Shown here in pieces: positions 1 through 64,000 of a DNA stretch of 64,000 bases. The position numbers and the translations under genes are program-made. Location of the stretch: positions 1,240,001-1,304,000 of the forward strand of contig NZ_AP019309.1 of NCBI RefSeq assembly GCF_003925875.1. The letters run 5' to 3'. How positions within the stretch are numbered: the first letter of the stretch is position 1; each line of letters starts with the position of its first letter. Below the pieces are notes generated by a model, which searched no databases, was not told the origin of the DNA, and saw only the letters and a list, made by a program, of their open reading frames with translations. The DNA comes from Intestinibaculum porci. Its GTDB lineage: Bacteria; Bacillota_I; Bacilli_A; Erysipelotrichales; Coprobacillaceae.

Positions 1-138
1 TTAATGAATGCGGATCAGATCTTAGTCCTTAATCATGGCAAGATTGCGGAAGTAGGCACGCATGAAGAGCTGTATAAACAAAATGGGATCTATAAAAAGA
101 TCTGTGATATTCAGAATATAGGAGGTCGCCATGCATAA
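1..138 (+). CDS. ABC transporter ATP-binding protein, C-terminal end (partial)
   Basis: Open from the first base in frame 1 and ending at the TAA at 136-138. The 45 visible residues (LMNADQILVLNHGKIAEVG, then THEEL and a short tail) match the end of an ABC exporter nucleotide-binding domain just after the H-loop. The stop overlaps the ATG of the next ABC gene by 8 bases, and its AGGAGG lies inside this gene, so the two are translationally coupled. I infer this is the first half of a heterodimeric exporter, the second half being the next gene. The rest lies outside the window. Confidence 0.85.
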   Translation, partial: LMNADQILVLNHGKIAEVGTHEELYKQNGIYKKICDIQNIGGRHA

Positions 139-1930
139 GAAAAGAAAATTCTTTGGTTTAGTGGATCTTTATCCTTATATCAGAAAATATACCAAGCTTA
201 TTATCATCATGGTGATCCTCGGTATTGGTTCATCCATCTTTGATAGTATTTATCCTTTGTTTAACCGTTATGCATTAAACCATTATATTGGGAAACATAC
301 CTTAGATACTTTGCCATACTTTATGGCGCTTTATATCATCATCTTAGTGATTCAGGTCATTGATAACTTTATCTCTACTTATATCTGTGCCAAAGTGGAA
401 TTAGGTATTGGCCGTGATTTAAAGAATGCCTCTTTTAATCATTTACAGACCTTATCATTCTCTTATTTCAATACCAACAATGTGGGTTATATCCATGCCA
501 GAGTGATGAGTGATACCGATCGTATCGGGACTTTTATGACCTGGCGAATTATGGACTTTGTCTGGAATGCCTCTTACATTGTGGCGGTCTTTATTGTCAT
601 GATGATGATCAATTGGAAGTTAGCCTGTCTGTTACTTATCTTATTGCCGATTGCTACTGTATTAATCAGTTTCTTTCAGCGTCGTCTGATTCACTTAAAC
701 AGACAAATACGAGAAATTAACTCTACAATTACGGGTGATTTTAATGAAGGCATTACTGGCGCGAAAACGATTAAAACCTTAGTCGTTGAAGATAAGATAG
801 CGCATGACTTTAGAAAAGATACCAAAGAGATGCGTCAGACCAGTATTCATGCCACCCATTATTCTGCATTATTTACTGCCTCTATTACCATTATGTCAGC
901 CATCGCTTTGGCTATTGTCTTAGATCGCGGCGGAATGCTCACAAAGCAGGGGTTAATGGCGATTGGGACCTTATCTGTCTTTATGACATATGCCCTTAAT
1001 ATGATTGAACCAATTCAGTATATCGTAGAAGTTTTTAGTGCTTTAATTCAGGTGCAAGCCAATATTGAACGTTTTATGACCTTAATGGAAACTGAAAGTG
1101 ATGTCAAAGATACGCCAGCTGTTATTGAAAAATATGGTGATACATTCCATCCTCACTATGAAAATTGGGAAGATCTTCATGGTGATGTCGAATTCAAAGA
1201 TGTCTCATTCAAATATCCCGATGGTGAGGAAATGGTTTTAGAACATTTCAATTTGAAAGTGCCGCAAGGGACGAATGTGGCGATTGTTGGAGAAACAGGG
1301 GCAGGCAAATCGACATTGGTCAACTTAGTCTGTCGTTTCTTTGAACCAATATCCGGGCAAATTCTTATTGACGGCAGAGATGCGAAAGAACGTTCACAGT
1401 TATGGCTGCATAGTCATTTAGGCTATGTCTTACAGACGCCGCATTTATTTTCCGGCAGTGTGCGTGATAACTTACGCTATGCTAAACCTGATGCCACGGA
1501 TGAAGACATCTGGAAAGCTATTGATTTAGTTTCTGCTCGTAGTGTTGTTGATCATATGGGACACGGTTTAGATAGTGAAGTGGGAGAAGGGGGAGATTTA
1601 CTCTCCACTGGTGAAAAACAGTTATTATCCTTTGCTCGTGCCATTCTGGCCAATCCAGCCATCTTAGTCTTAGATGAAGCCACTTCATCGATTGATACGG
1701 TTACCGAAAAAGCCATTCAGGATGCGATTCAAACCGTCATCAAAGGTCGTACATCCTTTATGATCGCCCATCGTTTATCAACGGTTGTTGATGCCGATGT
1801 CATTTTAGTCGTGCGTGATGGCAAGATTGTCGAACAAGGCAATCATCAAGGCTTAATGGCTCAAAAGGGTTACTATTATAAGCTTTATACCCGTCAGTAT
1901 GAAGACGATGCTACTATAAAGGCCTTATAA
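131..1930 (+). CDS. ABC transporter, fused permease/ATPase (heterodimeric exporter half)
   Basis: 599 aa, the usual size of a type IV ABC half-exporter. Residues 1 to about 320 carry about six hydrophobic membrane segments. The nucleotide-binding domain follows, with Walker A GETGAGKST near 387, an ABC signature variant (LSTGEKQ near 492), Walker B ILVLDEA near 515 and an H-loop AHRLS near 546. The signature departs from LSGGQ as in the LmrCD/YheHI-type subfamily, where the two halves are non-equivalent. It overlaps the preceding ABC gene by 8 bases and is followed by a TetR regulator, so a drug or lipid exporter under local control is likely. The substrate cannot be read from sequence. Confidence 0.9.
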   Translation: MHKKRKFFGLVDLYPYIRKYTKLIIIMVILGIGSSIFDSIYPLFNRYALNHYIGKHTLDTLPYFMALYIIILVIQVIDNFISTYICAKVELGIGRDLKNASFNHLQTLSFSYFNTNNVGYIHARVMSDTDRIGTFMTWRIMDFVWNASYIVAVFIVMMMINWKLACLLLILLPIATVLISFFQRRLIHLNRQIREINSTITGDFNEGITGAKTIKTLVVEDKIAHDFRKDTKEMRQTSIHATHYSALFTASITIMSAIALAIVLDRGGMLTKQGLMAIGTLSVFMTYALNMIEPIQYIVEVFSALIQVQANIERFMTLMETESDVKDTPAVIEKYGDTFHPHYENWEDLHGDVEFKDVSFKYPDGEEMVLEHFNLKVPQGTNVAIVGETGAGKSTLVNLVCRFFEPISGQILIDGRDAKERSQLWLHSHLGYVLQTPHLFSGSVRDNLRYAKPDATDEDIWKAIDLVSARSVVDHMGHGLDSEVGEGGDLLSTGEKQLLSFARAILANPAILVLDEATSSIDTVTEKAIQDAIQTVIKGRTSFMIAHRLSTVVDADVILVVRDGKIVEQGNHQGLMAQKGYYYKLYTRQYEDDATIKAL

Positions 1931-1958
1931 TGTGCTATACTAGGAGCGGTGATTAAAA

Positions 1959-2498
1959 ATGGATACAAGATATATATTTGCCGAAAGTATAAAAGACCTG
2001 ATGAATCATCAGGCTTTAGATAAAATCACAGTCAAAGATATTGTGAAACGTTCAGGGATGACCAGACAAACCTTTTATCGTCATTTCAAAGATAAATATG
2101 ATTTAGTCAACTGGTATTTTGAACGTTTAGCTGATAAGTCCTTTCTGCAGATTGGGGCTTCAGAAACGCTCTATGAAGGTCTGACTAAGAAGTTCTCCTT
2201 CTTATTGCATGATCAGGTCTTCTTTACCGAAGCTTTTAAATCTAAGGATTATAACAATGTCGAAAACTATGATTATAAATGTATTTATGAATTCTATAAG
2301 GGTATTATTGAAAAGAAATTACAATCTCCGATCCCTCAGGATATCGATTTCCTTTTACAAATGTACTGTCATGGTTCTATTACCATGACGGTCGAATGGG
2401 CTGTTTCCGGCATGACCACTTCACCGGAAGTGATGGCCAAACAGTTAATCGAAGCCTTACCTCCGAAACTAGCTTATTATTTAAAGGATCTCAATTAA
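1959..2498 (+). CDS. TetR/AcrR-family transcriptional regulator
   Basis: 179 aa. The N-terminal helix-turn-helix is clear: VKDIVKRSGMTRQTFYRHF at about residues 24-42, the standard TetR DNA-recognition block. The C-terminal part resembles the ligand domain of the DhaS-like TetR subgroup. ATG 1959 follows AGGAGCGGTG with good spacing, 28 bases after the ABC gene, so it is probably co-transcribed with the exporter and may autoregulate that operon. The inducer is unknown. A strong terminator follows directly. Confidence 0.88.
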   Translation: MDTRYIFAESIKDLMNHQALDKITVKDIVKRSGMTRQTFYRHFKDKYDLVNWYFERLADKSFLQIGASETLYEGLTKKFSFLLHDQVFFTEAFKSKDYNNVENYDYKCIYEFYKGIIEKKLQSPIPQDIDFLLQMYCHGSITMTVEWAVSGMTTSPEVMAKQLIEALPPKLAYYLKDLN

Positions 2499-2524
2499 CG
2501 TTAGGTGCTGCCTAACGTTTTTTT
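2497..2524 (+). terminator. Rho-independent terminator after ABC/TetR operon
   Basis: Arms AACGTTAGG (2497-2505) and CCTAACGTT (2511-2519) close a 5-base loop and run into a T tract at 2518-2524. Confidence 0.9.
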
Positions 2525-2542
2525 GCGTTTGTTTGGCTTTTA

Positions 2543-2571
2543 TTGTTTGTGGAGAAGCCATCTTGTACAAT
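2543..2571 (+). promoter_or_regulatory. Sigma-A promoter for the CAP-domain gene
   Basis: -35 TTGTTT at 2543-2548, 17-base spacer, -10 TACAAT at 2566-2571. It is followed by the AAAGAGGTG ribosome binding site of the gene starting at 2592. Read by eye. Confidence 0.65.
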
Positions 2572-2591
2572 AAAAGAAAGAGGTGAAGAGG

Positions 2592-4304
2592 ATGAAGAAA
2601 GTACTAACAATACTTATGAGTATGATGCTTGTGATGGGTATTTCATCACCAAAAGTAAAAGCCGCTATGACTACGCCAAGTGAAGAAGAGATTATTCAAG
2701 AATTGAAGACTCATTATGTGCATCATGGGAAAGAGACGACGTATACGCAGGATTATACGAAAAAGGATACAAAAACAACTTACACCCTAGCCGATATTGG
2801 TCAGCTTTCTGATGATACAAAAAATAACGCACTTACATATCTCAATAATTATCGCTATATTACGGGCTTGCCGCAGGTTGGCTATAATAGTCAATTAGAT
2901 CAAAGCACACAGGCTGGTGTGTATCTGAACTATTTAAGTGATTCCTTATCCCACATGCCTGCTCAAAGTAGTGTGATGAGCCGAGAACTCTATGAAGCGG
3001 GAACGGATGGCACAACATCTTGTAATTTAGCAGCTGGTACGCTTTTAACGGGTTCAGTTTATATCTGGCTGGATGATTCTGACGATTCGAATATTAATGA
3101 TCTTGGTCATCGGCGCTGGTTATTAAATCCTACGCTTAAGAATGTGGCTTTTGGCGCTGCTGGGGGAATTTCAGCTGTAAACGTGATGGATTATGATCGG
3201 AAAGCACAAAAGCAGGATTATGCCTATCCACCGCGAGAAATGCCAATTGAATTATGGGGTGGTGATTATTGTGCTTGGAATTATAGTTTTGCGGATGAAA
3301 TCGATGATAATATTGCCGTCACTTTAACAAGGAAGACATCAGGTGCTCATTTACCACCGGAAACATGGACTTTCAGTAAGACATCTGATCAGAATGATCC
3401 CCATTCCGGAAAATTTGTAATAAATCATGAAACGTATGGTCATGAAGATGCCGTGATCTTTAGACCAAATAATATCAAGTATTCATCTGGAGATGTTTTT
3501 CATGTTTCGATTAGCGGCAGTCGCTCGGTTGAATATGATGTGCATTTTTTTGATGGTTATCGCGCAGATTCTATTATTCTTAATACCCATAATATAACGT
3601 TGAAGAAAGGCGATAATACCGAGCTTAAGGTGACAAATATACCGGAAAACAGCTCTGAGGATGCTTATGTCTGGAGCTCTTCTAATGATCAGATTGCCTA
3701 TTATGATCAAGGGACAGTTTATGCGACAGGTTACGGTCAGGCTACATTAACATGTCAAACCCACTATGGGTTAACCGCAACTTGTCAGGTGACGGTTATT
3801 AATCCAAAGGATTGCCCTCACAATAAAGACAAGTGGGAGATTATCACCGATGCAACTTGTACTAGAGCAGGGAAGAAAGAAAAGAATTGTTCCATTTGCG
3901 GTGCCCATTTGACAAAAAAGATTCCACCAACAGGTCATAAATGGAGCAAAGCATACATTATCAAAAAAGCTACAAAGAAACATAAAGGGAAAAAGCTTTA
4001 TTATTGTGAAAACTGCTTTAAGAAACGCTATGTAACGTATGCATTAAGTGAACTCACAATTAAGGCAAAGATGCAAAAGAAGGGAAAAGTGATAGTATCC
4101 TGGACAAAACAGAAAGGGATCAAAAAGTACCGTTTAGCGTATCGTATCAAAGGGACTAAAAAGTGGTCTTATAAGATGATTAAAGGGAATACCTATACCT
4201 TTAAGAAACTGAAAGCAAAAACTTATAGTTTTAAAGTGCAAACGGTTAACGGTAAGAAGAAGGGACGCTGGTCATCGTCTCTAAGTGTTAAAATAAAAGG
4301 ATGA
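2592..4304 (+). CDS. Secreted CAP-domain protein with Ig-like and fibronectin-like C-terminus
   Basis: 570 aa. I chose ATG 2592 rather than GTG 2583 because the GTG is part of the AAAGAGGTG ribosome binding site. An N-terminal signal peptide ends around KVKAA. Residues about 75-215 are a CAP/SCP domain (NALTYLNNYRYITG, SLSHMPA, DLGHRRWLLNP). Residues about 325-403 look like a bacterial Ig-like (BIG2) domain. Two CxxC-type pairs (NCSICG, YYCENC) follow, then a lysine-rich fibronectin-III-like end without an LPXTG anchor. CAP domains occur in many secreted proteins of unknown activity. Probably exported and wall-associated by charge; its biochemical role is not evident. Confidence 0.85.
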   Translation: MKKVLTILMSMMLVMGISSPKVKAAMTTPSEEEIIQELKTHYVHHGKETTYTQDYTKKDTKTTYTLADIGQLSDDTKNNALTYLNNYRYITGLPQVGYNSQLDQSTQAGVYLNYLSDSLSHMPAQSSVMSRELYEAGTDGTTSCNLAAGTLLTGSVYIWLDDSDDSNINDLGHRRWLLNPTLKNVAFGAAGGISAVNVMDYDRKAQKQDYAYPPREMPIELWGGDYCAWNYSFADEIDDNIAVTLTRKTSGAHLPPETWTFSKTSDQNDPHSGKFVINHETYGHEDAVIFRPNNIKYSSGDVFHVSISGSRSVEYDVHFFDGYRADSIILNTHNITLKKGDNTELKVTNIPENSSEDAYVWSSSNDQIAYYDQGTVYATGYGQATLTCQTHYGLTATCQVTVINPKDCPHNKDKWEIITDATCTRAGKKEKNCSICGAHLTKKIPPTGHKWSKAYIIKKATKKHKGKKLYYCENCFKKRYVTYALSELTIKAKMQKKGKVIVSWTKQKGIKKYRLAYRIKGTKKWSYKMIKGNTYTFKKLKAKTYSFKVQTVNGKKKGRWSSSLSVKIKG

Positions 4305-4338
4305 AAGCAGGAAGCAAAATAAGCTTCCTGTTTTCATC
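4300..4338. terminator. Bidirectional terminator between convergent secreted-protein genes
   Basis: A 16-bp stem (4300-4315 with 4323-4338, one G-T pair) overlaps the stop codon of the CAP gene and lies just beyond the end of the minus-strand gene. The A-rich and T-rich flanks serve both directions. Confidence 0.8.
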
Positions 4339-4725
4339 CTAAAAAGCTAAATGCATGATGCTGTAAGGACAAGGGGAATGATAGATCAGATTGAAGCCGG
4401 TAAACTTAACGTAAGCACCAGGGTAATATCTTTTGACTTTCTTTAAAGAGCGCCGTGCCTGTGCTTTGTTTGGGTATCTGTTGATCGAAATAGCGTAGTA
4501 GTGTTCAACATTAAGATTGGACCAGTCGTTTGTTTGATAAATGCGCGCTTTCTTGAAGCCACGGGCTTTCACCTTTCTTAACTCAGACAAAGCCACTTTT
4601 TTACTCTTCGAAGCGGATACCCATACCCCATAAAATGATTCGTGAGAAGACTGTGCTCTGACTTTCCCTAAACTTAAACATCCCATCATCAATAGACATG
4701 TGATACAAATTATTATTTTCCTCAT
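4339..4725 (-). CDS. Small secreted SPOR-like protein
   Basis: 128 aa on the minus strand with an AGGAGGAG ribosome binding site. The N-terminus is a signal peptide (MRKIIICITCLLMMG) with a possible lipobox cysteine at GCLS. The rest looks like one SPOR fold: FYGVWVSASKSKKVALSEL, then a second half YYAISINRYPNKAQARRSL ending in AYVKFTG, the pseudo-repeat pattern of that peptidoglycan-binding domain. The call rests on pattern, not a search. It likely acts at the cell wall. A TATAAT-like -10 lies about 25 bases upstream of the start. Confidence 0.6.
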   Translation of the reverse strand: MRKIIICITCLLMMGCLSLGKVRAQSSHESFYGVWVSASKSKKVALSELRKVKARGFKKARIYQTNDWSNLNVEHYYAISINRYPNKAQARRSLKKVKRYYPGAYVKFTGFNLIYHSPCPYSIMHLAF

Positions 4726-4791
4726 AATTCTCCTCCTGTTATTTTTATTATACGCTTATTGCGATCAGGAATATATGAAATTCATTTCATA

Positions 4792-4822
4792 TAAAAAAAT
4801 CGGTTTACTCACGTAAACCGAT
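4792..4822 (-). terminator. Terminator of the gldA-like gene (minus strand)
   Basis: Perfect 10-bp stem ATCGGTTTAC (4799-4808) / GTAAACCGAT (4813-4822), loop of 4, with an A tract at 4792-4798 that reads as a T tail on the minus strand. A second 9-bp inverted repeat (TATATGAAA/TTTCATATA) sits just beyond, near 4773-4794. Confidence 0.9.
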
Positions 4823-4828
4823 CATTGC

Positions 4829-5920
4829 TTATTTCTTAACAGCTTTGCCTAAAGCATCCGCAGCTACAATGGCTGCATATAATTCATCAGGTGTCACATC
4901 ACCAGCTAAGTTATGGATGGTTTCTCCGGGAACGCAGGCATTCTTAGCGATGGTTTCAATCTGCTCTTTCGTAGTGATCCCTAATTCCTCTAAGGTAACT
5001 GGTAAGCCAACTTCTAAGCAGAAGCCCTGGACATCTTCAAATTCTTCTTTAGTAGCACCTTCAAGAATTAATTGCACAAGTGTACCGAAGGCAACACAGT
5101 TACCGTGTGGAGCACTATGGCCACCTAAAGAAGTTAACCCATTATAGAAGGAATGTGCTGCCGCGCAGTTAACATTATCAGCGCCGACCCCAGACATATA
5201 AACATTCGCTTCAACGATGGCTTCTAAAGCTGGAGTAACGACGTTGTTTTCACAAGCGACAATCGCCTGTTTACCATAGTTACGTAATGTTTTGTAACAT
5301 TCTTTCGCAATCGCCATACCAACACGGGTAATACCAGTGCCTTCTAGAGAAGGAGACTCGGTCTGAATAGAAGCGCGACCTTCGAAGTAAGTGCCTAAGG
5401 CATCACCTAAACCAGCAACTAAGAAACGTACGGGAGCGTTAGCGATGACCTGGGTATCAACTAAAACAGCATCTGGGTTGGTGGGATAAAATAAATATTT
5501 GTCAAAGCTGCCATCATCATTATAAATAACGGATAAACCGGTACATGGTGCATCCGTCGCTGCAACGGTAGGAATGATCACCACATGCGTGTGAGTGTAG
5601 AAGGCGGTGGCTTTAGCGGTATCTACAGCGCTTCCGCCGCCCACGCCGACAACGGTATCGATGTGTTCATCTTCGACGATCTTCTGGAATTTTGCAACTT
5701 CTCCTTTGGAAGAAATGCCGCCAAAGACTTCATAATGACGAAAATCTTCTTCGTTGCCAAAGCTTTCTTCAATACCATTATGGCATGCTTTATACCCACT
5801 GTTAGAACATATAAATAACCAGCGTTTGCCCATGTAGTTCATTTCTTCATAGAAATGTTTAACGGCATCCTTTCCTTGTACATATTTGAGCGGTTCTCTC
5901 ATAGCTCTTAATCTTTTCAT
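4829..5920 (-). CDS. gldA: Glycerol dehydrogenase-like iron/zinc-type alcohol dehydrogenase
   Basis: 363 aa from ATG 5920, chosen over an in-frame TTG at 5926 because AGAGGG is correctly spaced from the ATG. The NAD-binding loop GVGGGSAVDTAKA is at about residues 95-107, and metal-site histidines lie in AAAHSFYNG and GHSAPHGNCVAFG, matching the GldA branch of family III alcohol dehydrogenases. The expected reaction is NAD-linked interconversion of glycerol and dihydroxyacetone, in the cytosol. It is divergent from a FucO-like dehydrogenase. A perfect cre match inside its promoter predicts CcpA repression. Substrate could differ within this subfamily. Confidence 0.82.
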   Translation of the reverse strand: MKRLRAMREPLKYVQGKDAVKHFYEEMNYMGKRWLFICSNSGYKACHNGIEESFGNEEDFRHYEVFGGISSKGEVAKFQKIVEDEHIDTVVGVGGGSAVDTAKATAFYTHTHVVIIPTVAATDAPCTGLSVIYNDDGSFDKYLFYPTNPDAVLVDTQVIANAPVRFLVAGLGDALGTYFEGRASIQTESPSLEGTGITRVGMAIAKECYKTLRNYGKQAIVACENNVVTPALEAIVEANVYMSGVGADNVNCAAAHSFYNGLTSLGGHSAPHGNCVAFGTLVQLILEGATKEEFEDVQGFCLEVGLPVTLEELGITTKEQIETIAKNACVPGETIHNLAGDVTPDELYAAIVAADALGKAVKK

Positions 5921-5953
5921 TATCAAAACCCTCTTTCTAAGTAATCTATACTT

Positions 5954-5983
5954 ATTATAGTATGCGCTTACATGTCATGTCAA
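5954..5983 (-). promoter_or_regulatory. Promoter of the gldA-like gene
   Basis: On the minus strand: -35 TTGACA (5978-5983), 18-base spacer, -10 TATAAT (5954-5959). Both hexamers match the sigma-A consensus exactly. A cre site occupies most of the spacer. Confidence 0.8.
5959..5973 (-). promoter_or_regulatory. cre site (CcpA operator) in the gldA promoter spacer
   Basis: Minus-strand ATGTAAGCGCATACT fits every fixed position of the Bacillus cre consensus WTGNAANCGNWNNCW. It lies between -35 and -10, where CcpA binding would block RNA polymerase. Confidence 0.7.
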
Positions 5984-6047
5984 ATAAACATGATTTTGTT
6001 TCTATCTATGAAAAAAGCTTTACATTTTATGAAAGACTATTATTTCA

Positions 6048-6077
6048 CAAAGTGACACTTTGACAATTGTGTCACTT
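6048..6077. promoter_or_regulatory. Nested palindromic operator upstream of the fucO-like gene
   Basis: Two overlapping perfect dyads: CAAAGTG-A-CACTTTG at 6048-6062, and AAGTGACAC (6050-6058) with GTGTCACTT (6069-6077). The second dyad touches the -35 hexamer of the plus-strand promoter. They do not match the Rex consensus. The binding protein is unknown. Confidence 0.6.
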
Positions 6078-6104
6078 GAAAGCAAGTAAGCGCTTCGTTA
6101 AAAT
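6076..6104 (+). promoter_or_regulatory. Promoter of the fucO-like gene, with a cre-like site
   Basis: -35 TTGAAA (6076-6081), 17-base spacer, -10 TAAAAT (6099-6104). The spacer contains AAGTAAGCGCTTCGT, a cre-like sequence with two mismatches, so both divergent genes may respond to CcpA. Confidence 0.6.
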
Positions 6105-6140
6105 AATGAATGTGAAAAGAAGAACAAAGGAGAGTTAATT

Positions 6141-7295
6141 ATGGCAAATAGAATTGTATTAAACACTGTATCTTATCATGGTAAAGGAGCCATTGAAGAA
6201 ATTCCTAATATTATTAAAACAGCAGGATACAAGAAAATCTTTGTATCAACAGATAAAGGGTTAGTAAAATTTGGTGTCGCTACAAAAGTGACTGACTTAT
6301 TAGAAAAGAATGGCATTGATTATGCTTTATTCTCAGATGTTAAACCAAACCCAACAATTGAAAACGTTCAGGCTGGGGTAAAAGCATTCAAAGAAGCGGA
6401 CGCTGATGCCATTGTAGCAATTGGTGGCGGATCTGCTCAGGATACTGCTAAAGCTATTGGTATTATTATCGCGAACCCAGAATTCGCTGATGTTCGTTCA
6501 TTGGAAGGGGTAGCCCCAACAAAGAATCATGCCGTTCCAACAATCGCCGTTGCTACAACCGCCGGAACAGCTGCCGAAGTCACGATCAACTACGTTATTA
6601 CTGATGTAGAAAAACAGCGTAAATTCGTTTGTGTTGATGAACATGATATCCCAATGTATGCGGTTATCGACCCAGATATGATGATGAGTATGCCAGAAGC
6701 ATTAACCGCATCAACGGGTATGGATGCTTTAACCCATGCGATTGAAGGTTATACAACCAAAGCAGCTTGGGAAATGACTGATATGTTCCACTTAGAAGCG
6801 ATCAAATTGATTTCTCATAACTTACGTCAGGCTTGCAAGAAAGATCCAAAAGCGAAAGAAGCTATGGCTTTAGGTCAGTATATTGCCGGGATGGGCTTCT
6901 CTAACGTTGGTTTAGGAATTGCACATTCCATCGCGCATACATTCTCAGCGCATTATGACACACCTCATGGTGTTGCATGTGCGATCATGTTACCAGTGAT
7001 CATGGAATGGAACCAGGAATACACTGGCGAACGTTTCAGAGAAATCGCTCGTGCCATGGGTGTTGAAGGCGTTGATGCGATGAGCCAGGAAGAATATCGT
7101 AAAGCTGCCATCGATGCTGTTAAACAGTTAGGTAAAGATGTTGGTATCCCTGAATATGTCGAAGGATTAAAAGAAGAAGATATCCCTCAGTTAGCTAAGG
7201 ATGCGGCTGCTGATGCATGTGCGCCAGGTAACCCAAGAGATACTTCATTACCTGAATTCGAAGCCTTAATCAGAAAGGTTATGAAACCAGAATAA
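6141..7295 (+). CDS. fucO: Iron-containing alcohol dehydrogenase, lactaldehyde reductase type
   Basis: 384 aa, the usual FucO length. It closely follows the E. coli FucO pattern: start MANRIVLN, NAD loop AIGGGSAQDTAKAIG near residues 94-108, ADVRSLEG, TTAGTAAEVTINYVITD, metal-site residues in DALTHAIEG and HSIAHTFSAHYDTPHGVA, and the ending ACAPGNPRDTSLPE. Expected reaction: NADH-linked reduction of L-lactaldehyde to propane-1,2-diol, or of another short aldehyde; Fe(II) is the usual cofactor. No fucose or rhamnose genes are in view, so it may instead serve in redox balance. AAGGAG precedes the ATG. Confidence 0.85.
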   Translation: MANRIVLNTVSYHGKGAIEEIPNIIKTAGYKKIFVSTDKGLVKFGVATKVTDLLEKNGIDYALFSDVKPNPTIENVQAGVKAFKEADADAIVAIGGGSAQDTAKAIGIIIANPEFADVRSLEGVAPTKNHAVPTIAVATTAGTAAEVTINYVITDVEKQRKFVCVDEHDIPMYAVIDPDMMMSMPEALTASTGMDALTHAIEGYTTKAAWEMTDMFHLEAIKLISHNLRQACKKDPKAKEAMALGQYIAGMGFSNVGLGIAHSIAHTFSAHYDTPHGVACAIMLPVIMEWNQEYTGERFREIARAMGVEGVDAMSQEEYRKAAIDAVKQLGKDVGIPEYVEGLKEEDIPQLAKDAAADACAPGNPRDTSLPEFEALIRKVMKPE

Positions 7296-7303
7296 TCAAG
7301 ATT

Positions 7304-7331
7304 AATCAGAGCCCACCGCTCTGATTTTTTT
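7304..7331 (+). terminator. Terminator after the fucO-like gene
   Basis: Arms AATCAGAGC (7304-7312) and GCTCTGATT (7318-7326), loop of 5, followed by a T tract to 7331. Confidence 0.9.
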
Positions 7332-7341
7332 CTATGTTTGC

Positions 7342-7509
7342 ATGAGAAAGATTGATGATGTGATTGTGAGGACTGGCAGTATGAGTGGTTTTGATCGAGA
7401 TGATCTACCACATTATTTAAACCTGTGTTGCTTTATGTTTAATCCACCTCACGAAAAGCTGGAGAAGATAGAAAAGCTTCTAGAGAGCGATTATATTAAA
7501 GGGTTTTAA
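7342..7509 (+). CDS. Short uncharacterised ORF, possibly a gene remnant
   Basis: 55 codons from ATG 7342 to TAA 7507-7509. The translation has a plausible globular composition (FDRDDLPHYLNLCCFMFNP, then an amphipathic helix EKLEKIEKLLESD). There is no ribosome binding site and the ATG sits directly behind a terminator. I do not recognise it. It may be the C-terminal scrap of a lost gene, because the rest of the 7332-7746 gap holds only hairpins and the next promoter. Confidence 0.25.
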   Translation: MRKIDDVIVRTGSMSGFDRDDLPHYLNLCCFMFNPPHEKLEKIEKLLESDYIKGF

Positions 7510-7544
7510 AAGCATCACCAGCACCACTGTGCAAATGATGCTTT
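7509..7544. repeat. Hairpin in the 7.3-7.8 kb intergenic region
   Basis: AAAGCATCA (7509-7517) pairs with TGATGCTTT (7536-7544) across an 18-base loop. No T tract follows on the plus strand. Function unknown; it could be a weak terminator for the small ORF that ends here. Confidence 0.4.
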
Positions 7545-7613
7545 AAAAACTTTGAGAAATAAGGAAGTATATGCAGTCAAATGCATAAATAATTTAAAAA
7601 TTTATTTATGATT

Positions 7614-7683
7614 TTTAGGAAATAATAGTGAAGATGAATGCGAATTTTGATTATCAATAAGCTTCATTATTAGATTTCCTAAA
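7614..7683. repeat. Imperfect 70-bp inverted repeat upstream of the CorC-like gene
   Basis: TTTAGGAAAT followed by AATAGTGAAG (7614-7633) is mirrored by CTTCATTATT...ATTTCCTAAA (7661-7683), with a 2-base bulge and one mismatch. It ends about 27 bases before the promoter of the next gene. It could be a regulatory hairpin or a small decayed mobile element. Confidence 0.45.
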
Positions 7684-7709
7684 TATAAAAAGAGAGAAGG
7701 AGATTTTTA

Positions 7710-7738
7710 TTTACGAAAGGGCGGTTTTGCTCTATACT
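7710..7738 (+). promoter_or_regulatory. Promoter of the CorC-like gene
   Basis: -35 TTTACG (7710-7715), 17-base spacer, -10 TATACT (7733-7738). Confidence 0.55.
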
Positions 7739-7809
7739 AGGCTTGTATGTTTATATGCTTCACAAGGCATATCAAAGGAAATTTGAATTATAAGGAGTAT
7801 GAATACCAA

Positions 7810-9105
7810 GTGGACCCGAATCAAGTCGTAATGATTGTAACCTTTATTATATTAATTAGTCTTTCCGCATTTTTCTCTGCGTCAGAGACTGCGTTTATGA
7901 GTGTTTCTCATATCCGTATTAAGACCTTAGCGGAAGAAGAAGGGAACAAGCGTGCGCAGATTGTACAAAAACTGCTTGACCATAATGAACGTGTCCTTTC
8001 ATCGATTTTAGTAGGTAATAACTTAGTCAATATTGGCGCTTCTTCATTAACAACGTCATTTGTCATTTCCATCTTTGGTAATGAAGGTATTGGTGTCGCT
8101 TTAGCGACAGGCTTTGTAACACTCATGATTTTAATCTTTGGGGAAATTACCCCAAAAACCATTGCTACAAGAAATGCAGAAAGTATTGTTTTATCCTTTG
8201 CCCGCATTATCCAGTTTATTAATTTCATCTTAACTCCTATCGATGTTATTTTAGGTGCCTTCACTCATTTATTAATGAAACTGATGGGCGATCATGGGGA
8301 ACAGGGACCAACGATGACCCAGGAAGATTTAAAGACGATTGTCAATGTCTCTCATGAAGAAGGCGTCCTAGAAGACGAAGAAAAAGAGATGTTACATAAT
8401 GTGTTTGAATTCAGTGATACGGAAATCAAAGAGATTATGACTCCACGTATCCATGTGGCGGATATTGATGATGCGATTACTTATGAAGAACTGATTGCAT
8501 TCTTAAAGGAATATCAGTTCTCCCGTATCCCAGTGCATAAAGAAGATGATACGGATGATATTATCGGAGTCTTAAATATTAAAGACTTAGTTGTCTCACA
8601 AGTGGATCCTGACAATTTTGATGTCAAGAATTATATGCGTCCAGCTTACTTTGTATATGAATTTAATCAGGTGTCTGATGTCTTTGAAAAGATGCGTAAT
8701 GATCATATTTCATTAGCGGTGGTTTTAGATGAATATGGCGTGATGAGCGGCATTGTTTCATTAGAAGATATCGTTGAAGAAATCGTTGGGGAAATTGATG
8801 ATGAATTCGATGAAGAAGAACCTGATGTTATTGAATTAGCGAACCATGAGTTCTTATTAGATGGCACAATGGATATTGATGAAGTCAATGATGAATGTGG
8901 GACAAACTTTGAATCAGAAGACTTTGAATCGATTGGCGGCCTGGTTTTAGGGGCGGTGAATGGTTCACCGATTTTACACCAGCAGGTAGCTATTGATAAT
9001 TGTATTTTTACGATTGAGAAGATTGATAAAAACCGTATTGAACAGTTAAAACTGACAATTGTGAATAAAGATGAAGAGGATGATCAAGAAAAACACGATG
9101 ACTAG
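7810..9105 (+). CDS. CNNM/CorC-HlyC-family membrane protein with CBS pair
   Basis: 431 aa if translation starts at GTG 7810, which gives the family-typical start VDPNQVVMIVTFIILISLSA. The frame stays open back to ATG 7747, but that would add 21 untypical residues. AAGGAG at 7792-7797 is rather far (12 bases) from the GTG, so the start is uncertain. An N-terminal DUF21/CNNM region with about four membrane segments (SAFFSASETAFMS) is followed by a CBS-domain pair from about residue 200 (IMTPRIHVADID; VVLDEYGVMSGIVSLEDI) and a CorC/HlyC C-terminal domain. Family members influence Mg/Co efflux or membrane integrity; direct transport is debated. Confidence 0.85.
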   Translation: MDPNQVVMIVTFIILISLSAFFSASETAFMSVSHIRIKTLAEEEGNKRAQIVQKLLDHNERVLSSILVGNNLVNIGASSLTTSFVISIFGNEGIGVALATGFVTLMILIFGEITPKTIATRNAESIVLSFARIIQFINFILTPIDVILGAFTHLLMKLMGDHGEQGPTMTQEDLKTIVNVSHEEGVLEDEEKEMLHNVFEFSDTEIKEIMTPRIHVADIDDAITYEELIAFLKEYQFSRIPVHKEDDTDDIIGVLNIKDLVVSQVDPDNFDVKNYMRPAYFVYEFNQVSDVFEKMRNDHISLAVVLDEYGVMSGIVSLEDIVEEIVGEIDDEFDEEEPDVIELANHEFLLDGTMDIDEVNDECGTNFESEDFESIGGLVLGAVNGSPILHQQVAIDNCIFTIEKIDKNRIEQLKLTIVNKDEEDDQEKHDD

Positions 9106-9117
9106 TGTTTTTCTTTT
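9086..9117 (+). terminator. Terminator overlapping the end of the CorC-like gene
   Basis: AAGAAAAACAC (9086-9096) pairs with GTGTTTTTCTT (9105-9115), followed by more T. The stop codon lies in the loop. Confidence 0.7.
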
Positions 9118-9142
9118 CATCTTTTAGGAAAGGAGAGCGTTT

Positions 9143-9961
9143 ATGGAGAAGGTCAAGAGCATTACTTCATTTATTTATAAGGTGTATAACCAATATCGTA
9201 AATATGTTCCTGGCTATGCCAGTGCGGCGCTGTCCTTTTATTTATTAATCCTGATTGTTCCCGCTACCTCGATTTTAGCCATGTTTTCCAATTTCTTTCA
9301 TATTGATCTGAACTTATTAGAGAAATTACTGGAAACGTATGTGCAGCCGGAATATTCCAAGATGATTGTCAATGTCCTTAATGGTCATAGTGCTTCGATT
9401 TCCTCAATTGTCATCTTAGGCTTTTCTCTTTATGCGGTTTCCCGCGGGGTGGGGAATATTTATATTATTTCCAAAGATTTATTTAAAACCCCTCATGGCA
9501 AAGAAGAAACCTTACTGGATTACTTTAAATATGTTTTTAAAGTGACGGTCCTGCTATTACTTTCGATGATGACTGTGGTATTCTTATTAGTGTCAGGACC
9601 TATTTCAAGAATCTTTAATCGCCTTTATGGAATTGCCATCTTACAGTATATTATTATGTACTGGCTGTTAGTGCTATTTTTCTTAGGCGTCTATATGATT
9701 GTCCCAAAAGCGCATATTACCTTCCAGGAAGCTTATCCTGGAGCGATTGTTGGCTCAAGCGGGATTGTCATCTTTTATATCTTTTTCAAAATCTACATGC
9801 ATTTTGCCAACTATGAAAACGTCTATGGTCCGTTAGCTTCATTAGTGTTATTACTGTTTGTCTTTAACTGGTCGAGTGAAGTATTCTACATTGGCATGTA
9901 TGTCACCCATATTCAATACATAAGGAGACTTAAACATGAAAAATCAAACCGTCACAATTAA
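9143..9961 (+). CDS. YihY/UPF0761-family inner membrane protein
   Basis: 272 aa with about six hydrophobic segments and the family landmarks YASAALSFYLLILIVPATS near residues 25-43 and FNWSSEVFYIGMYVTHI near the C-terminus. The family was once mislabelled ribonuclease BN; its role is unknown, with proposals in envelope function. AGGAGAG precedes ATG 9143. The last 26 bases overlap the next gene, which indicates an operon. Confidence 0.85.
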   Translation: MEKVKSITSFIYKVYNQYRKYVPGYASAALSFYLLILIVPATSILAMFSNFFHIDLNLLEKLLETYVQPEYSKMIVNVLNGHSASISSIVILGFSLYAVSRGVGNIYIISKDLFKTPHGKEETLLDYFKYVFKVTVLLLLSMMTVVFLLVSGPISRIFNRLYGIAILQYIIMYWLLVLFFLGVYMIVPKAHITFQEAYPGAIVGSSGIVIFYIFFKIYMHFANYENVYGPLASLVLLLFVFNWSSEVFYIGMYVTHIQYIRRLKHEKSNRHN

Positions 9962-11243
9962 AAAAATGGGGATCAATGGCGAAGGCATTGCCTATATTGA
10001 TTCCAAGATTGTCTTTATCAAAGGGGCCCTCACCGGCGAAGAAGTGCTTTGCGCGATCGATCGTAATGAACGTAATTATATGGTTGGTCATGTGGTAAAG
10101 ATTTTAAAGAAATCTTCTGCCCGCAGCCATGAGAAGAATCACGCTAAAGCGCAGTATGGCTATAGCTTATTCCATATGAACTATTTAGATCAGCTGCCTT
10201 ATAAAAAAGGATTAATCAAAGATGCCATCAGTAAATACACCAAATTTAATGTCGATGCCCTCAATGTGAAACCAGTCTTAGAAGCGAAGACGAGAGAAAA
10301 CTATCGTCAGTATGCTGGCTTCCCAATCATTTATCGTCATGGTCAGTTAGCGTTTGGGGAATTAGAAGGGGTTGAATCCTTCTTATCCGTTGATGATCTC
10401 TATCGCCTGCAGGATCACGGCATTAACCGTTTATTAAAGAAAGTGCAGGATATCTTAAACAAACATAAATGCAAAGACTATTACCCAAGAGTCAAAAAAG
10501 GCTTACGTTATGTTATGGTCCGCAAATTTGACGACGCTTATCAGTTAGTCTTTGTGACGGGGAAAGATGGCATCGCCAAAGAAGTTACCCAGGAGATTGC
10601 CGCATTGGATGAAGTGGCCTCTATTTATTATACGATCAATACCTCTAGTCACAGCAGTTTTAATGAAAAAGGCTTTAAACGAATCTATGGCAATAACCGC
10701 ATGACATATCACTATGATGATCGTGATTTCTTATTCTCAGTGAAAACGCCGATGGTGATCAATCCAGAAATGGAAGAAGCTTACTATGATGTCGTGAAAT
10801 CATTAATTCCAGAAGAGGCGGAAGTCTTATCTGTTTATCCCCGTTATGGTTTATTAGAAATGTCTTTACCAAATACTGTCAGAGCTTTAGAAGGGGATAT
10901 GAACTGCGTCGATGATGCTCGTTTAAACGCTGATCGTTTGAAAGAGACAAATAAGAAGTTTAAGTTAGGAGATGTCGATGAAGAGATCACCCATTTCTGT
11001 AAGAAACATCATTATGATGTCGCTTTATTACAGCTTTTTAATGATGAAATGTCTGAAGAAATTGCCAAATCCATTATCTTATCAAAGATTCCAGAAGTCA
11101 TTATTACGGCCAAAAATATGTCTACTTTAGGTGAAGCGATCGCTGCCCTGCAGGCGCGTTATACGATTGCTTATGTCAGCGGGGTAGATATGGATCCGAA
11201 TACCCCATTAGTGACCGGTATTGTAAAGATGGTGCGTCTCTAA
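9936..11243 (+). CDS. TrmA/RlmD-like protein with TRAM domain, catalytic motifs degenerate
   Basis: 435 aa. Residues 1-60 are a TRAM RNA-binding domain (VTIKKMGINGEGIAY; FIKGALTGE), followed by a region collinear with RlmD/RlmCD uracil-5 methyltransferases. The key residues of that family are not seen: no N-terminal CxxxxxCGGC iron-sulfur cysteines; the SAM loop DLYCGxGxF reads VYPRYGLLEMSL; the DPPRxG motif reads LLQLFNDEMSEE; the catalytic YVSCNPxTLxRD reads IITAKNMSTLGEA. I infer an RNA-binding pseudoenzyme or a repurposed protein. No frameshift is present, so it is maintained. It overlaps the YihY-like gene by 26 bases and precedes rmuC by one base. Confidence 0.7.
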   Translation: MKNQTVTIKKMGINGEGIAYIDSKIVFIKGALTGEEVLCAIDRNERNYMVGHVVKILKKSSARSHEKNHAKAQYGYSLFHMNYLDQLPYKKGLIKDAISKYTKFNVDALNVKPVLEAKTRENYRQYAGFPIIYRHGQLAFGELEGVESFLSVDDLYRLQDHGINRLLKKVQDILNKHKCKDYYPRVKKGLRYVMVRKFDDAYQLVFVTGKDGIAKEVTQEIAALDEVASIYYTINTSSHSSFNEKGFKRIYGNNRMTYHYDDRDFLFSVKTPMVINPEMEEAYYDVVKSLIPEEAEVLSVYPRYGLLEMSLPNTVRALEGDMNCVDDARLNADRLKETNKKFKLGDVDEEITHFCKKHHYDVALLQLFNDEMSEEIAKSIILSKIPEVIITAKNMSTLGEAIAALQARYTIAYVSGVDMDPNTPLVTGIVKMVRL

Positions 11244-11244
11244 G

Positions 11245-12195
11245 ATGATGTACTTTCTCTTATTTGCTTTGATCATTGCCTGTGTGCTCATTATCTTTAT
11301 GCTTTATACGATCTTACAAAAGATGAATGATGGTCATCGCTTTGATCGTTTAGAGCAAGGGTTACTTAATAACCGTCATGAATTAGTTGAAAATAAAGCG
11401 GTGGGTTCATCGCTTTCGAAAAACTATGAAATGATGTTAAAAGAGTTAATGAAGACCAAAGAATCCTTAGCAGTGAATGCTAATCAGCTGCAGGATATCA
11501 GTCATAATATTCATGATATGAATGCTATTATGGTCAATACCAAAAAGCGTGGGAACTTTGGGGAATATCAGCTGTATTACTTATTATCGATGTACTTAGG
11601 GGAAAATGAAGTCATTTATGAAAAGCAGTATCATTTATCTAATGGTAAGATTGGGGATGCGGCTTTGCACTTGCCTGGCTCTTCTTTAGTGATGATTATT
11701 GACTCTAAATTCCCTAGTGAAAACTATTTACGTTTAGTGGATGATCCCGAGGATATCCATGCAGTTAATGAATTTCGTCAGAATGTAAAGAAACATATCA
11801 AAGATATCAGTGAGAAATACATTCTCACTGGCATCACCAGTGAAGCAGCGATCATGTTTATTCCTAGTGAAGCGATCTATCTTTATATTTGTCAAAATGA
11901 GCCTTCTCTAATGGAAGAAGCCCATCGCGCCCATGTTCTGATGACATCACCATCTACTTTAATGGGTGTCTGTATGACCCTTGTGAATATTACGAAAGAT
12001 TATCAGCGTTCCCAAAATATTGAAAAGATTGAGAAACTGTTAATCGCGATGAAAGATGATAGTGAGCGGATGATGGAACGTTACAGCAAGGTGCAAAAAA
12101 GCAGCGCCACTTTACAAAAACAAATAGATGAGATGGGGATCTCGGTGGATAAAATTGATCATCGTATCCATCAGCTCTATGATGGGAAGGAGTAG
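11245..12195 (+). CDS. rmuC: DNA recombination protein RmuC
   Basis: 316 aa. An N-terminal membrane segment (MMYFLLFALIIACVLIIFML) is followed by a helical stretch and then the RmuC domain: RGNFGEYQLYYLLSMYL near residues 108-124, VMIIDSKFPSENY, MFIPSEAIYLYI, LMTSPSTLMGVC. RmuC has a nuclease-like fold and limits inversions at short repeats in E. coli. This copy is shorter than the E. coli protein, as is usual in Firmicutes. It begins one base after the TrmA-like gene, so it is the last gene of that operon. Confidence 0.9.
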   Translation: MMYFLLFALIIACVLIIFMLYTILQKMNDGHRFDRLEQGLLNNRHELVENKAVGSSLSKNYEMMLKELMKTKESLAVNANQLQDISHNIHDMNAIMVNTKKRGNFGEYQLYYLLSMYLGENEVIYEKQYHLSNGKIGDAALHLPGSSLVMIIDSKFPSENYLRLVDDPEDIHAVNEFRQNVKKHIKDISEKYILTGITSEAAIMFIPSEAIYLYICQNEPSLMEEAHRAHVLMTSPSTLMGVCMTLVNITKDYQRSQNIEKIEKLLIAMKDDSERMMERYSKVQKSSATLQKQIDEMGISVDKIDHRIHQLYDGKE

Positions 12196-12212
12196 AAATA
12201 CTCCTTCTTTTT
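12187..12212 (+). terminator. Terminator after rmuC
   Basis: AAGGAGTA (12187-12194), GAAA loop, TACTCCTT (12199-12206), then a T tract. The rmuC stop codon lies in the stem-loop. Confidence 0.9.
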
Positions 12213-12460
12213 GGTATTACAGCAATGATCTTTTTGATTTTTTAAATGTCTATGAGATGTAATGAATTTACATGAGATTTATATTCATGAAATAGATATA
12301 TCATGAAATAATATTAAAATGTTAAAAGTATGTCAAATATATTTTATTATTGTATTAATAATGAATTTTTCCTTATTTTGAAAATTCATAAAATATTCAC
12401 AAATCAAAAAAGAGGCGATTCGTTCAATATAAATATTACTTTGTGAAAGAAATGCCATAT

Positions 12461-12489
12461 TTGTCTATTGCCTTATTTTCACATATAAT
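12461..12489 (+). promoter_or_regulatory. Promoter of the GH32 gene
   Basis: -35 TTGTCT (12461-12466), 17-base spacer, -10 TATAAT (12484-12489). The 12213-12460 stretch upstream is AT-rich without an ORF. It holds a long-range dyad TTCACAAA (12396-12403) / TTTGTGAA (12440-12447) that could be a sugar-regulator operator. Confidence 0.65.
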
Positions 12490-12513
12490 GGCACAAACAA
12501 ATGAGGTGATAAA

Positions 12514-13965
12514 ATGAAAGAATGGACAAGAGAGGAACGTTATCGTGTTCTCAAAAACAAAAGTGAATTGAACCATCTTTATGAAATAAATACCAGTTCC
12601 GTCTATCGTCAGGATTACCATATCCAGCCGATTACCGGGTTATCCAATGATCCCAACGGCTTTATTTATGCCCAGGGAAAATGGCACCTGTTTTATCAGT
12701 GGTGTCCATGGGGGCCAGTCCATGGCTTAAAGTACTGGTACCATGTGACATCCGAGGATTTGGTCCATTGGACCAATGAAGGCATCGGTTTAGCGCCGGA
12801 TACACTTTTTGACAACAAAGGCTGCTATAGCGGCAGTGCCATTGCAATTGATGATGAGGTCTATTTCTATTATACCGGGAACCATCGTAATGAAGATTGG
12901 GAGCGTACCGCTTATACCTGCGTCGCCAAACTAGAAGACGATGGCTCGTTAACGAAAAAAGCCACGCCGTTATTTGCGCCAAGAGAGGACTATTCAGAGC
13001 ATCAGCGTGATCCGATGGTTATCTACAACAAAGCGTTAAAACGTTACTTTATTTTCATTGGTGCACGTTCGCAAGATGAACGCGGCTGCGCGCTTGTGTA
13101 TACTTCGGAAAAACCATTAGAGGGGTGGTCTTTCGCTGGAGAGTTACACGTTGTCGGTTATGAACATTTCGGCGGTATGTGGGAATGTCCATGTATTACG
13201 AATATCGATGGCAAAGATATTCTGATCTTCTCGCCACAGTTTACTAAACTGCCAGGACGTGGTGATTGTACGAACCATAATGTTTACATTGTTGGACATA
13301 TGGATTATGAAACCTTAACCTTTACGCCAGAATCCCATTTCCGCTATTTGGATTATGGCTTTGATTTCTATGCCGCCCAGACGGCTGCCAATGCCTCCCA
13401 TCATCCGGTGATGATCGCCTGGATGGGTTTACCTGATAACCATTATCCAAGTGAAAAAGATGAATGGGAAGGTGCGATGACGCTGCCAAGACGTATCAGC
13501 GTTGAAGGGGACCGCTTAATTCAAACCCCGGTAAAAGCAATTGAAAACTTACGCACGCAAACGTTAGCAGATAACGGCCATATGTCAGGCGCGATGGAAA
13601 TGGACGTTACCTTTACGGGCGGCGATGTAGCCATTAACTTATTTACGAAACCTAATGGCTATGATGGCTTAACGATCGAATACGATGCGATGTATCGGAT
13701 GATTACGGTCAATAAAGCGCATATGGATCAGCGTTTTAATACTGAAGTCTTTGAAAAACTCGATATTCCGCTTGATGAAGACTTAATGAATATGCGTATC
13801 TTTATTGATCATTCGTCAGTAGAATTATTTATCAATGATGGTCGTTATACTTTTACCGCTCATGTTTATCCTACCATTCGGGAAAACCGCTATACCCATA
13901 CTGATAACATGGATCTGACCATCTATGCTTTAGGAAAGTCTGTTGATGAAAGCTTTATTTTATAA
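12514..13965 (+). CDS. GH32 sucrose-6-phosphate hydrolase / invertase-type enzyme
   Basis: 483 aa. It has the three GH32 acidic signatures: LSNDPNGF near residues 46-53 (Asp nucleophile), QRDPMVI near 167 (transition-state Asp) and MWECPC near 224 (acid/base Glu). A beta-sandwich C-terminal domain follows (IFIDHSSVELFINDG). It hydrolyses beta-fructosyl bonds in sucrose or sucrose-6-phosphate, in the cytosol as no signal peptide is visible. It stands alone here without a PTS transporter or regulator, so the phosphorylated substrate is only likely. AGGTGA precedes ATG 12514. Confidence 0.88.
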   Translation: MKEWTREERYRVLKNKSELNHLYEINTSSVYRQDYHIQPITGLSNDPNGFIYAQGKWHLFYQWCPWGPVHGLKYWYHVTSEDLVHWTNEGIGLAPDTLFDNKGCYSGSAIAIDDEVYFYYTGNHRNEDWERTAYTCVAKLEDDGSLTKKATPLFAPREDYSEHQRDPMVIYNKALKRYFIFIGARSQDERGCALVYTSEKPLEGWSFAGELHVVGYEHFGGMWECPCITNIDGKDILIFSPQFTKLPGRGDCTNHNVYIVGHMDYETLTFTPESHFRYLDYGFDFYAAQTAANASHHPVMIAWMGLPDNHYPSEKDEWEGAMTLPRRISVEGDRLIQTPVKAIENLRTQTLADNGHMSGAMEMDVTFTGGDVAINLFTKPNGYDGLTIEYDAMYRMITVNKAHMDQRFNTEVFEKLDIPLDEDLMNMRIFIDHSSVELFINDGRYTFTAHVYPTIRENRYTHTDNMDLTIYALGKSVDESFIL

Positions 13966-13968
13966 ATG

Positions 13969-13996
13969 AATTTTGTATTAACATAAATACAAAATT
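13969..13996 (+). terminator. AT-rich hairpin after the GH32 gene
   Basis: Perfect 11-bp arms AATTTTGTATT (13969-13979) and AATACAAAATT (13986-13996) with a 6-base loop. It is low in GC and lacks a clear T tract, so it is a weak terminator or an mRNA-end stabiliser. Confidence 0.45.
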
Positions 13997-14061
13997 GGTA
14001 TACCTTTCAAAGAATGTTTGTGCTAAAATAAACTTGTAATCAAATCCATACAGATTATGTT

Positions 14062-14138
14062 AAAAGAGTATTAAAGCTTGTCACTATACAATACCTACTG
14101 ATTTCTCGACCTTCAGTGACAAGAGTATACTCTTTTTT
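14062..14138 (+). ncRNA. Structured element, candidate small RNA or leaderless terminator
   Basis: A two-tier hairpin: AAAAGAGTA (14062-14070) with TACTCTTTT (14128-14136), and inside it CTTGTCACT (14077-14085) with AGTGACAAG (14115-14123), ending in a T6 run. A possible -10 TAAAAT at 14024-14029 would start a transcript of roughly 100 nt. No gene follows on this strand. It could be a small RNA or just an elaborate terminator for the GH32 transcript; the sequence matches no RNA family I recognise. Confidence 0.4.
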
Positions 14139-14151
14139 CATATATATAAAA

Positions 14152-14171
14152 AGAAGCGACTATTCGCTTCT
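14152..14171 (-). terminator. Terminator after the HD-domain gene (minus strand)
   Basis: AGAAGCGA (14152-14159) and TCGCTTCT (14164-14171), loop of 4, with an A-rich flank that reads as T on the minus strand. Confidence 0.8.
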
Positions 14172-14613
14172 AAAGGTGGATGCTTTGATAACGTTTTTGG
14201 GCCGGCTCTTTGAGGATTTCACCTTGTAAGACATGCGATAAAACATCAGCATCTTTGATTAATTCACTATAGGCATCATCTTCGCGCTCTTTATGAGAAT
14301 GATTGGCGATCGCTGCGGTGATGATAGATATTTCCTCTTCGGTAAATAAACCGCTTTGCATGAGAAAGTCTTTTGCGATCATGCTTGAGCGCGCCGCATG
14401 ATTGAAATCATTACAATCTAAAGGAATGGAAAGATCATGTAAGACACCAATGATCGCTGACAGCTCTAAATTGAGCTGTCTTTTTTGCGCTAAAAGGATA
14501 CATAATGTTTCTACCTGAAACATATGTTCCAGCATTTGTCTTTTATAAAAGCCATGGGCTTTCTCTTCTAAACATTTAAGGGCTAGATCGCGGATTTCGA
14601 AATAACGGTTCAT
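14170..14613 (-). CDS. HD-superfamily phosphohydrolase-like protein
   Basis: 147 aa. It has the ordered metal ligands of an HD domain: His in MLEHMFQVE (about residue 29), HD in GVLHDLSIP (about 58-59), His pair in IANHSHKE (about 109-111) and Asp in IKDADVLSH. Such proteins hydrolyse phosphoesters, often nucleotides; the substrate is not predictable. It overlaps the upstream RNA methyltransferase gene by 4 bases, so the two form an operon. Confidence 0.75.
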   Translation of the reverse strand: MNRYFEIRDLALKCLEEKAHGFYKRQMLEHMFQVETLCILLAQKRQLNLELSAIIGVLHDLSIPLDCNDFNHAARSSMIAKDFLMQSGLFTEEEISIITAAIANHSHKEREDDAYSELIKDADVLSHVLQGEILKEPAQKRYQSIHL

Positions 14614-15926
14614 GAGCGTCTTAATCCTTTCGGGAAGAGATTTTTTACGGCATTGGATTCCTTATAGAAGGAAAGCGGGTAGCCGTCGACAAAGATGACG
14701 CCATAGCCTTTAGACCCGATCGCTTCTAACGTTTCACCGCGGATATACGCCGCCACTTCGTTTGAGTCTTCTGGGAAGTCATAGCAGCGTTTGACATCTT
14801 CTTTACGCAGCGTTAAGGCTAAAGAATAACTTGGAATAAAGTAATTCTTCCGGCTTTCACCTAAATAGAGGCCATTACGTAAAATACGGATCTTTCCTAA
14901 ATCTGGGAACTGTCTTTTTAAAGCATAGACATGACCTTTGTTTTCGTAAAGCAGCTTTGGCACTTTGATGTTAAGGTTTTCCTTATAGAAGTTTTGCACA
15001 TTTTTTAAAGCTTCCGGGGAGATCTTTGGCTTCAGGACTTTAGGCTTCTTGATCGGGGTTTCCCCGCGTTTTGTTAATAAGGCCATAAACTGACCTTCAC
15101 CGGCAAAATGATGCGGATAACAGCGAATAGCTTCGTTCATATCAATCCCTGGCATTAAGCCATCACGATGGGGCAGCGTTTCTAAAGAAAAATCAAAATG
15201 ATCAAGAGCATATCGGACGATCTCTTCATTCTCTTCTAGAGAATACGTGCAGGTCGAGTAGATGATCTGTCCGCCTGGTTTTAATAAAGTATAAGCGGCC
15301 TCAATCAAACGCTTTTGAATCACGGCGCATTCATAAACTTTATCCGGCGACCAGGTTTTGCTGGCTTCTTCCGTTTTTCTTAACATCCCTTCACCAGAGC
15401 AAGGGGCATCTAAGATGATCTTGTCAAAAAAGCCATCTAAGACTCCAACAAAGCGCAGGGGATCCGTATTGGTGACAATCGTATTGTCAATGCCAAAACG
15501 TTCAATGTTCTCACTTAAAATCTTCGCTCTTGAAGCAGAGATATCATTAGCGATCAGTAAGCCATCAGGGCCTAAACGATTGGCGATCCGACACGATTTC
15601 CCGCCGGGAGCAGCGCACATATCTAAGACATAGTCATCTTCTTTAATATCAATCATATTAGCGACTAACATCGCACTTGGTTCCTGAATGTAATAAAGGC
15701 CACAAAGGAAGTAAGGCGACTTACCAGGGCTATAAGCTTCATCATCATAAAGATAACCGCCAGTCACTAAAGGGTGAGGTTTAATATGTTTATGATCTAA
15801 GGCTTTGTAGCCATCTTTATTTGTGTTGAGATAAAGACCTTTCACTTCTTTTTCCGACAAAGCCTCAATAAAAGGCTCATAATCATCCTGAAGCAGGTCT
15901 TTCATGCGTGTATAAAATTTGTCCAT
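14610..15926 (-). CDS. rRNA (cytosine-C5)-methyltransferase, RsmF/NOL1-NOP2-Sun type
   Basis: 438 aa from ATG 15926. The frame is open to 15962, but a TATAAT-like -10 lies inside that extension and GGTG precedes the later ATG, giving start MDKFYTRMKDLL. It has a Rossmann SAM site VLDMCAAPGGKSCRIA near residues 105-120, motif IV DAPCSGEGMLRK with its cysteine, and motif VI IYSTCTYSLEENE with the catalytic cysteine. The C-terminal RsmF-like RNA-binding part reaches the end. Expected role: m5C methylation of 16S rRNA; the exact site cannot be read from sequence. Confidence 0.85.
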   Translation of the reverse strand: MDKFYTRMKDLLQDDYEPFIEALSEKEVKGLYLNTNKDGYKALDHKHIKPHPLVTGGYLYDDEAYSPGKSPYFLCGLYYIQEPSAMLVANMIDIKEDDYVLDMCAAPGGKSCRIANRLGPDGLLIANDISASRAKILSENIERFGIDNTIVTNTDPLRFVGVLDGFFDKIILDAPCSGEGMLRKTEEASKTWSPDKVYECAVIQKRLIEAAYTLLKPGGQIIYSTCTYSLEENEEIVRYALDHFDFSLETLPHRDGLMPGIDMNEAIRCYPHHFAGEGQFMALLTKRGETPIKKPKVLKPKISPEALKNVQNFYKENLNIKVPKLLYENKGHVYALKRQFPDLGKIRILRNGLYLGESRKNYFIPSYSLALTLRKEDVKRCYDFPEDSNEVAAYIRGETLEAIGSKGYGVIFVDGYPLSFYKESNAVKNLFPKGLRRS

Positions 15927-15963
15927 AATTTTCACCATTTCCATTATACATGATTCATTCAAT

Positions 15964-15991
15964 AAAAAAACTCTTTAGTTTCCTAAAGAGT
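15964..15991 (-). terminator. Terminator downstream of tRNA-Leu (minus strand)
   Basis: ACTCTTTAG (15970-15978) and CTAAAGAGT (15983-15991), loop of 4. The A7 run at 15964-15970 becomes a T tail on the minus strand. Confidence 0.85.
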
Positions 15992-16002
15992 CATTATCGA
16001 GA

Positions 16003-16089
16003 TGGTGCCCTGGGCCGGACTCGAACCGGCACGGGTTTGAAGCCGGCAGATTTTGAGTCTGCTGCGTCTACCAATTTCGCCACCAGGGC
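16003..16089 (-). tRNA. tRNA-Leu (anticodon CAA)
   Basis: 87 nt on the minus strand including an encoded CCA. Acceptor GCCCTGG pairs with CCAGGGC. The anticodon stem-loop is GCAGA-CTCAAAA-TCTGC, giving CAA for UUG codons. The T arm has GGTTCGAGTCC, and the extra length sits in the long variable arm typical of tRNA-Leu. Confidence 0.95.
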
Positions 16090-16107
16090 AGGCAACCTTG
16101 CTCGTCT

Positions 16108-16136
16108 ATTATATTATGCCTGCTTATAAATTGCAA
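16108..16136 (-). promoter_or_regulatory. Promoter of tRNA-Leu
   Basis: On the minus strand: -35 TTGCAA (16131-16136), 17-base spacer, -10 TATAAT (16108-16113), about 19 bases before the tRNA 5' end. Confidence 0.7.
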
Positions 16137-16181
16137 TAAAAAAATGCAATGAGTACAGACTTTTTAAAAGGAGAATCAAAG

Positions 16182-16204
16182 CGCACGAGAAATCGTGCGT
16201 TTTA
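16182..16204 (+). terminator. Orphan terminator-like hairpin
   Basis: CGCACGA (16182-16188), GAAA loop, TCGTGCG (16193-16199), then TTTTATT. No gene precedes it on the plus strand; only a stray AAAAGGAG lies before it. It could end a short untranslated RNA or mark a deleted gene. Nothing else is visible in 16205-16360 except AT-rich sequence. Confidence 0.5.
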
Positions 16205-16402
16205 TTGTAATATATATGTAATGAACGAATAATAAGTTACAAAAATAATGGAATATAGATATTTTCTATAATAACACATAATAAACATTATTGGTGTTTC
16301 GCACAAAACTGCAAAAATACTCTAAAAAAGCGAAAATTATTGTACATAATACTTGTATATGCGATATAATAATGATAAATGAACCAAGGGGAAAACGCCG
16401 CT

Positions 16403-17137
16403 ATGAAAAAAATTATACCAATCATGCTCAGGAGGCGCGTATTATATATTGTTGAGGCGCTTTTAAGCATTATCTATATTATTACCAAAATCAGTACACA
16501 TTCTTTTTCTATTCTTACTGCTTTATTAGTAGGAATTGGCTTTAGTCTATTAAATAGCATTTTATATCGCATGCAGAAACGTAAAATTGTCAAACGTCAT
16601 GGCCGTAAGGTAAAGAAGGTTATTGGCTTAAATATTGTGGGGAAATTAACGCAGTTTAATATTTGTTTAGCGTTAGTATTTATCGATGCGTCTTTAATGA
16701 AACAGACGACCTTAGGGCGAATGATTACGGGACGTGGGATTGTCGAGAATACTTATAGTGTGATTGTGCTTGATCAGAATCCTGCAAAGTATATTGATGA
16801 TACAAAGAACTACACTTTCGGCTATATGCGAGGCTATGATGAATTAGATGTCCGGAATTTAGCGGATGTGGTTTCACGCATTGCTGTACGTAACGATGGC
16901 AGTGTTGAACCAACTATCTTTGAAACGGAAAAGGAAACGTATTACGCTTTAAAAGATGGAGAAATCAAAGCAATGATTATTAATGAAAATGATCGTGATC
17001 ATTATGAAGCGATGGATCATGCTTTTGATACGAAAACCAGAGTGATTAAATCTTATAAGATTAAGACGACGTCTGAAGCGGCGAATAAATTAAGCGGTAC
17101 GGATTCATCATATGGACGTATATCGGTAGGATCATAG
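16403..17137 (+). CDS. Membrane protein resembling the N-terminal part of an LCP (LytR-CpsA-Psr) protein
   Basis: 244 aa from ATG 16403 (AAGGGG upstream). An in-frame ATG at 16379 sits only nine bases past a TATAAT-like -10, so it is less likely. Two or three hydrophobic segments (about residues 10-45 and 85-100) lead to an extracellular part, SVIVLDQNPAKYID, FGYMRGYDELDVRNLA, that resembles the accessory domain ahead of the catalytic domain in streptococcal CpsA-type LCP proteins. It stops where the LCP domain would begin, with no arginine-rich LCP core. Truncated or stand-alone; the family call is tentative. Confidence 0.5.
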   Translation: MKKIIPIMLRRRVLYIVEALLSIIYIITKISTHSFSILTALLVGIGFSLLNSILYRMQKRKIVKRHGRKVKKVIGLNIVGKLTQFNICLALVFIDASLMKQTTLGRMITGRGIVENTYSVIVLDQNPAKYIDDTKNYTFGYMRGYDELDVRNLADVVSRIAVRNDGSVEPTIFETEKETYYALKDGEIKAMIINENDRDHYEAMDHAFDTKTRVIKSYKIKTTSEAANKLSGTDSSYGRISVGS

Positions 17138-17157
17138 AGAGGGGGGCCTCTCTTTTC
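17136..17157 (+). terminator. Terminator after the LCP-like membrane gene
   Basis: AGAGAGG (17136-17142) with CCTCTCT (17147-17153), loop GGGG, followed by T-rich sequence. Confidence 0.8.
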
Positions 17158-17227
17158 TTTTTAATAGAAAATATGATTAGATAATTTATAAAAAAGACAT
17201 ACAAAAATGAGAAAAAGAAAGAAATCG

Positions 17228-17256
17228 TTGACTTTAAAATCGTTTAACTATAGTAT
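17228..17256 (+). promoter_or_regulatory. Promoter of the aro operon
   Basis: -35 TTGACT (17228-17233), 17-base spacer, -10 TAGTAT (17251-17256), just ahead of the T-box leader. Confidence 0.6.
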
Positions 17257-17262
17257 GGATGC

Positions 17263-17510
17263 ATAGATAAATACAGTGAAAAGAAACATAGACATCAAGT
17301 ACTCTTAAGAGAGTTCCTGGGTGGTGAAAAGGAATGAGAAATTGATGTTGCATTCATCTTGGAGTAGGGATGCTGATAAGTAGGCGTCTTCGGCGATGTC
17401 CGTTAACACTAACAGGTATGATAGTACCTAATAAGGCTGATATAGTGATAGATCAGTAAATAAAGGTGGTAACACGATTCTCTCGTCCTTTTTAGGGTGA
17501 GAGTTTTTTT
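17263..17510 (+). promoter_or_regulatory. T-box riboswitch leader of the aromatic amino acid operon
   Basis: About 250 nt between promoter and aroB. Stem I landmarks are AGTA (near 17299), AAGAGAG and GGGTGGTGAAAAGGAA. The T-box sequence AAAGGTGGTAACACG is at 17462-17476. A terminator follows: CTCTCGTCC (17480-17488) with GGGTGAGAG (17495-17503) and a T7 run. Uncharged tRNA pairing with the T-box would free the antiterminator. The specifier codon is not certain; TTC (Phe) at 17353-17355 is one candidate and would fit an operon with pheA. Confidence 0.92.
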
Positions 17511-17528
17511 ATAAAAGGAGGAAACACT

Positions 17529-18584
17529 ATGAAGTTACACGTGAATTTAGGCAAAGACAGCTATGATATTATTATTGAAAAAGGGGCCCTTGAACATGCT
17601 GGAGACTATATTAAAGATGTCTTTAAAGGGCGTAAGATTGCCATTATCTCAGATGATAATGTCTTTCCTTTATATGGCATCAGTTTAGAAAACCAGTTAG
17701 CATCTTATGATGTGACAACGATCGTTATTCCTCATGGCGAACCTTCAAAGAATTTTGAGATTCTGCCATCGATTTATTCTAAATTATTAGACGCTAAACT
17801 CACCCGCAGCGATCTGATTATCGCCTTAGGCGGCGGCGTCATCGGTGATTTGGCTGGTTTTGTGGCAAGTACATATTTGCGTGGTGTGAAGTTTATTCAG
17901 ATGCCAACTTCGCTCTTGGCCCAGGTGGATTCCTCAGTCGGCGGAAAAGTCGCGGTGGACTTACCGGAAGGTAAAAACTTAGTAGGGGCGTTCAAACATC
18001 CATTATTTGTCTTAATTGACCCTTTAACATTAAAGACCTTAGATCCTCATTTTATTACTGATGGGATGGGTGAAGTGATCAAATATGGCTGTATTAAAGA
18101 TCGCGCTTTATTTGATCAGCTCAAAGGCTATAAAGACTTTAAGGACTTATATCAGGATATTGATGAAATCATTTATAAATGCGTCGATATCAAAAGAGAT
18201 GTTGTCGAGAAAGATTTATTCGACTTTGGTGATCGCCTCTGTCTGAATTTCGGACATACAATTGGCCATGCCATTGAACAGTACTATAATTTCTCTAAAT
18301 ATTCTCATGGCGAAGCGGTCGCGATCGGGATGGTTGCCATTACAAAGATTTCGGAAGCAAACAAGCAGACGAAAGAGGGAACCACGGCAGAAATCGAAGA
18401 AGTATTAACTCATTATCATTTACCATTGGCCGCACATCTTGATCCGCATGTCTTATTAGAAGCGATCTCTCATGATAAGAAGAATTTCGATTCTCAGTTA
18501 TCTTTTGTCTTATTAGACGAAATTGGCTCTTATAAGATTTATAAGGGTGATCGTGATTATATTTTACAGCTCAAGGAGGTTTAA
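17529..18584 (+). CDS. aroB: 3-dehydroquinate synthase
   Basis: 351 aa, standard length. NAD-dependent cyclisation of DAHP to 3-dehydroquinate, second step of the shikimate pathway, in the cytosol. Visible family blocks: PHGEPSKNFE near residue 76, LIALGGGVIGDLAGFVAST near 96-114, PTSLLAQVDSSVGGKVAVD near 125-143, and zinc ligands in LNFGHTIGHAIE and YSHGEAVAIGM. First gene after the T-box; AAAGGAGG precedes ATG 17529. One stop codon joins directly to aroA. Confidence 0.97.
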   Translation: MKLHVNLGKDSYDIIIEKGALEHAGDYIKDVFKGRKIAIISDDNVFPLYGISLENQLASYDVTTIVIPHGEPSKNFEILPSIYSKLLDAKLTRSDLIIALGGGVIGDLAGFVASTYLRGVKFIQMPTSLLAQVDSSVGGKVAVDLPEGKNLVGAFKHPLFVLIDPLTLKTLDPHFITDGMGEVIKYGCIKDRALFDQLKGYKDFKDLYQDIDEIIYKCVDIKRDVVEKDLFDFGDRLCLNFGHTIGHAIEQYYNFSKYSHGEAVAIGMVAITKISEANKQTKEGTTAEIEEVLTHYHLPLAAHLDPHVLLEAISHDKKNFDSQLSFVLLDEIGSYKIYKGDRDYILQLKEV

Positions 18585-19850
18585 ATGCATTCTTTAACCA
18601 TACATCCAGCACGCTTACAAGGCGTGATCAACGTTCCAACATCCAAGTCTTTAGCGCATCGGGCCATTATTTGTGCAGCCCTCGCTAAGGGAGAAAGTGT
18701 CATTACGAATATTTCTATGTCCAAAGACATTGAAGCGACGATTGGTGCGATGCGCGCCTTAGGAGCAACAATTATTACCCAGGGGACCACTCTGTATATT
18801 AATGGCAATGATACTTTTAAAGAAGATCATGTAACGATCAACTGTAACGAAAGCGGCTCAACCCTACGTTTTATGGTACCGGTCGCTTTAAGAAATAAAC
18901 GTCAGGTTCATTTCACTGGCGGCGGAAAATTAGGTCAGCGTCCGTTAGATGTATTTTATGACATCTTTGACAAGCAAGGGATTGCCTATAAGCATAAAGA
19001 AGGGGTCTTAGATCTTTTTATTGAAGGACAGCTCACATCTGGCACATTTGCCGTGCCAGGTGATATCTCTTCCCAGTTTATTACAGGTTTGCTTTTTGTC
19101 TTACCGTTATTAGAAGGAGACTCCAAGATTGTCGTCACCTCGCCGCTGCAGTCAAAAGCTTATATTGATTTAACATTAGATATGTTGGAAAGATTTGGCA
19201 TTGTCATTGATCATGAGGATCAGGTTTTCCATATTCGCGGAAGCCAGCAGTATAAAGCTCATGATTATGAAGTAGAAGGGGACTTCTCGCAGGCCGCGAA
19301 CTTCTTAGTCGCTGGGGCGATTGGCAATGATGTCACGATTGGCAATCTCAATTTAGATTCCAAGCAGGGGGATCGCGCGGCAATTACTTTACTCGAAAAA
19401 ATGGGAGCTCAGATGAAAGAGACCCCGGCAGGCATTAAAATGATGCCAAGTCCCTTACAGTGCATCTCTTTAGATGCTTCGCAGTGCCCGGATATTATTC
19501 CGGTTATTGCGGTCGCCTGCGCGTTAGCGCAAGGCACTAGTCAGATTATGAATGCCAAACGTTTACGTATTAAAGAATGCGATCGTTTAGCCGCGACTGT
19601 TGAAGTGCTTAAAGCCTGCGGCGTTGATGTCATCGAATTAGAAGATGCGATGATTATTCGCGGCACGGATCTGTTTAGAGGAGCTCGCTTACAGACATAT
19701 AATGATCATCGCATGGCGATGATGGAAGCGATTATGGCTACGCGCAGCGTCGGCGATCTGATTTTAGATGATGCCTCATGCGTCGCTAAATCTTATCCAA
19801 ATTTCTTTGAACATTATGCATTATTAGGAGGTTCATGTGATGAGTGCTAA
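18585..19850 (+). CDS. aroA: 3-phosphoshikimate 1-carboxyvinyltransferase (EPSP synthase)
   Basis: 421 aa. It condenses shikimate-3-phosphate with PEP. Signatures: PTSKSLAHRAIICAALA near residues 13-29, NCNESGSTLRFMVP near 87-100, the GDISSQFITGLLF block, RIKECDRL and YNDHRMAMM. It has the Gram-positive class pattern in its first signature. It starts right after the aroB stop and overlaps aroC by 14 bases. Confidence 0.97.
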   Translation: MHSLTIHPARLQGVINVPTSKSLAHRAIICAALAKGESVITNISMSKDIEATIGAMRALGATIITQGTTLYINGNDTFKEDHVTINCNESGSTLRFMVPVALRNKRQVHFTGGGKLGQRPLDVFYDIFDKQGIAYKHKEGVLDLFIEGQLTSGTFAVPGDISSQFITGLLFVLPLLEGDSKIVVTSPLQSKAYIDLTLDMLERFGIVIDHEDQVFHIRGSQQYKAHDYEVEGDFSQAANFLVAGAIGNDVTIGNLNLDSKQGDRAAITLLEKMGAQMKETPAGIKMMPSPLQCISLDASQCPDIIPVIAVACALAQGTSQIMNAKRLRIKECDRLAATVEVLKACGVDVIELEDAMIIRGTDLFRGARLQTYNDHRMAMMEAIMATRSVGDLILDDASCVAKSYPNFFEHYALLGGSCDEC

Positions 19851-20919
19851 TTGGGGACACCATATTGAATTATCATTATTTGGCGAAAGTCATGGCAAAG
19901 CTTTAGGCATTGTCATTGGCAATCTGCCAGCAGGGATCCGTTTAGATATGGACGCGATTTTGAAAGATATGAAACGCCGGGCGCCAGGGCAGAACTTAAT
20001 GTCCACCCAGCGTAAAGAAGCGGATGAAGTTGAGATTATGAGCGGGCTTTTAGATGGCGTCACTACCGGGGCACCATTATGCGGGATGATTTATAACACT
20101 TCCCAGCATTCTAAGGATTATTCTTATTTAAAAGCAAAGATGCGTCCTGGTCATAGTGATTATCCGGCTTATGTGAAATACAAAGGCTTTAACGATGTCC
20201 GCGGCGGCGGTCACTTCTCGGGCCGTTTAACAGCTCCGATTGTTTTTGCCGGGGCGATTGCCAAGCAAATTTTAGCGACGCGCGGGATTCATGTCGGCGC
20301 GCATATCTTAAGCATCAAAGATGTCAAAGATGAACGTTATCCTTTAGATATTACACCAGACTATTTAGCTGCCTTAGGGGAAAAACAGTATCCGGTCATT
20401 AATGATGAGGCCATGGAAAAAATGCGCGATGTGATCGAAGCAGCCCGTCAAGGACAAAACAGTGTCGGCGGGAAGATTGAATGTGCCATTACGGGGTTAA
20501 AACCGGGGTTAGGCAATCCCTTCTTTGATAGTGTAGAAGCGCATTTATCACAGTTATTATTCTCCATTCCAGCAGTGAAAGCCGTCAGCTTTGGGGATCT
20601 TGATGATATTACGCAGTTTACTGGTATTGAAGCTAATGATTCTTATTATTACGATGGTGATGTTGTCAAAACAAGAACAAACCATAATGGCGGAATTACT
20701 GGCGGCATTACTAATGGCATGCCAGTGGTTTTCAATGTCTCAGTGAAACCAACTTCATCTGTTTCTCTCAAACAGCAGACGATTAACGTGGAAACGAAAC
20801 AGGATGATACCTTGGAAATTGTTGGTCGTCATGATCCATGTATTGTCCAGCGGGCGATTGTTGTGGTTGAAGCGATGGCGGCTATTGGCATCCTGGATAT
20901 GATGGAGGATATCAAATGA
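19837..20919 (+). CDS. aroC: Chorismate synthase
   Basis: 360 aa. FMN-dependent elimination of phosphate from EPSP to give chorismate. Motifs: GESHGKALGIVIGNLPAGI near residues 14-32, RRAPGQNLMSTQRKE, DVRGGGHFSGRLTAPIVFAGA and RHDPCIVQRA near the end. The ATG lies inside aroA and AGGAGG precedes it, so it is translationally coupled. It overlaps pheA by four bases. Confidence 0.97.
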   Translation: MMSANWGHHIELSLFGESHGKALGIVIGNLPAGIRLDMDAILKDMKRRAPGQNLMSTQRKEADEVEIMSGLLDGVTTGAPLCGMIYNTSQHSKDYSYLKAKMRPGHSDYPAYVKYKGFNDVRGGGHFSGRLTAPIVFAGAIAKQILATRGIHVGAHILSIKDVKDERYPLDITPDYLAALGEKQYPVINDEAMEKMRDVIEAARQGQNSVGGKIECAITGLKPGLGNPFFDSVEAHLSQLLFSIPAVKAVSFGDLDDITQFTGIEANDSYYYDGDVVKTRTNHNGGITGGITNGMPVVFNVSVKPTSSVSLKQQTINVETKQDDTLEIVGRHDPCIVQRAIVVVEAMAAIGILDMMEDIK

Positions 20920-22037
20920 AAGATTTAGAAACATGTCGGAAAGAGATTGATGAGATTGATGCCCAGCTCATCGATCTCTTTGAAAAGAGAATGGGCGTTG
21001 CCCGGGATGTGGTGAAATACAAAGCCGCGCATGGCATGAAGATTTTTCAAAGAGAAAGAGAAATTCAGGTCGTTAATAAAAACTTAGCCCGGGTGAAAAA
21101 TAAAGTGCTGATTAACTATGTTCGTAACTTTATTTTAAACAATATGAACTTATCACGCGCTTATCAGGCGTCATTAATGCCCAATAGCCCATTAAAGATT
21201 GAACAGCCAAAACGTGAGAATATTAAGGTCGGTTATCAGGGCGTGCCGGGGTCCTTTTCATCGCAGGCGATGAAGTCTTATTTTGGAAAAGATGTGGCAT
21301 CGACAAACTATGAACGTTTTGAAGATGTCTTCATCGCTTTAAAAAATAAAGAGATTGATTATGGCGTAGTACCATTAGAAAACTCTTCAACTGGAGCGAT
21401 TAATGATAACTATGACCTTATTAATAAATATGGCTTCTATATTGTTGGAGAACAGTCAATCTCAATTGCCCAAAACTTACTTGGCATCAAAGGGGCTAAG
21501 GTCGAAGACATTAAAGAAGTTTATTCGCATCCGCAAGGCTTATTGCAGACGTCGCAGTTCTTAGATGCGCATCACATTCGTAAACATCGTTATCTTAATA
21601 CCGCTGCGGCGGCGAAGCTCGTCGCTGAAAATGGCGATAAAGCGATCGGGGCGATCGCTTCAACGGAAGCGGCGGAGCTCTATGACTTAGATGTTTTAGC
21701 ACCTTCGATTGAAAATGATAAATCGAATCATACCCGTTTTATTGTCTTTGCAAGACACTTGGAAGCCCCTATTGATGCGACGCGGATTTCGATGGTCTTT
21801 ACTTTACGCCATGAAGTCGGTTCTTTATATGAAGTGATGCGTATTATCAAAGACCACTTTATTAATATGGCCCGCGTGGAATCAAGACCACTGCCTGGCA
21901 ATCCATGGGAATATTATTTCTATGTCGATATCGATGGTAACTTAGGCGACTATAATGTCTTAGCGGCTTTACAGGAATTAAAGGCTACCACTGATTCATT
22001 TAGATTACTTGGAAACTATGAGAGGAAAGAAGCATGA
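20916..22037 (+). CDS. pheA: Bifunctional chorismate mutase / prephenate dehydratase (P-protein)
   Basis: 373 aa with three parts: AroQ-type chorismate mutase at residues 1-85 (LETCRKEIDEIDAQLIDLFEKR), prephenate dehydratase at about 108-285 (KVGYQGVPGSFSSQAM; VPLENSSTGAIND; NHTRFIVFAR), and a C-terminal ACT domain with the phenylalanine-binding ESRPLPGNPWEYYFYVD. It converts chorismate to phenylpyruvate. The ACT domain implies feedback inhibition by phenylalanine, adding to the T-box control. It overlaps both neighbours by four bases. Confidence 0.95.
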   Translation: MKDLETCRKEIDEIDAQLIDLFEKRMGVARDVVKYKAAHGMKIFQREREIQVVNKNLARVKNKVLINYVRNFILNNMNLSRAYQASLMPNSPLKIEQPKRENIKVGYQGVPGSFSSQAMKSYFGKDVASTNYERFEDVFIALKNKEIDYGVVPLENSSTGAINDNYDLINKYGFYIVGEQSISIAQNLLGIKGAKVEDIKEVYSHPQGLLQTSQFLDAHHIRKHRYLNTAAAAKLVAENGDKAIGAIASTEAAELYDLDVLAPSIENDKSNHTRFIVFARHLEAPIDATRISMVFTLRHEVGSLYEVMRIIKDHFINMARVESRPLPGNPWEYYFYVDIDGNLGDYNVLAALQELKATTDSFRLLGNYERKEA

Positions 22038-22525
22038 GTAATATTGTCTTAATTGGGATTATGGGCTGCGGGAAATCGACCGTGGGAAAAGCCTTAGCTA
22101 AAGCTTTGCAGTATCAATTTATTGATGCGGATGATTATCTGGTAGATAAATATCAGATGAGTATTCCTGATATGTTTGCGATCTCAGAAGATTACTTCCG
22201 TGATCGGGAAAGTGCCTGTTTGGATGACTTTGTCTCAAAAGATCACAGCGTCATCGCAATGGGCGGCGGGGTGATCAAAAGAGCAGAAAATCATCCTAAA
22301 CTCAAAAAAATCGGTAAGGTTATTTATCTGGATCGGCCGATCGAAGATATCGTTAATGATGTCGATACCTCTGGTCGTCCTTTATTAAAAGACGGGGCGG
22401 AAAAGCTTTATGCCTTAGATAAAGAGCGGCGCGCCCTGTATGAAGCAGCGGCCGATGTGCAGCTCATCAATGATGGCAGCGTGGAAGATATGGTTGCGAA
22501 AATCAAGGATCATTGGGAAGATTAA
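22034..22525 (+). CDS. aroK: Shikimate kinase
   Basis: 163 aa. ATP-dependent phosphorylation of shikimate. The P-loop GIMGCGKSTVG is at residues 8-18; DADDYLVDKY and FRDRESACLDDF follow the shikimate-binding pattern; the glycine-rich AMGGGVIKR is at about 75-83. Last gene of the operon, which lacks aroF, aroD/Q, aroE and tyrA; these must lie elsewhere. Confidence 0.95.
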   Translation: MSNIVLIGIMGCGKSTVGKALAKALQYQFIDADDYLVDKYQMSIPDMFAISEDYFRDRESACLDDFVSKDHSVIAMGGGVIKRAENHPKLKKIGKVIYLDRPIEDIVNDVDTSGRPLLKDGAEKLYALDKERRALYEAAADVQLINDGSVEDMVAKIKDHWED

Positions 22526-22548
22526 AATCTTCTCAATTGATCTTTTTT
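22508..22548 (+). terminator. Terminator of the aro operon
   Basis: Long stem TTGGGAAGAT (22513-22522) with ATCTTCTCAA (22527-22536), extended by GATCA/TGATC, then a T6 run ending near 22548. Confidence 0.85.
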
Positions 22549-22549
22549 A

Positions 22550-22578
22550 TTGTACGCAAGTCATGATAATGGTAAAGT
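22550..22578 (+). promoter_or_regulatory. Promoter of thyA-folA-plsC
   Basis: -35 TTGTAC (22550-22555), 17-base spacer, -10 TAAAGT (22573-22578). Confidence 0.55.
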
Positions 22579-22603
22579 AAGAAACGTGTGAGGAGGAAAA
22601 ACA

Positions 22604-23515
22604 ATGAGTTATGCCGATCAGGTTTTTAAAGATAATGTAAGAAATATATTAGAAAATGGGGTCAGTGATGAAGACATGCAGGTGCGTCCCCATTGGAGCG
22701 ATGGCACGCCAGCTCATACCAAAGCGGTCTTTGGCGTAGTCAATCGTTACGATTTAGCCAAAGAATTTCCGATTATGACTTTGCGTCGTACTTACTGGAA
22801 GTCAGCCTGGGATGAAATCAGCTGGATCTGGCAGAAGAAGTCCAATAATATTCATGATCTTCATTCCCATGTCTGGGATGAATGGGCGGATGAAAATGGC
22901 AGTATAGGCAAAGCCTATGGCTATCAGATGGGCGCTTTATCTGCTTATAAGGATGTGACAGCTGAAGGCTTAAAGAAAGCATTTGGTGATGATCTCAACA
23001 ACCGCACTATTGAAATGAAAGAAAATGGGATCACGATGATGGATCAGGTCGATCGTGTGATTTATCAGTTAGTCAATACCCCGGCATCTAGACGTATTAT
23101 GACAATGATGTATAATCCTCATGATTTATCAGAGATGGCTTTATATCCATGTGCCTATTCAATGACTTTTAATGTCATTGGCAATAAGCTCAATGCGATT
23201 TTAAATCAGCGTTCACAGGATATGATTACGGCGAATAACTGGAATGTCGTACAGGCTTCTTTATTAGTTTATGCATTTGCGAGCGCGTATGGCTTTGAAG
23301 TTGGAGAATTGGTTCACTGCATTGCCAACTGTCATATTTATATGCCTTATCATTTAGATTTAGCAAAACATTTATTAGCGGCGAAAGAACATCCAGCACC
23401 AAAGTTATGGGTCGATCCAAGTGTTAAAAACTTCTATGACTTTAATAAAAACAGCTTTAAGTTAGATCATTATGAATATGATGATTTCGATTATAAGATC
23501 GAAATTGCCATCTAA
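22604..23515 (+). CDS. thyA: Thymidylate synthase
   Basis: 303 aa. It makes dTMP from dUMP with methylene-tetrahydrofolate. It follows the B. subtilis ThyA pattern: WSDGTPAHTKAVFG, ISWIWQKKSNNIHDL, IGKAYGYQMG, catalytic cysteine in LYPCAYSMTFNV near residue 183, QRSQDMITANNWNV, and the ending FYDFNKNSFKLDHY. AGGAGG precedes ATG 22604. It is followed 15 bases later by the reductase that regenerates tetrahydrofolate from its dihydrofolate product. Confidence 0.95.
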   Translation: MSYADQVFKDNVRNILENGVSDEDMQVRPHWSDGTPAHTKAVFGVVNRYDLAKEFPIMTLRRTYWKSAWDEISWIWQKKSNNIHDLHSHVWDEWADENGSIGKAYGYQMGALSAYKDVTAEGLKKAFGDDLNNRTIEMKENGITMMDQVDRVIYQLVNTPASRRIMTMMYNPHDLSEMALYPCAYSMTFNVIGNKLNAILNQRSQDMITANNWNVVQASLLVYAFASAYGFEVGELVHCIANCHIYMPYHLDLAKHLLAAKEHPAPKLWVDPSVKNFYDFNKNSFKLDHYEYDDFDYKIEIAI

Positions 23516-23530
23516 AGAAAGGGGAACAAG

Positions 23531-24013
23531 ATGATTACAATCATTGTGGCCGCCGATCAGGATTTACTGATCGGGAAAGCAGGCACCCGTAATGGTATGC
23601 CTTGGGATAATAAAGAAGACTTAGCGCACTTTAAAAAGACAACTTTAAACCATACTGTTTTATTTGGAATGAATACTTTTAAAGCGATGGGAATGCGCGC
23701 GCTTCCTAAACGTCATACCATTTTAATAACGCATCAGGATTACCAAAATGACAAAGTGGAAGTGCGTCATGACTTTGATGAAGTGATTCAGGAATATAAA
23801 AATAAACAGGAAGATTTATTTATTTGCGGCGGTGCCGGTATTTATAAACAGGCTTTACCGGTCGCTGATACTTTATTATTATCGCGGATTCCGGGAAAAC
23901 ATGAAGGGGAAACGTATTTCCCTGATTTTAAAGAGTATGGTTATACATTAGTAGAGACAACACCGTATGAAACATTTACTCTGGAAACATATCGTAGGGG
24001 AGCAACATGTTAA
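23531..24013 (+). CDS. folA: Dihydrofolate reductase
   Basis: 160 aa, standard length. NADPH-dependent reduction of dihydrofolate. Motifs: IIVAADQDLLIGKAG at the N-terminus, MPWDNKEDLAHFKKTTLNH with the acidic residue (Asp) for substrate protonation, and LFICGGAGIYKQALP near residues 96-110. AAAGGGG precedes ATG 23531. It overlaps plsC by 7 bases. Confidence 0.95.
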   Translation: MITIIVAADQDLLIGKAGTRNGMPWDNKEDLAHFKKTTLNHTVLFGMNTFKAMGMRALPKRHTILITHQDYQNDKVEVRHDFDEVIQEYKNKQEDLFICGGAGIYKQALPVADTLLLSRIPGKHEGETYFPDFKEYGYTLVETTPYETFTLETYRRGATC

Positions 24014-24717
24014 GACTTGTATTTATTGTTATTCGTTTTATCTTTGAAATACCATTTTTATTAGTACAGATCAAAAAATATAAAAATCATCCAGAAAAGT
24101 ATTCTATAGAAGAACGTATTGGCTGGACTCGTAAACTGCTTCGTAAAGCTACCAAACGCGCAAGAGTAGATTTACAGATCTCAGGGGTCGAAAACGTGCC
24201 TCAAGAAGGTGGTTATCTGATTACACCTAACCATCAGGGGTTATTTGATATTCTTGCTTTGTTTAATGCTTTAGATGTCCCTTTTAAGATTGTCTATAAA
24301 GAAGAGTTACGAAAAGTAGGTTTAGCGGCCGATGTCTTAGACTTTATGGAATATCATGCGATTGTCCGTAATAACTTAAGACAGTCGATGAAAGTCATTC
24401 GGACAACCAGTAAAGAAATGAAAGAAGGCATGCCGGCGGTCATCTTCCCTGAAGGCACCCGTTCAAAAAAAGGCAATAGTTTAAATGAATTTAAAGGCGG
24501 CAGTTTTAAAGCAGCTATTGATGCGAAAGTGCCAATTGTTCCTTGCGCGATGATTGACTGCTTTAGAGTATTAGATTATAACTCATTAAAGAAAGTCCAT
24601 TGTCAGATTCATTTCTTTAAACCATTAACTTATGAAGATTATAAAGATATGAATTCCACCGAAATTGCGAATTACGTAGAAAATACGATTCAGGATTACA
24701 TTAACGCACATGATTAG
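24007..24717 (+). CDS. plsC: 1-acyl-sn-glycerol-3-phosphate acyltransferase
   Basis: 236 aa. It acylates lysophosphatidate to phosphatidate at the membrane. The acyltransferase HX4D motif appears as NHQGLFD near residues 76-82, and block III as FPEGTRSKKG near 149-158. An N-terminal hydrophobic anchor (LVFIVIRFIFEIPFLLV) is present. Overlap with folA suggests co-transcription, though the pathways differ. Confidence 0.9.
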   Translation: MLRLVFIVIRFIFEIPFLLVQIKKYKNHPEKYSIEERIGWTRKLLRKATKRARVDLQISGVENVPQEGGYLITPNHQGLFDILALFNALDVPFKIVYKEELRKVGLAADVLDFMEYHAIVRNNLRQSMKVIRTTSKEMKEGMPAVIFPEGTRSKKGNSLNEFKGGSFKAAIDAKVPIVPCAMIDCFRVLDYNSLKKVHCQIHFFKPLTYEDYKDMNSTEIANYVENTIQDYINAHD

Positions 24718-24728
24718 TGCGTTTTTCT
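24703..24728 (+). terminator. Terminator after plsC
   Basis: AACGCAC (24703-24709) with GTGCGTT (24717-24723), 7-base loop holding the stop codon, then a T run. Confidence 0.8.
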
Positions 24729-24741
24729 TTTAAGGAGTCTT

Positions 24742-25359
24742 ATGAAAGTCATTGATTTATCCTATACAATATCAGAAGAGAGTAAAGTATTTCCCGGTGA
24801 TCCGACGCCCCAGTTACAAATTATCAATACCATTGAACAAGATGGTTTCAAACAGACATTGCTCACGTTTGTAACCCATACAGGAACGCATATTGATGCC
24901 CCGGCACATGTCTTTAAAGACGGTAAAACCCTTGATGCATTTTTGCCCGAGTCGTTTATTGGTGCAGCTTTAGTCATAGACTACCACAATAAATCACCTA
25001 TTACGATGGATGATTTATATGCCACTGGTGATTTATATAAGCAGGCTGATTTTCTTTTATTTCATCAAAGTGATGGTCAGTATTTACAGGATTATGCTGT
25101 TTTAGATGAAGAGGTGCTTGATTATCTTGTTCATGCCCCTTATAAAGGCATTGTTTTTGATGTCATGAGCATAGATCCAATAGATGATGAAACACTCTAT
25201 CGTCATAAGAAGATTTTGCAGACAAATAAGATCATGATCGAAAATCTCAAGAACTTAAGTCAATGCGGTCATCAGCTTTTTACCTTATATGCACTTCCGT
25301 TAAAGATGAAAGCAAGCGATGGAGCGCCAGCTAGAGTGATGGCTATACTTGATGCATAA
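24742..25359 (+). CDS. Cyclase-family metal hydrolase (kynurenine formamidase-like)
   Basis: 205 aa. The family motif HxGTHxDxPxH is present as HTGTHIDAPAHV at about residues 47-58, with an earlier FPGDPTP block. Members are metal-dependent amidohydrolases such as arylformamidase or cyclic-ketone hydrolases; the substrate here is unknown and there are no tryptophan-degradation genes nearby. AAGGAG precedes ATG 24742, just past the plsC terminator. Confidence 0.85.
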   Translation: MKVIDLSYTISEESKVFPGDPTPQLQIINTIEQDGFKQTLLTFVTHTGTHIDAPAHVFKDGKTLDAFLPESFIGAALVIDYHNKSPITMDDLYATGDLYKQADFLLFHQSDGQYLQDYAVLDEEVLDYLVHAPYKGIVFDVMSIDPIDDETLYRHKKILQTNKIMIENLKNLSQCGHQLFTLYALPLKMKASDGAPARVMAILDA

Positions 25360-25388
25360 ATGTCTCTAGAAAAGGGAGACATTTTATG
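25358..25388 (+). terminator. Terminator after the cyclase-family gene
   Basis: AAATGTCTC (25358-25366) with GAGACATTT (25376-25384), 9-base loop, short T tail. Confidence 0.75.
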
Positions 25389-25396
25389 TTAATCTG

Positions 25397-25416
25397 TAGT
25401 TAGGTAAAACTAACTA
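25397..25416. promoter_or_regulatory. Perfect operator dyad before the methyltransferase gene
   Basis: TAGTTAG (25397-25403), six-base centre, CTAACTA (25410-25416), only 14 bases before the start codon at 25431. Its form suits a TetR-type or DtxR-type dimeric repressor. The regulator is not identified. Confidence 0.6.
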
Positions 25417-25430
25417 TCGGAAGCAATAAG

Positions 25431-26225
25431 ATGAAAATAACTCATAATACTATTGCAGAAACATTAATAATCCCCTTATATGGACGTAGTTTAGGCATTG
25501 CTTTCTTTCCTCAGCTTTATCAGGATCCCTATACAAAGGTAATGATCAAATCTTTAGACTATGACTTGACCGCCTTAGAGAAAAAGAAACACACTTTCTT
25601 TTATCGTTTTGGCGCCTTAGAAGGTATTCTTCGCTCCTGTGATGTCTTAGAAGAAATGGATGCTTATATTAAAGCCCATCCCCGTGCCGCTATCGTCAAC
25701 TTAGGCTGTGGTTTAGATGTGACACCGCTTATTAAAAAGGATCAGGAAATCACGATTTATAATGTCGATGTTCCAGAAGTCATTGCCTTACGCCATGCTT
25801 TGTTAGCGGATGCTCATGAACATAATATTGCCGGTGATTTAAAAGACTTATCATGGGCAAAAGCTATTGATGCCTCGCATGGCGTATTTCTTTTTGCGGC
25901 CGGGGTCTTTGTCTACTGGCATGAGGAAGAAGTCTACAATTTTATTAATGCTCTTAAAACACTTTTTTCTGCTGGTGTCCTTGTCTTTGATACCTTAGGG
26001 AAACTTGGTATGAAAGTGTTAATGAAGAAAACATTGCATAATATGGGAATTGAAGATGTAGAAGGCCTCTTTTACTTGGATCATTTCCCAAAGTCATGGT
26101 CAGTGAAATACTATCTGACCGGCTATGTTCCTTTAAAAGAAAAGGGAATCCCATTATCCTTGCGGATGACGGCTTATCTCTTTGATCATCTTTTTAAAAT
26201 GCATATTTGTAAGTGTGATCTTTAA
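25431..26225 (+). CDS. Class I SAM-dependent methyltransferase, leucine carboxyl methyltransferase-like
   Basis: 264 aa. The SAM loop AIVNLGCGLDVTP is at about residues 89-101, with an acidic residue (NVDVPE) one strand later. The layout (YDLTALEKKKHTFFYRFGAL ahead of the SAM loop) matches the LCM/PPM1-like group common in gut Firmicutes, whose bacterial substrates are mostly unknown, often small molecules. It is monocistronic, with a perfect dyad operator overlapping its leader, so expression is probably tightly controlled. Confidence 0.75.
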   Translation: MKITHNTIAETLIIPLYGRSLGIAFFPQLYQDPYTKVMIKSLDYDLTALEKKKHTFFYRFGALEGILRSCDVLEEMDAYIKAHPRAAIVNLGCGLDVTPLIKKDQEITIYNVDVPEVIALRHALLADAHEHNIAGDLKDLSWAKAIDASHGVFLFAAGVFVYWHEEEVYNFINALKTLFSAGVLVFDTLGKLGMKVLMKKTLHNMGIEDVEGLFYLDHFPKSWSVKYYLTGYVPLKEKGIPLSLRMTAYLFDHLFKMHICKCDL

Positions 26226-26245
26226 AGAAATGCGTCATGAAATAT

Positions 26246-26291
26246 CTGATGCAAACATACTTATTTGAAAAAGTAAGCACGTTTGCATCAG
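26246..26291. repeat. Perfect long hairpin between the methyltransferase and tRNA-Ala
   Basis: CTGATGCAAAC (26246-26256) with GTTTGCATCAG (26281-26291), and an inner TACTT/AAGTA pair. No T tract follows on the plus strand. It could end transcription weakly, protect mRNA ends, or be a dispersed palindrome. Confidence 0.55.
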
Positions 26292-26359
26292 GGCACTATG
26301 GAAAAATGAAGAAAAACAGTGAAATGTGTTGGGCATTGTGTTATAATGAAACGCGTGCT

Positions 26360-26435
26360 GGGGGCTTAGCTCAGTTGGGAGAGCGCCTGCGTCGCATGCA
26401 GGAGGTCACGGGTTCAACTCCCGCAGCTTCCACCA
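26360..26435 (+). tRNA. tRNA-Ala (anticodon CGC)
   Basis: 76 nt with encoded CCA. Acceptor GGGGGCT pairs with AGCTTCC through two G-U pairs. D arm TAGCTCAGTTGGGAGAGC. The anticodon stem-loop is CCTGC-GTCGCAT-GCAGG, giving CGC for GCG codons. T arm GGGTTCAACTCCC. A TATAAT at 26342-26347 is a likely -10. Confidence 0.93.
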
Positions 26436-26447
26436 GTTGATCATCAT

Positions 26448-26470
26448 GAGCGGTTTATTCCGCTCTTTTT
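26448..26470 (+). terminator. Terminator after tRNA-Ala
   Basis: GAGCGG (26448-26453) and CCGCTC (26460-26465), 6-base loop, T5 tail. Confidence 0.85.
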
Positions 26471-26560
26471 GTTTTCCTTGTTTTATTTTTGTAAAGTGCT
26501 TTGTTTTTGTAATGATAATAATGCAAAAGTGGTAAAATAAAGACATCAGGAGGAAATATC

Positions 26561-27316
26561 ATGAAGAAAACATTATTATGTGGTTTATTAACAGCTGGCA
26601 TGATGCTTGTTAACAATAACGGCGTGCAAGCTGCTGGCAGTAAAATGTATGTTTTAACGAAGGTACAGTATGATCAAAATTACTTATTTCAGGGTAAGGC
26701 TTCCACTTCTTATGGATACAATGCCAAAGGTCTTGTTACGAAGGAAACCCACAATTGGCCTAACTCCATCATGAAAGGGACTTATTCTTATACTTATAAT
26801 GGTAATAATCGTATTGTGAAAACATCCGGCGGCACGAAATTAACGTATAAAGGCAGTAAGTTAGTGAAAATTGGTGATAAGAAACTGACTTACAATAAGA
26901 AAGGACAGCTGATCAAAGCGGGGCATGATCCTGAAACAAAGTTTACTTACAATAGGAAAGGGCAGCTTTGGAAAGCACAGTATGTCAATGGGTTTGAAAT
27001 TTTCCCAACTTATGAATATGATGGGAAAGGGCAGTTAAAGACCTTCAGAATGGATGGCCCTAATGGGGAAAAGGGTGATGTCATAACTTATAAGAATGTT
27101 TATCGTGGCTCACTTCTTGTCAAGCAAAATTATACGTACAAGAAAGAAGGTAAGAAGAATGCTTTAAAAGGAACGATTACTTACTACTATAAGAAAGTCA
27201 ATGTTCCTTATGCTTTGAAAAAACGTGTTCTTGCGCAACAAAGTGCACTTCATTACGCTGGTAATGGTGATTATTACGGGATGTACTGGACTAACTACTT
27301 CTTCTATATGGCTTAA
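26561..27316 (+). CDS. Secreted protein with YD/RHS-like repeats
   Basis: 251 aa. A signal peptide ends near GVQAA. The mature part repeats short units of the form LTYxxxGxLxK (TYSYTYNGNNRIVKT, KLTYNKKGQLIKA, KFTYNRKGQLWKA, TYEYDGKGQLKTF), similar to YD/RHS-type beta-strand repeats but few in number. No wall-anchor motif is seen. The role is unknown. AGGAGG precedes ATG 26561. Confidence 0.75.
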   Translation: MKKTLLCGLLTAGMMLVNNNGVQAAGSKMYVLTKVQYDQNYLFQGKASTSYGYNAKGLVTKETHNWPNSIMKGTYSYTYNGNNRIVKTSGGTKLTYKGSKLVKIGDKKLTYNKKGQLIKAGHDPETKFTYNRKGQLWKAQYVNGFEIFPTYEYDGKGQLKTFRMDGPNGEKGDVITYKNVYRGSLLVKQNYTYKKEGKKNALKGTITYYYKKVNVPYALKKRVLAQQSALHYAGNGDYYGMYWTNYFFYMA

Positions 27317-27318
27317 TC

Positions 27319-27348
27319 AATCAGGATCTATGATCCTGATTATTTTTT
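27319..27348 (+). terminator. Terminator after the YD-repeat secreted gene
   Basis: AATCAGGATC (27319-27328) and GATCCTGATT (27332-27341), three-base loop, T7 tail nearby. Confidence 0.9.
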
Positions 27349-27415
27349 TAAGATGTATTGCTTTTTTATTGTATTGAAATATATATGGTAAAATAGCAGT
27401 AAAGAGGTGAGGGCA

Positions 27416-28309
27416 ATGAAGAGAATATTCATGGGGATGATGATCATGCTTTGTATGAGTATGACAAATGTCCATGCATTTGGGACGACTATTCATGGCT
27501 TAAATGGGCAGTTAAGTGATGAGGAATTAAAGCGTGACAAGCAAGCTTATCATCCTTTTATTGATGATTTTGAAACTATTGATGATGCGCAAGGTACACA
27601 GGATGAACTTTGGTATTATGAAAACTTACGTGTTCATCAGGTCAATGGCGTACAGTACATCAATTTACTCAATGAGAACTGGAAAAATGATGATATCAGT
27701 CCTTACCATCGCGGAATGGAGATTATTCGCTATGTCGGAAACGAGCGGATGATTGATTTACGGAAGCTGAGAGATCATGAGGTTGTTAGAATCATTGATG
27801 GGAATGTCTTTAAGAAAATGCAAAAAGTCATTGTTCCAGCGACTGTCATTTATGCCGGGAAGAATGCTTTTGGAAAGGCAAAAGTCATCAAAGATCAACA
27901 TTTACATAAGGATCGTGATGGCTGTTATCGCTACTACTATCAGATCTCTCAAAGGAAAAAGATTTATGCCGGCAATGTCACGCATTTGCTTTTAAAAAAT
28001 AAAGGCGTCAAAAAGGTGAAAAGCGAAGCGGTTGATGAGATGTTTGTCGCATACAAGATGACGATCAAAAAAGGATAGACCGTGCCTTTAGATATACGCA
28101 TGCAGACAAAAGATCATAAAACTTATACCATTTCGCATCGCTATCTGAAGATTAAAAAAGGTTATGAGAAAGCGACGAAAGGACAATCCATGTTAGTAAA
28201 AGGCAATAAGGTGCGTGGACTGCGAAAAAATGATCGGTTAACGTTAGAGATTTCTCCTAACACGATGACACCTTTTGAATATCTTGATATAGATATTACG
28301 GTGCGCTAG
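27416..28309 (+). pseudogene. Secreted protein gene interrupted by an amber codon
   Basis: One reading frame from ATG 27416 (AAAGAGGTGAG upstream, signal peptide ending near NVHA) to TAG 28307-28309, broken by an in-frame TAG at 28076-28078. The sequence before the stop (YKMTIKKG) and after it (TVPLDIRMQT) aligns with YQMTMRKGQTITLCSTI in the next gene, where a glutamine codon stands at the stop. So a single CAG-to-TAG change most simply explains the break. The truncated product would be 220 residues; the rest is 76 codons. It shares a leucine-rich-repeat-like VILPNTVTYVAPGAFGKAK-type block with the neighbour (here VIVPATVIYAGKNAFGKAK). Function unknown. Confidence 0.75.
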
Positions 28310-28320
28310 GAGGGGATAAG

Positions 28321-29094
28321 ATGATTGGGCTTAATCAAAGAGAGTTAACGCAGGATACACAGGGACTTTTATCAAAGAAGGATTTTGTTAGTCAATTTGG
28401 TGATATTGATAAACAATATTTGTATTATTTGGTAAGACATCATAAAAGTCATCAGTATTACTATGATTATGATTTAACGCCTAACTGGCGTAAGACTGGC
28501 AAGATTGGTGTATTAGGAGATAGACTGATTGGTTTAAACAAACAAAAGGCAACGGTTGATCTGCGCAATTTTGAAAAGGAAAGTCATGGCCTTGCTTTAA
28601 GAACGATCGCAAAAGAAGCTTTTCAGACAAAGACATTAAAGAAAGTGATCTTACCGAATACCGTGACTTACGTTGCACCAGGGGCTTTTGGTAAAGCAAA
28701 AGTGATCAAGGCCAAGGCTTTACAAAAACAAAAAGATGGCAGTTATGAATATGTTTATCACTTAAAGAAGAATGTGAAAGAGCGGACAATTCAGGATTTC
28801 TATAATACAAATAAGTCTATCCAATCTTTAGGCGGTGATGAAACATATCGTCATCGCTATCAGATGACAATGCGTAAAGGACAAACAATAACGCTTTGCT
28901 CTACAATCAAAGTGGGAAAAAAGAGTTATGTGATGCCTGACTTGTATCTTGTTTATAAAACAGACAATAAAGCAATTGTGAAAATAACGAAAGGAAAGAT
29001 GAAAGCTTTACAAAGCGGAGAAACCACTATTTCTGCTTATTTATCAACCAAAGTGCGTGATCCAGCCTACCAATTGCAAGTGATCATTAAGTGA
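28321..29094 (+). CDS. Paralogue of the amber-interrupted secreted protein, no signal peptide
   Basis: 257 aa, GGAGGGG before ATG 28321, 11 bases after the previous gene. It is homologous along its length to the product of 27416-28309 (AFGKAKVIKAKALQKQKDGSYEYVYH against AFGKAKVIKDQHLHKDRDGCYRYYYQ). It contains the LRR_5/BspA-like strand pattern and an Ig-like end (YLVYKTDNKAIVKITKGKM, QSGETTISAYL). Unlike its neighbour, it begins directly with mature-type sequence (MIGLNQRELTQD), so either it is cytosolic or the secretion signal was lost in the tandem duplication. Confidence 0.65.
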   Translation: MIGLNQRELTQDTQGLLSKKDFVSQFGDIDKQYLYYLVRHHKSHQYYYDYDLTPNWRKTGKIGVLGDRLIGLNKQKATVDLRNFEKESHGLALRTIAKEAFQTKTLKKVILPNTVTYVAPGAFGKAKVIKAKALQKQKDGSYEYVYHLKKNVKERTIQDFYNTNKSIQSLGGDETYRHRYQMTMRKGQTITLCSTIKVGKKSYVMPDLYLVYKTDNKAIVKITKGKMKALQSGETTISAYLSTKVRDPAYQLQVIIK

Positions 29095-29116
29095 GGATGA
29101 GCCCATCCTCACTTTT
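29091..29116 (+). terminator. Terminator after the tandem secreted-protein genes
   Basis: GTGAGGATG (29091-29099) with CATCCTCAC (29104-29112), loop of 4, T4 tail. Confidence 0.85.
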
Positions 29117-29197
29117 AAAAACATCTTTTTTGAGTAAGATTGTAGGCAATTGAATAGGAAGCGTGTATAATAATACCATTACACAAGGAGGATTTGC

Positions 29198-32098
29198 ATG
29201 GAAAACTACCAGGTAAATGAGATCCTTCATGGATTTCAAATTGAAAGAAAACGTGAGATTCCTGAACAAAAGGGAATTCTTTATGAATTGACACATATAA
29301 AAACAAAAGCAAAACTTGTTTATTTATCAACGGATGATAAAAATAAACATTTTTCAGTGACTTTTAAGACCTTACCAGAAAATGATACGGGGGTCTTTCA
29401 TATCCTCGAACACTCTGTGTTATGTGGATCAGACAAATATCCGGTCAAAGAACCATTTGTGGAGTTATTGAAGAGTTCAATGAATACGTTCTTAAATGCG
29501 ATGACCTTTCCGGATAAGACGATGTATCCTGTCTCTTCAAAAAATGAACAGGACTTTCTAAATTTAACGGATGTTTATTTAGATGCGGTTTTCAAACCAG
29601 CAATTTATCATAATAAGAAGATTTTTGAACAGGAAGGCTGGCATTATGAATTAAGAGATCAAGGTGATGAGGTTGTCTATAAAGGTGTTGTCTTTAATGA
29701 AATGAAGGGGGCTACTTCTTCAATTGATACGATGATTGATAATGAATTAATGCGGGCCCTTTATCCTGATAATGCCTATCAGTATATCTCTGGAGGAGAT
29801 CCTAAAGCTATTCCCACATTAACGTATGAAGAGTTTTTACATAATCATCAGAAGTATTATCATCCTTCTAACAGCTATTTTTATATTGAAGGCGATCTCC
29901 ATATCGAAGCGGTATTAAAGAAGATTGCTCATTATCTTGATGCTTATGAAGAAGGCGAAAGCTTTGACTTACCAGATCAGGCGGTTGTGCCAAATACGAC
30001 GGTGCGTTCTTACTATCCTGTCGCTAAAGGGGAAGAAACGAAGGAAAAGACTCAGATTACTTTTGGAAAAGTGGTGGCATCTTTTGATGAAATCCAAAAG
30101 ATTTTAGCGATTAATATCTTATCCGATTACTTAACCGGCTCTAATGATGCACCCCTCAAGAAAGCAATCTTAGATGCGCATTTAGCGCAGGATTTCTATA
30201 CCGCTATTACCGATGGCATCAAGCAGCCATTCTTTGTCGTCAGCGCAGTTAATACAGAAGAAAAACGCTTAATCGAGATTAAGAAAATCATTCGTCAGGT
30301 GATTGATGAGATCTTAGAAAAAGGGATTAATAAAACACAGTTAGAAGCTTCTTTAAACCAGTTAGAATTCACCACGCGTGATGTCAGTGAGCCAAAAGGT
30401 TTAATGCATAACTTATTGGTTTTATCCTCACAGTTATATGGCGGGGATCCAGCTTTATACTTATCTTATGAAGCGCCTTTAAAAGCGTTAAGAGAGGCCT
30501 TGTCAACGCATTATTATGAAGACTTATTACAGTCATTATTTGAAGATCATGGCGTGGCAACAGTCGTCATGGTGCCAGATGATCGTTTAAGTGAACGCAT
30601 GGCGGAAGAAGAAAAAGAAAGACTTGCCGTTATTAAAAGCAGCTGGGATCAGGAGACTTTAAAACAGGTGATCGCCGAAAATGAAGCGTTAGATGCTTGG
30701 CATGAAACCCCTGATACGCCCGAAGCGTTAGCGACGATTCCTAAGTTATCACTAAGTGATTTAAAGGATCAGCCGGAAGAGTTAAAAACAAATGTGCAGA
30801 CGATTGACGGTGTTACTGTGTTAACCCATCCTTCACCAATTGATGGAATTGTCTACTTCAATGCCTACTTTAAGTTAGATGTTGCAAGTCATGAAGACTT
30901 AAGTGCTTATTCTTATTTACCAAACTTATTAGGCTCGTTACCAACCAAACGTTCGTTAATGGAATTATTATATGATATGAAAGCCAATACCGGTCGGTTA
31001 ACTTTCGATATCGGGTCAACGAGTATCCCTGGCGATCTTGATCATGTGGAAGTGTATTTAATGGCGAAAGCGAGTGTCCTTAAAAGCAAAGTAGGGGATG
31101 CTGTTCGTTTAATCAAAGAAGTCTTAACGGAAACGGATTTAACGAATAAAGACTATATTCAGCCATTATTACTGCAGATCTATGATGACTTCAGAAATGA
31201 TATCATTGGCAATGGTCATCGTTATGCGATGCGTAAAGCGATGTCTTCTTACTCTAAAGAAGCCTTCTTTAATGAAGTGGTAGATGGCTTAGATGCTTAT
31301 GATTACTTAGCCGATCTTGTCAAAAACTTTGATGAAAAGAGTGATGGCTTTATTGCCAAACTCGTTGATTTACAAAAACATCAGTTAACAAGAAATCGCC
31401 TGATTCTTTCGATGACCACATCGCAAGTGGATGAAGCGCTGATCAATACTTTAATCAAGCCATTCATTGCGGATTATCCTGATTCCATGAATTACAGCGG
31501 AGCTACTTATGAAACAGAAAAACCAGTCAACTTAGGCGTGGTTATTCCTAATGGCGTCTCTTATGCAGCCTTAGCTAATAACCTCTATCGCTTAGGCCAT
31601 AACTATCATGGTATCTGGATTGTTATTTCCACGCTGCTTTCTTATAACTATTTATGGAATGAAGTCAGAGTCAAAGGCGGCGCTTATGGCACCGGCTTTA
31701 GCAGTGGCGCGTTAGGTACGTTAGCCTATTATTCTTATCGTGATCCTGATGTTGCAAGTGCTATTCAAACCTATGAACATAGTGGTGATTTTATTCGTGC
31801 CTTTATGGAAAGTGATGAAGATCTCGATCAGTATATTATTTCTTCAGTAGCGAAGTTAGAACCATTACGTACACCACGTACTTATGGCGATGTCGCTGAT
31901 GGCAATTACTTACGTCATATTACGTATGACTATGAATGTGCGCGTCGCGATGAAATGATGAAGATGAAGAAAGAAGATTTAGCTTCTTTTGCGGAGATTT
32001 TAGATCAGTTAGGTAAGGATCATACTTTATGTATTATCGGTCATAAAGAAGAATTAGATCGCTGCGCTGAGCAGTTAGATGATATTCGTACACTTTAA
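29198..32098 (+). CDS. M16C-family zinc metallopeptidase (PreP-like)
   Basis: 966 aa, the length of the single-chain M16C group. The inverted zinc motif HxxEH is seen as HILEH at about residues 68-72, with the third ligand Glu in FNEMKGA near 167. An R/Y-type substrate motif lies in the C-terminal half (VRVKGGAYGTGF near 823). Family members degrade short peptides inside a closed chamber. No signal peptide, so cytosolic. AAGGAGG precedes ATG 29198; a -10 TATAAT lies at 29166-29171. It stands alone between two terminators. Confidence 0.92.
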   Translation: MENYQVNEILHGFQIERKREIPEQKGILYELTHIKTKAKLVYLSTDDKNKHFSVTFKTLPENDTGVFHILEHSVLCGSDKYPVKEPFVELLKSSMNTFLNAMTFPDKTMYPVSSKNEQDFLNLTDVYLDAVFKPAIYHNKKIFEQEGWHYELRDQGDEVVYKGVVFNEMKGATSSIDTMIDNELMRALYPDNAYQYISGGDPKAIPTLTYEEFLHNHQKYYHPSNSYFYIEGDLHIEAVLKKIAHYLDAYEEGESFDLPDQAVVPNTTVRSYYPVAKGEETKEKTQITFGKVVASFDEIQKILAINILSDYLTGSNDAPLKKAILDAHLAQDFYTAITDGIKQPFFVVSAVNTEEKRLIEIKKIIRQVIDEILEKGINKTQLEASLNQLEFTTRDVSEPKGLMHNLLVLSSQLYGGDPALYLSYEAPLKALREALSTHYYEDLLQSLFEDHGVATVVMVPDDRLSERMAEEEKERLAVIKSSWDQETLKQVIAENEALDAWHETPDTPEALATIPKLSLSDLKDQPEELKTNVQTIDGVTVLTHPSPIDGIVYFNAYFKLDVASHEDLSAYSYLPNLLGSLPTKRSLMELLYDMKANTGRLTFDIGSTSIPGDLDHVEVYLMAKASVLKSKVGDAVRLIKEVLTETDLTNKDYIQPLLLQIYDDFRNDIIGNGHRYAMRKAMSSYSKEAFFNEVVDGLDAYDYLADLVKNFDEKSDGFIAKLVDLQKHQLTRNRLILSMTTSQVDEALINTLIKPFIADYPDSMNYSGATYETEKPVNLGVVIPNGVSYAALANNLYRLGHNYHGIWIVISTLLSYNYLWNEVRVKGGAYGTGFSSGALGTLAYYSYRDPDVASAIQTYEHSGDFIRAFMESDEDLDQYIISSVAKLEPLRTPRTYGDVADGNYLRHITYDYECARRDEMMKMKKEDLASFAEILDQLGKDHTLCIIGHKEELDRCAEQLDDIRTL

Positions 32099-32104
32099 AA
32101 AATG

Positions 32105-32138
32105 CGCATTGTGAATCGTTCACAATGCGTTTTGTTTT
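32105..32138 (+). terminator. Terminator after the M16C peptidase
   Basis: CGCATTGTGAA (32105-32115) with TTCACAATGCG (32119-32129), three-base loop, then TTTTGTTTTT. The following 190 bases hold only the dnaE promoter region (TATAAT at 32299-32304). Confidence 0.9.
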
Positions 32139-32328
32139 TGAAATATAAAAAAGCATGAGCCTATTTCATCATGGACCAATGTTTTTACTTGTTGGAAATT
32201 GTAAAGCAATAGTGAATGATTTTAGAAATCTGCTTGCTTGGTGATTTTCTGTATGTTTTTTCTTGGGTACGGTGGTTTTGTTTTGGGAGGTTTATTGTTA
32301 TAATAGGAAGGCGTAGGAGGTGAAGCCA

Positions 32329-35300
32329 ATGTTTGGACATTTAGTTGTCAAAAGTGCCTATTCTTTTCAAAATAGTACTATTCTCATTCCAGATCTCGTT
32401 AAAGCGGCGAAAGCGCGTCATCTTGATGTCTTAGCCTTAACGGATGAGAATAATATGTATGGCACTTTTGAGTTTTATGAAGCCTGCAAGAAAGCTGGCA
32501 TTAAGCCGATCTTTGGCGTCGAAGCCTCGATTAATATCAATCATGAGATCTATCCTTTTACCTTACTTGCGAAGGATGATCATGGCTACTTTGATTTAGT
32601 AAGGATTGTCTCAGATATTAACTTATCAAAAAGTCGTAGCTTGCCAATTCGTGATTTAGCCCGTTATAATGAGCATCTTATTATTATGATTGCCAGTGAT
32701 GAAGGGATTGTGCAACGCTTAATTCTAAAGGAGATGGAAAAGGAAGCGGAAAAGTATTTACGCTTCTTTAAAGATATCTTTAAAAACTTCTATGTCTGTT
32801 TATGCGATCATGAATTAGCCTTAGGCGATATGATGAACAAACGTCTAGAAACGTTAGCCAATTTAGTCCATATTCCGATTGTCTGCGCCAATGATGTCTC
32901 TTATCTCAATCCTCAGGATGCGCTCGCCTTAGATTTATTAAGGGCTTCGGCTAAAGGGGAAACGCTCAGTCCTAACCATCAGCCGAAAACAACGGCCTGT
33001 TACTTAAAAAGTGAAGAAGAGATGATGCGCAGCTTTTCTCCTGAGATTATTGAAAATACCAAAGAATTGCTCAATCTCTGCAAAGCGTCGATTCCGGAAA
33101 ATAATAAGAATTTACCAAACTATCCCGTCGCAGAGCATGTTCAAAAAGATCTTTACTTACGAAAGCTCTGCCAAGTTGGCTTATCGAAACGTTTCCTGCA
33201 TAAACAGGTGCCTCAGAAATATATCGATCGTCTGAACTATGAATTACAAATTATTCATATGATGGGTTTCGATGATTATTTTCTGATCGTCTGGGATTAT
33301 GTCCGCTATGCGAAAGTGCATGGCATCTTAGTCGGGCCGGGACGAGGCAGTGCTGCTGGATCATTAGTGGCGTATGTTTTGGGCATTACCAATATCGATC
33401 CATTAAAGTATGATCTGCTTTTTGAACGATTCCTCAATCCGGAACGTGTTTCGATGCCTGATATTGATATCGACTTTGAAGATGATCGCCGTGATGAAGT
33501 GGTTAATTATGTGATTGAAAAATATGGTCAGGATCATGTCTGCCAGATTGTCACCTTCAATACCTATGGGCCTCGTGTCGCTTTAAAGGATATGGGAAAG
33601 GTCATGGATCTGCCCTTACCGCGCTTAGAGATGATTGCGAAGATGATTCCTACTGGTCCGAAAAACAAAAAGACCATTACCGAGATGTATAATACCAGTG
33701 CTTCTTTCCAAAAGGCGATCAATGAAAATCAGACCTTACGGAAGATCATCGGCGCGATTTCGATTATTGAACACTTACCGCGTAATATTTCGATGCATGC
33801 GGCAGGGGTTGTCTTATCAACAAGGCCGCTAAGAGAATCAGTGCCTTTAGTCATTGGTCCCTCTTCGATGATTATGTCCCAGTACTCTAAGGACTACATT
33901 GAAAAAGCCGGCTTACTGAAAATGGACTTTTTGGGACTTCGTAACTTAACGATGATGGCTTATATCAAGAAAGATATTGAAACCCATCAGCATCGCACCA
34001 TCGATTTGAATCATCTTCCTTTAGATGATGTCAAAACCTATCAGATGTTATCAAGGGCAGATACCTTTGGGGTATTCCAGTTAGAATCGGCCGGGATGCG
34101 TCATTTATTAAGAAGGATGAAGCCGCATGCTTTTAATGATATTGTCGATGCCATTGCCCTTTATCGACCAGGGCCAATGGAAAATATCCCATTATATTTA
34201 GAAAGACGGCAAAGTCATCATGTCACGTATTTAGTGCCTGCTTTAGAGCCGATTCTCTCTTCTACCTATGGGATTATTATTTATCAGGAACAGATTATGC
34301 AGATCGCGCAGGTGATTGCCGGCTTTAGCTTAGGCAAAGCCGATGTCTTACGAAAAGCTGTGTCGAAAAAGAATGCGAAAACGATGGCTGAAATGAAGGA
34401 AGCCTTCATTCAAGGCTCGTTAAAGCAAGGGTATTCTTTAAAGATTGCTACGCAAATCTATGATTTGATTGAGAAGTTTGCCAATTATGGTTTTAACAAG
34501 TCACACTCCGTTGCTTACGCCTTTGTGGCGTATCAGTTAGCGTATTTAAAAGTCCATGCACCGCTTTATTTCTTCGCTTCGATTCTCTCGAACGAAGGCG
34601 CTTCTGCCAATACGAAGATTCACTGTATTGAAGAAGCCAAGCGTTATCATGTCAAGATCTTACCGCCATCGATCAATCGCTCGCTTAACCGTTTTACCGT
34701 TGAAGAAGGCGGCATTCGCTTCGCTCTCACAAGCATTAAAAATGTTGGCTATAGCGGCTATAAAGATATCGCCAAAGAGCGTGAAGAACATGGTCCATTT
34801 AACGATTTTGTGGACTTTTTAGGACGGATGAGCGGTCGTCTTAATAGCAAGATGATTGATTCCCTGATTTCGGCCGGGGCTTTTGATGACTTTGGCATGA
34901 GTCGGGCGATGCTGAAGGGGAACTTAGCGACGTTAGTGGAATTCTCCCGTTTAAAGATGGCATTAGTGGAAGTGGAGACACCGGTTTTAAAGGATTATGA
35001 AGAAAACCGCTATCAGCGTTTAGAAGAAGAAAAAGATGTTTTAGGCATTTATTTATCCACCCATCCGATGGCTTATAAAAAGCAGAAGATCGCGATTCCT
35101 TTGACGAATTTAAGTGATTTGGAAGAGCATGTCAATGAAGTGGTGGATGTTATGATGATGATCGATCACGTCCGTGTGATTGTCGATAAAAGAGCGCGTG
35201 AGATGGCCTTTGTGGAAGGCAGTGATGATACTTCATCACAGGATTTTGTCATCTTTGCGTCGCAATATAGTACATATAAAAACAGTTTAGAAAGAGGAAA

Positions 35301-35391
35301 GGTGATCGTTGCCAATGTCCGCATTAGCATGCGTGATCGTCTTTCGCTGATTATTAATAAAGTAAAGGAAATAAATGAATGGAAGAATTAA
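32329..35391 (+). CDS. dnaE: DNA polymerase III subunit alpha (DnaE type)
   Basis: 1020 aa from ATG 32329, chosen because the GTG at 32320 is part of the AGGAGGTGA ribosome binding site. The PHP domain is at 1-250, but its HxH metal motif is degenerate (HLVVKSAYS), as in other Gram-positive DnaE. Catalytic aspartates are in MPDIDIDFEDDRRDEV near residues 376-391. The C-terminal part has a helix-hairpin-helix region and an OB-fold-like end. In Firmicutes it extends primers before PolC takes over. It overlaps polA by 13 bases, starting the replication/repair operon. Confidence 0.95.
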   Translation: MFGHLVVKSAYSFQNSTILIPDLVKAAKARHLDVLALTDENNMYGTFEFYEACKKAGIKPIFGVEASININHEIYPFTLLAKDDHGYFDLVRIVSDINLSKSRSLPIRDLARYNEHLIIMIASDEGIVQRLILKEMEKEAEKYLRFFKDIFKNFYVCLCDHELALGDMMNKRLETLANLVHIPIVCANDVSYLNPQDALALDLLRASAKGETLSPNHQPKTTACYLKSEEEMMRSFSPEIIENTKELLNLCKASIPENNKNLPNYPVAEHVQKDLYLRKLCQVGLSKRFLHKQVPQKYIDRLNYELQIIHMMGFDDYFLIVWDYVRYAKVHGILVGPGRGSAAGSLVAYVLGITNIDPLKYDLLFERFLNPERVSMPDIDIDFEDDRRDEVVNYVIEKYGQDHVCQIVTFNTYGPRVALKDMGKVMDLPLPRLEMIAKMIPTGPKNKKTITEMYNTSASFQKAINENQTLRKIIGAISIIEHLPRNISMHAAGVVLSTRPLRESVPLVIGPSSMIMSQYSKDYIEKAGLLKMDFLGLRNLTMMAYIKKDIETHQHRTIDLNHLPLDDVKTYQMLSRADTFGVFQLESAGMRHLLRRMKPHAFNDIVDAIALYRPGPMENIPLYLERRQSHHVTYLVPALEPILSSTYGIIIYQEQIMQIAQVIAGFSLGKADVLRKAVSKKNAKTMAEMKEAFIQGSLKQGYSLKIATQIYDLIEKFANYGFNKSHSVAYAFVAYQLAYLKVHAPLYFFASILSNEGASANTKIHCIEEAKRYHVKILPPSINRSLNRFTVEEGGIRFALTSIKNVGYSGYKDIAKEREEHGPFNDFVDFLGRMSGRLNSKMIDSLISAGAFDDFGMSRAMLKGNLATLVEFSRLKMALVEVETPVLKDYEENRYQRLEEEKDVLGIYLSTHPMAYKKQKIAIPLTNLSDLEEHVNEVVDVMMMIDHVRVIVDKRAREMAFVEGSDDTSSQDFVIFASQYSTYKNSLERGKVIVANVRISMRDRLSLIINKVKEINEWKN

Positions 35392-37985
35392 TATTAATTG
35401 ATGGGAATTCCCTCTTATTCAAAGCTTTTTATGCCACGAGTTATAATGGGAATTTCATGGAGAATAAAGATGGTATTCCAACCAATGCCGTCTTCGGCTT
35501 TGCCCGGATGATGAAAAAGATCTTAGAGCGCAATGCCAAATATGTGTTAGTTGCTTTTGATGCCGGCAAACATACATTCCGTAATGATATGTTAGAGAGT
35601 TATAAAGCCACGCGTAAAGAAACACCAGCGGAATTAGTGCCGCAGTTTGCGATGGTGAGAGAATACTTAACGGCGCATAATATTGCATACTTCGAAAAGG
35701 AAGGCTACGAAGGTGATGATATTATTGGGACTTTAGTTAAGTTTGGGGAATCCCATAACTTAACCGTTTCTGTCTTTACTGGTGATAAAGATGCTTTCCA
35801 GTTATGTTCCGATCACACAACCATTTATCGTACGGTGAAAGGGGTCAGTGAATTAGATATTTATAATCCTGCCACTTTAAAAGAAAAGTGGGATTTAGCG
35901 CCTGATCAGATCCGTGATATGTTAGGGCTGATGGGGGACACTGCTGATAATATTCCAGGAATTAAAGGGGTTGGCGAAAAGACCGCTTTAAAACTGTTAC
36001 ATCAGTATGGCACCATTGAAGGCATTGATGAACATAAAGAAGAAATCAAAGGCAAGTTAGGGGAAAAGGTCAGAGCCGGCATTGAAGATGCGAAAATGAG
36101 TAAAGAAGTAGCCACGATCTTAACGGATATTCCTTTAGATGTGGACTTAGAAACCGCTCATTATGATGGTTATGACTTTGACACCCTCAAAGATTTCTTT
36201 AAAAAGTATGATATGAATTCACTCATTCGTGATATTTCGAAAGAAGCCATCACGCCCAGACGCGCCTTAACTTTTGACTTAGTGAATCGTGCTCCTGAGA
36301 ATCTTGGGGATAGTGCTCTTTACACAGCGATCTATGATGAAAATTATCATAAATCCATTATCTTAGGCTTTGGGGTTTATAATGATACCCACGCCTTCTT
36401 TATCTCTTTTGAAGATGCTCTTAAAGATCAAAACTTCTTAAATTATTTAAAAGATGCATCGATTAAGAAATATGGCTTTGCGATTAAAAGTATGATTAAC
36501 GGCTTACGCTGGAATGGTATTGAAGTCAATGGCTTATCTTTTGACTTATCCTTAGCGACATATGTCTTGTCGCCATCCATTAAAGAAGTGATGAAAAATG
36601 TGGCGGATTTCTATGGCTATGATGATGTGCGCTATGAAGAAGAGGTTTATGGCAAAGGCGCGAAAAAACATATTCCAGAAACCGAAATCTTAGCCCGTGA
36701 CTGCGTGGAAAAAGCCCGCTGCATTTATGAATTGATGCCTCAGGCGATTGGTAAGCTTAAAGAAGCAGAGCAGTATGAATTATATGAAAACCTCGAATTA
36801 CCAGTTACTTATATCTTAGCGGATATGGAATTTGCCGGTGCGAAAGTTGATGAAAATATTCTGAAATCGATGGATCAGGCCTTTGATCAGGAAATTGGTG
36901 AAATCGAAAGTCAGATCTATGACTTAGCAGGAGAAAACTTCAATATTTCTTCGCCTAAACAGTTAGGGACGATTCTCTTTGAAAAGTTAGGTCTGAAAAA
37001 TGGCAAGAAGACCAAAACCGGGTATTCCACTTCCCAGGATATCTTAGAAAAGAATATTGAGGCTCATCCGATTGTCCCATTAGTATTACGTTATCGCATG
37101 TTAACGAAGTTATCGAGCACCTACTTAAAAGGATTACAGGATCAGATCTTTCCAGATGGCAAGATCCATACCATTTATAAACAGACCTTAACCCAGACGG
37201 GCCGTTTATCCTCAGTGGATCCAAACTTACAAAATATTCCCGTACGCACGCACGAAGGAAAAATGATTCGTAAGGCCTTTGTCTCTGATCATGGTTATCT
37301 TTTATCGTTTGACTATTCCCAGATTGAGCTGCGTATCTTAGCGCATTTAGCGCATGTCCCTAAGCTTATTGAAGCGTTCAAAGCGGATAAGGATATTCAT
37401 GCCCATACCGCTGCTTTAGTCTTTGGCGTCAATGATGAAGATGTCACGCCAGAGATGCGTCGTCAGGCCAAAGCCGTCAACTTCGGGATTATTTATGGCA
37501 TGACGGAATTCCGTCTCGCCAAAGATATTGGCATGTCTTTAGACGAAGCGCGCGACTTTATTGCCCGTTATTATGCGACTTATCCAGAAATTCGGACATA
37601 TATGGAGGGCATTGTTAAAGAATGTGAAGCGCAGGGCTATGTCTCTACCGTACTCAATCGTAAACGTTTTATTCCAACCATTCATGATAAAAACCGTATG
37701 GTTAGAGAACAGGCGAAACGTTTTGCAATGAATGCACCAATCCAGGGCAGCGGGGCTGATATTATGAAATTAGCCATGATTAAAGTGCAGGAAGCGATCA
37801 ATGCCCATCACTTCAAATCAGAGATTATCTTACAGGTGCATGATGAATTGATCTTTGATGTTTATAAAGATGAAATTGATACCTTTATGCCAGTTGTCAA
37901 AGAAGCGATGGAAACATGCTTCGCCTTAGACGTCCCACTTAAAGTGGAAGGCAACTACGCTGATAACTGGTGTGATCTGAAGTAG
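35379..37985 (+). CDS. polA: DNA polymerase I
   Basis: 868 aa. The N-terminal 5'-3' exonuclease (LILIDGNSLLFKAFYA; AFDAGKHTFRNDM; GDKDAFQLCSD; GMKG-like LMGDTADNIPGIKGVGEKTA) is intact to about residue 290. The middle 3'-5' exonuclease fold lacks the DxE metal residues, so there is probably no proofreading, as in Bacillus. Polymerase motifs: A FDYSQIELRILAHLA near 644, B RRQAKAVNFGIIYGM near 693, C LQVHDELIFD near 818. Repair and Okazaki-fragment processing. It starts inside dnaE. Confidence 0.96.
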   Translation: MEELILIDGNSLLFKAFYATSYNGNFMENKDGIPTNAVFGFARMMKKILERNAKYVLVAFDAGKHTFRNDMLESYKATRKETPAELVPQFAMVREYLTAHNIAYFEKEGYEGDDIIGTLVKFGESHNLTVSVFTGDKDAFQLCSDHTTIYRTVKGVSELDIYNPATLKEKWDLAPDQIRDMLGLMGDTADNIPGIKGVGEKTALKLLHQYGTIEGIDEHKEEIKGKLGEKVRAGIEDAKMSKEVATILTDIPLDVDLETAHYDGYDFDTLKDFFKKYDMNSLIRDISKEAITPRRALTFDLVNRAPENLGDSALYTAIYDENYHKSIILGFGVYNDTHAFFISFEDALKDQNFLNYLKDASIKKYGFAIKSMINGLRWNGIEVNGLSFDLSLATYVLSPSIKEVMKNVADFYGYDDVRYEEEVYGKGAKKHIPETEILARDCVEKARCIYELMPQAIGKLKEAEQYELYENLELPVTYILADMEFAGAKVDENILKSMDQAFDQEIGEIESQIYDLAGENFNISSPKQLGTILFEKLGLKNGKKTKTGYSTSQDILEKNIEAHPIVPLVLRYRMLTKLSSTYLKGLQDQIFPDGKIHTIYKQTLTQTGRLSSVDPNLQNIPVRTHEGKMIRKAFVSDHGYLLSFDYSQIELRILAHLAHVPKLIEAFKADKDIHAHTAALVFGVNDEDVTPEMRRQAKAVNFGIIYGMTEFRLAKDIGMSLDEARDFIARYYATYPEIRTYMEGIVKECEAQGYVSTVLNRKRFIPTIHDKNRMVREQAKRFAMNAPIQGSGADIMKLAMIKVQEAINAHHFKSEIILQVHDELIFDVYKDEIDTFMPVVKEAMETCFALDVPLKVEGNYADNWCDLK

Positions 37986-37993
37986 GTGAGTGT

Positions 37994-38806
37994 ATGCCTG
38001 AAGGACCAGAAGTCGAAACGGTGCGACGCACCCTCAAACATTTTGTCTTACATCGGACAATTACCAAAGTAACCGTGCGTTATCCGAAGATTATTGATGG
38101 GGACGCTGAAGCTTTTGTGCAGGCGGTTACTAATCAGACAATCGAAGATATTAAACGTAAAGGCAAATATCTGATCTTCATCTTAGATGATGTGGCCTTT
38201 ATTTCCCATTTGCGAATGGAAGGCAAATACAATATCAAACCAGCGGATACGCTGTATCAAAAACATGATCATATCATCTTTTACTTAGATGATGGCACGA
38301 CTCTGCGCTATAACGATACGCGTAAGTTTGGCCGGATGAAACTCGTCGATAAGGATCACTATTTAGAGGTCTTGCCGTTAAGCAAGCTAGGACCGGATCC
38401 TTTTTCGGCTACCTTTGAAGAGGTCTATCCGAAGATCCATCGAAGCCATTTACCGATCAAAACCTTATTGCTTGATCAAAGCATTATGTGTGGGATCGGG
38501 AATATTTATGCCAATGAAATCTGTTTTGCGATGAAGATGGATCCCCGTACCCGCGCTTCTCGTTTATCGAAAAACCGGGTGAAAGAACTGATTGTGGTGA
38601 CGCGCCAGATCTTAGAGGAAGCGATCAAGCAGGGGGGCACCACCATTCATTCCTTTGATGCCAACGGCATCACCGGACTTTTTCAGGTAAAGCTGAAAGT
38701 CCATGCGCAAACGACCTGTCAGGAATGCGGGTCACCAATTAAAAAAATACAATTAAACGGCCGCGGCACTTACTTCTGCCCGGTCTGTCAGAAAAGGAGG
38801 TACTAA
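37994..38806 (+). CDS. mutM: Formamidopyrimidine-DNA glycosylase
   Basis: 270 aa. It removes 8-oxoguanine and Fapy lesions and nicks the abasic site. Start MPEGPEVETVRR gives the catalytic Pro2 and Glu3. The helix-two-turn-helix region (LLLDQSIMCGIGNIYANEICF) is near residues 157-177, and a C-terminal zinc finger CQECG...YFCPVCQ is complete. It follows polA by 8 bases, the usual Firmicute order. Confidence 0.96.
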   Translation: MPEGPEVETVRRTLKHFVLHRTITKVTVRYPKIIDGDAEAFVQAVTNQTIEDIKRKGKYLIFILDDVAFISHLRMEGKYNIKPADTLYQKHDHIIFYLDDGTTLRYNDTRKFGRMKLVDKDHYLEVLPLSKLGPDPFSATFEEVYPKIHRSHLPIKTLLLDQSIMCGIGNIYANEICFAMKMDPRTRASRLSKNRVKELIVVTRQILEEAIKQGGTTIHSFDANGITGLFQVKLKVHAQTTCQECGSPIKKIQLNGRGTYFCPVCQKRRY

Positions 38807-38807
38807 G

Positions 38808-39761
38808 ATGTTAAACTGGGGTATTATTGGCCTAGGCAATGTGGCAAAGCGCTTTGCGGCTTCATTAACCCATTTTCCGGAAGCTGCGCTTTATGCGATC
38901 GCTTCGCAAACGCCAGAAAAACGCGAAGCCTTTCAAAAGGCTTTTCCAGCGGAAAAAGTGTATGACAGCTATGCCGCGTTATTAAACGATGAAGAAGTTG
39001 ATGTGGTTTATATCGCGCTGCCTCATGGGATGCACTATAAATGGGCGAAAGCGGCTTTAGAAGCGAATAAATGTGTGCTCATTGAAAAGCCAGCTGTGTT
39101 ACATGCACAGGAATTTGTCGAACTTTCACAAATTGCGTCTTCTCGTCAGCTCTTTTTGATGGAAGCGATGAAGTCACGCTTTATCCCGCTCAATAAAGTG
39201 ATTCATCAGGAAGTTACGAGCGGCCTGATTGGTCAAATCGTTTCAATTGAAAATCATTTCCAGTCGCATCATGACTATGATGCGTACTCATATCTCTATG
39301 ATGAAGTGCAAGGCGGCGCCTTATATGACTGCGGCACTTACTGCTTAGCATCCGTCTTAGATTTAGTGCCAGGACAAATGACCGCTATTCAAAACAATGT
39401 CACATATCATCATGGCGTTGATGTGTATGATGAAGTGCATTTGACTTTTGAAAATGGCGTGAAGGCTCTTTGCGTCTGCTCCATTGAAGATGCGGTCAAA
39501 GATCGCTCCATGATCATTAAAGGCACTAATGGGCAAATCAAGGTCGACTATTTCTATCGTCCTACTGAAGCGCTCATTGAAGCGGGGGAAGAATCATATA
39601 CGGTTACCGTTGAGATTCCTTATGATGACTTTTATCCGGAAATTGAAGCGGTTCATCAGGGCATCAGCTATTTAAAAACGGAATCGCCACTCATGTCTCA
39701 TCAGGATTCGATTCGCTTATCGCAGACGTTAGAAGCGATTAAGAAGGTGTCTCATGGTTAA
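38808..39761 (+). CDS. Gfo/Idh/MocA-family NAD(P)-dependent oxidoreductase
   Basis: 317 aa. A Rossmann start WGIIGLGNVAKRFAASL, then the family motif CVLIEKPAVLHAQEF near residues 90-104, with Lys in EKP. A metal-free GFO_IDH_MocA C-terminal domain follows (GGALYDCGTYCLASVLDL). Substrates are sugars, inositols or dihydrodiols; none can be assigned. It sits between mutM and coaE, one base after mutM and overlapping coaE by 8 bases. That position is unusual. Confidence 0.88.
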   Translation: MLNWGIIGLGNVAKRFAASLTHFPEAALYAIASQTPEKREAFQKAFPAEKVYDSYAALLNDEEVDVVYIALPHGMHYKWAKAALEANKCVLIEKPAVLHAQEFVELSQIASSRQLFLMEAMKSRFIPLNKVIHQEVTSGLIGQIVSIENHFQSHHDYDAYSYLYDEVQGGALYDCGTYCLASVLDLVPGQMTAIQNNVTYHHGVDVYDEVHLTFENGVKALCVCSIEDAVKDRSMIIKGTNGQIKVDYFYRPTEALIEAGEESYTVTVEIPYDDFYPEIEAVHQGISYLKTESPLMSHQDSIRLSQTLEAIKKVSHG

Positions 39762-40338
39762 AGTGATTGGTATTACCGGCGGCATTGCCACCGGTAAATC
39801 CACCGTTACCAAAGCTCTCAAAAAAGCCGGTTATACGGTTTTAGATGCCGATGAAATCGCCCATCAGGCGTATCTGCCTGATAATCCTTGTTATGCGCAG
39901 ATTATTGAACACTTTGATGTCTTGGAAGAGGGCGCAATCTCCCGCACCAAATTAGGGGCCATTGTTTTTCGCGATGAGAAAGCGCGTAAGCAGCTTGAAG
40001 ACATTATTCATCCTTATGTGCGCAGCTGCCTTATAGAGGGCATTCGTAAAAGTCAGGACGCTCTTCTGTTTATTGATGTGCCGCTTTTATTTGAAGCGCA
40101 TTTTGATGATTTATGTGATGCGATTATCGTTGTGAGTGCTTCTCGAGAGATTGAGGTCAAACGCCTGATGGCGCGTAATCATTTCAGCTTAGAAGAGGCA
40201 TCGCGTCGGATTGCATCGCAGATGCCGTTAGAAGAAAAAGTGAAAAGAGCCACTTATGTGATTGATAATTCTTATGATCGGATGCATTTGAAAAAATGCA
40301 TTGATCGGGTAATGAAGGAGATTCGCATGCATGTATAA
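39754..40338 (+). CDS. coaE: Dephospho-CoA kinase
   Basis: 194 aa. Last step of CoA synthesis. P-loop GITGGIATGKSTV at residues 6-18, DADEIAHQAY near 33, LLFIDVPLLFEAHFD near 107, and the lid RNHFSLEEASRRIASQMP. It overlaps the oxidoreductase and the next replication gene by 8 bases each, so the whole cluster is one operon. Confidence 0.95.
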   Translation: MVKVIGITGGIATGKSTVTKALKKAGYTVLDADEIAHQAYLPDNPCYAQIIEHFDVLEEGAISRTKLGAIVFRDEKARKQLEDIIHPYVRSCLIEGIRKSQDALLFIDVPLLFEAHFDDLCDAIIVVSASREIEVKRLMARNHFSLEEASRRIASQMPLEEKVKRATYVIDNSYDRMHLKKCIDRVMKEIRMHV

Positions 40339-41572
40339 AACAGATACTTATTTATGTGAAATGACTTATCCTTTAGATGAAGTGCAGCGGGATATTATCA
40401 CTTATTTGTATTTACCGCTCATTGGCGTGCAGGCTTATAGCCTGTATCATTTCCTCTATGAGGAAGCTCGAAGGATGGATCGCGTTCATCGCAGCTGCGC
40501 GCTTACGCGTATTACTTCGACTATTAATGTGTCAGTAGCAGGTTTAGAGGATGCTTTGAAGATGTTAGAGGGGATCGGCCTGTTACGCAGTTTTTATAAG
40601 CAAGGCCGTTTCCTCTTTGTCATCCAGTCACCTTTATCTCTGAAAGCTTTCTTTTCTAATCAGGTCTTAGTGACGCTGCTTATGCATACCATTGGCGAAG
40701 AAGACTTCCATCTTACGCGTAATCATTTCCGGGTCGTCAAAGAAGACAAAGAAGGCTATGAAGAAAAGACATCTTCCTTTGGTTCGATTTACAGTGTCGA
40801 TTTATCGCAGAGTCGGCCATTAGATACGCAAGGTCACTTTCTTAATTATAATGAAGGACAGTTTGCCTTGGATTATGATTTGACATTATTTTATGAATCG
40901 CTCAAAGACTATTCCTTACCGCTTGGTGAGGTGCATCACTATGATGAACTGTATAAGCAGTTAGCGGTGCTTTATTCGATTGATGCCATTTCTCTAGCGA
41001 GCATGGTGCGGGAAGCTTTTAAAGAGGGAGTGTTAGATGTTGAAGCACTCAAAAGACAAGCGCGCAGTTTCTATGAGATGGATAATCATTCACGCTTATC
41101 GCAGGTTTATCGCACGCAGCCACAGCAGTATCGCAATTTAGAAGCCTCGCACGGGGCTTTAGATGATCATCTCCATTACTTAGAGACGATCTCGCCTTAT
41201 CAGTTATTAAAGAATAAACAGGGCGGCGCAGAGCCGGTGATGCATGATTTAACGATTTGTGAAACGCTGATGACGCAGCTTCATTTAACCCCTGGCGTCG
41301 TCAATGTCTTATTGGAATATGCGATGGGGAATAATGATGGCCGCTTATCGAGAGCTTATTGTGAAACAATTGGTGCGGCCTGGGCAAGAAAGCATATCAA
41401 AACGGCCAAACAGGCTTATGAGGAAGCAATGAAGCTCACCCCAGAGCGGAAAGCGAAAGTGCATAGCGAAAAGAAGAAACGGGCGATTAAGAAAGAAGTG
41501 GATGAGCAGGCTTCTCATATCAATCTTGATGAATTATTAAATCAGTTAGATCCAGGAGATGATCAGTTATGA
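40331..41572 (+). CDS. dnaB: Replication initiation / membrane attachment protein DnaB (Firmicute type)
   Basis: 413 aa. Collinear with B. subtilis DnaB, the helicase-loader partner and not the replicative helicase. N-terminal winged-helix domain (DIITYLYLPLIGVQAYSLYHFL; TRITSTINVSVAGLEDALKMLEGIGLL), and a C-terminal DnaB/DnaD-type domain (LMTQLHLTPGVVNVLLEYAMGNNDGRLSRAYCETIGAAWARKHI as one block near 315-358). A lysine-rich tail ends it. Next to dnaI, its functional partner, overlapping by four bases. Confidence 0.9.
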   Translation: MYKTDTYLCEMTYPLDEVQRDIITYLYLPLIGVQAYSLYHFLYEEARRMDRVHRSCALTRITSTINVSVAGLEDALKMLEGIGLLRSFYKQGRFLFVIQSPLSLKAFFSNQVLVTLLMHTIGEEDFHLTRNHFRVVKEDKEGYEEKTSSFGSIYSVDLSQSRPLDTQGHFLNYNEGQFALDYDLTLFYESLKDYSLPLGEVHHYDELYKQLAVLYSIDAISLASMVREAFKEGVLDVEALKRQARSFYEMDNHSRLSQVYRTQPQQYRNLEASHGALDDHLHYLETISPYQLLKNKQGGAEPVMHDLTICETLMTQLHLTPGVVNVLLEYAMGNNDGRLSRAYCETIGAAWARKHIKTAKQAYEEAMKLTPERKAKVHSEKKKRAIKKEVDEQASHINLDELLNQLDPGDDQL

Positions 41573-42483
41573 TAGATGTATCGAAAAGTGTGCCAGTGTT
41601 TGAAGATATCAAACGGCGCAAAGAGGAAAGTTTGAAAGCGTTAATGCAGGATCAGGATATTGCGCAGTTTGTCCATGTTCATCGCTTAAGCAAAGCCGTT
41701 GTTGAAGATGGCTGGGCGGAGCTGCTTGATTATTATGATGATCATAAGCAATGCCTTGGCTGTCAGGGCTTAGAGAGCTGCCCGAAAGTAACCAAGGGCG
41801 TTGTGCGCAGTCTGGTTTATGAAGAGGGACATATTGGGTTGGATCTGAAATACTGTCAGTATGGCAAGAAGAAAGAGCAGGAACAGCTCATTTTATCGCA
41901 CTTCCTTTATAACAATGTCTCACGCTCTTTGGCTTTACATAATCTCAATCATAATCAGTTTATTCTCAATCGTAATAAGTTATCGGATGTCAATAAATTA
42001 GCCATAGCCGAGATCTTAAAGTTTGTGAATACGCCTGTTGGTAAAGGGCTTTTCTTAACTGGGGAAAGCGGCTCTGGAAAAACAGTCTTGATGGCTTCCA
42101 TGATGAACTATTTAGCACGTCATGGCTATGATGTTGGGATCTGCCATTTTCCTACCTTCTTATTAGATATGAAGGCGGCTTTCAATTCTAATGATGCCGA
42201 TTCTTATCTCAAGAATATCTTAGATATCCCTTATCTGTTAATTGATGGCTTAGGGGAAGAGAATATTACCAGCTGGTCGCGTGATGAAGTGTTATTAACG
42301 ATTTTAAGCTATCGTAATATCAATAACTTAACCACGTTTTTTACGTCAATGTTTGATATTGAAGATCTCAATGATGTCTATTTACTCAGACGTAATGATC
42401 GCACCGAAAAGCTGCGCGCCAGCAAGATTGGGGCGAAGATTCAGTCGATGTGCAATTCGCGCCACTTAGAAAAGATTAAATAA
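41569..42483 (+). CDS. dnaI: Primosomal protein DnaI (helicase loader ATPase)
   Basis: 304 aa. An N-terminal zinc-binding region includes CLGCQGLESC near residues 63-72. The AAA+ domain has Walker A LTGESGSGKTVLMAS near 162-176, and Walker B YLLIDGLGEE, in which the usual acidic pair reads as D and later E. It loads the replicative helicase at oriC and restart sites together with DnaB. Last gene of the dnaE-dnaI operon. Confidence 0.92.
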   Translation: MIDVSKSVPVFEDIKRRKEESLKALMQDQDIAQFVHVHRLSKAVVEDGWAELLDYYDDHKQCLGCQGLESCPKVTKGVVRSLVYEEGHIGLDLKYCQYGKKKEQEQLILSHFLYNNVSRSLALHNLNHNQFILNRNKLSDVNKLAIAEILKFVNTPVGKGLFLTGESGSGKTVLMASMMNYLARHGYDVGICHFPTFLLDMKAAFNSNDADSYLKNILDIPYLLIDGLGEENITSWSRDEVLLTILSYRNINNLTTFFTSMFDIEDLNDVYLLRRNDRTEKLRASKIGAKIQSMCNSRHLEKIK

Positions 42484-42730
42484 GTCTTGCAATTCAGGAA
42501 AGAATCATTTTTGGTTTTGCTTGTCTTGTTGGACCGATGAAAAGCGAGCCTGCCAAAGCATGTTCTTCATCTTTTTTATATGTCACAAAAGACTAAAAGA
42601 GAGCTTAACTTCATAGAAATAAGAGACAAGGGCGTTGAAATGTTGATTCTTTATCATTTCTTTATATTCATTTGAAAGAATTTGTGATAAGATAACTACG
42701 TGAGAAATATTTTGGAGAGGTGAATTTATA
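42484..42730 (+). other. Intergenic region between dnaI and pfkA
   Basis: About 250 bases without a gene. A weak hairpin GATGAA (42536-42541) / TTCATC (42566-42571) with a T6 run may terminate dnaI. A -10-like TAAGAT at 42688-42693 and a GGAGAGGTGA ribosome binding site serve pfkA; no good -35 is visible. Confidence 0.4.
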
Positions 42731-43690
42731 ATGGTAAAAAGTATTGGTGTTTTAACTTCTGGCGGTGACGCGCCAGGGATGAACGCGGCAGTTCGTGCAG
42801 TAGCGAGAACATGCTTAAATAAAGGCATTGATGTTTACGGGGTTATGTTAGGTTATAAAGGCTTACATGATGGTCAGTTCTATAAATTCAATAGACATTC
42901 AACGCGTAACATTATCAATGTCGGCGGGACGATGTTAAAGAGTGCTCGTTTCCCAGAATTTAAAGATCCTAAGGTTCGTCAGGAAGCGATTGAACAGATG
43001 CAGAAAGTCGGCATGGAAGCATTAGTAGTCATCGGTGGTGACGGCAGCTACCATGGGGCTCTTGAGTTAACAAAAATGGGTGTGAACTGTATTGGGATTC
43101 CAGGTACAATCGACAATGATATCCCTGATACAGATTATACAATCGGTTTCGATACCGCTTTAAATACAATCGTTGATGCCTTAGACAAATTAAGAGATAC
43201 ATCAGGCTCTCACCAGAGATGTACCATTCTTGAAGTTATGGGTAGAACATGCGGTGACTTAGCTGTTAATGCGGGGATCGCAGCGGGGGCTGAAATCATC
43301 ATTACCTCACATACTGGTTTTGATGAACAGAAAGTCATTGAACAGTTAAGATTATCGAAAGCTTCTGATAAGAAACATGCGATTGTTGTTATTACCGAAC
43401 ATATTACAGATGTTCAGGAATTAGCAAAACATATCGAAGCAGAAACAGGTTTCGAAACACGTGCAAACGTTTTAGGACATATGCAGCGTGGTGGCCGTCC
43501 TACAGCCAGAGATCGTATCTTAGCTTCACGTATGGGTATTAAAGCTGTCGAATTACTGGAAGAAGGCAAGGGCGGTTTATGTGTTTGCCAGCATGGTGAA
43601 GATATCGTCGCTGAACCAATCTTAACGTTATTCGAACATAAGAGACAAGTGCCTCAGGGCATCTATGACGATGTATTAAAGTTACGTTAA
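42731..43690 (+). CDS. pfkA: ATP-dependent 6-phosphofructokinase
   Basis: 319 aa, bacterial PfkA length. It phosphorylates fructose-6-phosphate, the committed glycolytic step. Motifs: GVLTSGGDAPGMNAAVR at residues 5-21, VVIGGDGSYHGA near 97-108 (GGDGS indicates ATP use), GIPGTIDNDIPDTDYTIGFDTA with the catalytic Asp, MGRTCGDLA and LGHMQRGGRPTARDR. It lies upstream of pyk, as is common in Firmicutes, but a terminator and a separate promoter intervene. Confidence 0.96.
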   Translation: MVKSIGVLTSGGDAPGMNAAVRAVARTCLNKGIDVYGVMLGYKGLHDGQFYKFNRHSTRNIINVGGTMLKSARFPEFKDPKVRQEAIEQMQKVGMEALVVIGGDGSYHGALELTKMGVNCIGIPGTIDNDIPDTDYTIGFDTALNTIVDALDKLRDTSGSHQRCTILEVMGRTCGDLAVNAGIAAGAEIIITSHTGFDEQKVIEQLRLSKASDKKHAIVVITEHITDVQELAKHIEAETGFETRANVLGHMQRGGRPTARDRILASRMGIKAVELLEEGKGGLCVCQHGEDIVAEPILTLFEHKRQVPQGIYDDVLKLR

Positions 43691-43698
43691 AACATAAG

Positions 43699-43720
43699 AC
43701 CAGTCGCAGGACTGGTTTTC
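43699..43720 (+). terminator. Terminator after pfkA
   Basis: ACCAGTC (43699-43705) and GACTGGT (43710-43716), loop GCAG, T4 tail. Confidence 0.85.
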
Positions 43721-43784
43721 CTTTCCAAAGCTATGAAAAAATATATCGTACGAAAATAAAAGATAATAATAATTTACACAAAAA

Positions 43785-43806
43785 CCTTTTACGTAAAGGC
43801 TTTTTT
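43785..43806 (+). terminator. Second hairpin-T-tract in the pfkA-pyk gap
   Basis: CCTTT (43785-43789) with AAAGG (43795-43799), 5-base loop, then C and T6. A weak or backup terminator. Confidence 0.55.
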
Positions 43807-43854
43807 AAGATTGTGAAAAATTTTAAGTGATAGTGGTTACATTTTGTTTATCTC

Positions 43855-43883
43855 TTGTATTTTTGAAAGAGGTTTGTTAAGAT
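43855..43883 (+). promoter_or_regulatory. Promoter of pyk
   Basis: -35 TTGTAT (43855-43860), 17-base spacer, -10 TAAGAT (43878-43883). Confidence 0.6.
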
Positions 43884-43949
43884 ACATGCGAGGACACAAA
43901 AGGTCCCTAAAGATGCTATAAAAGTTTTATTAAAAAAGGGAGAAGAAAA

Positions 43950-45377
43950 ATGGCAAAAGATAAAATGAAAAAGACTAAAATTGTTTGTACAATTGGTCCA
44001 GCTTCAGACAACGAAGAAATGCTTAAAAAGTTATTCAAAGCAGGAATGAACGTAATGCGTTGTAACTTCTCACATGGTGATCATGAAGAACATGCAGCAA
44101 AGATGGCTCTTTGTAGAAAAGTCAACAAAGAATTAGGCACTAATGTTGCCATTATGTTGGATACTAAAGGTCCTGAAATCAGAACTGGCGACTTCGAAGG
44201 CGGCGCTACTGAATTCAAAAAAGGTCAGGTTTCAGTAATCACTACTGAAGATATCGTAGGTACTGCTGATCGTTTCACAATCACTTACAAAGATTTATAT
44301 AAAGATGTTAAACCAGGTAGCTTCATCTTAGTAAATGATGGTCAGGTTGAATTATTAGTTGACCATATCGAAGGCGAAGATATCTACACTGTAGCAGCAA
44401 ACGGCGGCCGTGTTAAGAATAAACGTGGGATCAACGTTCCAGGTACTGCTTTACAGTTTGATTTCTTATCTGAAAAAGATAAATCTGACTTAATCTTCGG
44501 TTGTGAACAGAATATTGATTATATCTCTGCTTCATTCGTCAGAAGACCTCAGGATGTCTTAGATATCAAGAAATTATTATGTGAACATGGTAAACCTGAT
44601 ATCAAAGTATTCTCTAAGATCGAATGTGTTGAAGGTGTTCAGAACATGGATGGTATCCTTGAAGTTTCTGATGGTATCATGGTTGCCCGTGGTGACTTAG
44701 GTGTTGAAGTACCAGCAGAAGACGTTCCAGGTATCCAGAAAGAATTAATCAAGAAATGTAACGCTGTTGGTAAACCAGTTATCACTGCTACTCAGATGTT
44801 AGAATCTATGCAGGAAAACCCAAGACCAACAAGAGCAGAAGTTTCCGATGTTGCTAACGCAATTTTCGATGGTACTGATGCAATCATGTTATCTGGTGAA
44901 TCTGCTCAGGGTAAATATCCTGAAGAAGCTGTTCGTACTATGAACAAGATCGCTAAGAAGACTGAAGAAGAATTAGACTATGGTCATATGTTAAGATATG
45001 CAATCAGAACTGCTGATGACAATACTTCAGAAGCTATCTGTATGTCAGTTGCTCAGATCGCTCATAACTTCAACGTAGAAGCAATCATTGCCTTCACTGA
45101 AACAGGCGGAACTGCAAACCGTATGGCTCGTTATAAACCAGAATGCCCAATCATCGCAGCAACTCCTTACGATGAAACATTAAGAAAATTAGCAATCTCT
45201 TGGGGTGTAAAACCAGTTAAAGTTAATGAAATGAAATCTAAAGAAGGTTTAGTATCATTAGCAAACATTGTTGCCAAAGAAAACGGTATCGAAGCTGGTT
45301 CAAAAGTATTAGTAACTGGCGGTACACCAGGTGTTGTTGGTCAGACTAACTACTTAGAATTAATCACAATCAAATAA
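43950..45377 (+). CDS. pyk: Pyruvate kinase
   Basis: 475 aa. It makes ATP and pyruvate from PEP. Motifs: KTKIVCTIGPASDN at residues 8-21, MRCNFSHGDHEEH, MLDTKGPEIRTGD near 69-81, FSKIECVEGVQNMDGIL with the catalytic Lys, and MVARGDLGVEVP. It lacks the extra C-terminal PEP-utiliser domain found in Bacillus. Codon use is strongly biased and regular, as expected for a highly expressed glycolytic gene. AAGGGAG precedes ATG 43950. Confidence 0.96.
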   Translation: MAKDKMKKTKIVCTIGPASDNEEMLKKLFKAGMNVMRCNFSHGDHEEHAAKMALCRKVNKELGTNVAIMLDTKGPEIRTGDFEGGATEFKKGQVSVITTEDIVGTADRFTITYKDLYKDVKPGSFILVNDGQVELLVDHIEGEDIYTVAANGGRVKNKRGINVPGTALQFDFLSEKDKSDLIFGCEQNIDYISASFVRRPQDVLDIKKLLCEHGKPDIKVFSKIECVEGVQNMDGILEVSDGIMVARGDLGVEVPAEDVPGIQKELIKKCNAVGKPVITATQMLESMQENPRPTRAEVSDVANAIFDGTDAIMLSGESAQGKYPEEAVRTMNKIAKKTEEELDYGHMLRYAIRTADDNTSEAICMSVAQIAHNFNVEAIIAFTETGGTANRMARYKPECPIIAATPYDETLRKLAISWGVKPVKVNEMKSKEGLVSLANIVAKENGIEAGSKVLVTGGTPGVVGQTNYLELITIK

Positions 45378-45390
45378 TAAGTGATTCATA

Positions 45391-45420
45391 AGAGGTGAGT
45401 AAAAGCTCATCTCTTTTTTT
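45391..45420 (+). terminator. Terminator after pyk
   Basis: AGAGGTGAG (45391-45399) with CTCATCTCT (45406-45414), including one G-U pair, then a T7 run. Confidence 0.88.
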
Positions 45421-45465
45421 GTGTTTTATGATATGATAGAGCGGATGAACAAGGAGATGAGGTAC

Positions 45466-46125
45466 ATGAATAAGACATTTTCCGTCACTGTTGATTTTGA
45501 TCAGCTGGTTGAGGATCACGATCGTAATGGGAATATTGGCTATCTTTATTTAAGGGAATGTTACAAAAGATTAGAAGTGACAGCATTTCTAAAGAAGTAT
45601 CAATTGAATGCAGAGTTATTTGCGTTTTTTGTCTATACCGATGTTATTGACGACTTACAAAACCTTCAGGAGATTTATCATTATCGCCGGCATTATCTTC
45701 ATGGACCGCAGTTCACGACTGATGATCTTGGGGAACTTGAATATGGTTTCACAGAACATCGGAAAGAGTATCTGATGTATTTACAAAAACGAATGATCGT
45801 ACTTTATCCAAAATCAAAAGACAATATCATCAAAGTATTTAAAGAATATCGTCGTGCCTCGGATTTACTACCCTTACTGGAAATTACGAAACGCTGTGTC
45901 ATCACAGTCTTATACGAAGATATAAATAAAGGTCGTTACTACTTTAATAATGCACAGTTGAGAACGACACTACGTGATATGTCGGTGATCAATATCAATG
46001 ATCAATATTATCAGGCTGGTTATGAAAACTCATATGTTTTAAAAGCATTAGAGGATACTTATCATTTAGGTTTGAATAAACGCTATTATACGATTGAGGA
46101 AATGCATGCTAAACTTAAAAGGTAA
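45466..46125 (+). CDS. IS1634-like transposase derivative lacking the catalytic core (copy 1)
   Basis: 219 aa from ATG 45466 (GGAG upstream). It is homologous to the protein at 46574-47425 in two blocks: GNIGYLYLRECYKRLEV with the following helices, and the C-terminal AQLRTTLRDMSVININ...VLKALEDTYHLGLNKRYY. Both blocks resemble the regions flanking the DDE domain in IS1634-family transposases. No DDE catalytic residues or RNase H-like core lie between. It also lacks the N-terminal KVTYNKKxKDP segment of copy 2. The ORF is intact, so a decayed or repurposed fragment. Not mobile by itself. Confidence 0.55.
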   Translation: MNKTFSVTVDFDQLVEDHDRNGNIGYLYLRECYKRLEVTAFLKKYQLNAELFAFFVYTDVIDDLQNLQEIYHYRRHYLHGPQFTTDDLGELEYGFTEHRKEYLMYLQKRMIVLYPKSKDNIIKVFKEYRRASDLLPLLEITKRCVITVLYEDINKGRYYFNNAQLRTTLRDMSVININDQYYQAGYENSYVLKALEDTYHLGLNKRYYTIEEMHAKLKR

Positions 46126-46135
46126 GCATAATCAT

Positions 46136-46540
46136 ATGAAGAAACAGATCATGATCCTGATTTTGCTTGGCAATATTTCACTGATTTATGTTAGAGCGGA
46201 GCTTTTTCTTTATCAGGATCAACATCTCATGGGCAAACGACGTATCCACATAATGAAGCGGGGACATATAGGAACTTGATGTTTGGGATGATCGATCTGA
46301 TGAAAAATAAAGAAGACCTCAAAAATGCATAGGAAGTTCAAATGCTTTGCTAATCCTTTTGGAGATGAGAAAGACTGGAGTACGTCTGATGTAAAGATAT
46401 GAGAAAGTTGTTTAACCCCAAAGCTATGGCAAGAAAAGATATTTGTTAGTGAGAATCAATGGTATGAAGATGAGAAATGACAAAAGGTCAATAAGGGGCT
46501 TTTGGAAAGAACGGACATTGGTGATATAAGAGGAAAAACT
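46136..46540 (+). pseudogene. Decayed secreted-protein gene with frameshifts
   Basis: A signal-peptide-like start MKKQIMILILLGNISLIYV (ATG 46136) continues in another frame as SGSTSHGQTTYPHNEAGTY and RNLMFGMIDLMKNKEDLKN (to a TAG at 46330-46332), then in a third frame as HRKFKCFANPFGDEKDWSTS. The pieces read like one protein with at least two frameshifts and later stop codons. The gene family is not recognised. It lies between the two transposase derivatives. Confidence 0.5.
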
Positions 46541-46573
46541 ATTATGAGAAGATATTAATGATTGGAGAGAAAT

Positions 46574-47425
46574 ATGAAGGTCACTTACAATAAAAAAGCA
46601 AAAGATCCCACTTATTATATTCAGGAAAGCTATCGTAATAAAGATGGTAAGTCTACAACCAGAACGGTAAAAATATTAGGGAAACATTCAGCGTTACTTA
46701 AGATGACGGATGATCCTTTAGCTTATGCACAAGAAATAGCGAAAAAGATGACGGAAGAAAAGAAAGAAACGATCACTTATACGATTGATCCAAATCAAAA
46801 GGTAGAATGGAGTGAGTATTCAGGTATAAGAAGGATTGGTTCTCTTTATTTACGGATCATTTTTGATCGTTTACAGCTTGATCAGTTCTTAGTATCGATT
46901 GGTGATCATCATGTACAAAAGAGCATAAATGTTCTTGAACTATTGGTTTACAATATGGTGTTTTATGATGATCCTTATGATCATTTCAAAGATAACTTTG
47001 GAAGTGTGCGCATTGATGATCAGGATGTGTTGATGCTTCAGAATATGTTAGATCCACATTATGGGGAGTTTATTAATTATGTAAAGAAACAGGCTTCATT
47101 ATTAGCTGGGAAGCATCCTATAAAGCGTATCTTTGATCATTTCTCTTTGACGTTTTCTATGTCAGACATATATCGATTGATCGCTCAGGTGATCGTAAGA
47201 CTTTTAAAGTATGATTTAGAAGATCATGGGTATTCGTTTAAAGAATCTGATCTGATCAAGACCCTTGATCAGTTACAGGTATATCATCGCACGAAGCAGA
47301 TTTATCAAGCGATGTATCAGGGAAATCATGTTTTAAGAGCATTAGAAGAGACGTATCACTTAGGTTTAGATTATGAATATTATTTAGAAAGTGACTTGAT
47401 GGAGAAAATGAAAAGACCAGAATAA
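46574..47425 (+). CDS. IS1634-like transposase derivative lacking the catalytic core (copy 2)
   Basis: 283 aa from ATG 46574 (GGAGAG at 46564-46569). The N-terminus MKVTYNKKAKDPTYYIQESY and KILGKHSALLKMTDDPLAYA is the standard start of IS1634-type transposases. RIGSLYLRIIFDRLQLDQFL follows. The C-terminus (DLIKTLDQLQVYHRTKQIY, LRALEETYHLGLDYEYY) matches their tail. The roughly 250-residue DDE core expected between them is missing: the whole protein is about half the usual length. The frame is open and has a ribosome binding site. No terminal inverted repeats were identified. Confidence 0.6.
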   Translation: MKVTYNKKAKDPTYYIQESYRNKDGKSTTRTVKILGKHSALLKMTDDPLAYAQEIAKKMTEEKKETITYTIDPNQKVEWSEYSGIRRIGSLYLRIIFDRLQLDQFLVSIGDHHVQKSINVLELLVYNMVFYDDPYDHFKDNFGSVRIDDQDVLMLQNMLDPHYGEFINYVKKQASLLAGKHPIKRIFDHFSLTFSMSDIYRLIAQVIVRLLKYDLEDHGYSFKESDLIKTLDQLQVYHRTKQIYQAMYQGNHVLRALEETYHLGLDYEYYLESDLMEKMKRPE

Positions 47426-47441
47426 AAAAATCTGGTCTTTT
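47411..47441. terminator. Bidirectional terminator between transposase derivative and Nudix gene
   Basis: Perfect 11-bp arms AAAAGACCAGA (47411-47421) and TCTGGTCTTTT (47431-47441). It sits between two convergent genes and covers both stop codons. Confidence 0.85.
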
Positions 47442-47973
47442 AGAATGCACGTTTTGTAAAGTTGGTATTGAAGTCTTCTTTTGATAAATGCGGGATCTTC
47501 TTTAATCCTTCTAATAAGAAATGTTCTGCCAAAGAGTGTGGTTTGATCATTTCTTTGGCCTGATCCAATGGGAACCACATCGCTTCATCGACTTCATTGG
47601 TTAAATGATAATCCATCGATGAGGCAATGACGATGTAGTTATGTAAGAGGGTATTGGTCTTTTTATAATAGGCATCATCATTGTAATAGAAACCAGTGAT
47701 ATCAAGATCAACTTCTTCTTTGATTTCTCTTTGTAGGGTGATGATATCTTCTTCACCTTTCATCACATAACCAGCAACTAGGATATTGGCTTTCGACTGA
47801 TATTGTTCAATGAGTAAAATATGATCCATGGCTGGATTTAAGATAATGCTGGAAATAGCACTGTTAAAGGTGGGATAAACAAACTTCTGACAGGTTTCAC
47901 AATAAGGTGTTTCACCATCTATACCATCAATTTTAGTAATGAGTTTAGTACCACAGGTTGGACAATAATTCAT
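47440..47973 (-). CDS. Nudix hydrolase with N-terminal zinc ribbon
   Basis: 177 aa on the minus strand; AAAGGAG precedes the ATG. A CxxC...CxxC zinc ribbon (YCPTCG, YCETCQ) at residues 3-30 and a Nudix fold with box GYVMKGEEDIITLQREIKEE at about 67-86 continuing VDL. The layout resembles NADH pyrophosphatase NudC or other NDP-X hydrolases. The box glycine in the last part (EExGU) reads as Asp, but the catalytic REIKEE acids remain. It hydrolyses a nucleoside diphosphate derivative; which one is unknown. Confidence 0.82.
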   Translation of the reverse strand: MNYCPTCGTKLITKIDGIDGETPYCETCQKFVYPTFNSAISSIILNPAMDHILLIEQYQSKANILVAGYVMKGEEDIITLQREIKEEVDLDITGFYYNDDAYYKKTNTLLHNYIVIASSMDYHLTNEVDEAMWFPLDQAKEMIKPHSLAEHFLLEGLKKIPHLSKEDFNTNFTKRAF

Positions 47974-48532
47974 ATAAATCTCCTTTCATACGTTCTTATT
48001 ATACATGCTCTAGATGTTTTTGGGGGTAAATATTCATTCAAGGATAAAATGAGGATAAAATATCCTTATGTCCAAATTATTAGACATAGGGTAGAGTATA
48101 ATAAGATAAAGTTATAAATTGTAAATGGTGTAAAGTATAAAATTGAGAGAAATTTAAGTCTTGATCAGTATTTTCATTATTTAGTAAGGCAGTGCTGAAT
48201 CGATAGATGAAAAAAAGTTAAATACAGCGATCATAATAGGGTGAATAAAAGTTATACTTTCTTCAAATTATGGATTTCTTCTGGATAATGATAATTACAT
48301 TTGATCGAAAGATGCGTACTTTTAATACGATCTAGCAAAAGATTATACGATGATATGCATAGACAAATTAATAATATTCTGTAAATAAATAGCATTGCTA
48401 ATTTTATGGGGTATATGTATAGCAAATATGCTATAATTTTCTATAGGAATATTGGATTTTCATATTTATATTTGCTTAATTTTTAATCAAGCACTTAGGT
48501 AAATAGTTTTGTTGGAAAAAGGAGAATTATGC
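47974..48532. other. AT-rich intergenic region at the edge of the defence-type island
   Basis: About 560 bases with no gene on either strand. On the minus strand a TATAAT (47998-48003) serves the Nudix gene. On the plus strand, TAGCA/TGCTA arms (48420-48433) overlap a -10-like TATAAT at 48432-48437 ahead of the island's first gene. The base composition becomes clearly more AT-rich here than in the aro or dnaE clusters. No direct repeats or tRNA ends that would mark an attachment site were found. Confidence 0.5.
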
Positions 48533-51500
48533 ATGGCGAAAATGATAGATCAGAAGCTCCCAACAAATAAAGGTGAACAAATAGTATGGGATTTTCTGAA
48601 AAATTTATTATCTGATGACATTATTGTTTATCATAATAGGGAAGTCAAGGGGAGAGAATTTGATTTTTGTTTATTATTGCCTGATCAAGGAATATTAATC
48701 CTTGAAGTGAAAGGGTGGGAAGCTAAAGGAATTCGAGTTAAAGACCCTGATCAAATAATAATACCAGGATATGGTACTGAAGGTTCTCCAAAGAAACAAG
48801 CGAATATGTACAAGTTTTCTATGATTGAAAAAATAAAGAATTCATTTGGAAAATCACCGCTTGTTTTATCAATGGTTGTCTATCCATTTATAGATTATGA
48901 AGGATTTTATGATGCTGGATTAAACGTTGTTTCAGAAGTTGAATATACATTATTGAAGGAAGATTTATTGGAGAAGCAAAGATTAATAAATAAGATCAAC
49001 GCCTTATTTACATTAAATCACCATATCAAATATGCACCATTTAATGATAATTTGTTATTTAACGTTAGAAGTTTATTTGAAACAAATATAACAAGGGATA
49101 TTAGTAAGAGTGATCATTTTCATTATTCTGATTTAATGATTACTAAGAATGTATTATCTGAGACAAAATGCCAAAGCTTTATGGACGCTTATTGTCATGG
49201 TGAGAAAAAAATTGTTTTTACAAATAATATAGAAACTTTTGACCAGTTGATTAATTCGTTTGATCATGTTTTAAGAGATCTCAATATTGCTAGAAAAGGT
49301 TTAAATCTAGATTTAGGTTATATAGATTTGAATAAGGAAAATAAAGGTACTATAAGACATTTTTCAGCATTTAATTTTGAATTAATGCTCGTGGATGATC
49401 AGTTAGAGGAAGATGAAAAACACTTTTATGATGGAAATGTTGGCGATCATCTATCAATGTTAAAATCTCTCTCCAAAAGCGGAAATTTTAACATTGAACA
49501 ATATTTACTTGAACATGCTGATGATTCTAAAAACATATTAGTTAGAGCTGGAGCTGGTACTGGAAAAACATATTCAATGGTTTCAAGAATTGCTTTCCTA
49601 TGTAATAAACCAAATTTTCCAATTACAAATTTTTCAGATGAGATTGCCATGGTAACATTTACTAATAAAGCTGCTGATCAGATGAAAACTAGAATCAAAC
49701 AAATGTTCACTAATTATTTTATACTCACAGGAGATGTAAAATATCTACAATTTATTGATGATGTCGATCGGTCTAAAATATCAACAATTCACAAGTTTGC
49801 ACTTAATATATTGAGAGAAGCATCATATTATACAAAACTAGGTTCAGATTTCAGGATCAGCGATAATCAGTATTTACGCAATCAGCTTTATGATAAATAT
49901 CTTAATGAATTTTTTTTAGAAAAAAGCAGTGAAATTGATAACTTTTCTTTAAAAGTCAAAGTGACATCTTATAATTTAAAGAAAAGCTTAATGCAATTAG
50001 CTGATCGTTTATTGACAAAAAATATAGATTTAGAACAGATTCAAATAGATGAACTGGGAGAGCCAAAAATAAAAACAATTCCATTTATTAACGAATTGTT
50101 TATGAAAGTTATTGTGAAAGCAGAAACGGAATATTCTATTGAGAATAAAGAAAGAAATGCGTTAAGTCTTAATGAATGTATTATTTCATTGATGAGGATA
50201 ATGCCAAATAATATTTCAGCAATTAGAAAATTAAGCATCCGCTACTTATTTATTGATGAATTTCAAGATACTGATGATGTTCAAATAGCTTTTTTTCAAC
50301 AATTTCAGCAGTATATTAAAACAGACTTAAAGTTTTTTGTCGTTGGTGATTTAAAGCAGAGTATTTACCGCTTTAGAGGAGCAAAACTAAGCGCTTTCGA
50401 TCAATTGAAACAAAATAAAACAGACTGGTTAGATTTTTATTTAACAATAAATTATCGTAGTGATCGAAGACTTCTGGAAGATTTTGATCAAGTATTTAAA
50501 AGAATGGGAAGAGAAGAATTATTGCCTTATGAAGATGGTGATCGTATTAAAGGAATAAAGACATTTAATAGTTTGGAACATCATCTTCTTAAAAAATATA
50601 GTATTTTTACGAGTGATTATAATTCTTTTTATGATGAACTATTTAAAGTGATTTCTGAAGAGAGGAAAAATATAGTTGAGAATAAAGATCAGATCAGTAT
50701 AAATAATGCAACAATTGCAATACTAGTAAGAACAAATAGGGAAGTTGAAGCAATTATTAAAGAAGGAAGACTAAGGGGCATCTCTGTGGAAACGGACGAT
50801 TCCGGGCATTTATTTCAATTTGATGCAACCATTGATTTATTTAGGTTAGTCAATGCACTTGTACGTGGAAATGATCCAGTTGCATTAACTAATTTTATTG
50901 AATCAAATTATACGAATTTACATCTTAATTACGAAAGACTTCATAATCTTGATTACGGGGATACAAGGAAAGAATTATTGCATATTGTTAATCAGTATTT
51001 GCTTACTTCTTTAGGCCAGACGTGGAATGATATTTTAGCAAAGATTAATACACAGCCGGTTTTAAATGTGTTAAGGGAACTTTTCAATTCTTTAAAACCT
51101 TGGAAAAATTATAGCAACTCAATTACACGGCAGAAAAATTATATTGCAAATTATGAATATTTAATCGAGAGAATGATTCACTACTGTCGCGTTGATGCCA
51201 TTACTTTAATCCGTATTCAGCAATACTTGCAAGTTAATATTACAACTAGACAGTCAGAAAAAGAACGATCTATTAAAACTGAAGATGATCAAAATAAACT
51301 TATTTGTATGACTGTGCATAAAGCAAAGGGGCTAGAGTTTACTACTGTTATTTTGCCATTTACTGATCGATCATTGCGTAATAAACGGCAAATGAAAATT
51401 GAAGCAAATTATAGTCATCATAAGTTAGCTTATTATTTGTCGATCAAGCGAAATAAAGAAGAACCACTTATTGAGTGCAATAACTATTTTCAAGAGGATA

Positions 51501-51640
51501 TCGAATTTCAGGAACAGGCGGAAGAAGAATCCAGAATTCTTTATGTGGCATTAACACGAGCAATTTATAAATGTATCTGGATTGACAGCGGAGAGAATAA
51601 AAAAATGACTTGGGCAACATTATTGGAGGGAGAAGTATGA
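48533..51640 (+). CDS. NERD nuclease fused to UvrD/AddA-like superfamily 1 helicase
   Basis: 1035 aa from ATG 48533 (AAGGAG upstream; the TTG at 48509 precedes the ribosome binding site). Residues about 10-60 form a NERD nuclease: GREFDFCLL near 40-48 and LILEVKGW near 54-61 give the D...ExK triad. The helicase has Walker A RAGAGTGKTYSM near 335-346, VTFTNKAADQM, ISTIHKFALNI, FIDEFQDTDDVQ near 573, VGDLKQSIYRFRGA, NYRSDRRLLEDF, TVHKAKGLEFTTV near 927 and YVALTRAIYK near 1003. The C-terminal RecB-type nuclease of AddA is absent. Its stop overlaps the next start (ATGA), so it is tightly coupled to an AddB-like partner. Predicted to translocate on and cut DNA. Confidence 0.85.
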   Translation: MAKMIDQKLPTNKGEQIVWDFLKNLLSDDIIVYHNREVKGREFDFCLLLPDQGILILEVKGWEAKGIRVKDPDQIIIPGYGTEGSPKKQANMYKFSMIEKIKNSFGKSPLVLSMVVYPFIDYEGFYDAGLNVVSEVEYTLLKEDLLEKQRLINKINALFTLNHHIKYAPFNDNLLFNVRSLFETNITRDISKSDHFHYSDLMITKNVLSETKCQSFMDAYCHGEKKIVFTNNIETFDQLINSFDHVLRDLNIARKGLNLDLGYIDLNKENKGTIRHFSAFNFELMLVDDQLEEDEKHFYDGNVGDHLSMLKSLSKSGNFNIEQYLLEHADDSKNILVRAGAGTGKTYSMVSRIAFLCNKPNFPITNFSDEIAMVTFTNKAADQMKTRIKQMFTNYFILTGDVKYLQFIDDVDRSKISTIHKFALNILREASYYTKLGSDFRISDNQYLRNQLYDKYLNEFFLEKSSEIDNFSLKVKVTSYNLKKSLMQLADRLLTKNIDLEQIQIDELGEPKIKTIPFINELFMKVIVKAETEYSIENKERNALSLNECIISLMRIMPNNISAIRKLSIRYLFIDEFQDTDDVQIAFFQQFQQYIKTDLKFFVVGDLKQSIYRFRGAKLSAFDQLKQNKTDWLDFYLTINYRSDRRLLEDFDQVFKRMGREELLPYEDGDRIKGIKTFNSLEHHLLKKYSIFTSDYNSFYDELFKVISEERKNIVENKDQISINNATIAILVRTNREVEAIIKEGRLRGISVETDDSGHLFQFDATIDLFRLVNALVRGNDPVALTNFIESNYTNLHLNYERLHNLDYGDTRKELLHIVNQYLLTSLGQTWNDILAKINTQPVLNVLRELFNSLKPWKNYSNSITRQKNYIANYEYLIERMIHYCRVDAITLIRIQQYLQVNITTRQSEKERSIKTEDDQNKLICMTVHKAKGLEFTTVILPFTDRSLRNKRQMKIEANYSHHKLAYYLSIKRNKEEPLIECNNYFQEDIEFQEQAEEESRILYVALTRAIYKCIWIDSGENKKMTWATLLEGEV

Positions 51641-54264
51641 GTCTAAAAATTTATACATTTAGCAATCCTAATTATTTAGATCAAGAAGATTTTTGGAATG
51701 AAATAAAAGATGCTCCTTATTTTTGTGTTACTCAAACATTAGTTAATGGTTTGTCTGCAAGATTTTCTAAAGATTTTCCGAAAGGGAGAATAGGAACTTC
51801 ACAAAATCTATTAAATAATTTGTATGAAGATTGGTTGAGTACTTCAAAAATTATTAAGCAGCATACTGATTTAGATAGTATCATTACACAGGAATTATCA
51901 GTTGATTTAGATGCATTTGCTTTTAACCGTGATGATCTATTTAAGAGTATTAGAGTCATGTTTGAATTAGGAATGGAACCTACAGGTATTAATAAAGATC
52001 TTTTAAGTGAAGAACAAAGAATTTTATTTGATATCTTTTGCTGTATTTGTAATTCAAAGAGAATTAATGATTTTAGAATAGATGAGGTGCTTAATGATGA
52101 AGAAATTACTGAGGCGATCGAAAGTGCACTATTGTTGAATGTACCTGATAGAGATTTATCTGATGCAAAGATCGTTAGTTCATCTCTAGATTATAGTAAA
52201 ATTGTCATTCACGGCATTCATCAGTTTAGTCCATTAGCATTACGAATGATTGAAACGCTCTCAGAAATATGCGATGTTTATTTAATTTTTCCTTATCAAG
52301 ATCATTTAAAAAATGTTTATCAAACATGGCTTGATATTTATTCGATTTTCGATTCGCCAATACATTTCTCGGAAAATCCTAGAAAGCCATCGCTAATAAA
52401 TGATAATCACATACTGGGTGATTCTATAGGGAAAATCCTTAATGGACAAATGAGACAGGCTACACTTAATACAAATGTAGAAATTATCGAGTTTAATAAT
52501 ACAACTGAGTTTGCAAATTACGTTGCTGAAAAATTTGAAAAGGCCATAAAAGTAAAAGAATATGCAAAAAAGAAAAGTCAAAGTAGGGGAGAAGCTTTTA
52601 ATAGGAGCACGCTTTCCTATATGGATGAACAGTTTTATTCCGCTGATTTTTCAGTGAATGATGTATTAAAAGTTTATTATCCTGATCAATTTGGAGAGCG
52701 TCATTTTCTTAATTATCCATTAGGGCATTTCTTTTTAGCAATTGCCAATATGTGGGATGAAGAAAATCAGTGTTTACGTATAGATGATTTAAACGATATT
52801 AAAGAATGTTTGCAGTCTCATTTCTTTAGTGAAGATTATTACGGAGAGCTTTGTGAAATATTTACGAAATCTGAAGTTTTATTTTCTTCTCCTATGCCGA
52901 CGACGATTACAAAGATGATTGAAAGAATTGATAAGTTAGAAAAGAGAATAAACAAGAAAAGAGAAGACTGGATTAAAAAAATTGAGTACTGTGATTTATC
53001 TGCAAAAGAAATAGCTAAATTAAGACAGTCTCTCTTAGAGTTGGAAAAAATATCAGAGGAATTCTTTCAGGAATTTGCATCTAAACCACAAAACTTTAAA
53101 TTATTCTATAAAAATGTGCAGGGATATTTAGTTTCGAAGCTTAATAATGAAGATCAGATTGATGACAATTTTAGAGATATTATTGAGCGTGTGGTTCAAC
53201 GCCTGGAAGAAGTAAAAGATATCACAGCATCTGCATCTTTGCGTTGTCTCATTAATACAATGAATTTATATTTAGAACAGAATCCAAAGAAAAACGTAAG
53301 CGCGAACTGGATTGTTCGTAATTTTGAACAAATTGATGGGGATATTTTACTAAATAGTCCGAAAACACTACATTTTGCTTGTTTATCAGATGAAGATATT
53401 AATGCCACGCAAAAGAGAGAATTTCCATGGCCATTAGATGAAGATTTCTTTGAGAGAGCACAAAAGCCAATCGATTGGAAATATCAATGTTATGTTAAGT
53501 CGTGTAAAGAGTATAAAAACTTTAGACGATATGCATTGATTTATGGTCTGCAATATTGTCGAGGAAAGGTAAAACTGAGCTACATAAAGAAGAATGGTGA
53601 TCATGATCGTATTTTATATTATCCATTGCGTTTAATGAAACTTACTGTTAAAAACTTTTATGATTATATTGTAGATGATGAATTAAAAGATGTTTCTAGT
53701 ATCAATTTTGATGAACAAATACAATCAAATTATTCACTTATTGATTATGATCGTTATCATCTCTGTCCTTTTAAATTTGTTCAAGAAACATTAGTAGAAG
53801 GAAATACAATTTATAAAGATGCATTTTTATTAAATAAATATGTAGAAATTGTTCTCAAAGGTAAAGTTATTAATGATGAGAACTATAGAATCTCATTTAA
53901 AAATAGAGATTTAGAAATGTTTAATAAGCAATTAGAAAAAGATTATAAAAGAATGCAAAGGTATTTACCTTTCTTAACTGAATATAATAAATTTGATATT
54001 TTATATGCTGTCATCAATAGTATGAATTATATGAAAAATTTCAACAATGAACTTGAACAAACCTTTTTACGTACAGCATTAAAAGATGAAAAGGGATCAA
54101 ATATATTAAAAAATCAATTTCCACAGTTAAATCAAGATCAAGTGAACGAAAAGTTAAATGATCAAATTTTAGCAGAAGTATTTTATAAACCGCATGTTGG
54201 TAAATGGTGCGAATTTTGTGCTAATAAATTAGTGTGTGTTAATTATTATAAAGATCAAAAATAA
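51637..54264 (+). CDS. AddB-like protein with iron-sulfur cysteines, no visible nuclease motif
   Basis: 875 aa from ATG 51637 (GGAGGGAG upstream), overlapping the helicase by four bases. The C-terminus has YDRYHLCPFKFV (Cys about 710) and CEFCANKLVC (Cys about 858, 861, 867). This spacing, one distant Cys and then CxxCx5C, is the 4Fe-4S signature of AddB-type RecB nucleases. Only about 150 residues separate the first Cys from the triplet, against roughly 320 in AddB, and I find no GxxxH or D...DxK catalytic motif. The N-terminal part has an AddB-like decayed helicase feel (KIVIHGIHQFSPLALRMIE, VYLIFPYQDH) with no Walker A. A coiled-coil stretch is near 425-480. Probably a structural partner. 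Confidence 0.65.
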   Translation: MSLKIYTFSNPNYLDQEDFWNEIKDAPYFCVTQTLVNGLSARFSKDFPKGRIGTSQNLLNNLYEDWLSTSKIIKQHTDLDSIITQELSVDLDAFAFNRDDLFKSIRVMFELGMEPTGINKDLLSEEQRILFDIFCCICNSKRINDFRIDEVLNDEEITEAIESALLLNVPDRDLSDAKIVSSSLDYSKIVIHGIHQFSPLALRMIETLSEICDVYLIFPYQDHLKNVYQTWLDIYSIFDSPIHFSENPRKPSLINDNHILGDSIGKILNGQMRQATLNTNVEIIEFNNTTEFANYVAEKFEKAIKVKEYAKKKSQSRGEAFNRSTLSYMDEQFYSADFSVNDVLKVYYPDQFGERHFLNYPLGHFFLAIANMWDEENQCLRIDDLNDIKECLQSHFFSEDYYGELCEIFTKSEVLFSSPMPTTITKMIERIDKLEKRINKKREDWIKKIEYCDLSAKEIAKLRQSLLELEKISEEFFQEFASKPQNFKLFYKNVQGYLVSKLNNEDQIDDNFRDIIERVVQRLEEVKDITASASLRCLINTMNLYLEQNPKKNVSANWIVRNFEQIDGDILLNSPKTLHFACLSDEDINATQKREFPWPLDEDFFERAQKPIDWKYQCYVKSCKEYKNFRRYALIYGLQYCRGKVKLSYIKKNGDHDRILYYPLRLMKLTVKNFYDYIVDDELKDVSSINFDEQIQSNYSLIDYDRYHLCPFKFVQETLVEGNTIYKDAFLLNKYVEIVLKGKVINDENYRISFKNRDLEMFNKQLEKDYKRMQRYLPFLTEYNKFDILYAVINSMNYMKNFNNELEQTFLRTALKDEKGSNILKNQFPQLNQDQVNEKLNDQILAEVFYKPHVGKWCEFCANKLVCVNYYKDQK

Positions 54265-54393
54265 ATTTAATAGGCAACTTGCTTTATTTGAAATGGAAAT
54301 GGTTTATTAAACTTAATAAATCAGATCGGAGGAAATATATTTCGTTACAATATCTATTAATATAAAAAATATAATATAAATAAGGAGAAAATT
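54265..54393 (+). promoter_or_regulatory. Internal control region between island genes 2 and 3
   Basis: 129 bases, the only real gap within the island. An 18-bp dyad TTTATTAA-AC-TTAATAAA (54303-54320), a ribosome-binding-like GGAGGAAAT with no start codon after it (54329-54337), and a -10 TATAAT (54370-54375) with a possible -35 TTACAA at 19-base spacing. It suggests a second transcription start for genes 3-6. Confidence 0.45.
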
Positions 54394-57300
54394 ATGAAGA
54401 GTAAAATGTATGTTAGGTGTCCAGCTGATTATGAAGATGAACTACATCCCCGCATTTTTGTTTGCGCTCAGATTTTAGCTGTAGATGATTTTGCGGAGAC
54501 TGTAACAGTCAAAATTCATGATCCAAGTGGATATTTAGAATATTTTGATGAATTACCTTCGGATATCCAAGTATATCCAAAATCTCAAGTAAATAGATGT
54601 ACTTTTTTTAATAATTCAGAGGTCTTTGTTGGCAAAAAAGCATATGATGTGATCTGTAAGAAAAAAGAAAAAGACGAAGAAGGATATTATTACTATTATT
54701 TGCAAAATAAATCAGATAAAAGTATTAGCTGTGTATGTGAAAAAGACATAATTGCTGGATTTAACAATGGTCGAGTTTCCCCAAGACGTCAGCTTTTAAA
54801 TTATGAATTTCAAAATCCAGTTTGGTATGTTGGACGTTACGCTGTTTCAAAAAATGTCAATATATTGCATAATGCGATGTACGGTTTTGATGAATTAGCA
54901 GGGTCAAAGATTTATTTATTACCGCATCAGGTAAATACAATTATGAGATGCTTACAGGATGAGAAATGTCGCTATATGTTGGCAGATGAAGTTGGTATGG
55001 GAAAAACAATTGAAGCCATATCAATTTTGAAAGTCTATATGAAAGATCGGAGTCGGCTGAAAATCTTAATTGTTGTTCCTAAGCAGCTGAAAGAGCAGTG
55101 GCATGCAGAACTATTACTTAAATTTAGTATTTCTATAGGGGTAAATAAAAATAATAATCGTGTTTCCTTAATATCTTATGATCAGTTAACGGAAGCAAGA
55201 ATTAATAGGCAATATGATTTTGTGGTAATGGATGAAATTCATCAAGAGATCGCTTCGCCAGGTCATTACAGTCTTGTTCATCAGTTAAGTCACAATACAA
55301 AAAATCTGTTATTGCTAAGTGCAACACCGGTTCAGCAAAAAAGAACAGAATATTTAAATTTATTACGCGTATTAGATCCAGAAAAATATGATCATGTTGG
55401 AAAGTCACAATTTGAAGACTTGGCTGTAAAACAAATGGAGATTGTAGAAAGAACGTCTCTATTACTCGACGACATTTTAGATTTGGAAGAAATTAAGGAA
55501 GAAGTTCTCGAAGAAGGAGGAGATCCACTTGAAAGCGATGAGTGCTTAGAGACATTTGATGACATATTAGATGAAATAAATGAATTCATTGGCATGTTTA
55601 ACGATGATCATTTGAATACTATTGTTGATCATATTGATAAAGAATATGATTTTGGAATTGCTCAAATGAAATTATTGGTTTCATATGTCGCGGATAATTA
55701 TCAAATCGAATCTCACGTTATTCGCAATCGCCGAAAGACGCTGCAAATCATTGCTGAAGAAGAAGGAGAGCCTTCAATTCTTCCTACAAGAAAATTGCAT
55801 GCATTACCTTATAATCTGGACTTGGATCATAATTATGAAGAGAAGGTCGCGTACAATGAATTGATTCAATGGGCAAATAATAGGGTGAAGACGAGTGACA
55901 GTATTTTCTTAGATGTTCTACCTGTTGTTGGAGCTTTTTTCAGTTCTGCGGCAGCCTATCAAGGAAGTGTATGGACATATAATGTAGAAATTCATCAGGA
56001 GCATCTTAATAAATGGATTGAATATGAACAAAAAACTGTAAATATGATAAAAGAAATTATCCAAGATCCAGATGAATATAAAGATTATTACGAGTCTAGA
56101 TTAGTTAAAATTATTAATTATCTATATGAAGAATGTTCAGATAGTAAAGTTGTCCTTTTTACAAACTATAAAGAAACGTTAAATTTATATAAGAAAGCAT
56201 TACTCAATGTATTTGATCAAAGCGAAATTACTTATTTCTATAAAGGTATTGATCCTGAAATATTAGAAGTCAATGTTTATCATTTTCAAACCGATTCACA
56301 CTGTAACATCATGCTTTGTGATCAAACAGGGGGAGAGGGAAGAAATTTCCAGTGTGCTGATTTTGTGATTCATATCGATTTACCTTGGGATGCTAATCAA
56401 ATTGAACAAAGAATAGGTCGATTAGACCGTTTAGAAAGAGATCCTGAAAGATCAGTAGTTACTTCAGTTGTTCCCTATGCACTTGATTCATTTGAAGAAT
56501 CATTATTTCAGTTTTGGAATAATGGGTTAGAAATTTTTACGCACTCATTAAGTGGTATGGAAATTATTATGAATGATATTAACACGAAATTGGTTCATTC
56601 TATTGAGGAGGATTTTGAAACTGGTCTTGCATCTCAAATAGACAGCATTATTAAGGATGTTAAGAGAATGACGAACCAAGTAAATAAAGAGCAAAATTTT
56701 GACAGTGCATCTACAGCATACGCTCCTTTATTTAACAATATTCGAGAACAAATTGAAAACTATAATGAAAATGACTCAAAAATGTTTAGAGAAGCTATGA
56801 CAAGCTGGTCTTCTTTAGCTGGTTTTCATGCACAAGAATGTGGCGAAGATATTATAAAATACACGGACCATGCATTTTCTGTTAGGTCTGCTTTTAAAGC
56901 AATGCTGATTCCTCCTAATTGGAGTGATTATTTTTTAAATGAGCATAATGCGTTTTTGCGTAAGGTTCAACAAAATGCAAGCTCAATCCGTACAAATGAG
57001 AGAGCAATTAAAGGTACATTTAATAGAAAGATCGCTATTGAAAATGATTATATTCATTTCTTTGCACCAGGTGATGCGATCTATGACTGCATTGTTTCTA
57101 ATGCCATTAATAGTTGTAAAGGAACTTGTTCTGCCATAGAAATAAAAGGAAAATATAATTGGGCTGGTTTTAGATTTATATATAGAATTCTTCCAAATTA
57201 TGAATATCTGCTTGAAAATCATGTTTCTTTACATGAATTTGATTTGTTTAAATCATATGTTAATATGAGTCCAATTGACCATGTGGTATCCTTAATTAAT

Positions 57301-57723
57301 AAGGATCAAATAGATGATATCGATATACGTATAGAATTGAATTCTATACTGACTCTAAAAAATATTAAATCACATTATACCATTAATTATGGAAGAAGAA
57401 GTTCCGGTGATAAAAGCAAAACTTTATCTAATATAGATTGGTTTATCCATACTTTTGGTAAAAACTGGGCTAATGTGGTAAAAACTCTTACAAAGCAATC
57501 AAAAGAGTTTACTTATGAAAAGTACATGAAACAAGCTAATTTGAGTGAAGTAAAAAAAGAGATGGAACGGATTCGAAGAGGAAAAATAGCTAAGAATAAT
57601 TTTTATGATTTAGATGATCAAGATTCGATGGATTTGGAATCGGTTTTTGATATTATTCTAAAAGCTTTAGAAACGCCTCAAATTGAATTGGAATCGGCTT
57701 TATTTGTAAGAATGGAGCAATAA
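54394..57723 (+). CDS. SNF2-family DNA translocase/helicase, DpdE-like
   Basis: 1109 aa; AAGGAG precedes ATG 54394. Two RecA-like lobes are clear: Walker A ADEVGMGKTIEA near 194-205, IVVPKQLKEQWHAE, DEIH near 279, LLLSATPVQQ near 307-316, then VVLFTNYKE, CDQTGGEGRNFQCADF near 641 and QIEQRIGRLDRLERD near 668. A long C-terminal region (about 750-1109) has no recognisable domain. SNF2 proteins move along double-stranded DNA without unwinding it. The next gene starts directly after its stop. With the following genes it matches the dpdE-F-G-H order, as I recall it. DISARM DrmD is another possible relative. Confidence 0.75.
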   Translation: MKSKMYVRCPADYEDELHPRIFVCAQILAVDDFAETVTVKIHDPSGYLEYFDELPSDIQVYPKSQVNRCTFFNNSEVFVGKKAYDVICKKKEKDEEGYYYYYLQNKSDKSISCVCEKDIIAGFNNGRVSPRRQLLNYEFQNPVWYVGRYAVSKNVNILHNAMYGFDELAGSKIYLLPHQVNTIMRCLQDEKCRYMLADEVGMGKTIEAISILKVYMKDRSRLKILIVVPKQLKEQWHAELLLKFSISIGVNKNNNRVSLISYDQLTEARINRQYDFVVMDEIHQEIASPGHYSLVHQLSHNTKNLLLLSATPVQQKRTEYLNLLRVLDPEKYDHVGKSQFEDLAVKQMEIVERTSLLLDDILDLEEIKEEVLEEGGDPLESDECLETFDDILDEINEFIGMFNDDHLNTIVDHIDKEYDFGIAQMKLLVSYVADNYQIESHVIRNRRKTLQIIAEEEGEPSILPTRKLHALPYNLDLDHNYEEKVAYNELIQWANNRVKTSDSIFLDVLPVVGAFFSSAAAYQGSVWTYNVEIHQEHLNKWIEYEQKTVNMIKEIIQDPDEYKDYYESRLVKIINYLYEECSDSKVVLFTNYKETLNLYKKALLNVFDQSEITYFYKGIDPEILEVNVYHFQTDSHCNIMLCDQTGGEGRNFQCADFVIHIDLPWDANQIEQRIGRLDRLERDPERSVVTSVVPYALDSFEESLFQFWNNGLEIFTHSLSGMEIIMNDINTKLVHSIEEDFETGLASQIDSIIKDVKRMTNQVNKEQNFDSASTAYAPLFNNIREQIENYNENDSKMFREAMTSWSSLAGFHAQECGEDIIKYTDHAFSVRSAFKAMLIPPNWSDYFLNEHNAFLRKVQQNASSIRTNERAIKGTFNRKIAIENDYIHFFAPGDAIYDCIVSNAINSCKGTCSAIEIKGKYNWAGFRFIYRILPNYEYLLENHVSLHEFDLFKSYVNMSPIDHVVSLINKDQIDDIDIRIELNSILTLKNIKSHYTINYGRRSSGDKSKTLSNIDWFIHTFGKNWANVVKTLTKQSKEFTYEKYMKQANLSEVKKEMERIRRGKIAKNNFYDLDDQDSMDLESVFDIILKALETPQIELESALFVRMEQ

Positions 57724-60231
57724 GTGAGGATGAGAAATAGAGAGTTAGAAGAACAGGTATCAAAATATTTTAAAGGGGAAATAACCTCTCAAGATATTTT
57801 GTCTTATATTCAAAATTTAAATTTTAAAGATAGCCATCAGCATTTTCTTGCATCGACTGTGAAAAGACTGATATTAATTGCTGAAAAAAGGAAGCAATCC
57901 AATTTATATGATCATGATTTTCTTATTGCATTAAGGGATTATTTACTCGTTTTTAATAATCCCAGACTAGATGGAGATATTATTACAGGATTCGATATTG
58001 AAGACTATGATATTATTGTTCAAGAAGGGCAATGCAGATGTTATTTAGATCAAATTCCAAATGGAATTACGCCTAAATTTATTAAAGATACGTATGCTTT
58101 GACAAGTAAAAAAAGTGAACCTTCTCATAAAGCAAGCTTGATCACAGATAATAAAATTTATGATTTGACTGGGTATAAGTATTTTAAGTCAATACGTCAG
58201 AAAATAGCTGTATATGGTGCATTGAAAACACCAAATGGTTATACAACACTCATTTCACTGCCTACGGGTGGAGGAAAGAGTTTAATAACACAAAGTATTG
58301 CTTATCAAGGTCGTGGCTTAACGATTGTTATAGTGCCTACAGTTTCCTTAGCAATTGATCAGGAGAAAAGTGCAAAAAAGGTTATAAAGAGCGAAAATGC
58401 TGATGAGGAAATTTTTTATTATGCAAGTGGCTTTTCCAAAGATAAACAAGATTTAATTATTTCTTCAATTAAAAACCATACAGCAAAACTTTTGTTTATT
58501 TCTCCTGAAGCATTGCAGAATAATGAAATATTTAAGAATATTGTAAAGACAGCAAATGATCTCAAATACTTAAAAAATATTGTAATTGATGAAGCACATA
58601 TTGTGGTAGATTGGGGAAGAAATTTTCGACCTGAATTTCAATCATTAGAGTCCTGGAGAAACGCTTTGATGTTTGAAAATGAAGAGATTCGAACATTTCT
58701 TCTTTCAGCCACATTTGTAGAGCGTGATACTAAAATTTTGAAAAATCTATTCTCAAATCGAGATAAATGGATTGAAATAAGATGTGATGCATTAAGGCAA
58801 GAACCAAGATTTAATGTTATCAAAAAAAATACTGAAGGTCAAAAGAAAGATTGCATTGTTGAGCTTGTAAAGAAATTACCGCATCCAATGATTATTTATA
58901 CTGATCAGCCTGCTCATGCTGAGCAATATAAAAAGCTGCTAGAGGCACACCAAATAAATAATATCAAAACATTTACTGGTAATACAAAAAATGATGAGAG
59001 AAAGAGACTCATTAATGAGTGGAAAAATGACGAGTTCGAAATCATGATCGCTACTTCAGCGTTTGGTGTTGGAGTTGATAAAAGTGATATTAGAACTGTT
59101 ATTCATACATATGTTCCACAAAACCCTAATGCTTATTATCAGGAGTTAGGACGAGGAGGAAGAGATGGCCTTCCTTGTCTTAGTGTTATGTGTATTACCC
59201 CTAGCAGAGATTTGGCGGATGCTAAAAATAAAATGTTGAGAAGTATTTTAAGCGAAGAAAAAATTTTCCAAAGATGGGATAGTATGTTTAATTCCCCAAA
59301 ATCAAAAAGAATAGGAAATAAAGTTTATATAGATACGTCTATTGTTCCAAATTATGTGGAATCAGATCATAATGATGATTTTTCAAATGAAGGACATGTG
59401 AGATGGAATGTTTACGTTTTATTTTTGTTGAGGCGATGTAATTTAATTTCAATCAACAATGTTATTAAGGATGGTAAAAAATATATATTTACCATAGAAA
59501 TCAACGATGATGTTTTATATGGTCGCAATCAGGTCGAAATAATTGATAAAATGCATCACGCATATAACGAAGAAGCGCAATACTATAATGATTCATTCGC
59601 TGAAATACAGGATCATATTGAAAATGCAGGAAAAGAATGCTGGTCAGAAATGTTCTATAGTACTTACGATTTTGTTGATGAGTATTGTGCAGGCTGTGAT
59701 GAGCATAAAGAAATTATTGATGGAACAAGTAATGAAATTTTAAAGAAGCCTGTCACAAAACCATGTATGTTATTTGGTGCTAATAGATTAAAATGGTTAT
59801 CTGAAAATAGAGAAGCGATAATAATAACATCTGAAATGAATTATGCGCAAATTATTAAAAAGTTCGCAGACCATATTTTTGTAACTGTTGTAATACCTAA
59901 TGATTATTGTAATCAAGAGTTAGAAAGTATGATTAAAGATCAAACGAGAAAAAATATCTTTATCTTACAATTTGATACATTTTATAAACTAATTAAAAAT
60001 GGCTCCTATTTTTTTGTTAGTGGTTTAGTAATTGTTGTATATAATTCGCAAAAAGAAGATCAGATGTATAATTTTTCTTTAGTAAAGAATAATTTATATA
60101 ATATGGAAAATATTAGAATTATACATTTAACAAATGAAGATATGAATGTTAAGAATGCAAAAAAAATGAGTGATTATGTTGATGGTGCGTTGATTGATGA
60201 GAATTCTTTAGGAGATGATATTTATGTTTAA
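57724..60231 (+). CDS. RecQ-like DEAD-box helicase, DpdF-like
   Basis: 835 aa. I kept GTG 57724, because GGAG at 57714-57717 is six bases ahead; ATG 57730 is the alternative. Superfamily 2 motifs: SLPTGGGKSLITQ near 178-190, FISPEALQ, VIDEAHIVVDWGRNFRPEF near 288-306 (RecQ-type motif II/Ia), FLLSATF, TSAFGVGVDKSDIRTVIH near 443 and YYQELGRGGRDG near 472-483. It lacks a clear RecQ zinc/HRDC tail; a CAGCDEHK motif with a later KPC may bind metal near 655-680. The stop of the SNF2 gene immediately precedes it. Predicted 3'-5' DNA helicase acting with the SNF2 motor. Confidence 0.75.
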   Translation: MRMRNRELEEQVSKYFKGEITSQDILSYIQNLNFKDSHQHFLASTVKRLILIAEKRKQSNLYDHDFLIALRDYLLVFNNPRLDGDIITGFDIEDYDIIVQEGQCRCYLDQIPNGITPKFIKDTYALTSKKSEPSHKASLITDNKIYDLTGYKYFKSIRQKIAVYGALKTPNGYTTLISLPTGGGKSLITQSIAYQGRGLTIVIVPTVSLAIDQEKSAKKVIKSENADEEIFYYASGFSKDKQDLIISSIKNHTAKLLFISPEALQNNEIFKNIVKTANDLKYLKNIVIDEAHIVVDWGRNFRPEFQSLESWRNALMFENEEIRTFLLSATFVERDTKILKNLFSNRDKWIEIRCDALRQEPRFNVIKKNTEGQKKDCIVELVKKLPHPMIIYTDQPAHAEQYKKLLEAHQINNIKTFTGNTKNDERKRLINEWKNDEFEIMIATSAFGVGVDKSDIRTVIHTYVPQNPNAYYQELGRGGRDGLPCLSVMCITPSRDLADAKNKMLRSILSEEKIFQRWDSMFNSPKSKRIGNKVYIDTSIVPNYVESDHNDDFSNEGHVRWNVYVLFLLRRCNLISINNVIKDGKKYIFTIEINDDVLYGRNQVEIIDKMHHAYNEEAQYYNDSFAEIQDHIENAGKECWSEMFYSTYDFVDEYCAGCDEHKEIIDGTSNEILKKPVTKPCMLFGANRLKWLSENREAIIITSEMNYAQIIKKFADHIFVTVVIPNDYCNQELESMIKDQTRKNIFILQFDTFYKLIKNGSYFFVSGLVIVVYNSQKEDQMYNFSLVKNNLYNMENIRIIHLTNEDMNVKNAKKMSDYVDGALIDENSLGDDIYV

Positions 60232-61015
60232 AGGAAAAATGGAGACCCCAGCGACACCAGAGCGTGTCTATTATCTGTGTAAACTATTAGAAAATGGTCC
60301 CAAAAACTCAGTTGATTTAAAAAGTAAAATGTTTCCGAAAATTTTAGATCCAAACGGTGATAGTGGTTATTTTGGGAATATTCGTAAAGCAGCTGAAGAA
60401 TTGGAACTCGTGGTTATTGAAGATAATATGATCAAATTACTGGCTCCAACAAATATATTAGTGAGTCAAGAGAGTTTTAGAGAATATATCAATAACTTCA
60501 TATATAATTTAAGTGATGATGAATTTTATGATGTAACAAAAGCTTATTTTACCTTAGGAACGGAAATTATTACAACTGTTAGCAATAATGTTAGTGAGTA
60601 TTCTAAAGTTATTGATAATGCTACAAATCACCGTTATAAGTTAGATAACACAACTCAAAATGCGTGGCGATTTTGGGCTACATATTTAGGCTTTGGTGAT
60701 ATCTTTAAAAACAATATGTTTATACCAAATTGTAAAGTCTTTTTACAGGATTTAATAAATTATTCTGGATTGGAGAAAAATAAGTCATATAGTGCTCAGG
60801 AATTTATTTCAGGATTAGGAAGATCTTTTGATATTTTAGGCAATGAAGGAAATGTAATGAATTATGGTACGACAAATGGTTTACGTTCACTTCATGAATT
60901 AAAGGTGATTAAAATGGAGCATATTCTCGATAATGATAAAGCTATTGTTTTGTATAAAAATAATGATCCTGATCTTAGTGAGAGTATCACAAATATTACT
61001 ATATTGGAGGCATAA
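60224..61015 (+). CDS. Uncharacterised protein, DpdG-like
   Basis: 263 aa from ATG 60224 (GGAG at 60211-60214, spacing 9), overlapping the helicase stop by 8 bases. An ATG at 60215 would be only one base after that GGAG. The N-terminal 70 residues (ATPERVYYLCKLLENGPK, VDLKSKMFPKI, YFGNIRKAAEELELVVIED) look like a winged-helix DNA-binding domain. The rest is helical, with WRFWATYLGFGDIF near 145-158. I recognise no catalytic motif. Position and size fit DpdG of the Dpd restriction set. The function is unknown in the literature I recall. Confidence 0.6.
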   Translation: MFKGKMETPATPERVYYLCKLLENGPKNSVDLKSKMFPKILDPNGDSGYFGNIRKAAEELELVVIEDNMIKLLAPTNILVSQESFREYINNFIYNLSDDEFYDVTKAYFTLGTEIITTVSNNVSEYSKVIDNATNHRYKLDNTTQNAWRFWATYLGFGDIFKNNMFIPNCKVFLQDLINYSGLEKNKSYSAQEFISGLGRSFDILGNEGNVMNYGTTNGLRSLHELKVIKMEHILDNDKAIVLYKNNDPDLSESITNITILEA

Positions 61016-61018
61016 TTG

Positions 61019-64000
61019 ATGAATTCAAAAATTGCAAAAGCAAGGCTAAATGCCATTGTTAAACCAGATGCGAACAATACGGCTATTGAAGATTTCTTTG
61101 CAACACATGTGCCATTAAAGCATCTACAGGTTGTTGATCAATTTTCTTTGGCACCTCCTGTTGGAAATTTTAGAGACGAAATTGAGATTTTTGAGGATTA
61201 TGTGAAAAATCCTGAAAACAAGCATCAAATGATTGTCGTATATGGGCAATCAGGAACTGGAAAATCTCATTTGATCAGATGGTTTAAAGAAATGTTAGTT
61301 AATGAACAGCTTGATCATGAGGTTATTCTTTACATTTCACGAAGTGACAATACGTTGAAGGGTACAATTAAGCAACTTTTGCAAAAAGAAGAGCTTAGAA
61401 ATATTGAAGGAAATGAAGAACTTTACAAAAAGCTTAGAAGTGCATCTGAATTTGTTGATGAAAAGAAATTAAAGGATCAAATATATTATCAGTTTGTAGT
61501 TGAAGTTCAGAATGATCATTCCATCAATTCTGTGAAACAAAGAAAGATTGCTGCATTTTTAAAAGATGATCGTATAAAAGATTATTTACTTCGGCCAAAA
61601 GGACCATTAGAAAGAATCTATTCCAAAATTGACGAAAGAGAGACAATTGTTGATCTTGATGTTAAGGCAGAATTTTATCCAGAGGATTTTTATATTGATT
61701 CAGAGCTTTATCAAAAAATTGATCAATATGGAGACCTTAGTGCAAAACGCTTAACCAAAAAATTGTATTCGGATGTCAGCCGTGAAAAAGAAGCTCGTGC
61801 ATTGTCAAAATATCTTAATGGTTTTGTTGAAGAAGTTATTCAGCACACAACCAATATCGAGCCTGGAGATATTGAACAAATTTTTACGAATATTAGACAT
61901 CAGTTATTCACTCAAAATAAAAATTTAACGATATTTATTGAAGATATTACTTCTTTTACTGGCGTTGATAAATCATTGCTTAATGCTCTACTAAGAGAAA
62001 ATGAAGGTGAAGATGAAAAAGAAGAAATATGTCGTATTTCGTCTATTATTGGAAGTACGACGTCGTTTATTCAGGATAAGTTTTTAGATAATCATAAGGA
62101 CCGTGTTTCTACTTATATTTATATTCCTGATAATCAGTTTGATCAAAAACAATTGTTTGAATTTGTTGGACGATATGTGAACGCGATGTCATTAACAAAA
62201 GAGAGATTAAAAGAATGGGTATCAGCAGGGGCACATCCTGAAGATTATCCAGTTCATGAGTGTATAGAAGGAAAAAACTGGGATTATATTATTTCTGATG
62301 ATCATAAGTTGCCACTTTATCCTTTTAGTAAAAATGCAATCGTTAATTTATACGATACACAGCTTAGAGAAGGTGCAAAGACACCTAGATATATTATAAG
62401 AGACATTATTGAGCCTGTAGCTCGAGAAGCTTTAGAAACGCCAGCTATGTTTCCTTCTGAACGTTTCATTTATAGAAAACAGAATGTTGATGTTAATACA
62501 ATCCTTGACAGAAGAATAGGTGATGATATTTCGAAGCTTGATCGCTTAAAACGATTCATTTATATTTGGGGTAATGGAAAAGCAGATAAGTATGTACAAA
62601 ATGATATTCAATACATTTCAGGAATTCCTGAAGAAGAATATCAATTATTTGATTTGCCAGTGTTGGATTTAAAAGAATCAAAAGCCGTATTAGAAGAAGA
62701 AATACCTGATGTGAGCGATGACTTTGTTGAAGCGCATAAAGTTGAGAAAAAAGTAATATCTGAAAAATCTGCGAATATTTTTGAGATCACTTTAGAACAA
62801 GAAAAGAATTTAAAAGAAGTCGAAGAATTATTAGGTGAGTGGCTGCTGGGAAGAATTCTCCTCCCTAAGGGGAATGTTGGTGCAGGAAAGTATATTAATA
62901 ATGCGAGATCTGACATTAATTCTTATTTATTAGAAACAATTGATTGGCAATTGTACAATGTTTCAATGGATAATGTAAGAAAAATAAAAGACTCAAGTAA
63001 TGGCTTAATAAAGTTTGCTGGAGAAGATAAAGGGAAACCTGCTCTTTATACCATTCCTATTTCGAATAATGCAGTTCGTTTAATTATGGCTTTTATAAGA
63101 TGGAATTACCTTGGGAAAAAAGAAAATTTTAATTACTATAACGGAATTGAAGATGCTTATACAATTACAAATTGGAAACGTACTGTAGAAAAAGATATTG
63201 TCCATGCAGCTGAATTTATTGATGATCAAGAAGTTCACTATATTGATGCTGCTATTTCAATGAAAATTTTAAACCAAGCATTATTTAATTCAGTTAACAT
63301 AAAAAATATCCAAAATTATAATTTTGATATGATGTATAAAGCACTTTCGATGTCATCTCATGTTCAACATGCTAAAAAATGGAATGAAGTTGAAAACATG
63401 CTTATCAATGATAAGTTAGATGCTGAGAGTATTGATGCAACAGTCAAGCGCTACTTTAACTTAGAACAAGGGAATTCATCGCGTGTATTTGTTATAAAAT
63501 ATCTTGAAGCCACTAAAGCTTTAAAGAATATGAAAAAGAAAAAACTCTTAGTTGATCCATATTCGATTCCTAATGATATTATTAAAAAAAGAAAAGAAAT
63601 TTATGATCAATATACTAAATACTTTGACAGACTTGAGGCAATTTTAGATGATGAAATGAACAATCTTTTGCCTATAAAAAATGATTGTGAAAATTATTTG
63701 CAGGAATTAGATATTGAGGATGATGAGGATTTTGATGATTTTACAAATGACGTTTCTGATTTCTATGATTATGCAAATAGTTTACGCTTTAACATTAGGT
63801 TTTCAGCAACTGAAATAAGTGATGATATTAAAAAAATCTTAGATGCAGTAGAAAGAGTGAACGCTGCTGAAAAAGAAGATGCAGTGATTAATAAAATTTT
63901 GTTATTAAATAAACCTACAATAGAATATTTAAGTGAGTTACAAGAATATTTTCAAAATATAGGAAGAGATGTGCAAATTGCTGAAGGAGAATTAAACAGA
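61019..64000 (+). CDS. Large P-loop ATPase, DpdH-like (partial at window end)
   Basis: Open for 994 codons from ATG 61019 to the window edge without a stop. GGAGG precedes the start, three bases after the previous stop. Walker A is VVYGQSGTGKSHLIRW near 73-88 and Walker B LTIFIEDITSFTG near 301-313, followed by an ISSIIGSTTSFIQD sensor-like block. Downstream is a long region with a helical segment near 580-610 and acidic stretches, without known domains. This is the STAND/AAA-like layout seen in DpdH and in BREX-type ATPases. It may sense DNA or drive the other island proteins. The C-terminus and any following genes are out of view. Confidence 0.65.
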   Translation, partial: MNSKIAKARLNAIVKPDANNTAIEDFFATHVPLKHLQVVDQFSLAPPVGNFRDEIEIFEDYVKNPENKHQMIVVYGQSGTGKSHLIRWFKEMLVNEQLDHEVILYISRSDNTLKGTIKQLLQKEELRNIEGNEELYKKLRSASEFVDEKKLKDQIYYQFVVEVQNDHSINSVKQRKIAAFLKDDRIKDYLLRPKGPLERIYSKIDERETIVDLDVKAEFYPEDFYIDSELYQKIDQYGDLSAKRLTKKLYSDVSREKEARALSKYLNGFVEEVIQHTTNIEPGDIEQIFTNIRHQLFTQNKNLTIFIEDITSFTGVDKSLLNALLRENEGEDEKEEICRISSIIGSTTSFIQDKFLDNHKDRVSTYIYIPDNQFDQKQLFEFVGRYVNAMSLTKERLKEWVSAGAHPEDYPVHECIEGKNWDYIISDDHKLPLYPFSKNAIVNLYDTQLREGAKTPRYIIRDIIEPVAREALETPAMFPSERFIYRKQNVDVNTILDRRIGDDISKLDRLKRFIYIWGNGKADKYVQNDIQYISGIPEEEYQLFDLPVLDLKESKAVLEEEIPDVSDDFVEAHKVEKKVISEKSANIFEITLEQEKNLKEVEELLGEWLLGRILLPKGNVGAGKYINNARSDINSYLLETIDWQLYNVSMDNVRKIKDSSNGLIKFAGEDKGKPALYTIPISNNAVRLIMAFIRWNYLGKKENFNYYNGIEDAYTITNWKRTVEKDIVHAAEFIDDQEVHYIDAAISMKILNQALFNSVNIKNIQNYNFDMMYKALSMSSHVQHAKKWNEVENMLINDKLDAESIDATVKRYFNLEQGNSSRVFVIKYLEATKALKNMKKKKLLVDPYSIPNDIIKKRKEIYDQYTKYFDRLEAILDDEMNNLLPIKNDCENYLQELDIEDDEDFDDFTNDVSDFYDYANSLRFNIRFSATEISDDIKKILDAVERVNAAEKEDAVINKILLLNKPTIEYLSELQEYFQNIGRDVQIAEGELNR

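Follow-up and report, generated by a model that had tools for sequence, protein, structure and literature searches.

Gene content of the island

The window, by which we mean the whole stretch of 64,000 nucleotides of Intestinibaculum porci DNA analysed here, closes with six intact and tightly packed open reading frames (ORFs), all on the + strand, running from position 48533 to beyond position 64000. Their starts were refined by conservation and, for genes 1 and 5, also read in the sequence. Gene 1 (48533..51640, +, with AGGAG upstream of its start) combines an N-terminal NERD domain with a UvrD/RecB/AddA-like SF1 helicase and overlaps by 4 bases gene 2 (51637..54264, +), which by predicted fold encodes an AddB/RecC-like subunit. 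A gap of 129 bases, the one spacing exception mentioned in the initial annotation, separates gene 2 from gene 3 (54394..57723, +), encoding DpdE, a SNF2/RapA-like translocase. No base lies between gene 3 and gene 4 (57724..60231, +), encoding the RecQ-like SF2 helicase DpdF; gene 5 (60224..61015, +), encoding DpdG, a probable tandem winged-helix DNA-binding protein, overlaps gene 4 by 8 bases and directly abuts gene 6 (61016..64000, +). The latter encodes the AAA/P-loop ATPase DpdH and runs off the window to end at window-equivalent position 64132 (G000:C1:1304132), for a full ORF of 1038 aa.

As previously proposed, the island is AT-rich: its G+C content is about 28-33%, and most of the remaining window has about 36-45%. 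The description of its flank as transposase remnants could not be confirmed, the two ORFs concerned (45421-46125 and 46562-47425) having no Pfam match; a NUDIX hydrolase gene (47440-47973, -) separates them from the island. A promoter scan returned nothing enriched relative to shuffles.

The window ends before the operon does: beyond gene 6, the contig (G000:C1) carries ten more genes on the same strand before a threonyl-tRNA synthetase gene, the latter recognised by eye. The ORF following DpdH (1304113-1304772) occupies the position of DpdI and shows a profile match to canonical DpdI (E 2.1e-24). Then come DptF (1305084-1306829; 203 bits) and DptG (1306833-1308242; 185 bits), both above cut-off, and DptH (1308202-1313658; 515 bits, under its cut-off of 620.65), followed by DndB (from 1313769; 408 bits), DndC (from 1314858; 619 bits), DndD (from 1316395; 460 bits) and DndE (from 1318332; 121 bits), all four above the NCBIfam cut-offs, and by DndA (1318715-1319863; 462 bits against a cut-off of 480). 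The Dnd modification genes of this genome are complete, with dndC, dndD and dndE as well as dndA and dndB intact. Thus, the proposal of a free-standing six-gene system did not hold: the six genes share one larger operon with DndA-E and, in this genome, also with DptFGH, and their candidate function can accordingly be narrowed to restriction within a phosphorothioate (PT)-based restriction-modification system.

The tenth gene, directly after DndA, encodes an HNH nuclease (HNH_4; G000:C1 about 1319864-1321024; L003:44-1024) that probably serves the system as an accessory nuclease. Members of this family stand after DndA in many of these operons and, in one locus, directly after DpdI (L034:13816-14964).

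The AddAB-like pair and the DpdE-F-G-H-I cassette

Gene 1 matches Pfam NERD (7.6e-11), UvrD-helicase (2e-44) and UvrD_C (6.6e-18); no RecB-type C-terminal nuclease domain was found in it by Pfam, NERD being present instead. In a residue numbering that starts at TTG 48509, NERD residues D52 and E66-V-K68 are kept, together with all SF1 motifs, in at least 90% of 30 full-length homologues, and a full-length homologue was present in 41 of the 44 PT-linked genomes. Judging by this motif conservation, NERD is most likely the catalytically intact nuclease of the putative restriction arm. Gene 1 was also considered as Gabija GajB or as RecB proper, and both assignments were rejected, the only signal being the one common to SF1 helicases, far under the RecB/AddA cut-offs.

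Gene 2 has no sequence-family match above threshold and lacks a Walker A motif; weak Pfam RecC/ADDB_N matches appear in a few members of its family. Homology with AddB could not be established from sequence alone, either by a PDB profile search or by hhalign (P 0.095), and its AddB identity was settled by the predicted fold: in the AF2 model (pLDDT 77.8), the top PDB fold retrieved by Foldseek is AddB (4cej_B, E 6.7e-13, TMq 0.47), with 3u4q_B, UvrD and RecC among further folds. Four putative Fe-S cysteines are invariant in 29 homologues, with a cysteine interval of about 150 residues vs about 275-300 in housekeeping AddB, while the GxxDRxD/DYK nuclease motifs, present in most housekeeping AddBs, occur in none of these 29 members. 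Gene 2, as modelled, is thus a protein of AddB/RecC fold that has retained the Fe-S cysteines and lost the nuclease motifs. The genome has its own separate housekeeping AddB, and querying plasmids with gene 2 gave no match.

Consistently with the initial annotation, which had called genes 1 and 2 an AddAB-like pair, they share with AddAB, RecBCD and AdnAB the UvrD/RecB-type motor (gene 1, supported by the UvrD-helicase HMM), the AddB/RecC fold (gene 2) and the Fe-S cysteines. Unlike in those complexes, the nuclease is an N-terminal NERD domain carried on the motor, the AddB nuclease motifs are gone and the genes are located in a defence operon; the two RecB-type C-terminal nuclease domains with Fe-S expected of AddAB are not found in genes 1 and 2. 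From their motifs and from the model, the pair reads as an AddAB-type motor that has been rebuilt, with cleavage performed by NERD.

The following genes correspond to the restriction half of Dpd islands. Gene 3 matches the DpdE profile NF041062 (E 5.6e-114, 382 bits, cut-off 500) and PADLOC DpdE (5.5e-81), gene 4 matches DpdF NF041063 (E 3.6e-144, 482 bits, cut-off 550) and PADLOC DpdF (3.2e-114), and gene 6 matches DpdH NF041065 (E 5.1e-79, 267 bits, cut-off 450) and PADLOC DpdH (2.3e-46). The match of gene 5 to DpdG NF041064 is weak (E 3.6e-4), and its profile-profile comparison with canonical DpdG gave an E value of 1.5e-40 over 264 columns. Since all four fall under the NCBIfam equivalog cut-offs, we regard them as homologues, not equivalogs; with DpdI, the five homologues stand in the canonical Dpd order. 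The HMM searches bore out the domain calls made earlier for gene 3 (SNF2/Helicase_C), gene 4 (DEAD/Helicase_C, RecQ-like) and gene 6 (a large P-loop ATPase, here AAA). Calling gene 5 wHTH-like is plausible but short of proof: its AF2 model (pLDDT 89.6) has no significant PDB fold match, and many of the low-scoring ones are tandem winged-helix proteins.

Recurrence and linkage to Dnd

A DpdH alignment run against 84,980 species genomes retrieved 79 loci, which were annotated with seeds; the 70 of at least 18 kb were scored. Loci were selected by two DpdH peptide patterns, so that divergent members were missed, such as G825, found only from the dndC side. The AddAB-like pair was accompanied by DndC in 34 of these 70 loci and had no DndC in reach in 5; two loci had DndC without the pair, 25 had DpdJ and no DndC, and four had none of the three. 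The pair was associated with DndC (Fisher p = 3.4e-12 over the 70 loci, uncorrected for relatedness), and DpdJ and DndC never occurred together (0/70; DpdJ in 0/36 DndC-bearing loci, DndC near 0/25 DpdJ loci). A genome search of the five remaining pair loci found DndC on the same contig in all five: in three it immediately precedes gene 1, and in the other two, from DptFGH-bearing Bacillaceae, the distance is about 30 kb. DndC is therefore on the same contig in 39/39 pair loci, and adjacent in 37 of them.

This linkage is kept across three gene orders, with Dnd downstream, upstream or convergent, in carriers belonging to Lachnospiraceae and other Clostridia, Erysipelotrichaceae, Selenomonadaceae, Bacillaceae, Paenibacillaceae and Actinomycetota. 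Recurrence elsewhere, on which the initial annotation had made its proposal depend, was thus found: the set is present together in about 40 genomes and its order is kept in dozens, which argues that the arrangement is not due to chance. In a DpdF tree of 78 sequences, a single change separates the PT-linked from the DpdA/J-linked ones, indicating that the Dnd association is one old origin kept through rearrangement and not many independent gains. The 39 cases are therefore not independent acquisitions, and the Fisher p value has to be weighed accordingly. Gene 1 is absent from two PT-linked genomes (those behind L036 and L049) that have DpdEFGHI and Dnd, which may have lost the AddAB-like pair or be able to do without it; carriers of DpdEFGHI and Dnd without gene 1 include one alphaproteobacterial MAG.

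Sampling from the dndC side, in 392 genomes of one order, gave 13 genomes with DndC over the cut-off. The module was the commonest neighbour of dndC in this unbiased sample of one order (6/13); three genomes had DptFGH, one of them having both, two had Pbe-like genes and, in one more, the neighbourhood was cut by the contig end. The two Pbe-like dnd_restrict_1 neighbourhoods contained no AddAB-like or Dpd genes. In both (L161:8104-16249 and L167:9500-16273), a large protein (weakly RpoA/sigma-like), a PLD and SF2 helicase protein (dnd_restrict_1) and a DndD-like ABC ATPase precede DndB, which is a Pbe-like effector set. Among sampled genomes of the host's own class and phylum, full-length DpdH was found in its own genome only, suggesting that the system is rare there.

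In three Lachnospiraceae (L194, L195 and L196), a divergent Dnd lineage (DndC scoring about 265 bits to the window seed) lies directly upstream of gene 1, so that the module has partners from two Dnd lineages.

Proposed function and competing explanations

We consider it likely, from gene content and conserved motifs, that the six genes and DpdI are the restriction arm of a PT-based restriction-modification defence system of hybrid composition. Since the neighbouring Dnd writer is complete, the simplest working model would have this arm restrict DNA that lacks PT. DndABCDE would put PT marks on host DNA, and the restriction arm would consist of the DpdEFGHI cassette and a dedicated AddAB-like pair, DpdE and DpdF providing two further DNA motors, DpdH a large ATPase and DpdG a probable DNA-binding protein. 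DpdG, DpdH and DpdI, with the DpdE and DpdF motors, may survey DNA and allow loading of the NERD-SF1/AddB-like complex, which would then unwind and degrade PT-lacking DNA, the PT on host DNA blocking or stalling the machine. What the loci themselves show is their gene content, intact motifs, a linkage to Dnd that recurs in several orders, and the absence of DpdA and DpdJ; complex formation, PT sensing, the PT-blocked step and anti-phage activity are inferred. Several points count against this explanation: no PT-reading domain was identified among the restriction proteins, Dnd modification operates elsewhere without the module, gene 1 is missing from the two PT-linked genomes mentioned above, and the 39 pair loci go back to a single origin.

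Known Dnd restriction-modification (DndABCDE with DndFGH/DptFGH) likewise joins a modification operon to an ATP-driven restriction arm. It differs in that DptFGH is missing in 40/44 of the clade (DptH is present in only 4/44 PT-linked genomes), with the AddAB-like pair and DpdEFGHI in its place; the window's genome has both, and DptFGH, placed within the operon, may be its second PT restriction arm. The IscS-DndBCDE-DndI, SspABCD-SspE/FGH and PbeABCD systems also combine PT modification with an alternative effector (PMC11662687, PMC8092258, PMC6459918), but their effector proteins are unrelated. Partners of PT modification described so far are DndFGH, DndI, SspE/SspFGH, Pbe and BREX-4 (PMC11662687, PMC8092258, PMC6459918, PMC12839542). 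In the literature searched, which left supplements and most subscription journals outside its scope, there was no description of Dnd joined to DpdEFGHI or to an AddAB-like pair, and the closest comparative study (PMC10853773) does not mention Dpd, UvrD, RecB, AddB or RecQ in its main text. As far as this search reaches, DpdEFGHI and an AddAB-like pair with Dnd are apparently undescribed, with priority uncertain. The earlier claim of novelty thus stands for the full set and fails for genes 3-6 taken individually, which are DpdE, F, G and H homologues; genes 1 and 2 match no named system, so that the six do not all map onto one.

dndBCD without dndFGH is common, dndFGH being nearby in 340 of 568 dndBCD genomes (PMC11662687), and in many bacteria PT genes occur without the known restriction genes, which has been read as a hint that PT has a role other than defence (PMC11931770). 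In Firmicutes, many gut Lachnospiraceae among them, the module is a candidate partner of part of these 'orphan' Dnd operons, and it may supply what many gene sets with no known nuclease were missing. Moreover, the Dpd restriction half can be decoupled from 7-deazaguanine, and annotation based on HMMs is consequently likely to mislabel these loci, as incomplete Dpd or as Dnd without a nuclease.

More tentatively, DpdEFGHI could be a portable, mark-agnostic core used with different marks and killers, the mark in its PT version acting as a Chi-like stop. The core would serve 7-deazaguanine with DpdJ/K, phosphorothioate with the NERD-AddAB nuclease-helicase, and DISARM DrmA/B, and an end-resecting AddAB-type nuclease would stall at PT, so that host DNA is spared; we hold these two ideas jointly as a possibility.

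Alternatively, the module might be activated by PT, as reported for SspE, or be an infection-triggered abortive effector to which Dnd gives the activating mark. PT stimulates the NTPase of DndI and SspE and is required for activation of the SspE nuclease (PMC11662687), DpdH, as a large P-loop/AAA protein, could be the sensor, and HNH nucleases follow DndA in many loci. We find such activation unlikely, as the intact processive motors and NERD nuclease are no less suited to degrading foreign DNA, and homologous dpd genes are presented in the literature as a restriction operon that belongs to a self/non-self system (PMC11888242). It is quite improbable that the AddAB-like pair and DpdEFGHI serve in repair or replication support, dealing with PT-containing DNA ends or breaks: although the housekeeping end-resection machine has the same AddB-like fold, the genome retains a separate AddB, many Dnd systems do without the module, and the DpdEFGHI core is also found in Dpd islands and beside DISARM DrmA/DrmB, both described as defence. 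Clustering of defence genes is frequent and the island is AT-rich, as if unlinked defence genes acting alone had been stacked in it, a notion made hardly credible by the same-contig DndC of every pair locus, in several orders, and by its absence near the DpdJ loci.

Finally, a degraded canonical Dpd (7-deazaguanine) island, which the DpdE-I homologues in canonical order might suggest, is extremely unlikely, since the genome has no DpdA match, a single TGT and no DpdJ match (single query, no positive control), and the same gene content is conserved across a whole clade. On the same absences, an intact canonical Dpd system was ruled out. DpdA exceeded the cut-off in 9/9 canonical Dpd controls vs 1/41 PT-linked genomes, and DndC was absent from 9/10 canonical Dpd genomes. 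The sole PT-linked DpdA match (G531:C9:1951-2526) is fragmentary: it spans about 190 residues, contains an internal stop and lies on a contig other than the operon's.

The restriction arm that we propose resembles Dpd islands in its DpdE, F, G, H and I homologues and their order, and differs from them in lacking DpdA, in that DpdJ and DpdK were not seen (DpdK in the loci only), in its Dnd-type modification and in the added AddAB-like pair. Hybrids of Dpd with YprA helicases (BRIGADE, PMC12458937) and with BREX (PMC12839542) are known. BRIGADE and other Dpd hybrids similarly recombine Dpd-like effectors with other modules, but BRIGADE retains YprA helicases and the synthesis of 7-deazaguanine and was detected in halophilic archaea only (PMC12458937), whereas the system described here has PT and no TGT-type DpdA. 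In two Selenomonadaceae loci (L044:13858-19748 and L063:13838-17428), DISARM DrmA follows DpdE-F-G-H-I, with no DpdJ/K or Dnd and, in L044, with DrmB too, an arrangement that is possibly a Dpd-DISARM hybrid.

What the first reader, a model, noticed from the sequence alone, without database searches (positions are those of the whole stretch)
48533..54264. AddAB-like pair with the nuclease moved to an N-terminal NERD domain
Gene 1 has the SF1 helicase motifs of AddA but no C-terminal RecB nuclease; it instead starts with a NERD domain carrying a D...ExK triad. Gene 2, coupled by an ATGA overlap, has the AddB iron-sulfur signature. This looks like a re-wired AddAB heterodimer in which DNA cleavage is done from the opposite end of the motor chain.
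Basis: partly seen in the sequence, partly recalled or inferred. Interest (0 to 1): 0.78.

Follow-up and report, generated by a model that had tools for sequence, protein, structure and literature searches.

The report
Phosphorothioate-linked Dpd/AddAB-like restriction cassette
The two genes are real and look like a DNA-degrading motor whose cutting domain sits at the opposite end of the chain, but they are only the first two genes of a larger, apparently undescribed cassette against invading DNA that some gut bacteria have paired with sulfur marking of their own DNA.

Summary
Gene 1 (48533-51640) is NERD + AddA/RecB-type helicase without a C-terminal nuclease. Gene 2 (51637-54264, ATGA overlap) has the AddB four-cysteine signature. 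A separate chromosomal addB-addA exists, so this is not the cell's recombination enzyme. Gene 2's own nuclease motif is gone, leaving NERD as the pair's only recognisable nuclease. And the pair heads a seven-gene run (NERD-UvrD, AddB-like, DpdE, DpdF, DpdG-like, DpdH, DpdI-like) that leads, past the window, into DptFGH and the DndBCDE-DndA phosphorothioate (PT) operon. Two other genera carry the same seven genes in the same order before Dnd modification genes, without DptF; two more contigs show parts. No DpdA was found in the host, and no full DpdJ in the three genomes tested. Among 315 genomes of the order, all three with full-length DpdH are among the five with DndC (p about 2e-6). Best reading: a Dpd-type restriction module re-paired with PT marking, in which the NERD-AddA/AddB* pair replaces DpdJ/DpdK as motor and nuclease. 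Nothing has been assayed; gene 2's AddB identity rests on weak profile evidence because structure prediction failed.

The parts
48533..51640 (+). Gene 1: NERD + AddA/RecB-type SF1 helicase, 1035 aa, no C-terminal nuclease
48566..48886 (+). NERD domain of gene 1 (residues 12-118); D44 at 48662-48664, E58 at 48704-48706, K60 at 48710-48712
   Evidence: PF08378 E 7e-11; residues invariant in window, G636, G654 and L009
49523..51562 (+). SF1 motor core of gene 1 (residues 331-1010); Walker A AGAGTGKT, DEFQD, YVALTR
51637..51640 (+). ATGA overlap that couples gene 1 and gene 2
   Evidence: read directly
51637..54264 (+). Gene 2: AddB-like protein, 875 aa, with iron-sulfur type cysteines and no RecB-family nuclease motif
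53764..54237 (+). Cysteine region of gene 2: C710, C858, C861, C867; the nuclease motif normally lying between them is missing
54394..57723 (+). DpdE (SNF2-type helicase)
   Evidence: NF041062 E 6e-114, 382 bits, below its curated cut-off of 500
57724..60231 (+). DpdF (RecQ-like helicase)
   Evidence: NF041063 E 4e-144, 482 bits, below its curated cut-off of 550
60224..61015 (+). DpdG-like protein
   Evidence: NF041064 E 3.5e-4, weak; place in the operon; 42% identity to the G636 copy
61016..64000 (+). DpdH (AAA-type ATPase); continues past the window to G000:C1:1304132
   Evidence: NF041065 E 7e-79, 266 bits, below its curated cut-off of 450

Best explanation
The pair is the motor-nuclease arm of a seven-gene restriction cassette (NERD-AddA, AddB*, DpdE, F, G, H, I) that works together with phosphorothioate (PT) marking of host DNA by DndA-C-D-E. 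Proposed steps: (1) Dnd proteins put sulfur marks on host DNA (known for the family; inferred here from gene content). (2) DpdE-I, the helicase/ATPase set that in canonical Dpd systems is the presumptive restriction part, here tells marked from unmarked DNA (inferred; the sensing part is not identified). (3) The AddA-like motor with its AddB-like partner loads on unmarked DNA and translocates (inferred from intact motor motifs). (4) NERD, at the N-terminus of the motor, cuts that DNA (inferred; it is the only recognisable nuclease in the seven genes, because the AddB-like nuclease motif is lost, the AddA-type nuclease is missing and DpdJ/K/D are not at the locus). In G636 and G654 the cassette stands in for DptFGH; in the window genome it lies beside DptFGH.
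For: Same seven genes in the same order before Dnd modification genes in three genera, with DpdH-DpdI-DndB on a fourth contig and gene 1-gene 2-DpdE-DpdF on a fifth. Gene 2 to DpdE spacing is 2-12 bp in relatives, so the pair and Dpd genes look like one operon. All 3 of 315 genomes with full-length DpdH are among the 5 with DndC, p 1.9e-6. DptF is absent from the whole genomes of G636 and G654. DpdJ gives only short helicase-level matches in the three genomes; the host has a single, tRNA-type TGT, hence no DpdA found. NERD triad invariant; gene 2 nuclease motif absent. Trees group the cassette copies of DpdF and DpdH. A Paenibacillus plasmid carries a full Dpd island next to another AddB-like/UvrD pair.
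Against: No experiment. Only four or five loci, all from one bacterial order. Defence genes cluster anyway, so neighbourhood is not proof of joint function. The host also has DptFGH, which could be the sole PT-linked restriction module there. No PT-sensing domain was recognised in the cassette. Related AddB*/UvrD pairs without NERD exist, so NERD may be dispensable for the pair's core role. In G654 gene 1 is split by a frameshift. Dpd matches lie below the curated equivalog cut-offs.
Confidence: 0.58

Rival explanations
1. Stand-alone re-wired AddAB nuclease: the two genes form a self-sufficient ATP-dependent nuclease and the Dpd and Dnd genes beside them are separate systems.
For: Translational coupling of the two genes; AddA as closest solved relative; similar pairs without Dpd neighbours on Geobacillus and Exiguobacterium plasmids.
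Against: In the three complete loci and in L006 the pair always precedes DpdE, with 2-12 bp spacing in the relatives; no copy outside this context was found among 196 genomes of the order.
Confidence: 0.15
2. The seven-gene cassette is a PT-independent defence system that merely travels with Dnd on the same islands.
For: Defence islands collect unrelated systems; the window island also has DptFGH, an HNH gene and further defence-like genes.
Against: All three genomes with full-length DpdH carry DndC, p 1.9e-6; order and direction are the same in three genera; two of the genomes have Dnd modification genes but no DptF.
Confidence: 0.17
3. NERD is a back-up or suicide nuclease that attacks cell DNA when the main restriction fails, and the main effector is DpdE-I or DptFGH.
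For: This role has been proposed for NERD domains in DndF and PglW (PMC10853773; PMC12839542).
Against: No other nuclease is recognisable in the cassette, and G636 and G654 have no DptF.
Confidence: 0.09
4. The pair is simply the cell's recombination enzyme, AddAB.
For: Resemblance of gene 1 to AddA.
Against: A separate addB-addA operon with intact nuclease motifs lies at G000:C1:2812695-2818849; the pair lies in a low-G+C island, 0.28-0.32 against about 0.39.
Confidence: 0.01

Closest known systems
AddAB (RexAB) helicase-nuclease
   Same: Two coupled genes; AddA-type SF1 motor; partner with the AddB four-cysteine pattern and collinear, weak profile similarity
   Different: No C-terminal nuclease on gene 1; no nuclease motif in gene 2; NERD at the N-terminus of the motor; gene order helicase first; extra to a chromosomal AddAB
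Dpd (7-deazaguanine in DNA) restriction operon dpdD-K
   Same: DpdE, DpdF, weak DpdG, DpdH and a DpdI-like gene in the canonical order
   Different: DpdJ, DpdK and DpdD are not at the locus and DpdA was not found in the host; the modification genes beside it are Dnd
Dnd phosphorothioation with DndFGH/DptFGH
   Same: DndBCDE-DndA, and in the window genome also DptFGH
   Different: In G636 and G654 the restriction part is the seven-gene cassette and DptF is absent
PbeABCD and DndI, other PT-paired restriction modules (PMC6459918, PMC11662687)
   Same: A restriction part other than DndFGH next to Dnd modification genes
   Different: PbeA is described as PLD + helicase and DndI as an HNH nickase; neither resembles this cassette in make-up
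NERD+UvrD model C3a187 of PADLOC
   Same: NERD in front of a UvrD helicase
   Different: Gene 1's match to that model, E 9.5e-12, covers only the NERD part (residues 12-97); the model describes a single protein of 559 positions

Membership tests
AddAB | AddA-type SF1 motor | tested here: met
   Best solved relative AddA, E 1.6e-53; below NCBIfam equivalog cut-offs for AddA and RecB
AddAB | RecB-family nuclease at the C-terminus of AddA | tested here: not met
   Frame ends about 25 residues after UvrD_C
AddAB | AddB nuclease motif (D...(D/E)xK) | tested here: not met
   Absent from gene 2, no conserved counterpart in seven homologues
AddAB | AddB four-cysteine iron-sulfur pattern | tested here: met
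AddAB | AddB fold | tested here: inconclusive
   AlphaFold2 failed, pLDDT 33; profile score 34.8 against 11.3-25.2 for 30 shuffles, but formal probability only 5%
NERD domain | Pfam NERD over cut-off, with D and ExK | tested here: met
   43 bits against cut-off 22.1; triad invariant
Dpd system | DpdE, F, G, H in order | tested here: met
   DpdG weak; all scores below curated equivalog cut-offs
Dpd system | DpdA transglycosylase and 7-deazaguanine synthesis | tested here: not met
   One TGT in the host, tRNA type, far from the island; none in the fetched flanks of G636 and G654
Dpd system | DpdJ, DpdK, DpdD | tested here: not met
   No full DpdJ in three genomes; K and D not seen at the three loci, not searched genome-wide
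Dnd phosphorothioation | DndC, D, E and a cysteine desulfurase | tested here: met
Dnd phosphorothioation | PT present in host DNA and restriction that depends on it | not testable with these tools
   Needs DNA chemistry and phage assays

The most novel reading that the evidence does not exclude
A new type of phosphorothioate-dependent restriction system: Dpd-type restriction genes have changed the DNA mark they read, from 7-deazaguanine to phosphorothioate, and use a NERD-AddA/AddB* motor, with the nuclease at the opposite end from AddAB, as effector in place of DpdJ/DpdK and of DptFGH.
Probability: 0.5. Interest if true: 0.82.

Novelty: new variant of a known kind. Interest (0 to 1): 0.7.

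Why it matters
If right, a whole restriction module has been re-coupled from a base modification (7-deazaguanine) to a backbone modification (phosphorothioate). The discrimination logic of DpdE-H would then not be tied to one chemical mark, and comparing the two kinds would make the open question of how Dpd restriction works directly testable. It would also be a natural AddAB derivative in which both RecB-family nucleases are gone and a NERD nuclease sits at the other end of the motor.

Tried and rejected
A DpdF search of 392 genomes was uninformative because it catches ordinary RecQ helicases. Viral contigs gave no relatives of gene 2. Searches for gene 2 in class, phylum and family samples found only the window, since the other carriers were not drawn. 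A solved-structure search with the gene 2 profile found nothing meaningful. The recombination-enzyme reading was rejected because chromosomal addB-addA is present. L006 as a naturally NERD-less copy was rejected in favour of 5' truncation, since the frame opens just after a transposase region. Promoter and terminator scans gave no more than chance, and no tRNA lies nearby in the window. Literature searches for DpdE with phosphorothioate, NERD with RecQ and phosphorothioate, and AddAB-like defence found no description; that library holds open-licence papers only.

Full report
OBSERVATION. Gene 1 runs 48533-51640; the ATG start is supported because homologues begin with the same MAKMIDQK. It carries NERD (PF08378, E 7e-11, residues 12-118), UvrD_N and UvrD_C, and stops about 25 residues after the last helicase domain. 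A five-member profile of gene 1 finds B. subtilis AddA as the best solved relative (E 1.6e-53), then UvrD/Rep and RecB. NERD residues D44, E58, K60 and Q89 are invariant in the window, G636, G654 and L009. Gene 2 begins in the ATGA overlap and has C710 and C858-x2-C861-x5-C867; all eight homologues keep CxxCx5C and an upstream cysteine.

GENE 2. No family library recognises gene 2 itself. Other members of its alignment weakly match PDDEXK_1 (best E 0.0029), Exonuc_V_gamma (0.038) and TIGR03623 (0.0007). A profile comparison with 13 AddB sequences from the host and its relatives scores 34.8; thirty column-shuffled controls gave 11.3-25.2 and the reversed profile 18.3. The alignment is collinear: it joins the gene 2 motif IVIHGIHQFSP to its AddB counterpart, the first cysteine to the cysteine of AddB YNKCPF, and the last three cysteines to those of AddB. 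The formal probability is nevertheless only 5%, and AlphaFold2 failed (pLDDT 33 with a two-row alignment). I therefore call gene 2 AddB-like. The nuclease motif of the chromosomal AddB (GMIDR...IIDYKS) is absent from the region between the cysteines of gene 2 and has no conserved counterpart in its homologues. The pair thus has one recognisable nuclease, NERD.

NOT THE CELL'S RECOMBINATION ENZYME. The host has an ordinary addB-addA operon (L005:4695-10849) with intact motifs. The pair lies in a stretch of 0.28-0.32 G+C against about 0.39 in the rest of the window.

CONTEXT. Downstream on the same strand lie DpdE (E 6e-114), DpdF (4e-144), a weak DpdG (3.5e-4), DpdH (7e-79) and a 219-aa gene in the DpdI place. 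Then, beyond the window, come DptF, DptG, DptH, DndB, DndC, DndD, DndE, DndA and an HNH gene. The Dpd scores lie below NCBI's equivalog cut-offs, so these are diverged members. Canonical Dpd restriction operons read E-F-G-H-(I)-J-K-D. The host has one TGT only, of the tRNA kind, so DpdA was not found.

CONSERVATION. A search of 315 genomes of the order for DpdH found two further full-length copies. Both loci read NERD-UvrD, AddB-like, DpdE, F, G, H, I and then Dnd modification genes: dndBCDE-dndA in G636, dndCDE-dndA in G654. No DptFGH lies between, and DptF is absent from both whole genomes. DpdJ gives only short helicase-level matches in the three genomes. A short contig of G557 reads DpdH-DpdI-DndB. 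L006 reads a 5'-truncated gene 1, AddB-like, DpdE, DpdF. DndC over its cut-off occurs in 5 of the 315 genomes, and all three genomes with full-length DpdH are among them (hypergeometric p 1.9e-6). This p assumes that the genomes, one per species, are independent draws. Trees of DpdF and DpdH join the cassette copies in supported groups, with window and G636 as sisters; the DpdE tree leaves the deeper branching open. The nearest copy with dpdA nearby is that of a Paenibacillus plasmid.

RELATED PAIRS ELSEWHERE. That Paenibacillus plasmid has a full Dpd island followed by an AddB-like gene and a UvrD gene without NERD. Pairs without NERD also lie on a Geobacillus plasmid and, with a different N-terminal extension, on an Exiguobacterium plasmid. 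The AddA/AddB* pair is thus a movable module, and NERD is one of several N-terminal states; but NERD is encoded at every complete copy of the PT-linked cassette (in G654 split from the motor by a frameshift).

MECHANISM. Shown: gene content, order, motif conservation, absence of another recognisable nuclease in the seven genes, and genomic association with Dnd. Inferred: that DpdE-I tell PT-marked from unmarked DNA, that the pair translocates, that NERD cuts, and that the whole acts in defence. Rivals: a stand-alone nuclease, a PT-independent system that travels with Dnd, and NERD as a back-up suicide domain.

LITERATURE. A reappraisal of Dnd neighbourhoods (PMC10853773) mentions NERD nucleases at Dnd borders and in DndF, but its text has no Dpd, UvrD or RecQ. 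A 2026 survey (PMC12839542) describes a BREX/HerA/Dpd composite with TGT, and its text has no AddA, AddB, UvrD or RecB. Dpd islands are described as dpdA-C for synthesis and dpdD-K for restriction (PMC11888242). Known PT-linked restriction modules include DndFGH, DndI and PbeABCD. Searches for the combination found nothing. The library is open-licence only, so this does not prove novelty.

VERDICT. Observation confirmed; interpretation partly supported and extended. New variant of a known kind: a Dpd-type restriction set with a NERD-bearing AddAB-like motor, coupled to phosphorothioation.

Noticed in passing
L041:1-30351 and L046 (Paenibacillus sp. 37 plasmid pART37): A full Dpd island with dpdA, queCDE and two dpdJ genes is followed by an AddB-like gene (25277-28120, no nuclease motif) and a NERD-less UvrD gene (28117-30351), in the reverse gene order.
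   Followed up: partly
L004:11825-19744 (G000:C1:1331825-1339744): A second defence-like cluster downstream: a dynamin-like GTPase and a HerA-like ATPase. By eye the ATPase resembles the one beside the AddAB-like pair of the Exiguobacterium plasmid (L010:20970-23912).
   Followed up: no
L010:13119-14000: The Exiguobacterium UvrD of an AddAB-like pair has an unrelated N-terminal extension of about 300 aa with no Pfam match, where the window copy has NERD; possibly another swapped head domain.
   Followed up: partly
L009:607-8363 (MT836883, called a phage): NERD-UvrD and AddB-like pair preceded by what looks like a WYL-type regulator gene; the AddB-like frame goes on past the cysteines into a long tail with a coiled-coil-like part and runs off the contig.
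   Followed up: partly
L069:9214-9376 (G654): NERD and UvrD parts of gene 1 are in different frames, with the break at an A-rich run in the linker; decay, assembly error or frameshift cannot be told apart.
   Followed up: partly
L068:8700-11393 (G636, after dndA): A DncV-like nucleotidyltransferase gene and a ThiF-type gene follow the Dnd operon directly, as in some CBASS loci.
   Followed up: partly
window 45421-47425: Two short ORFs with similar C-termini, perhaps transposase remnants, just outside the low-G+C island.
   Followed up: no
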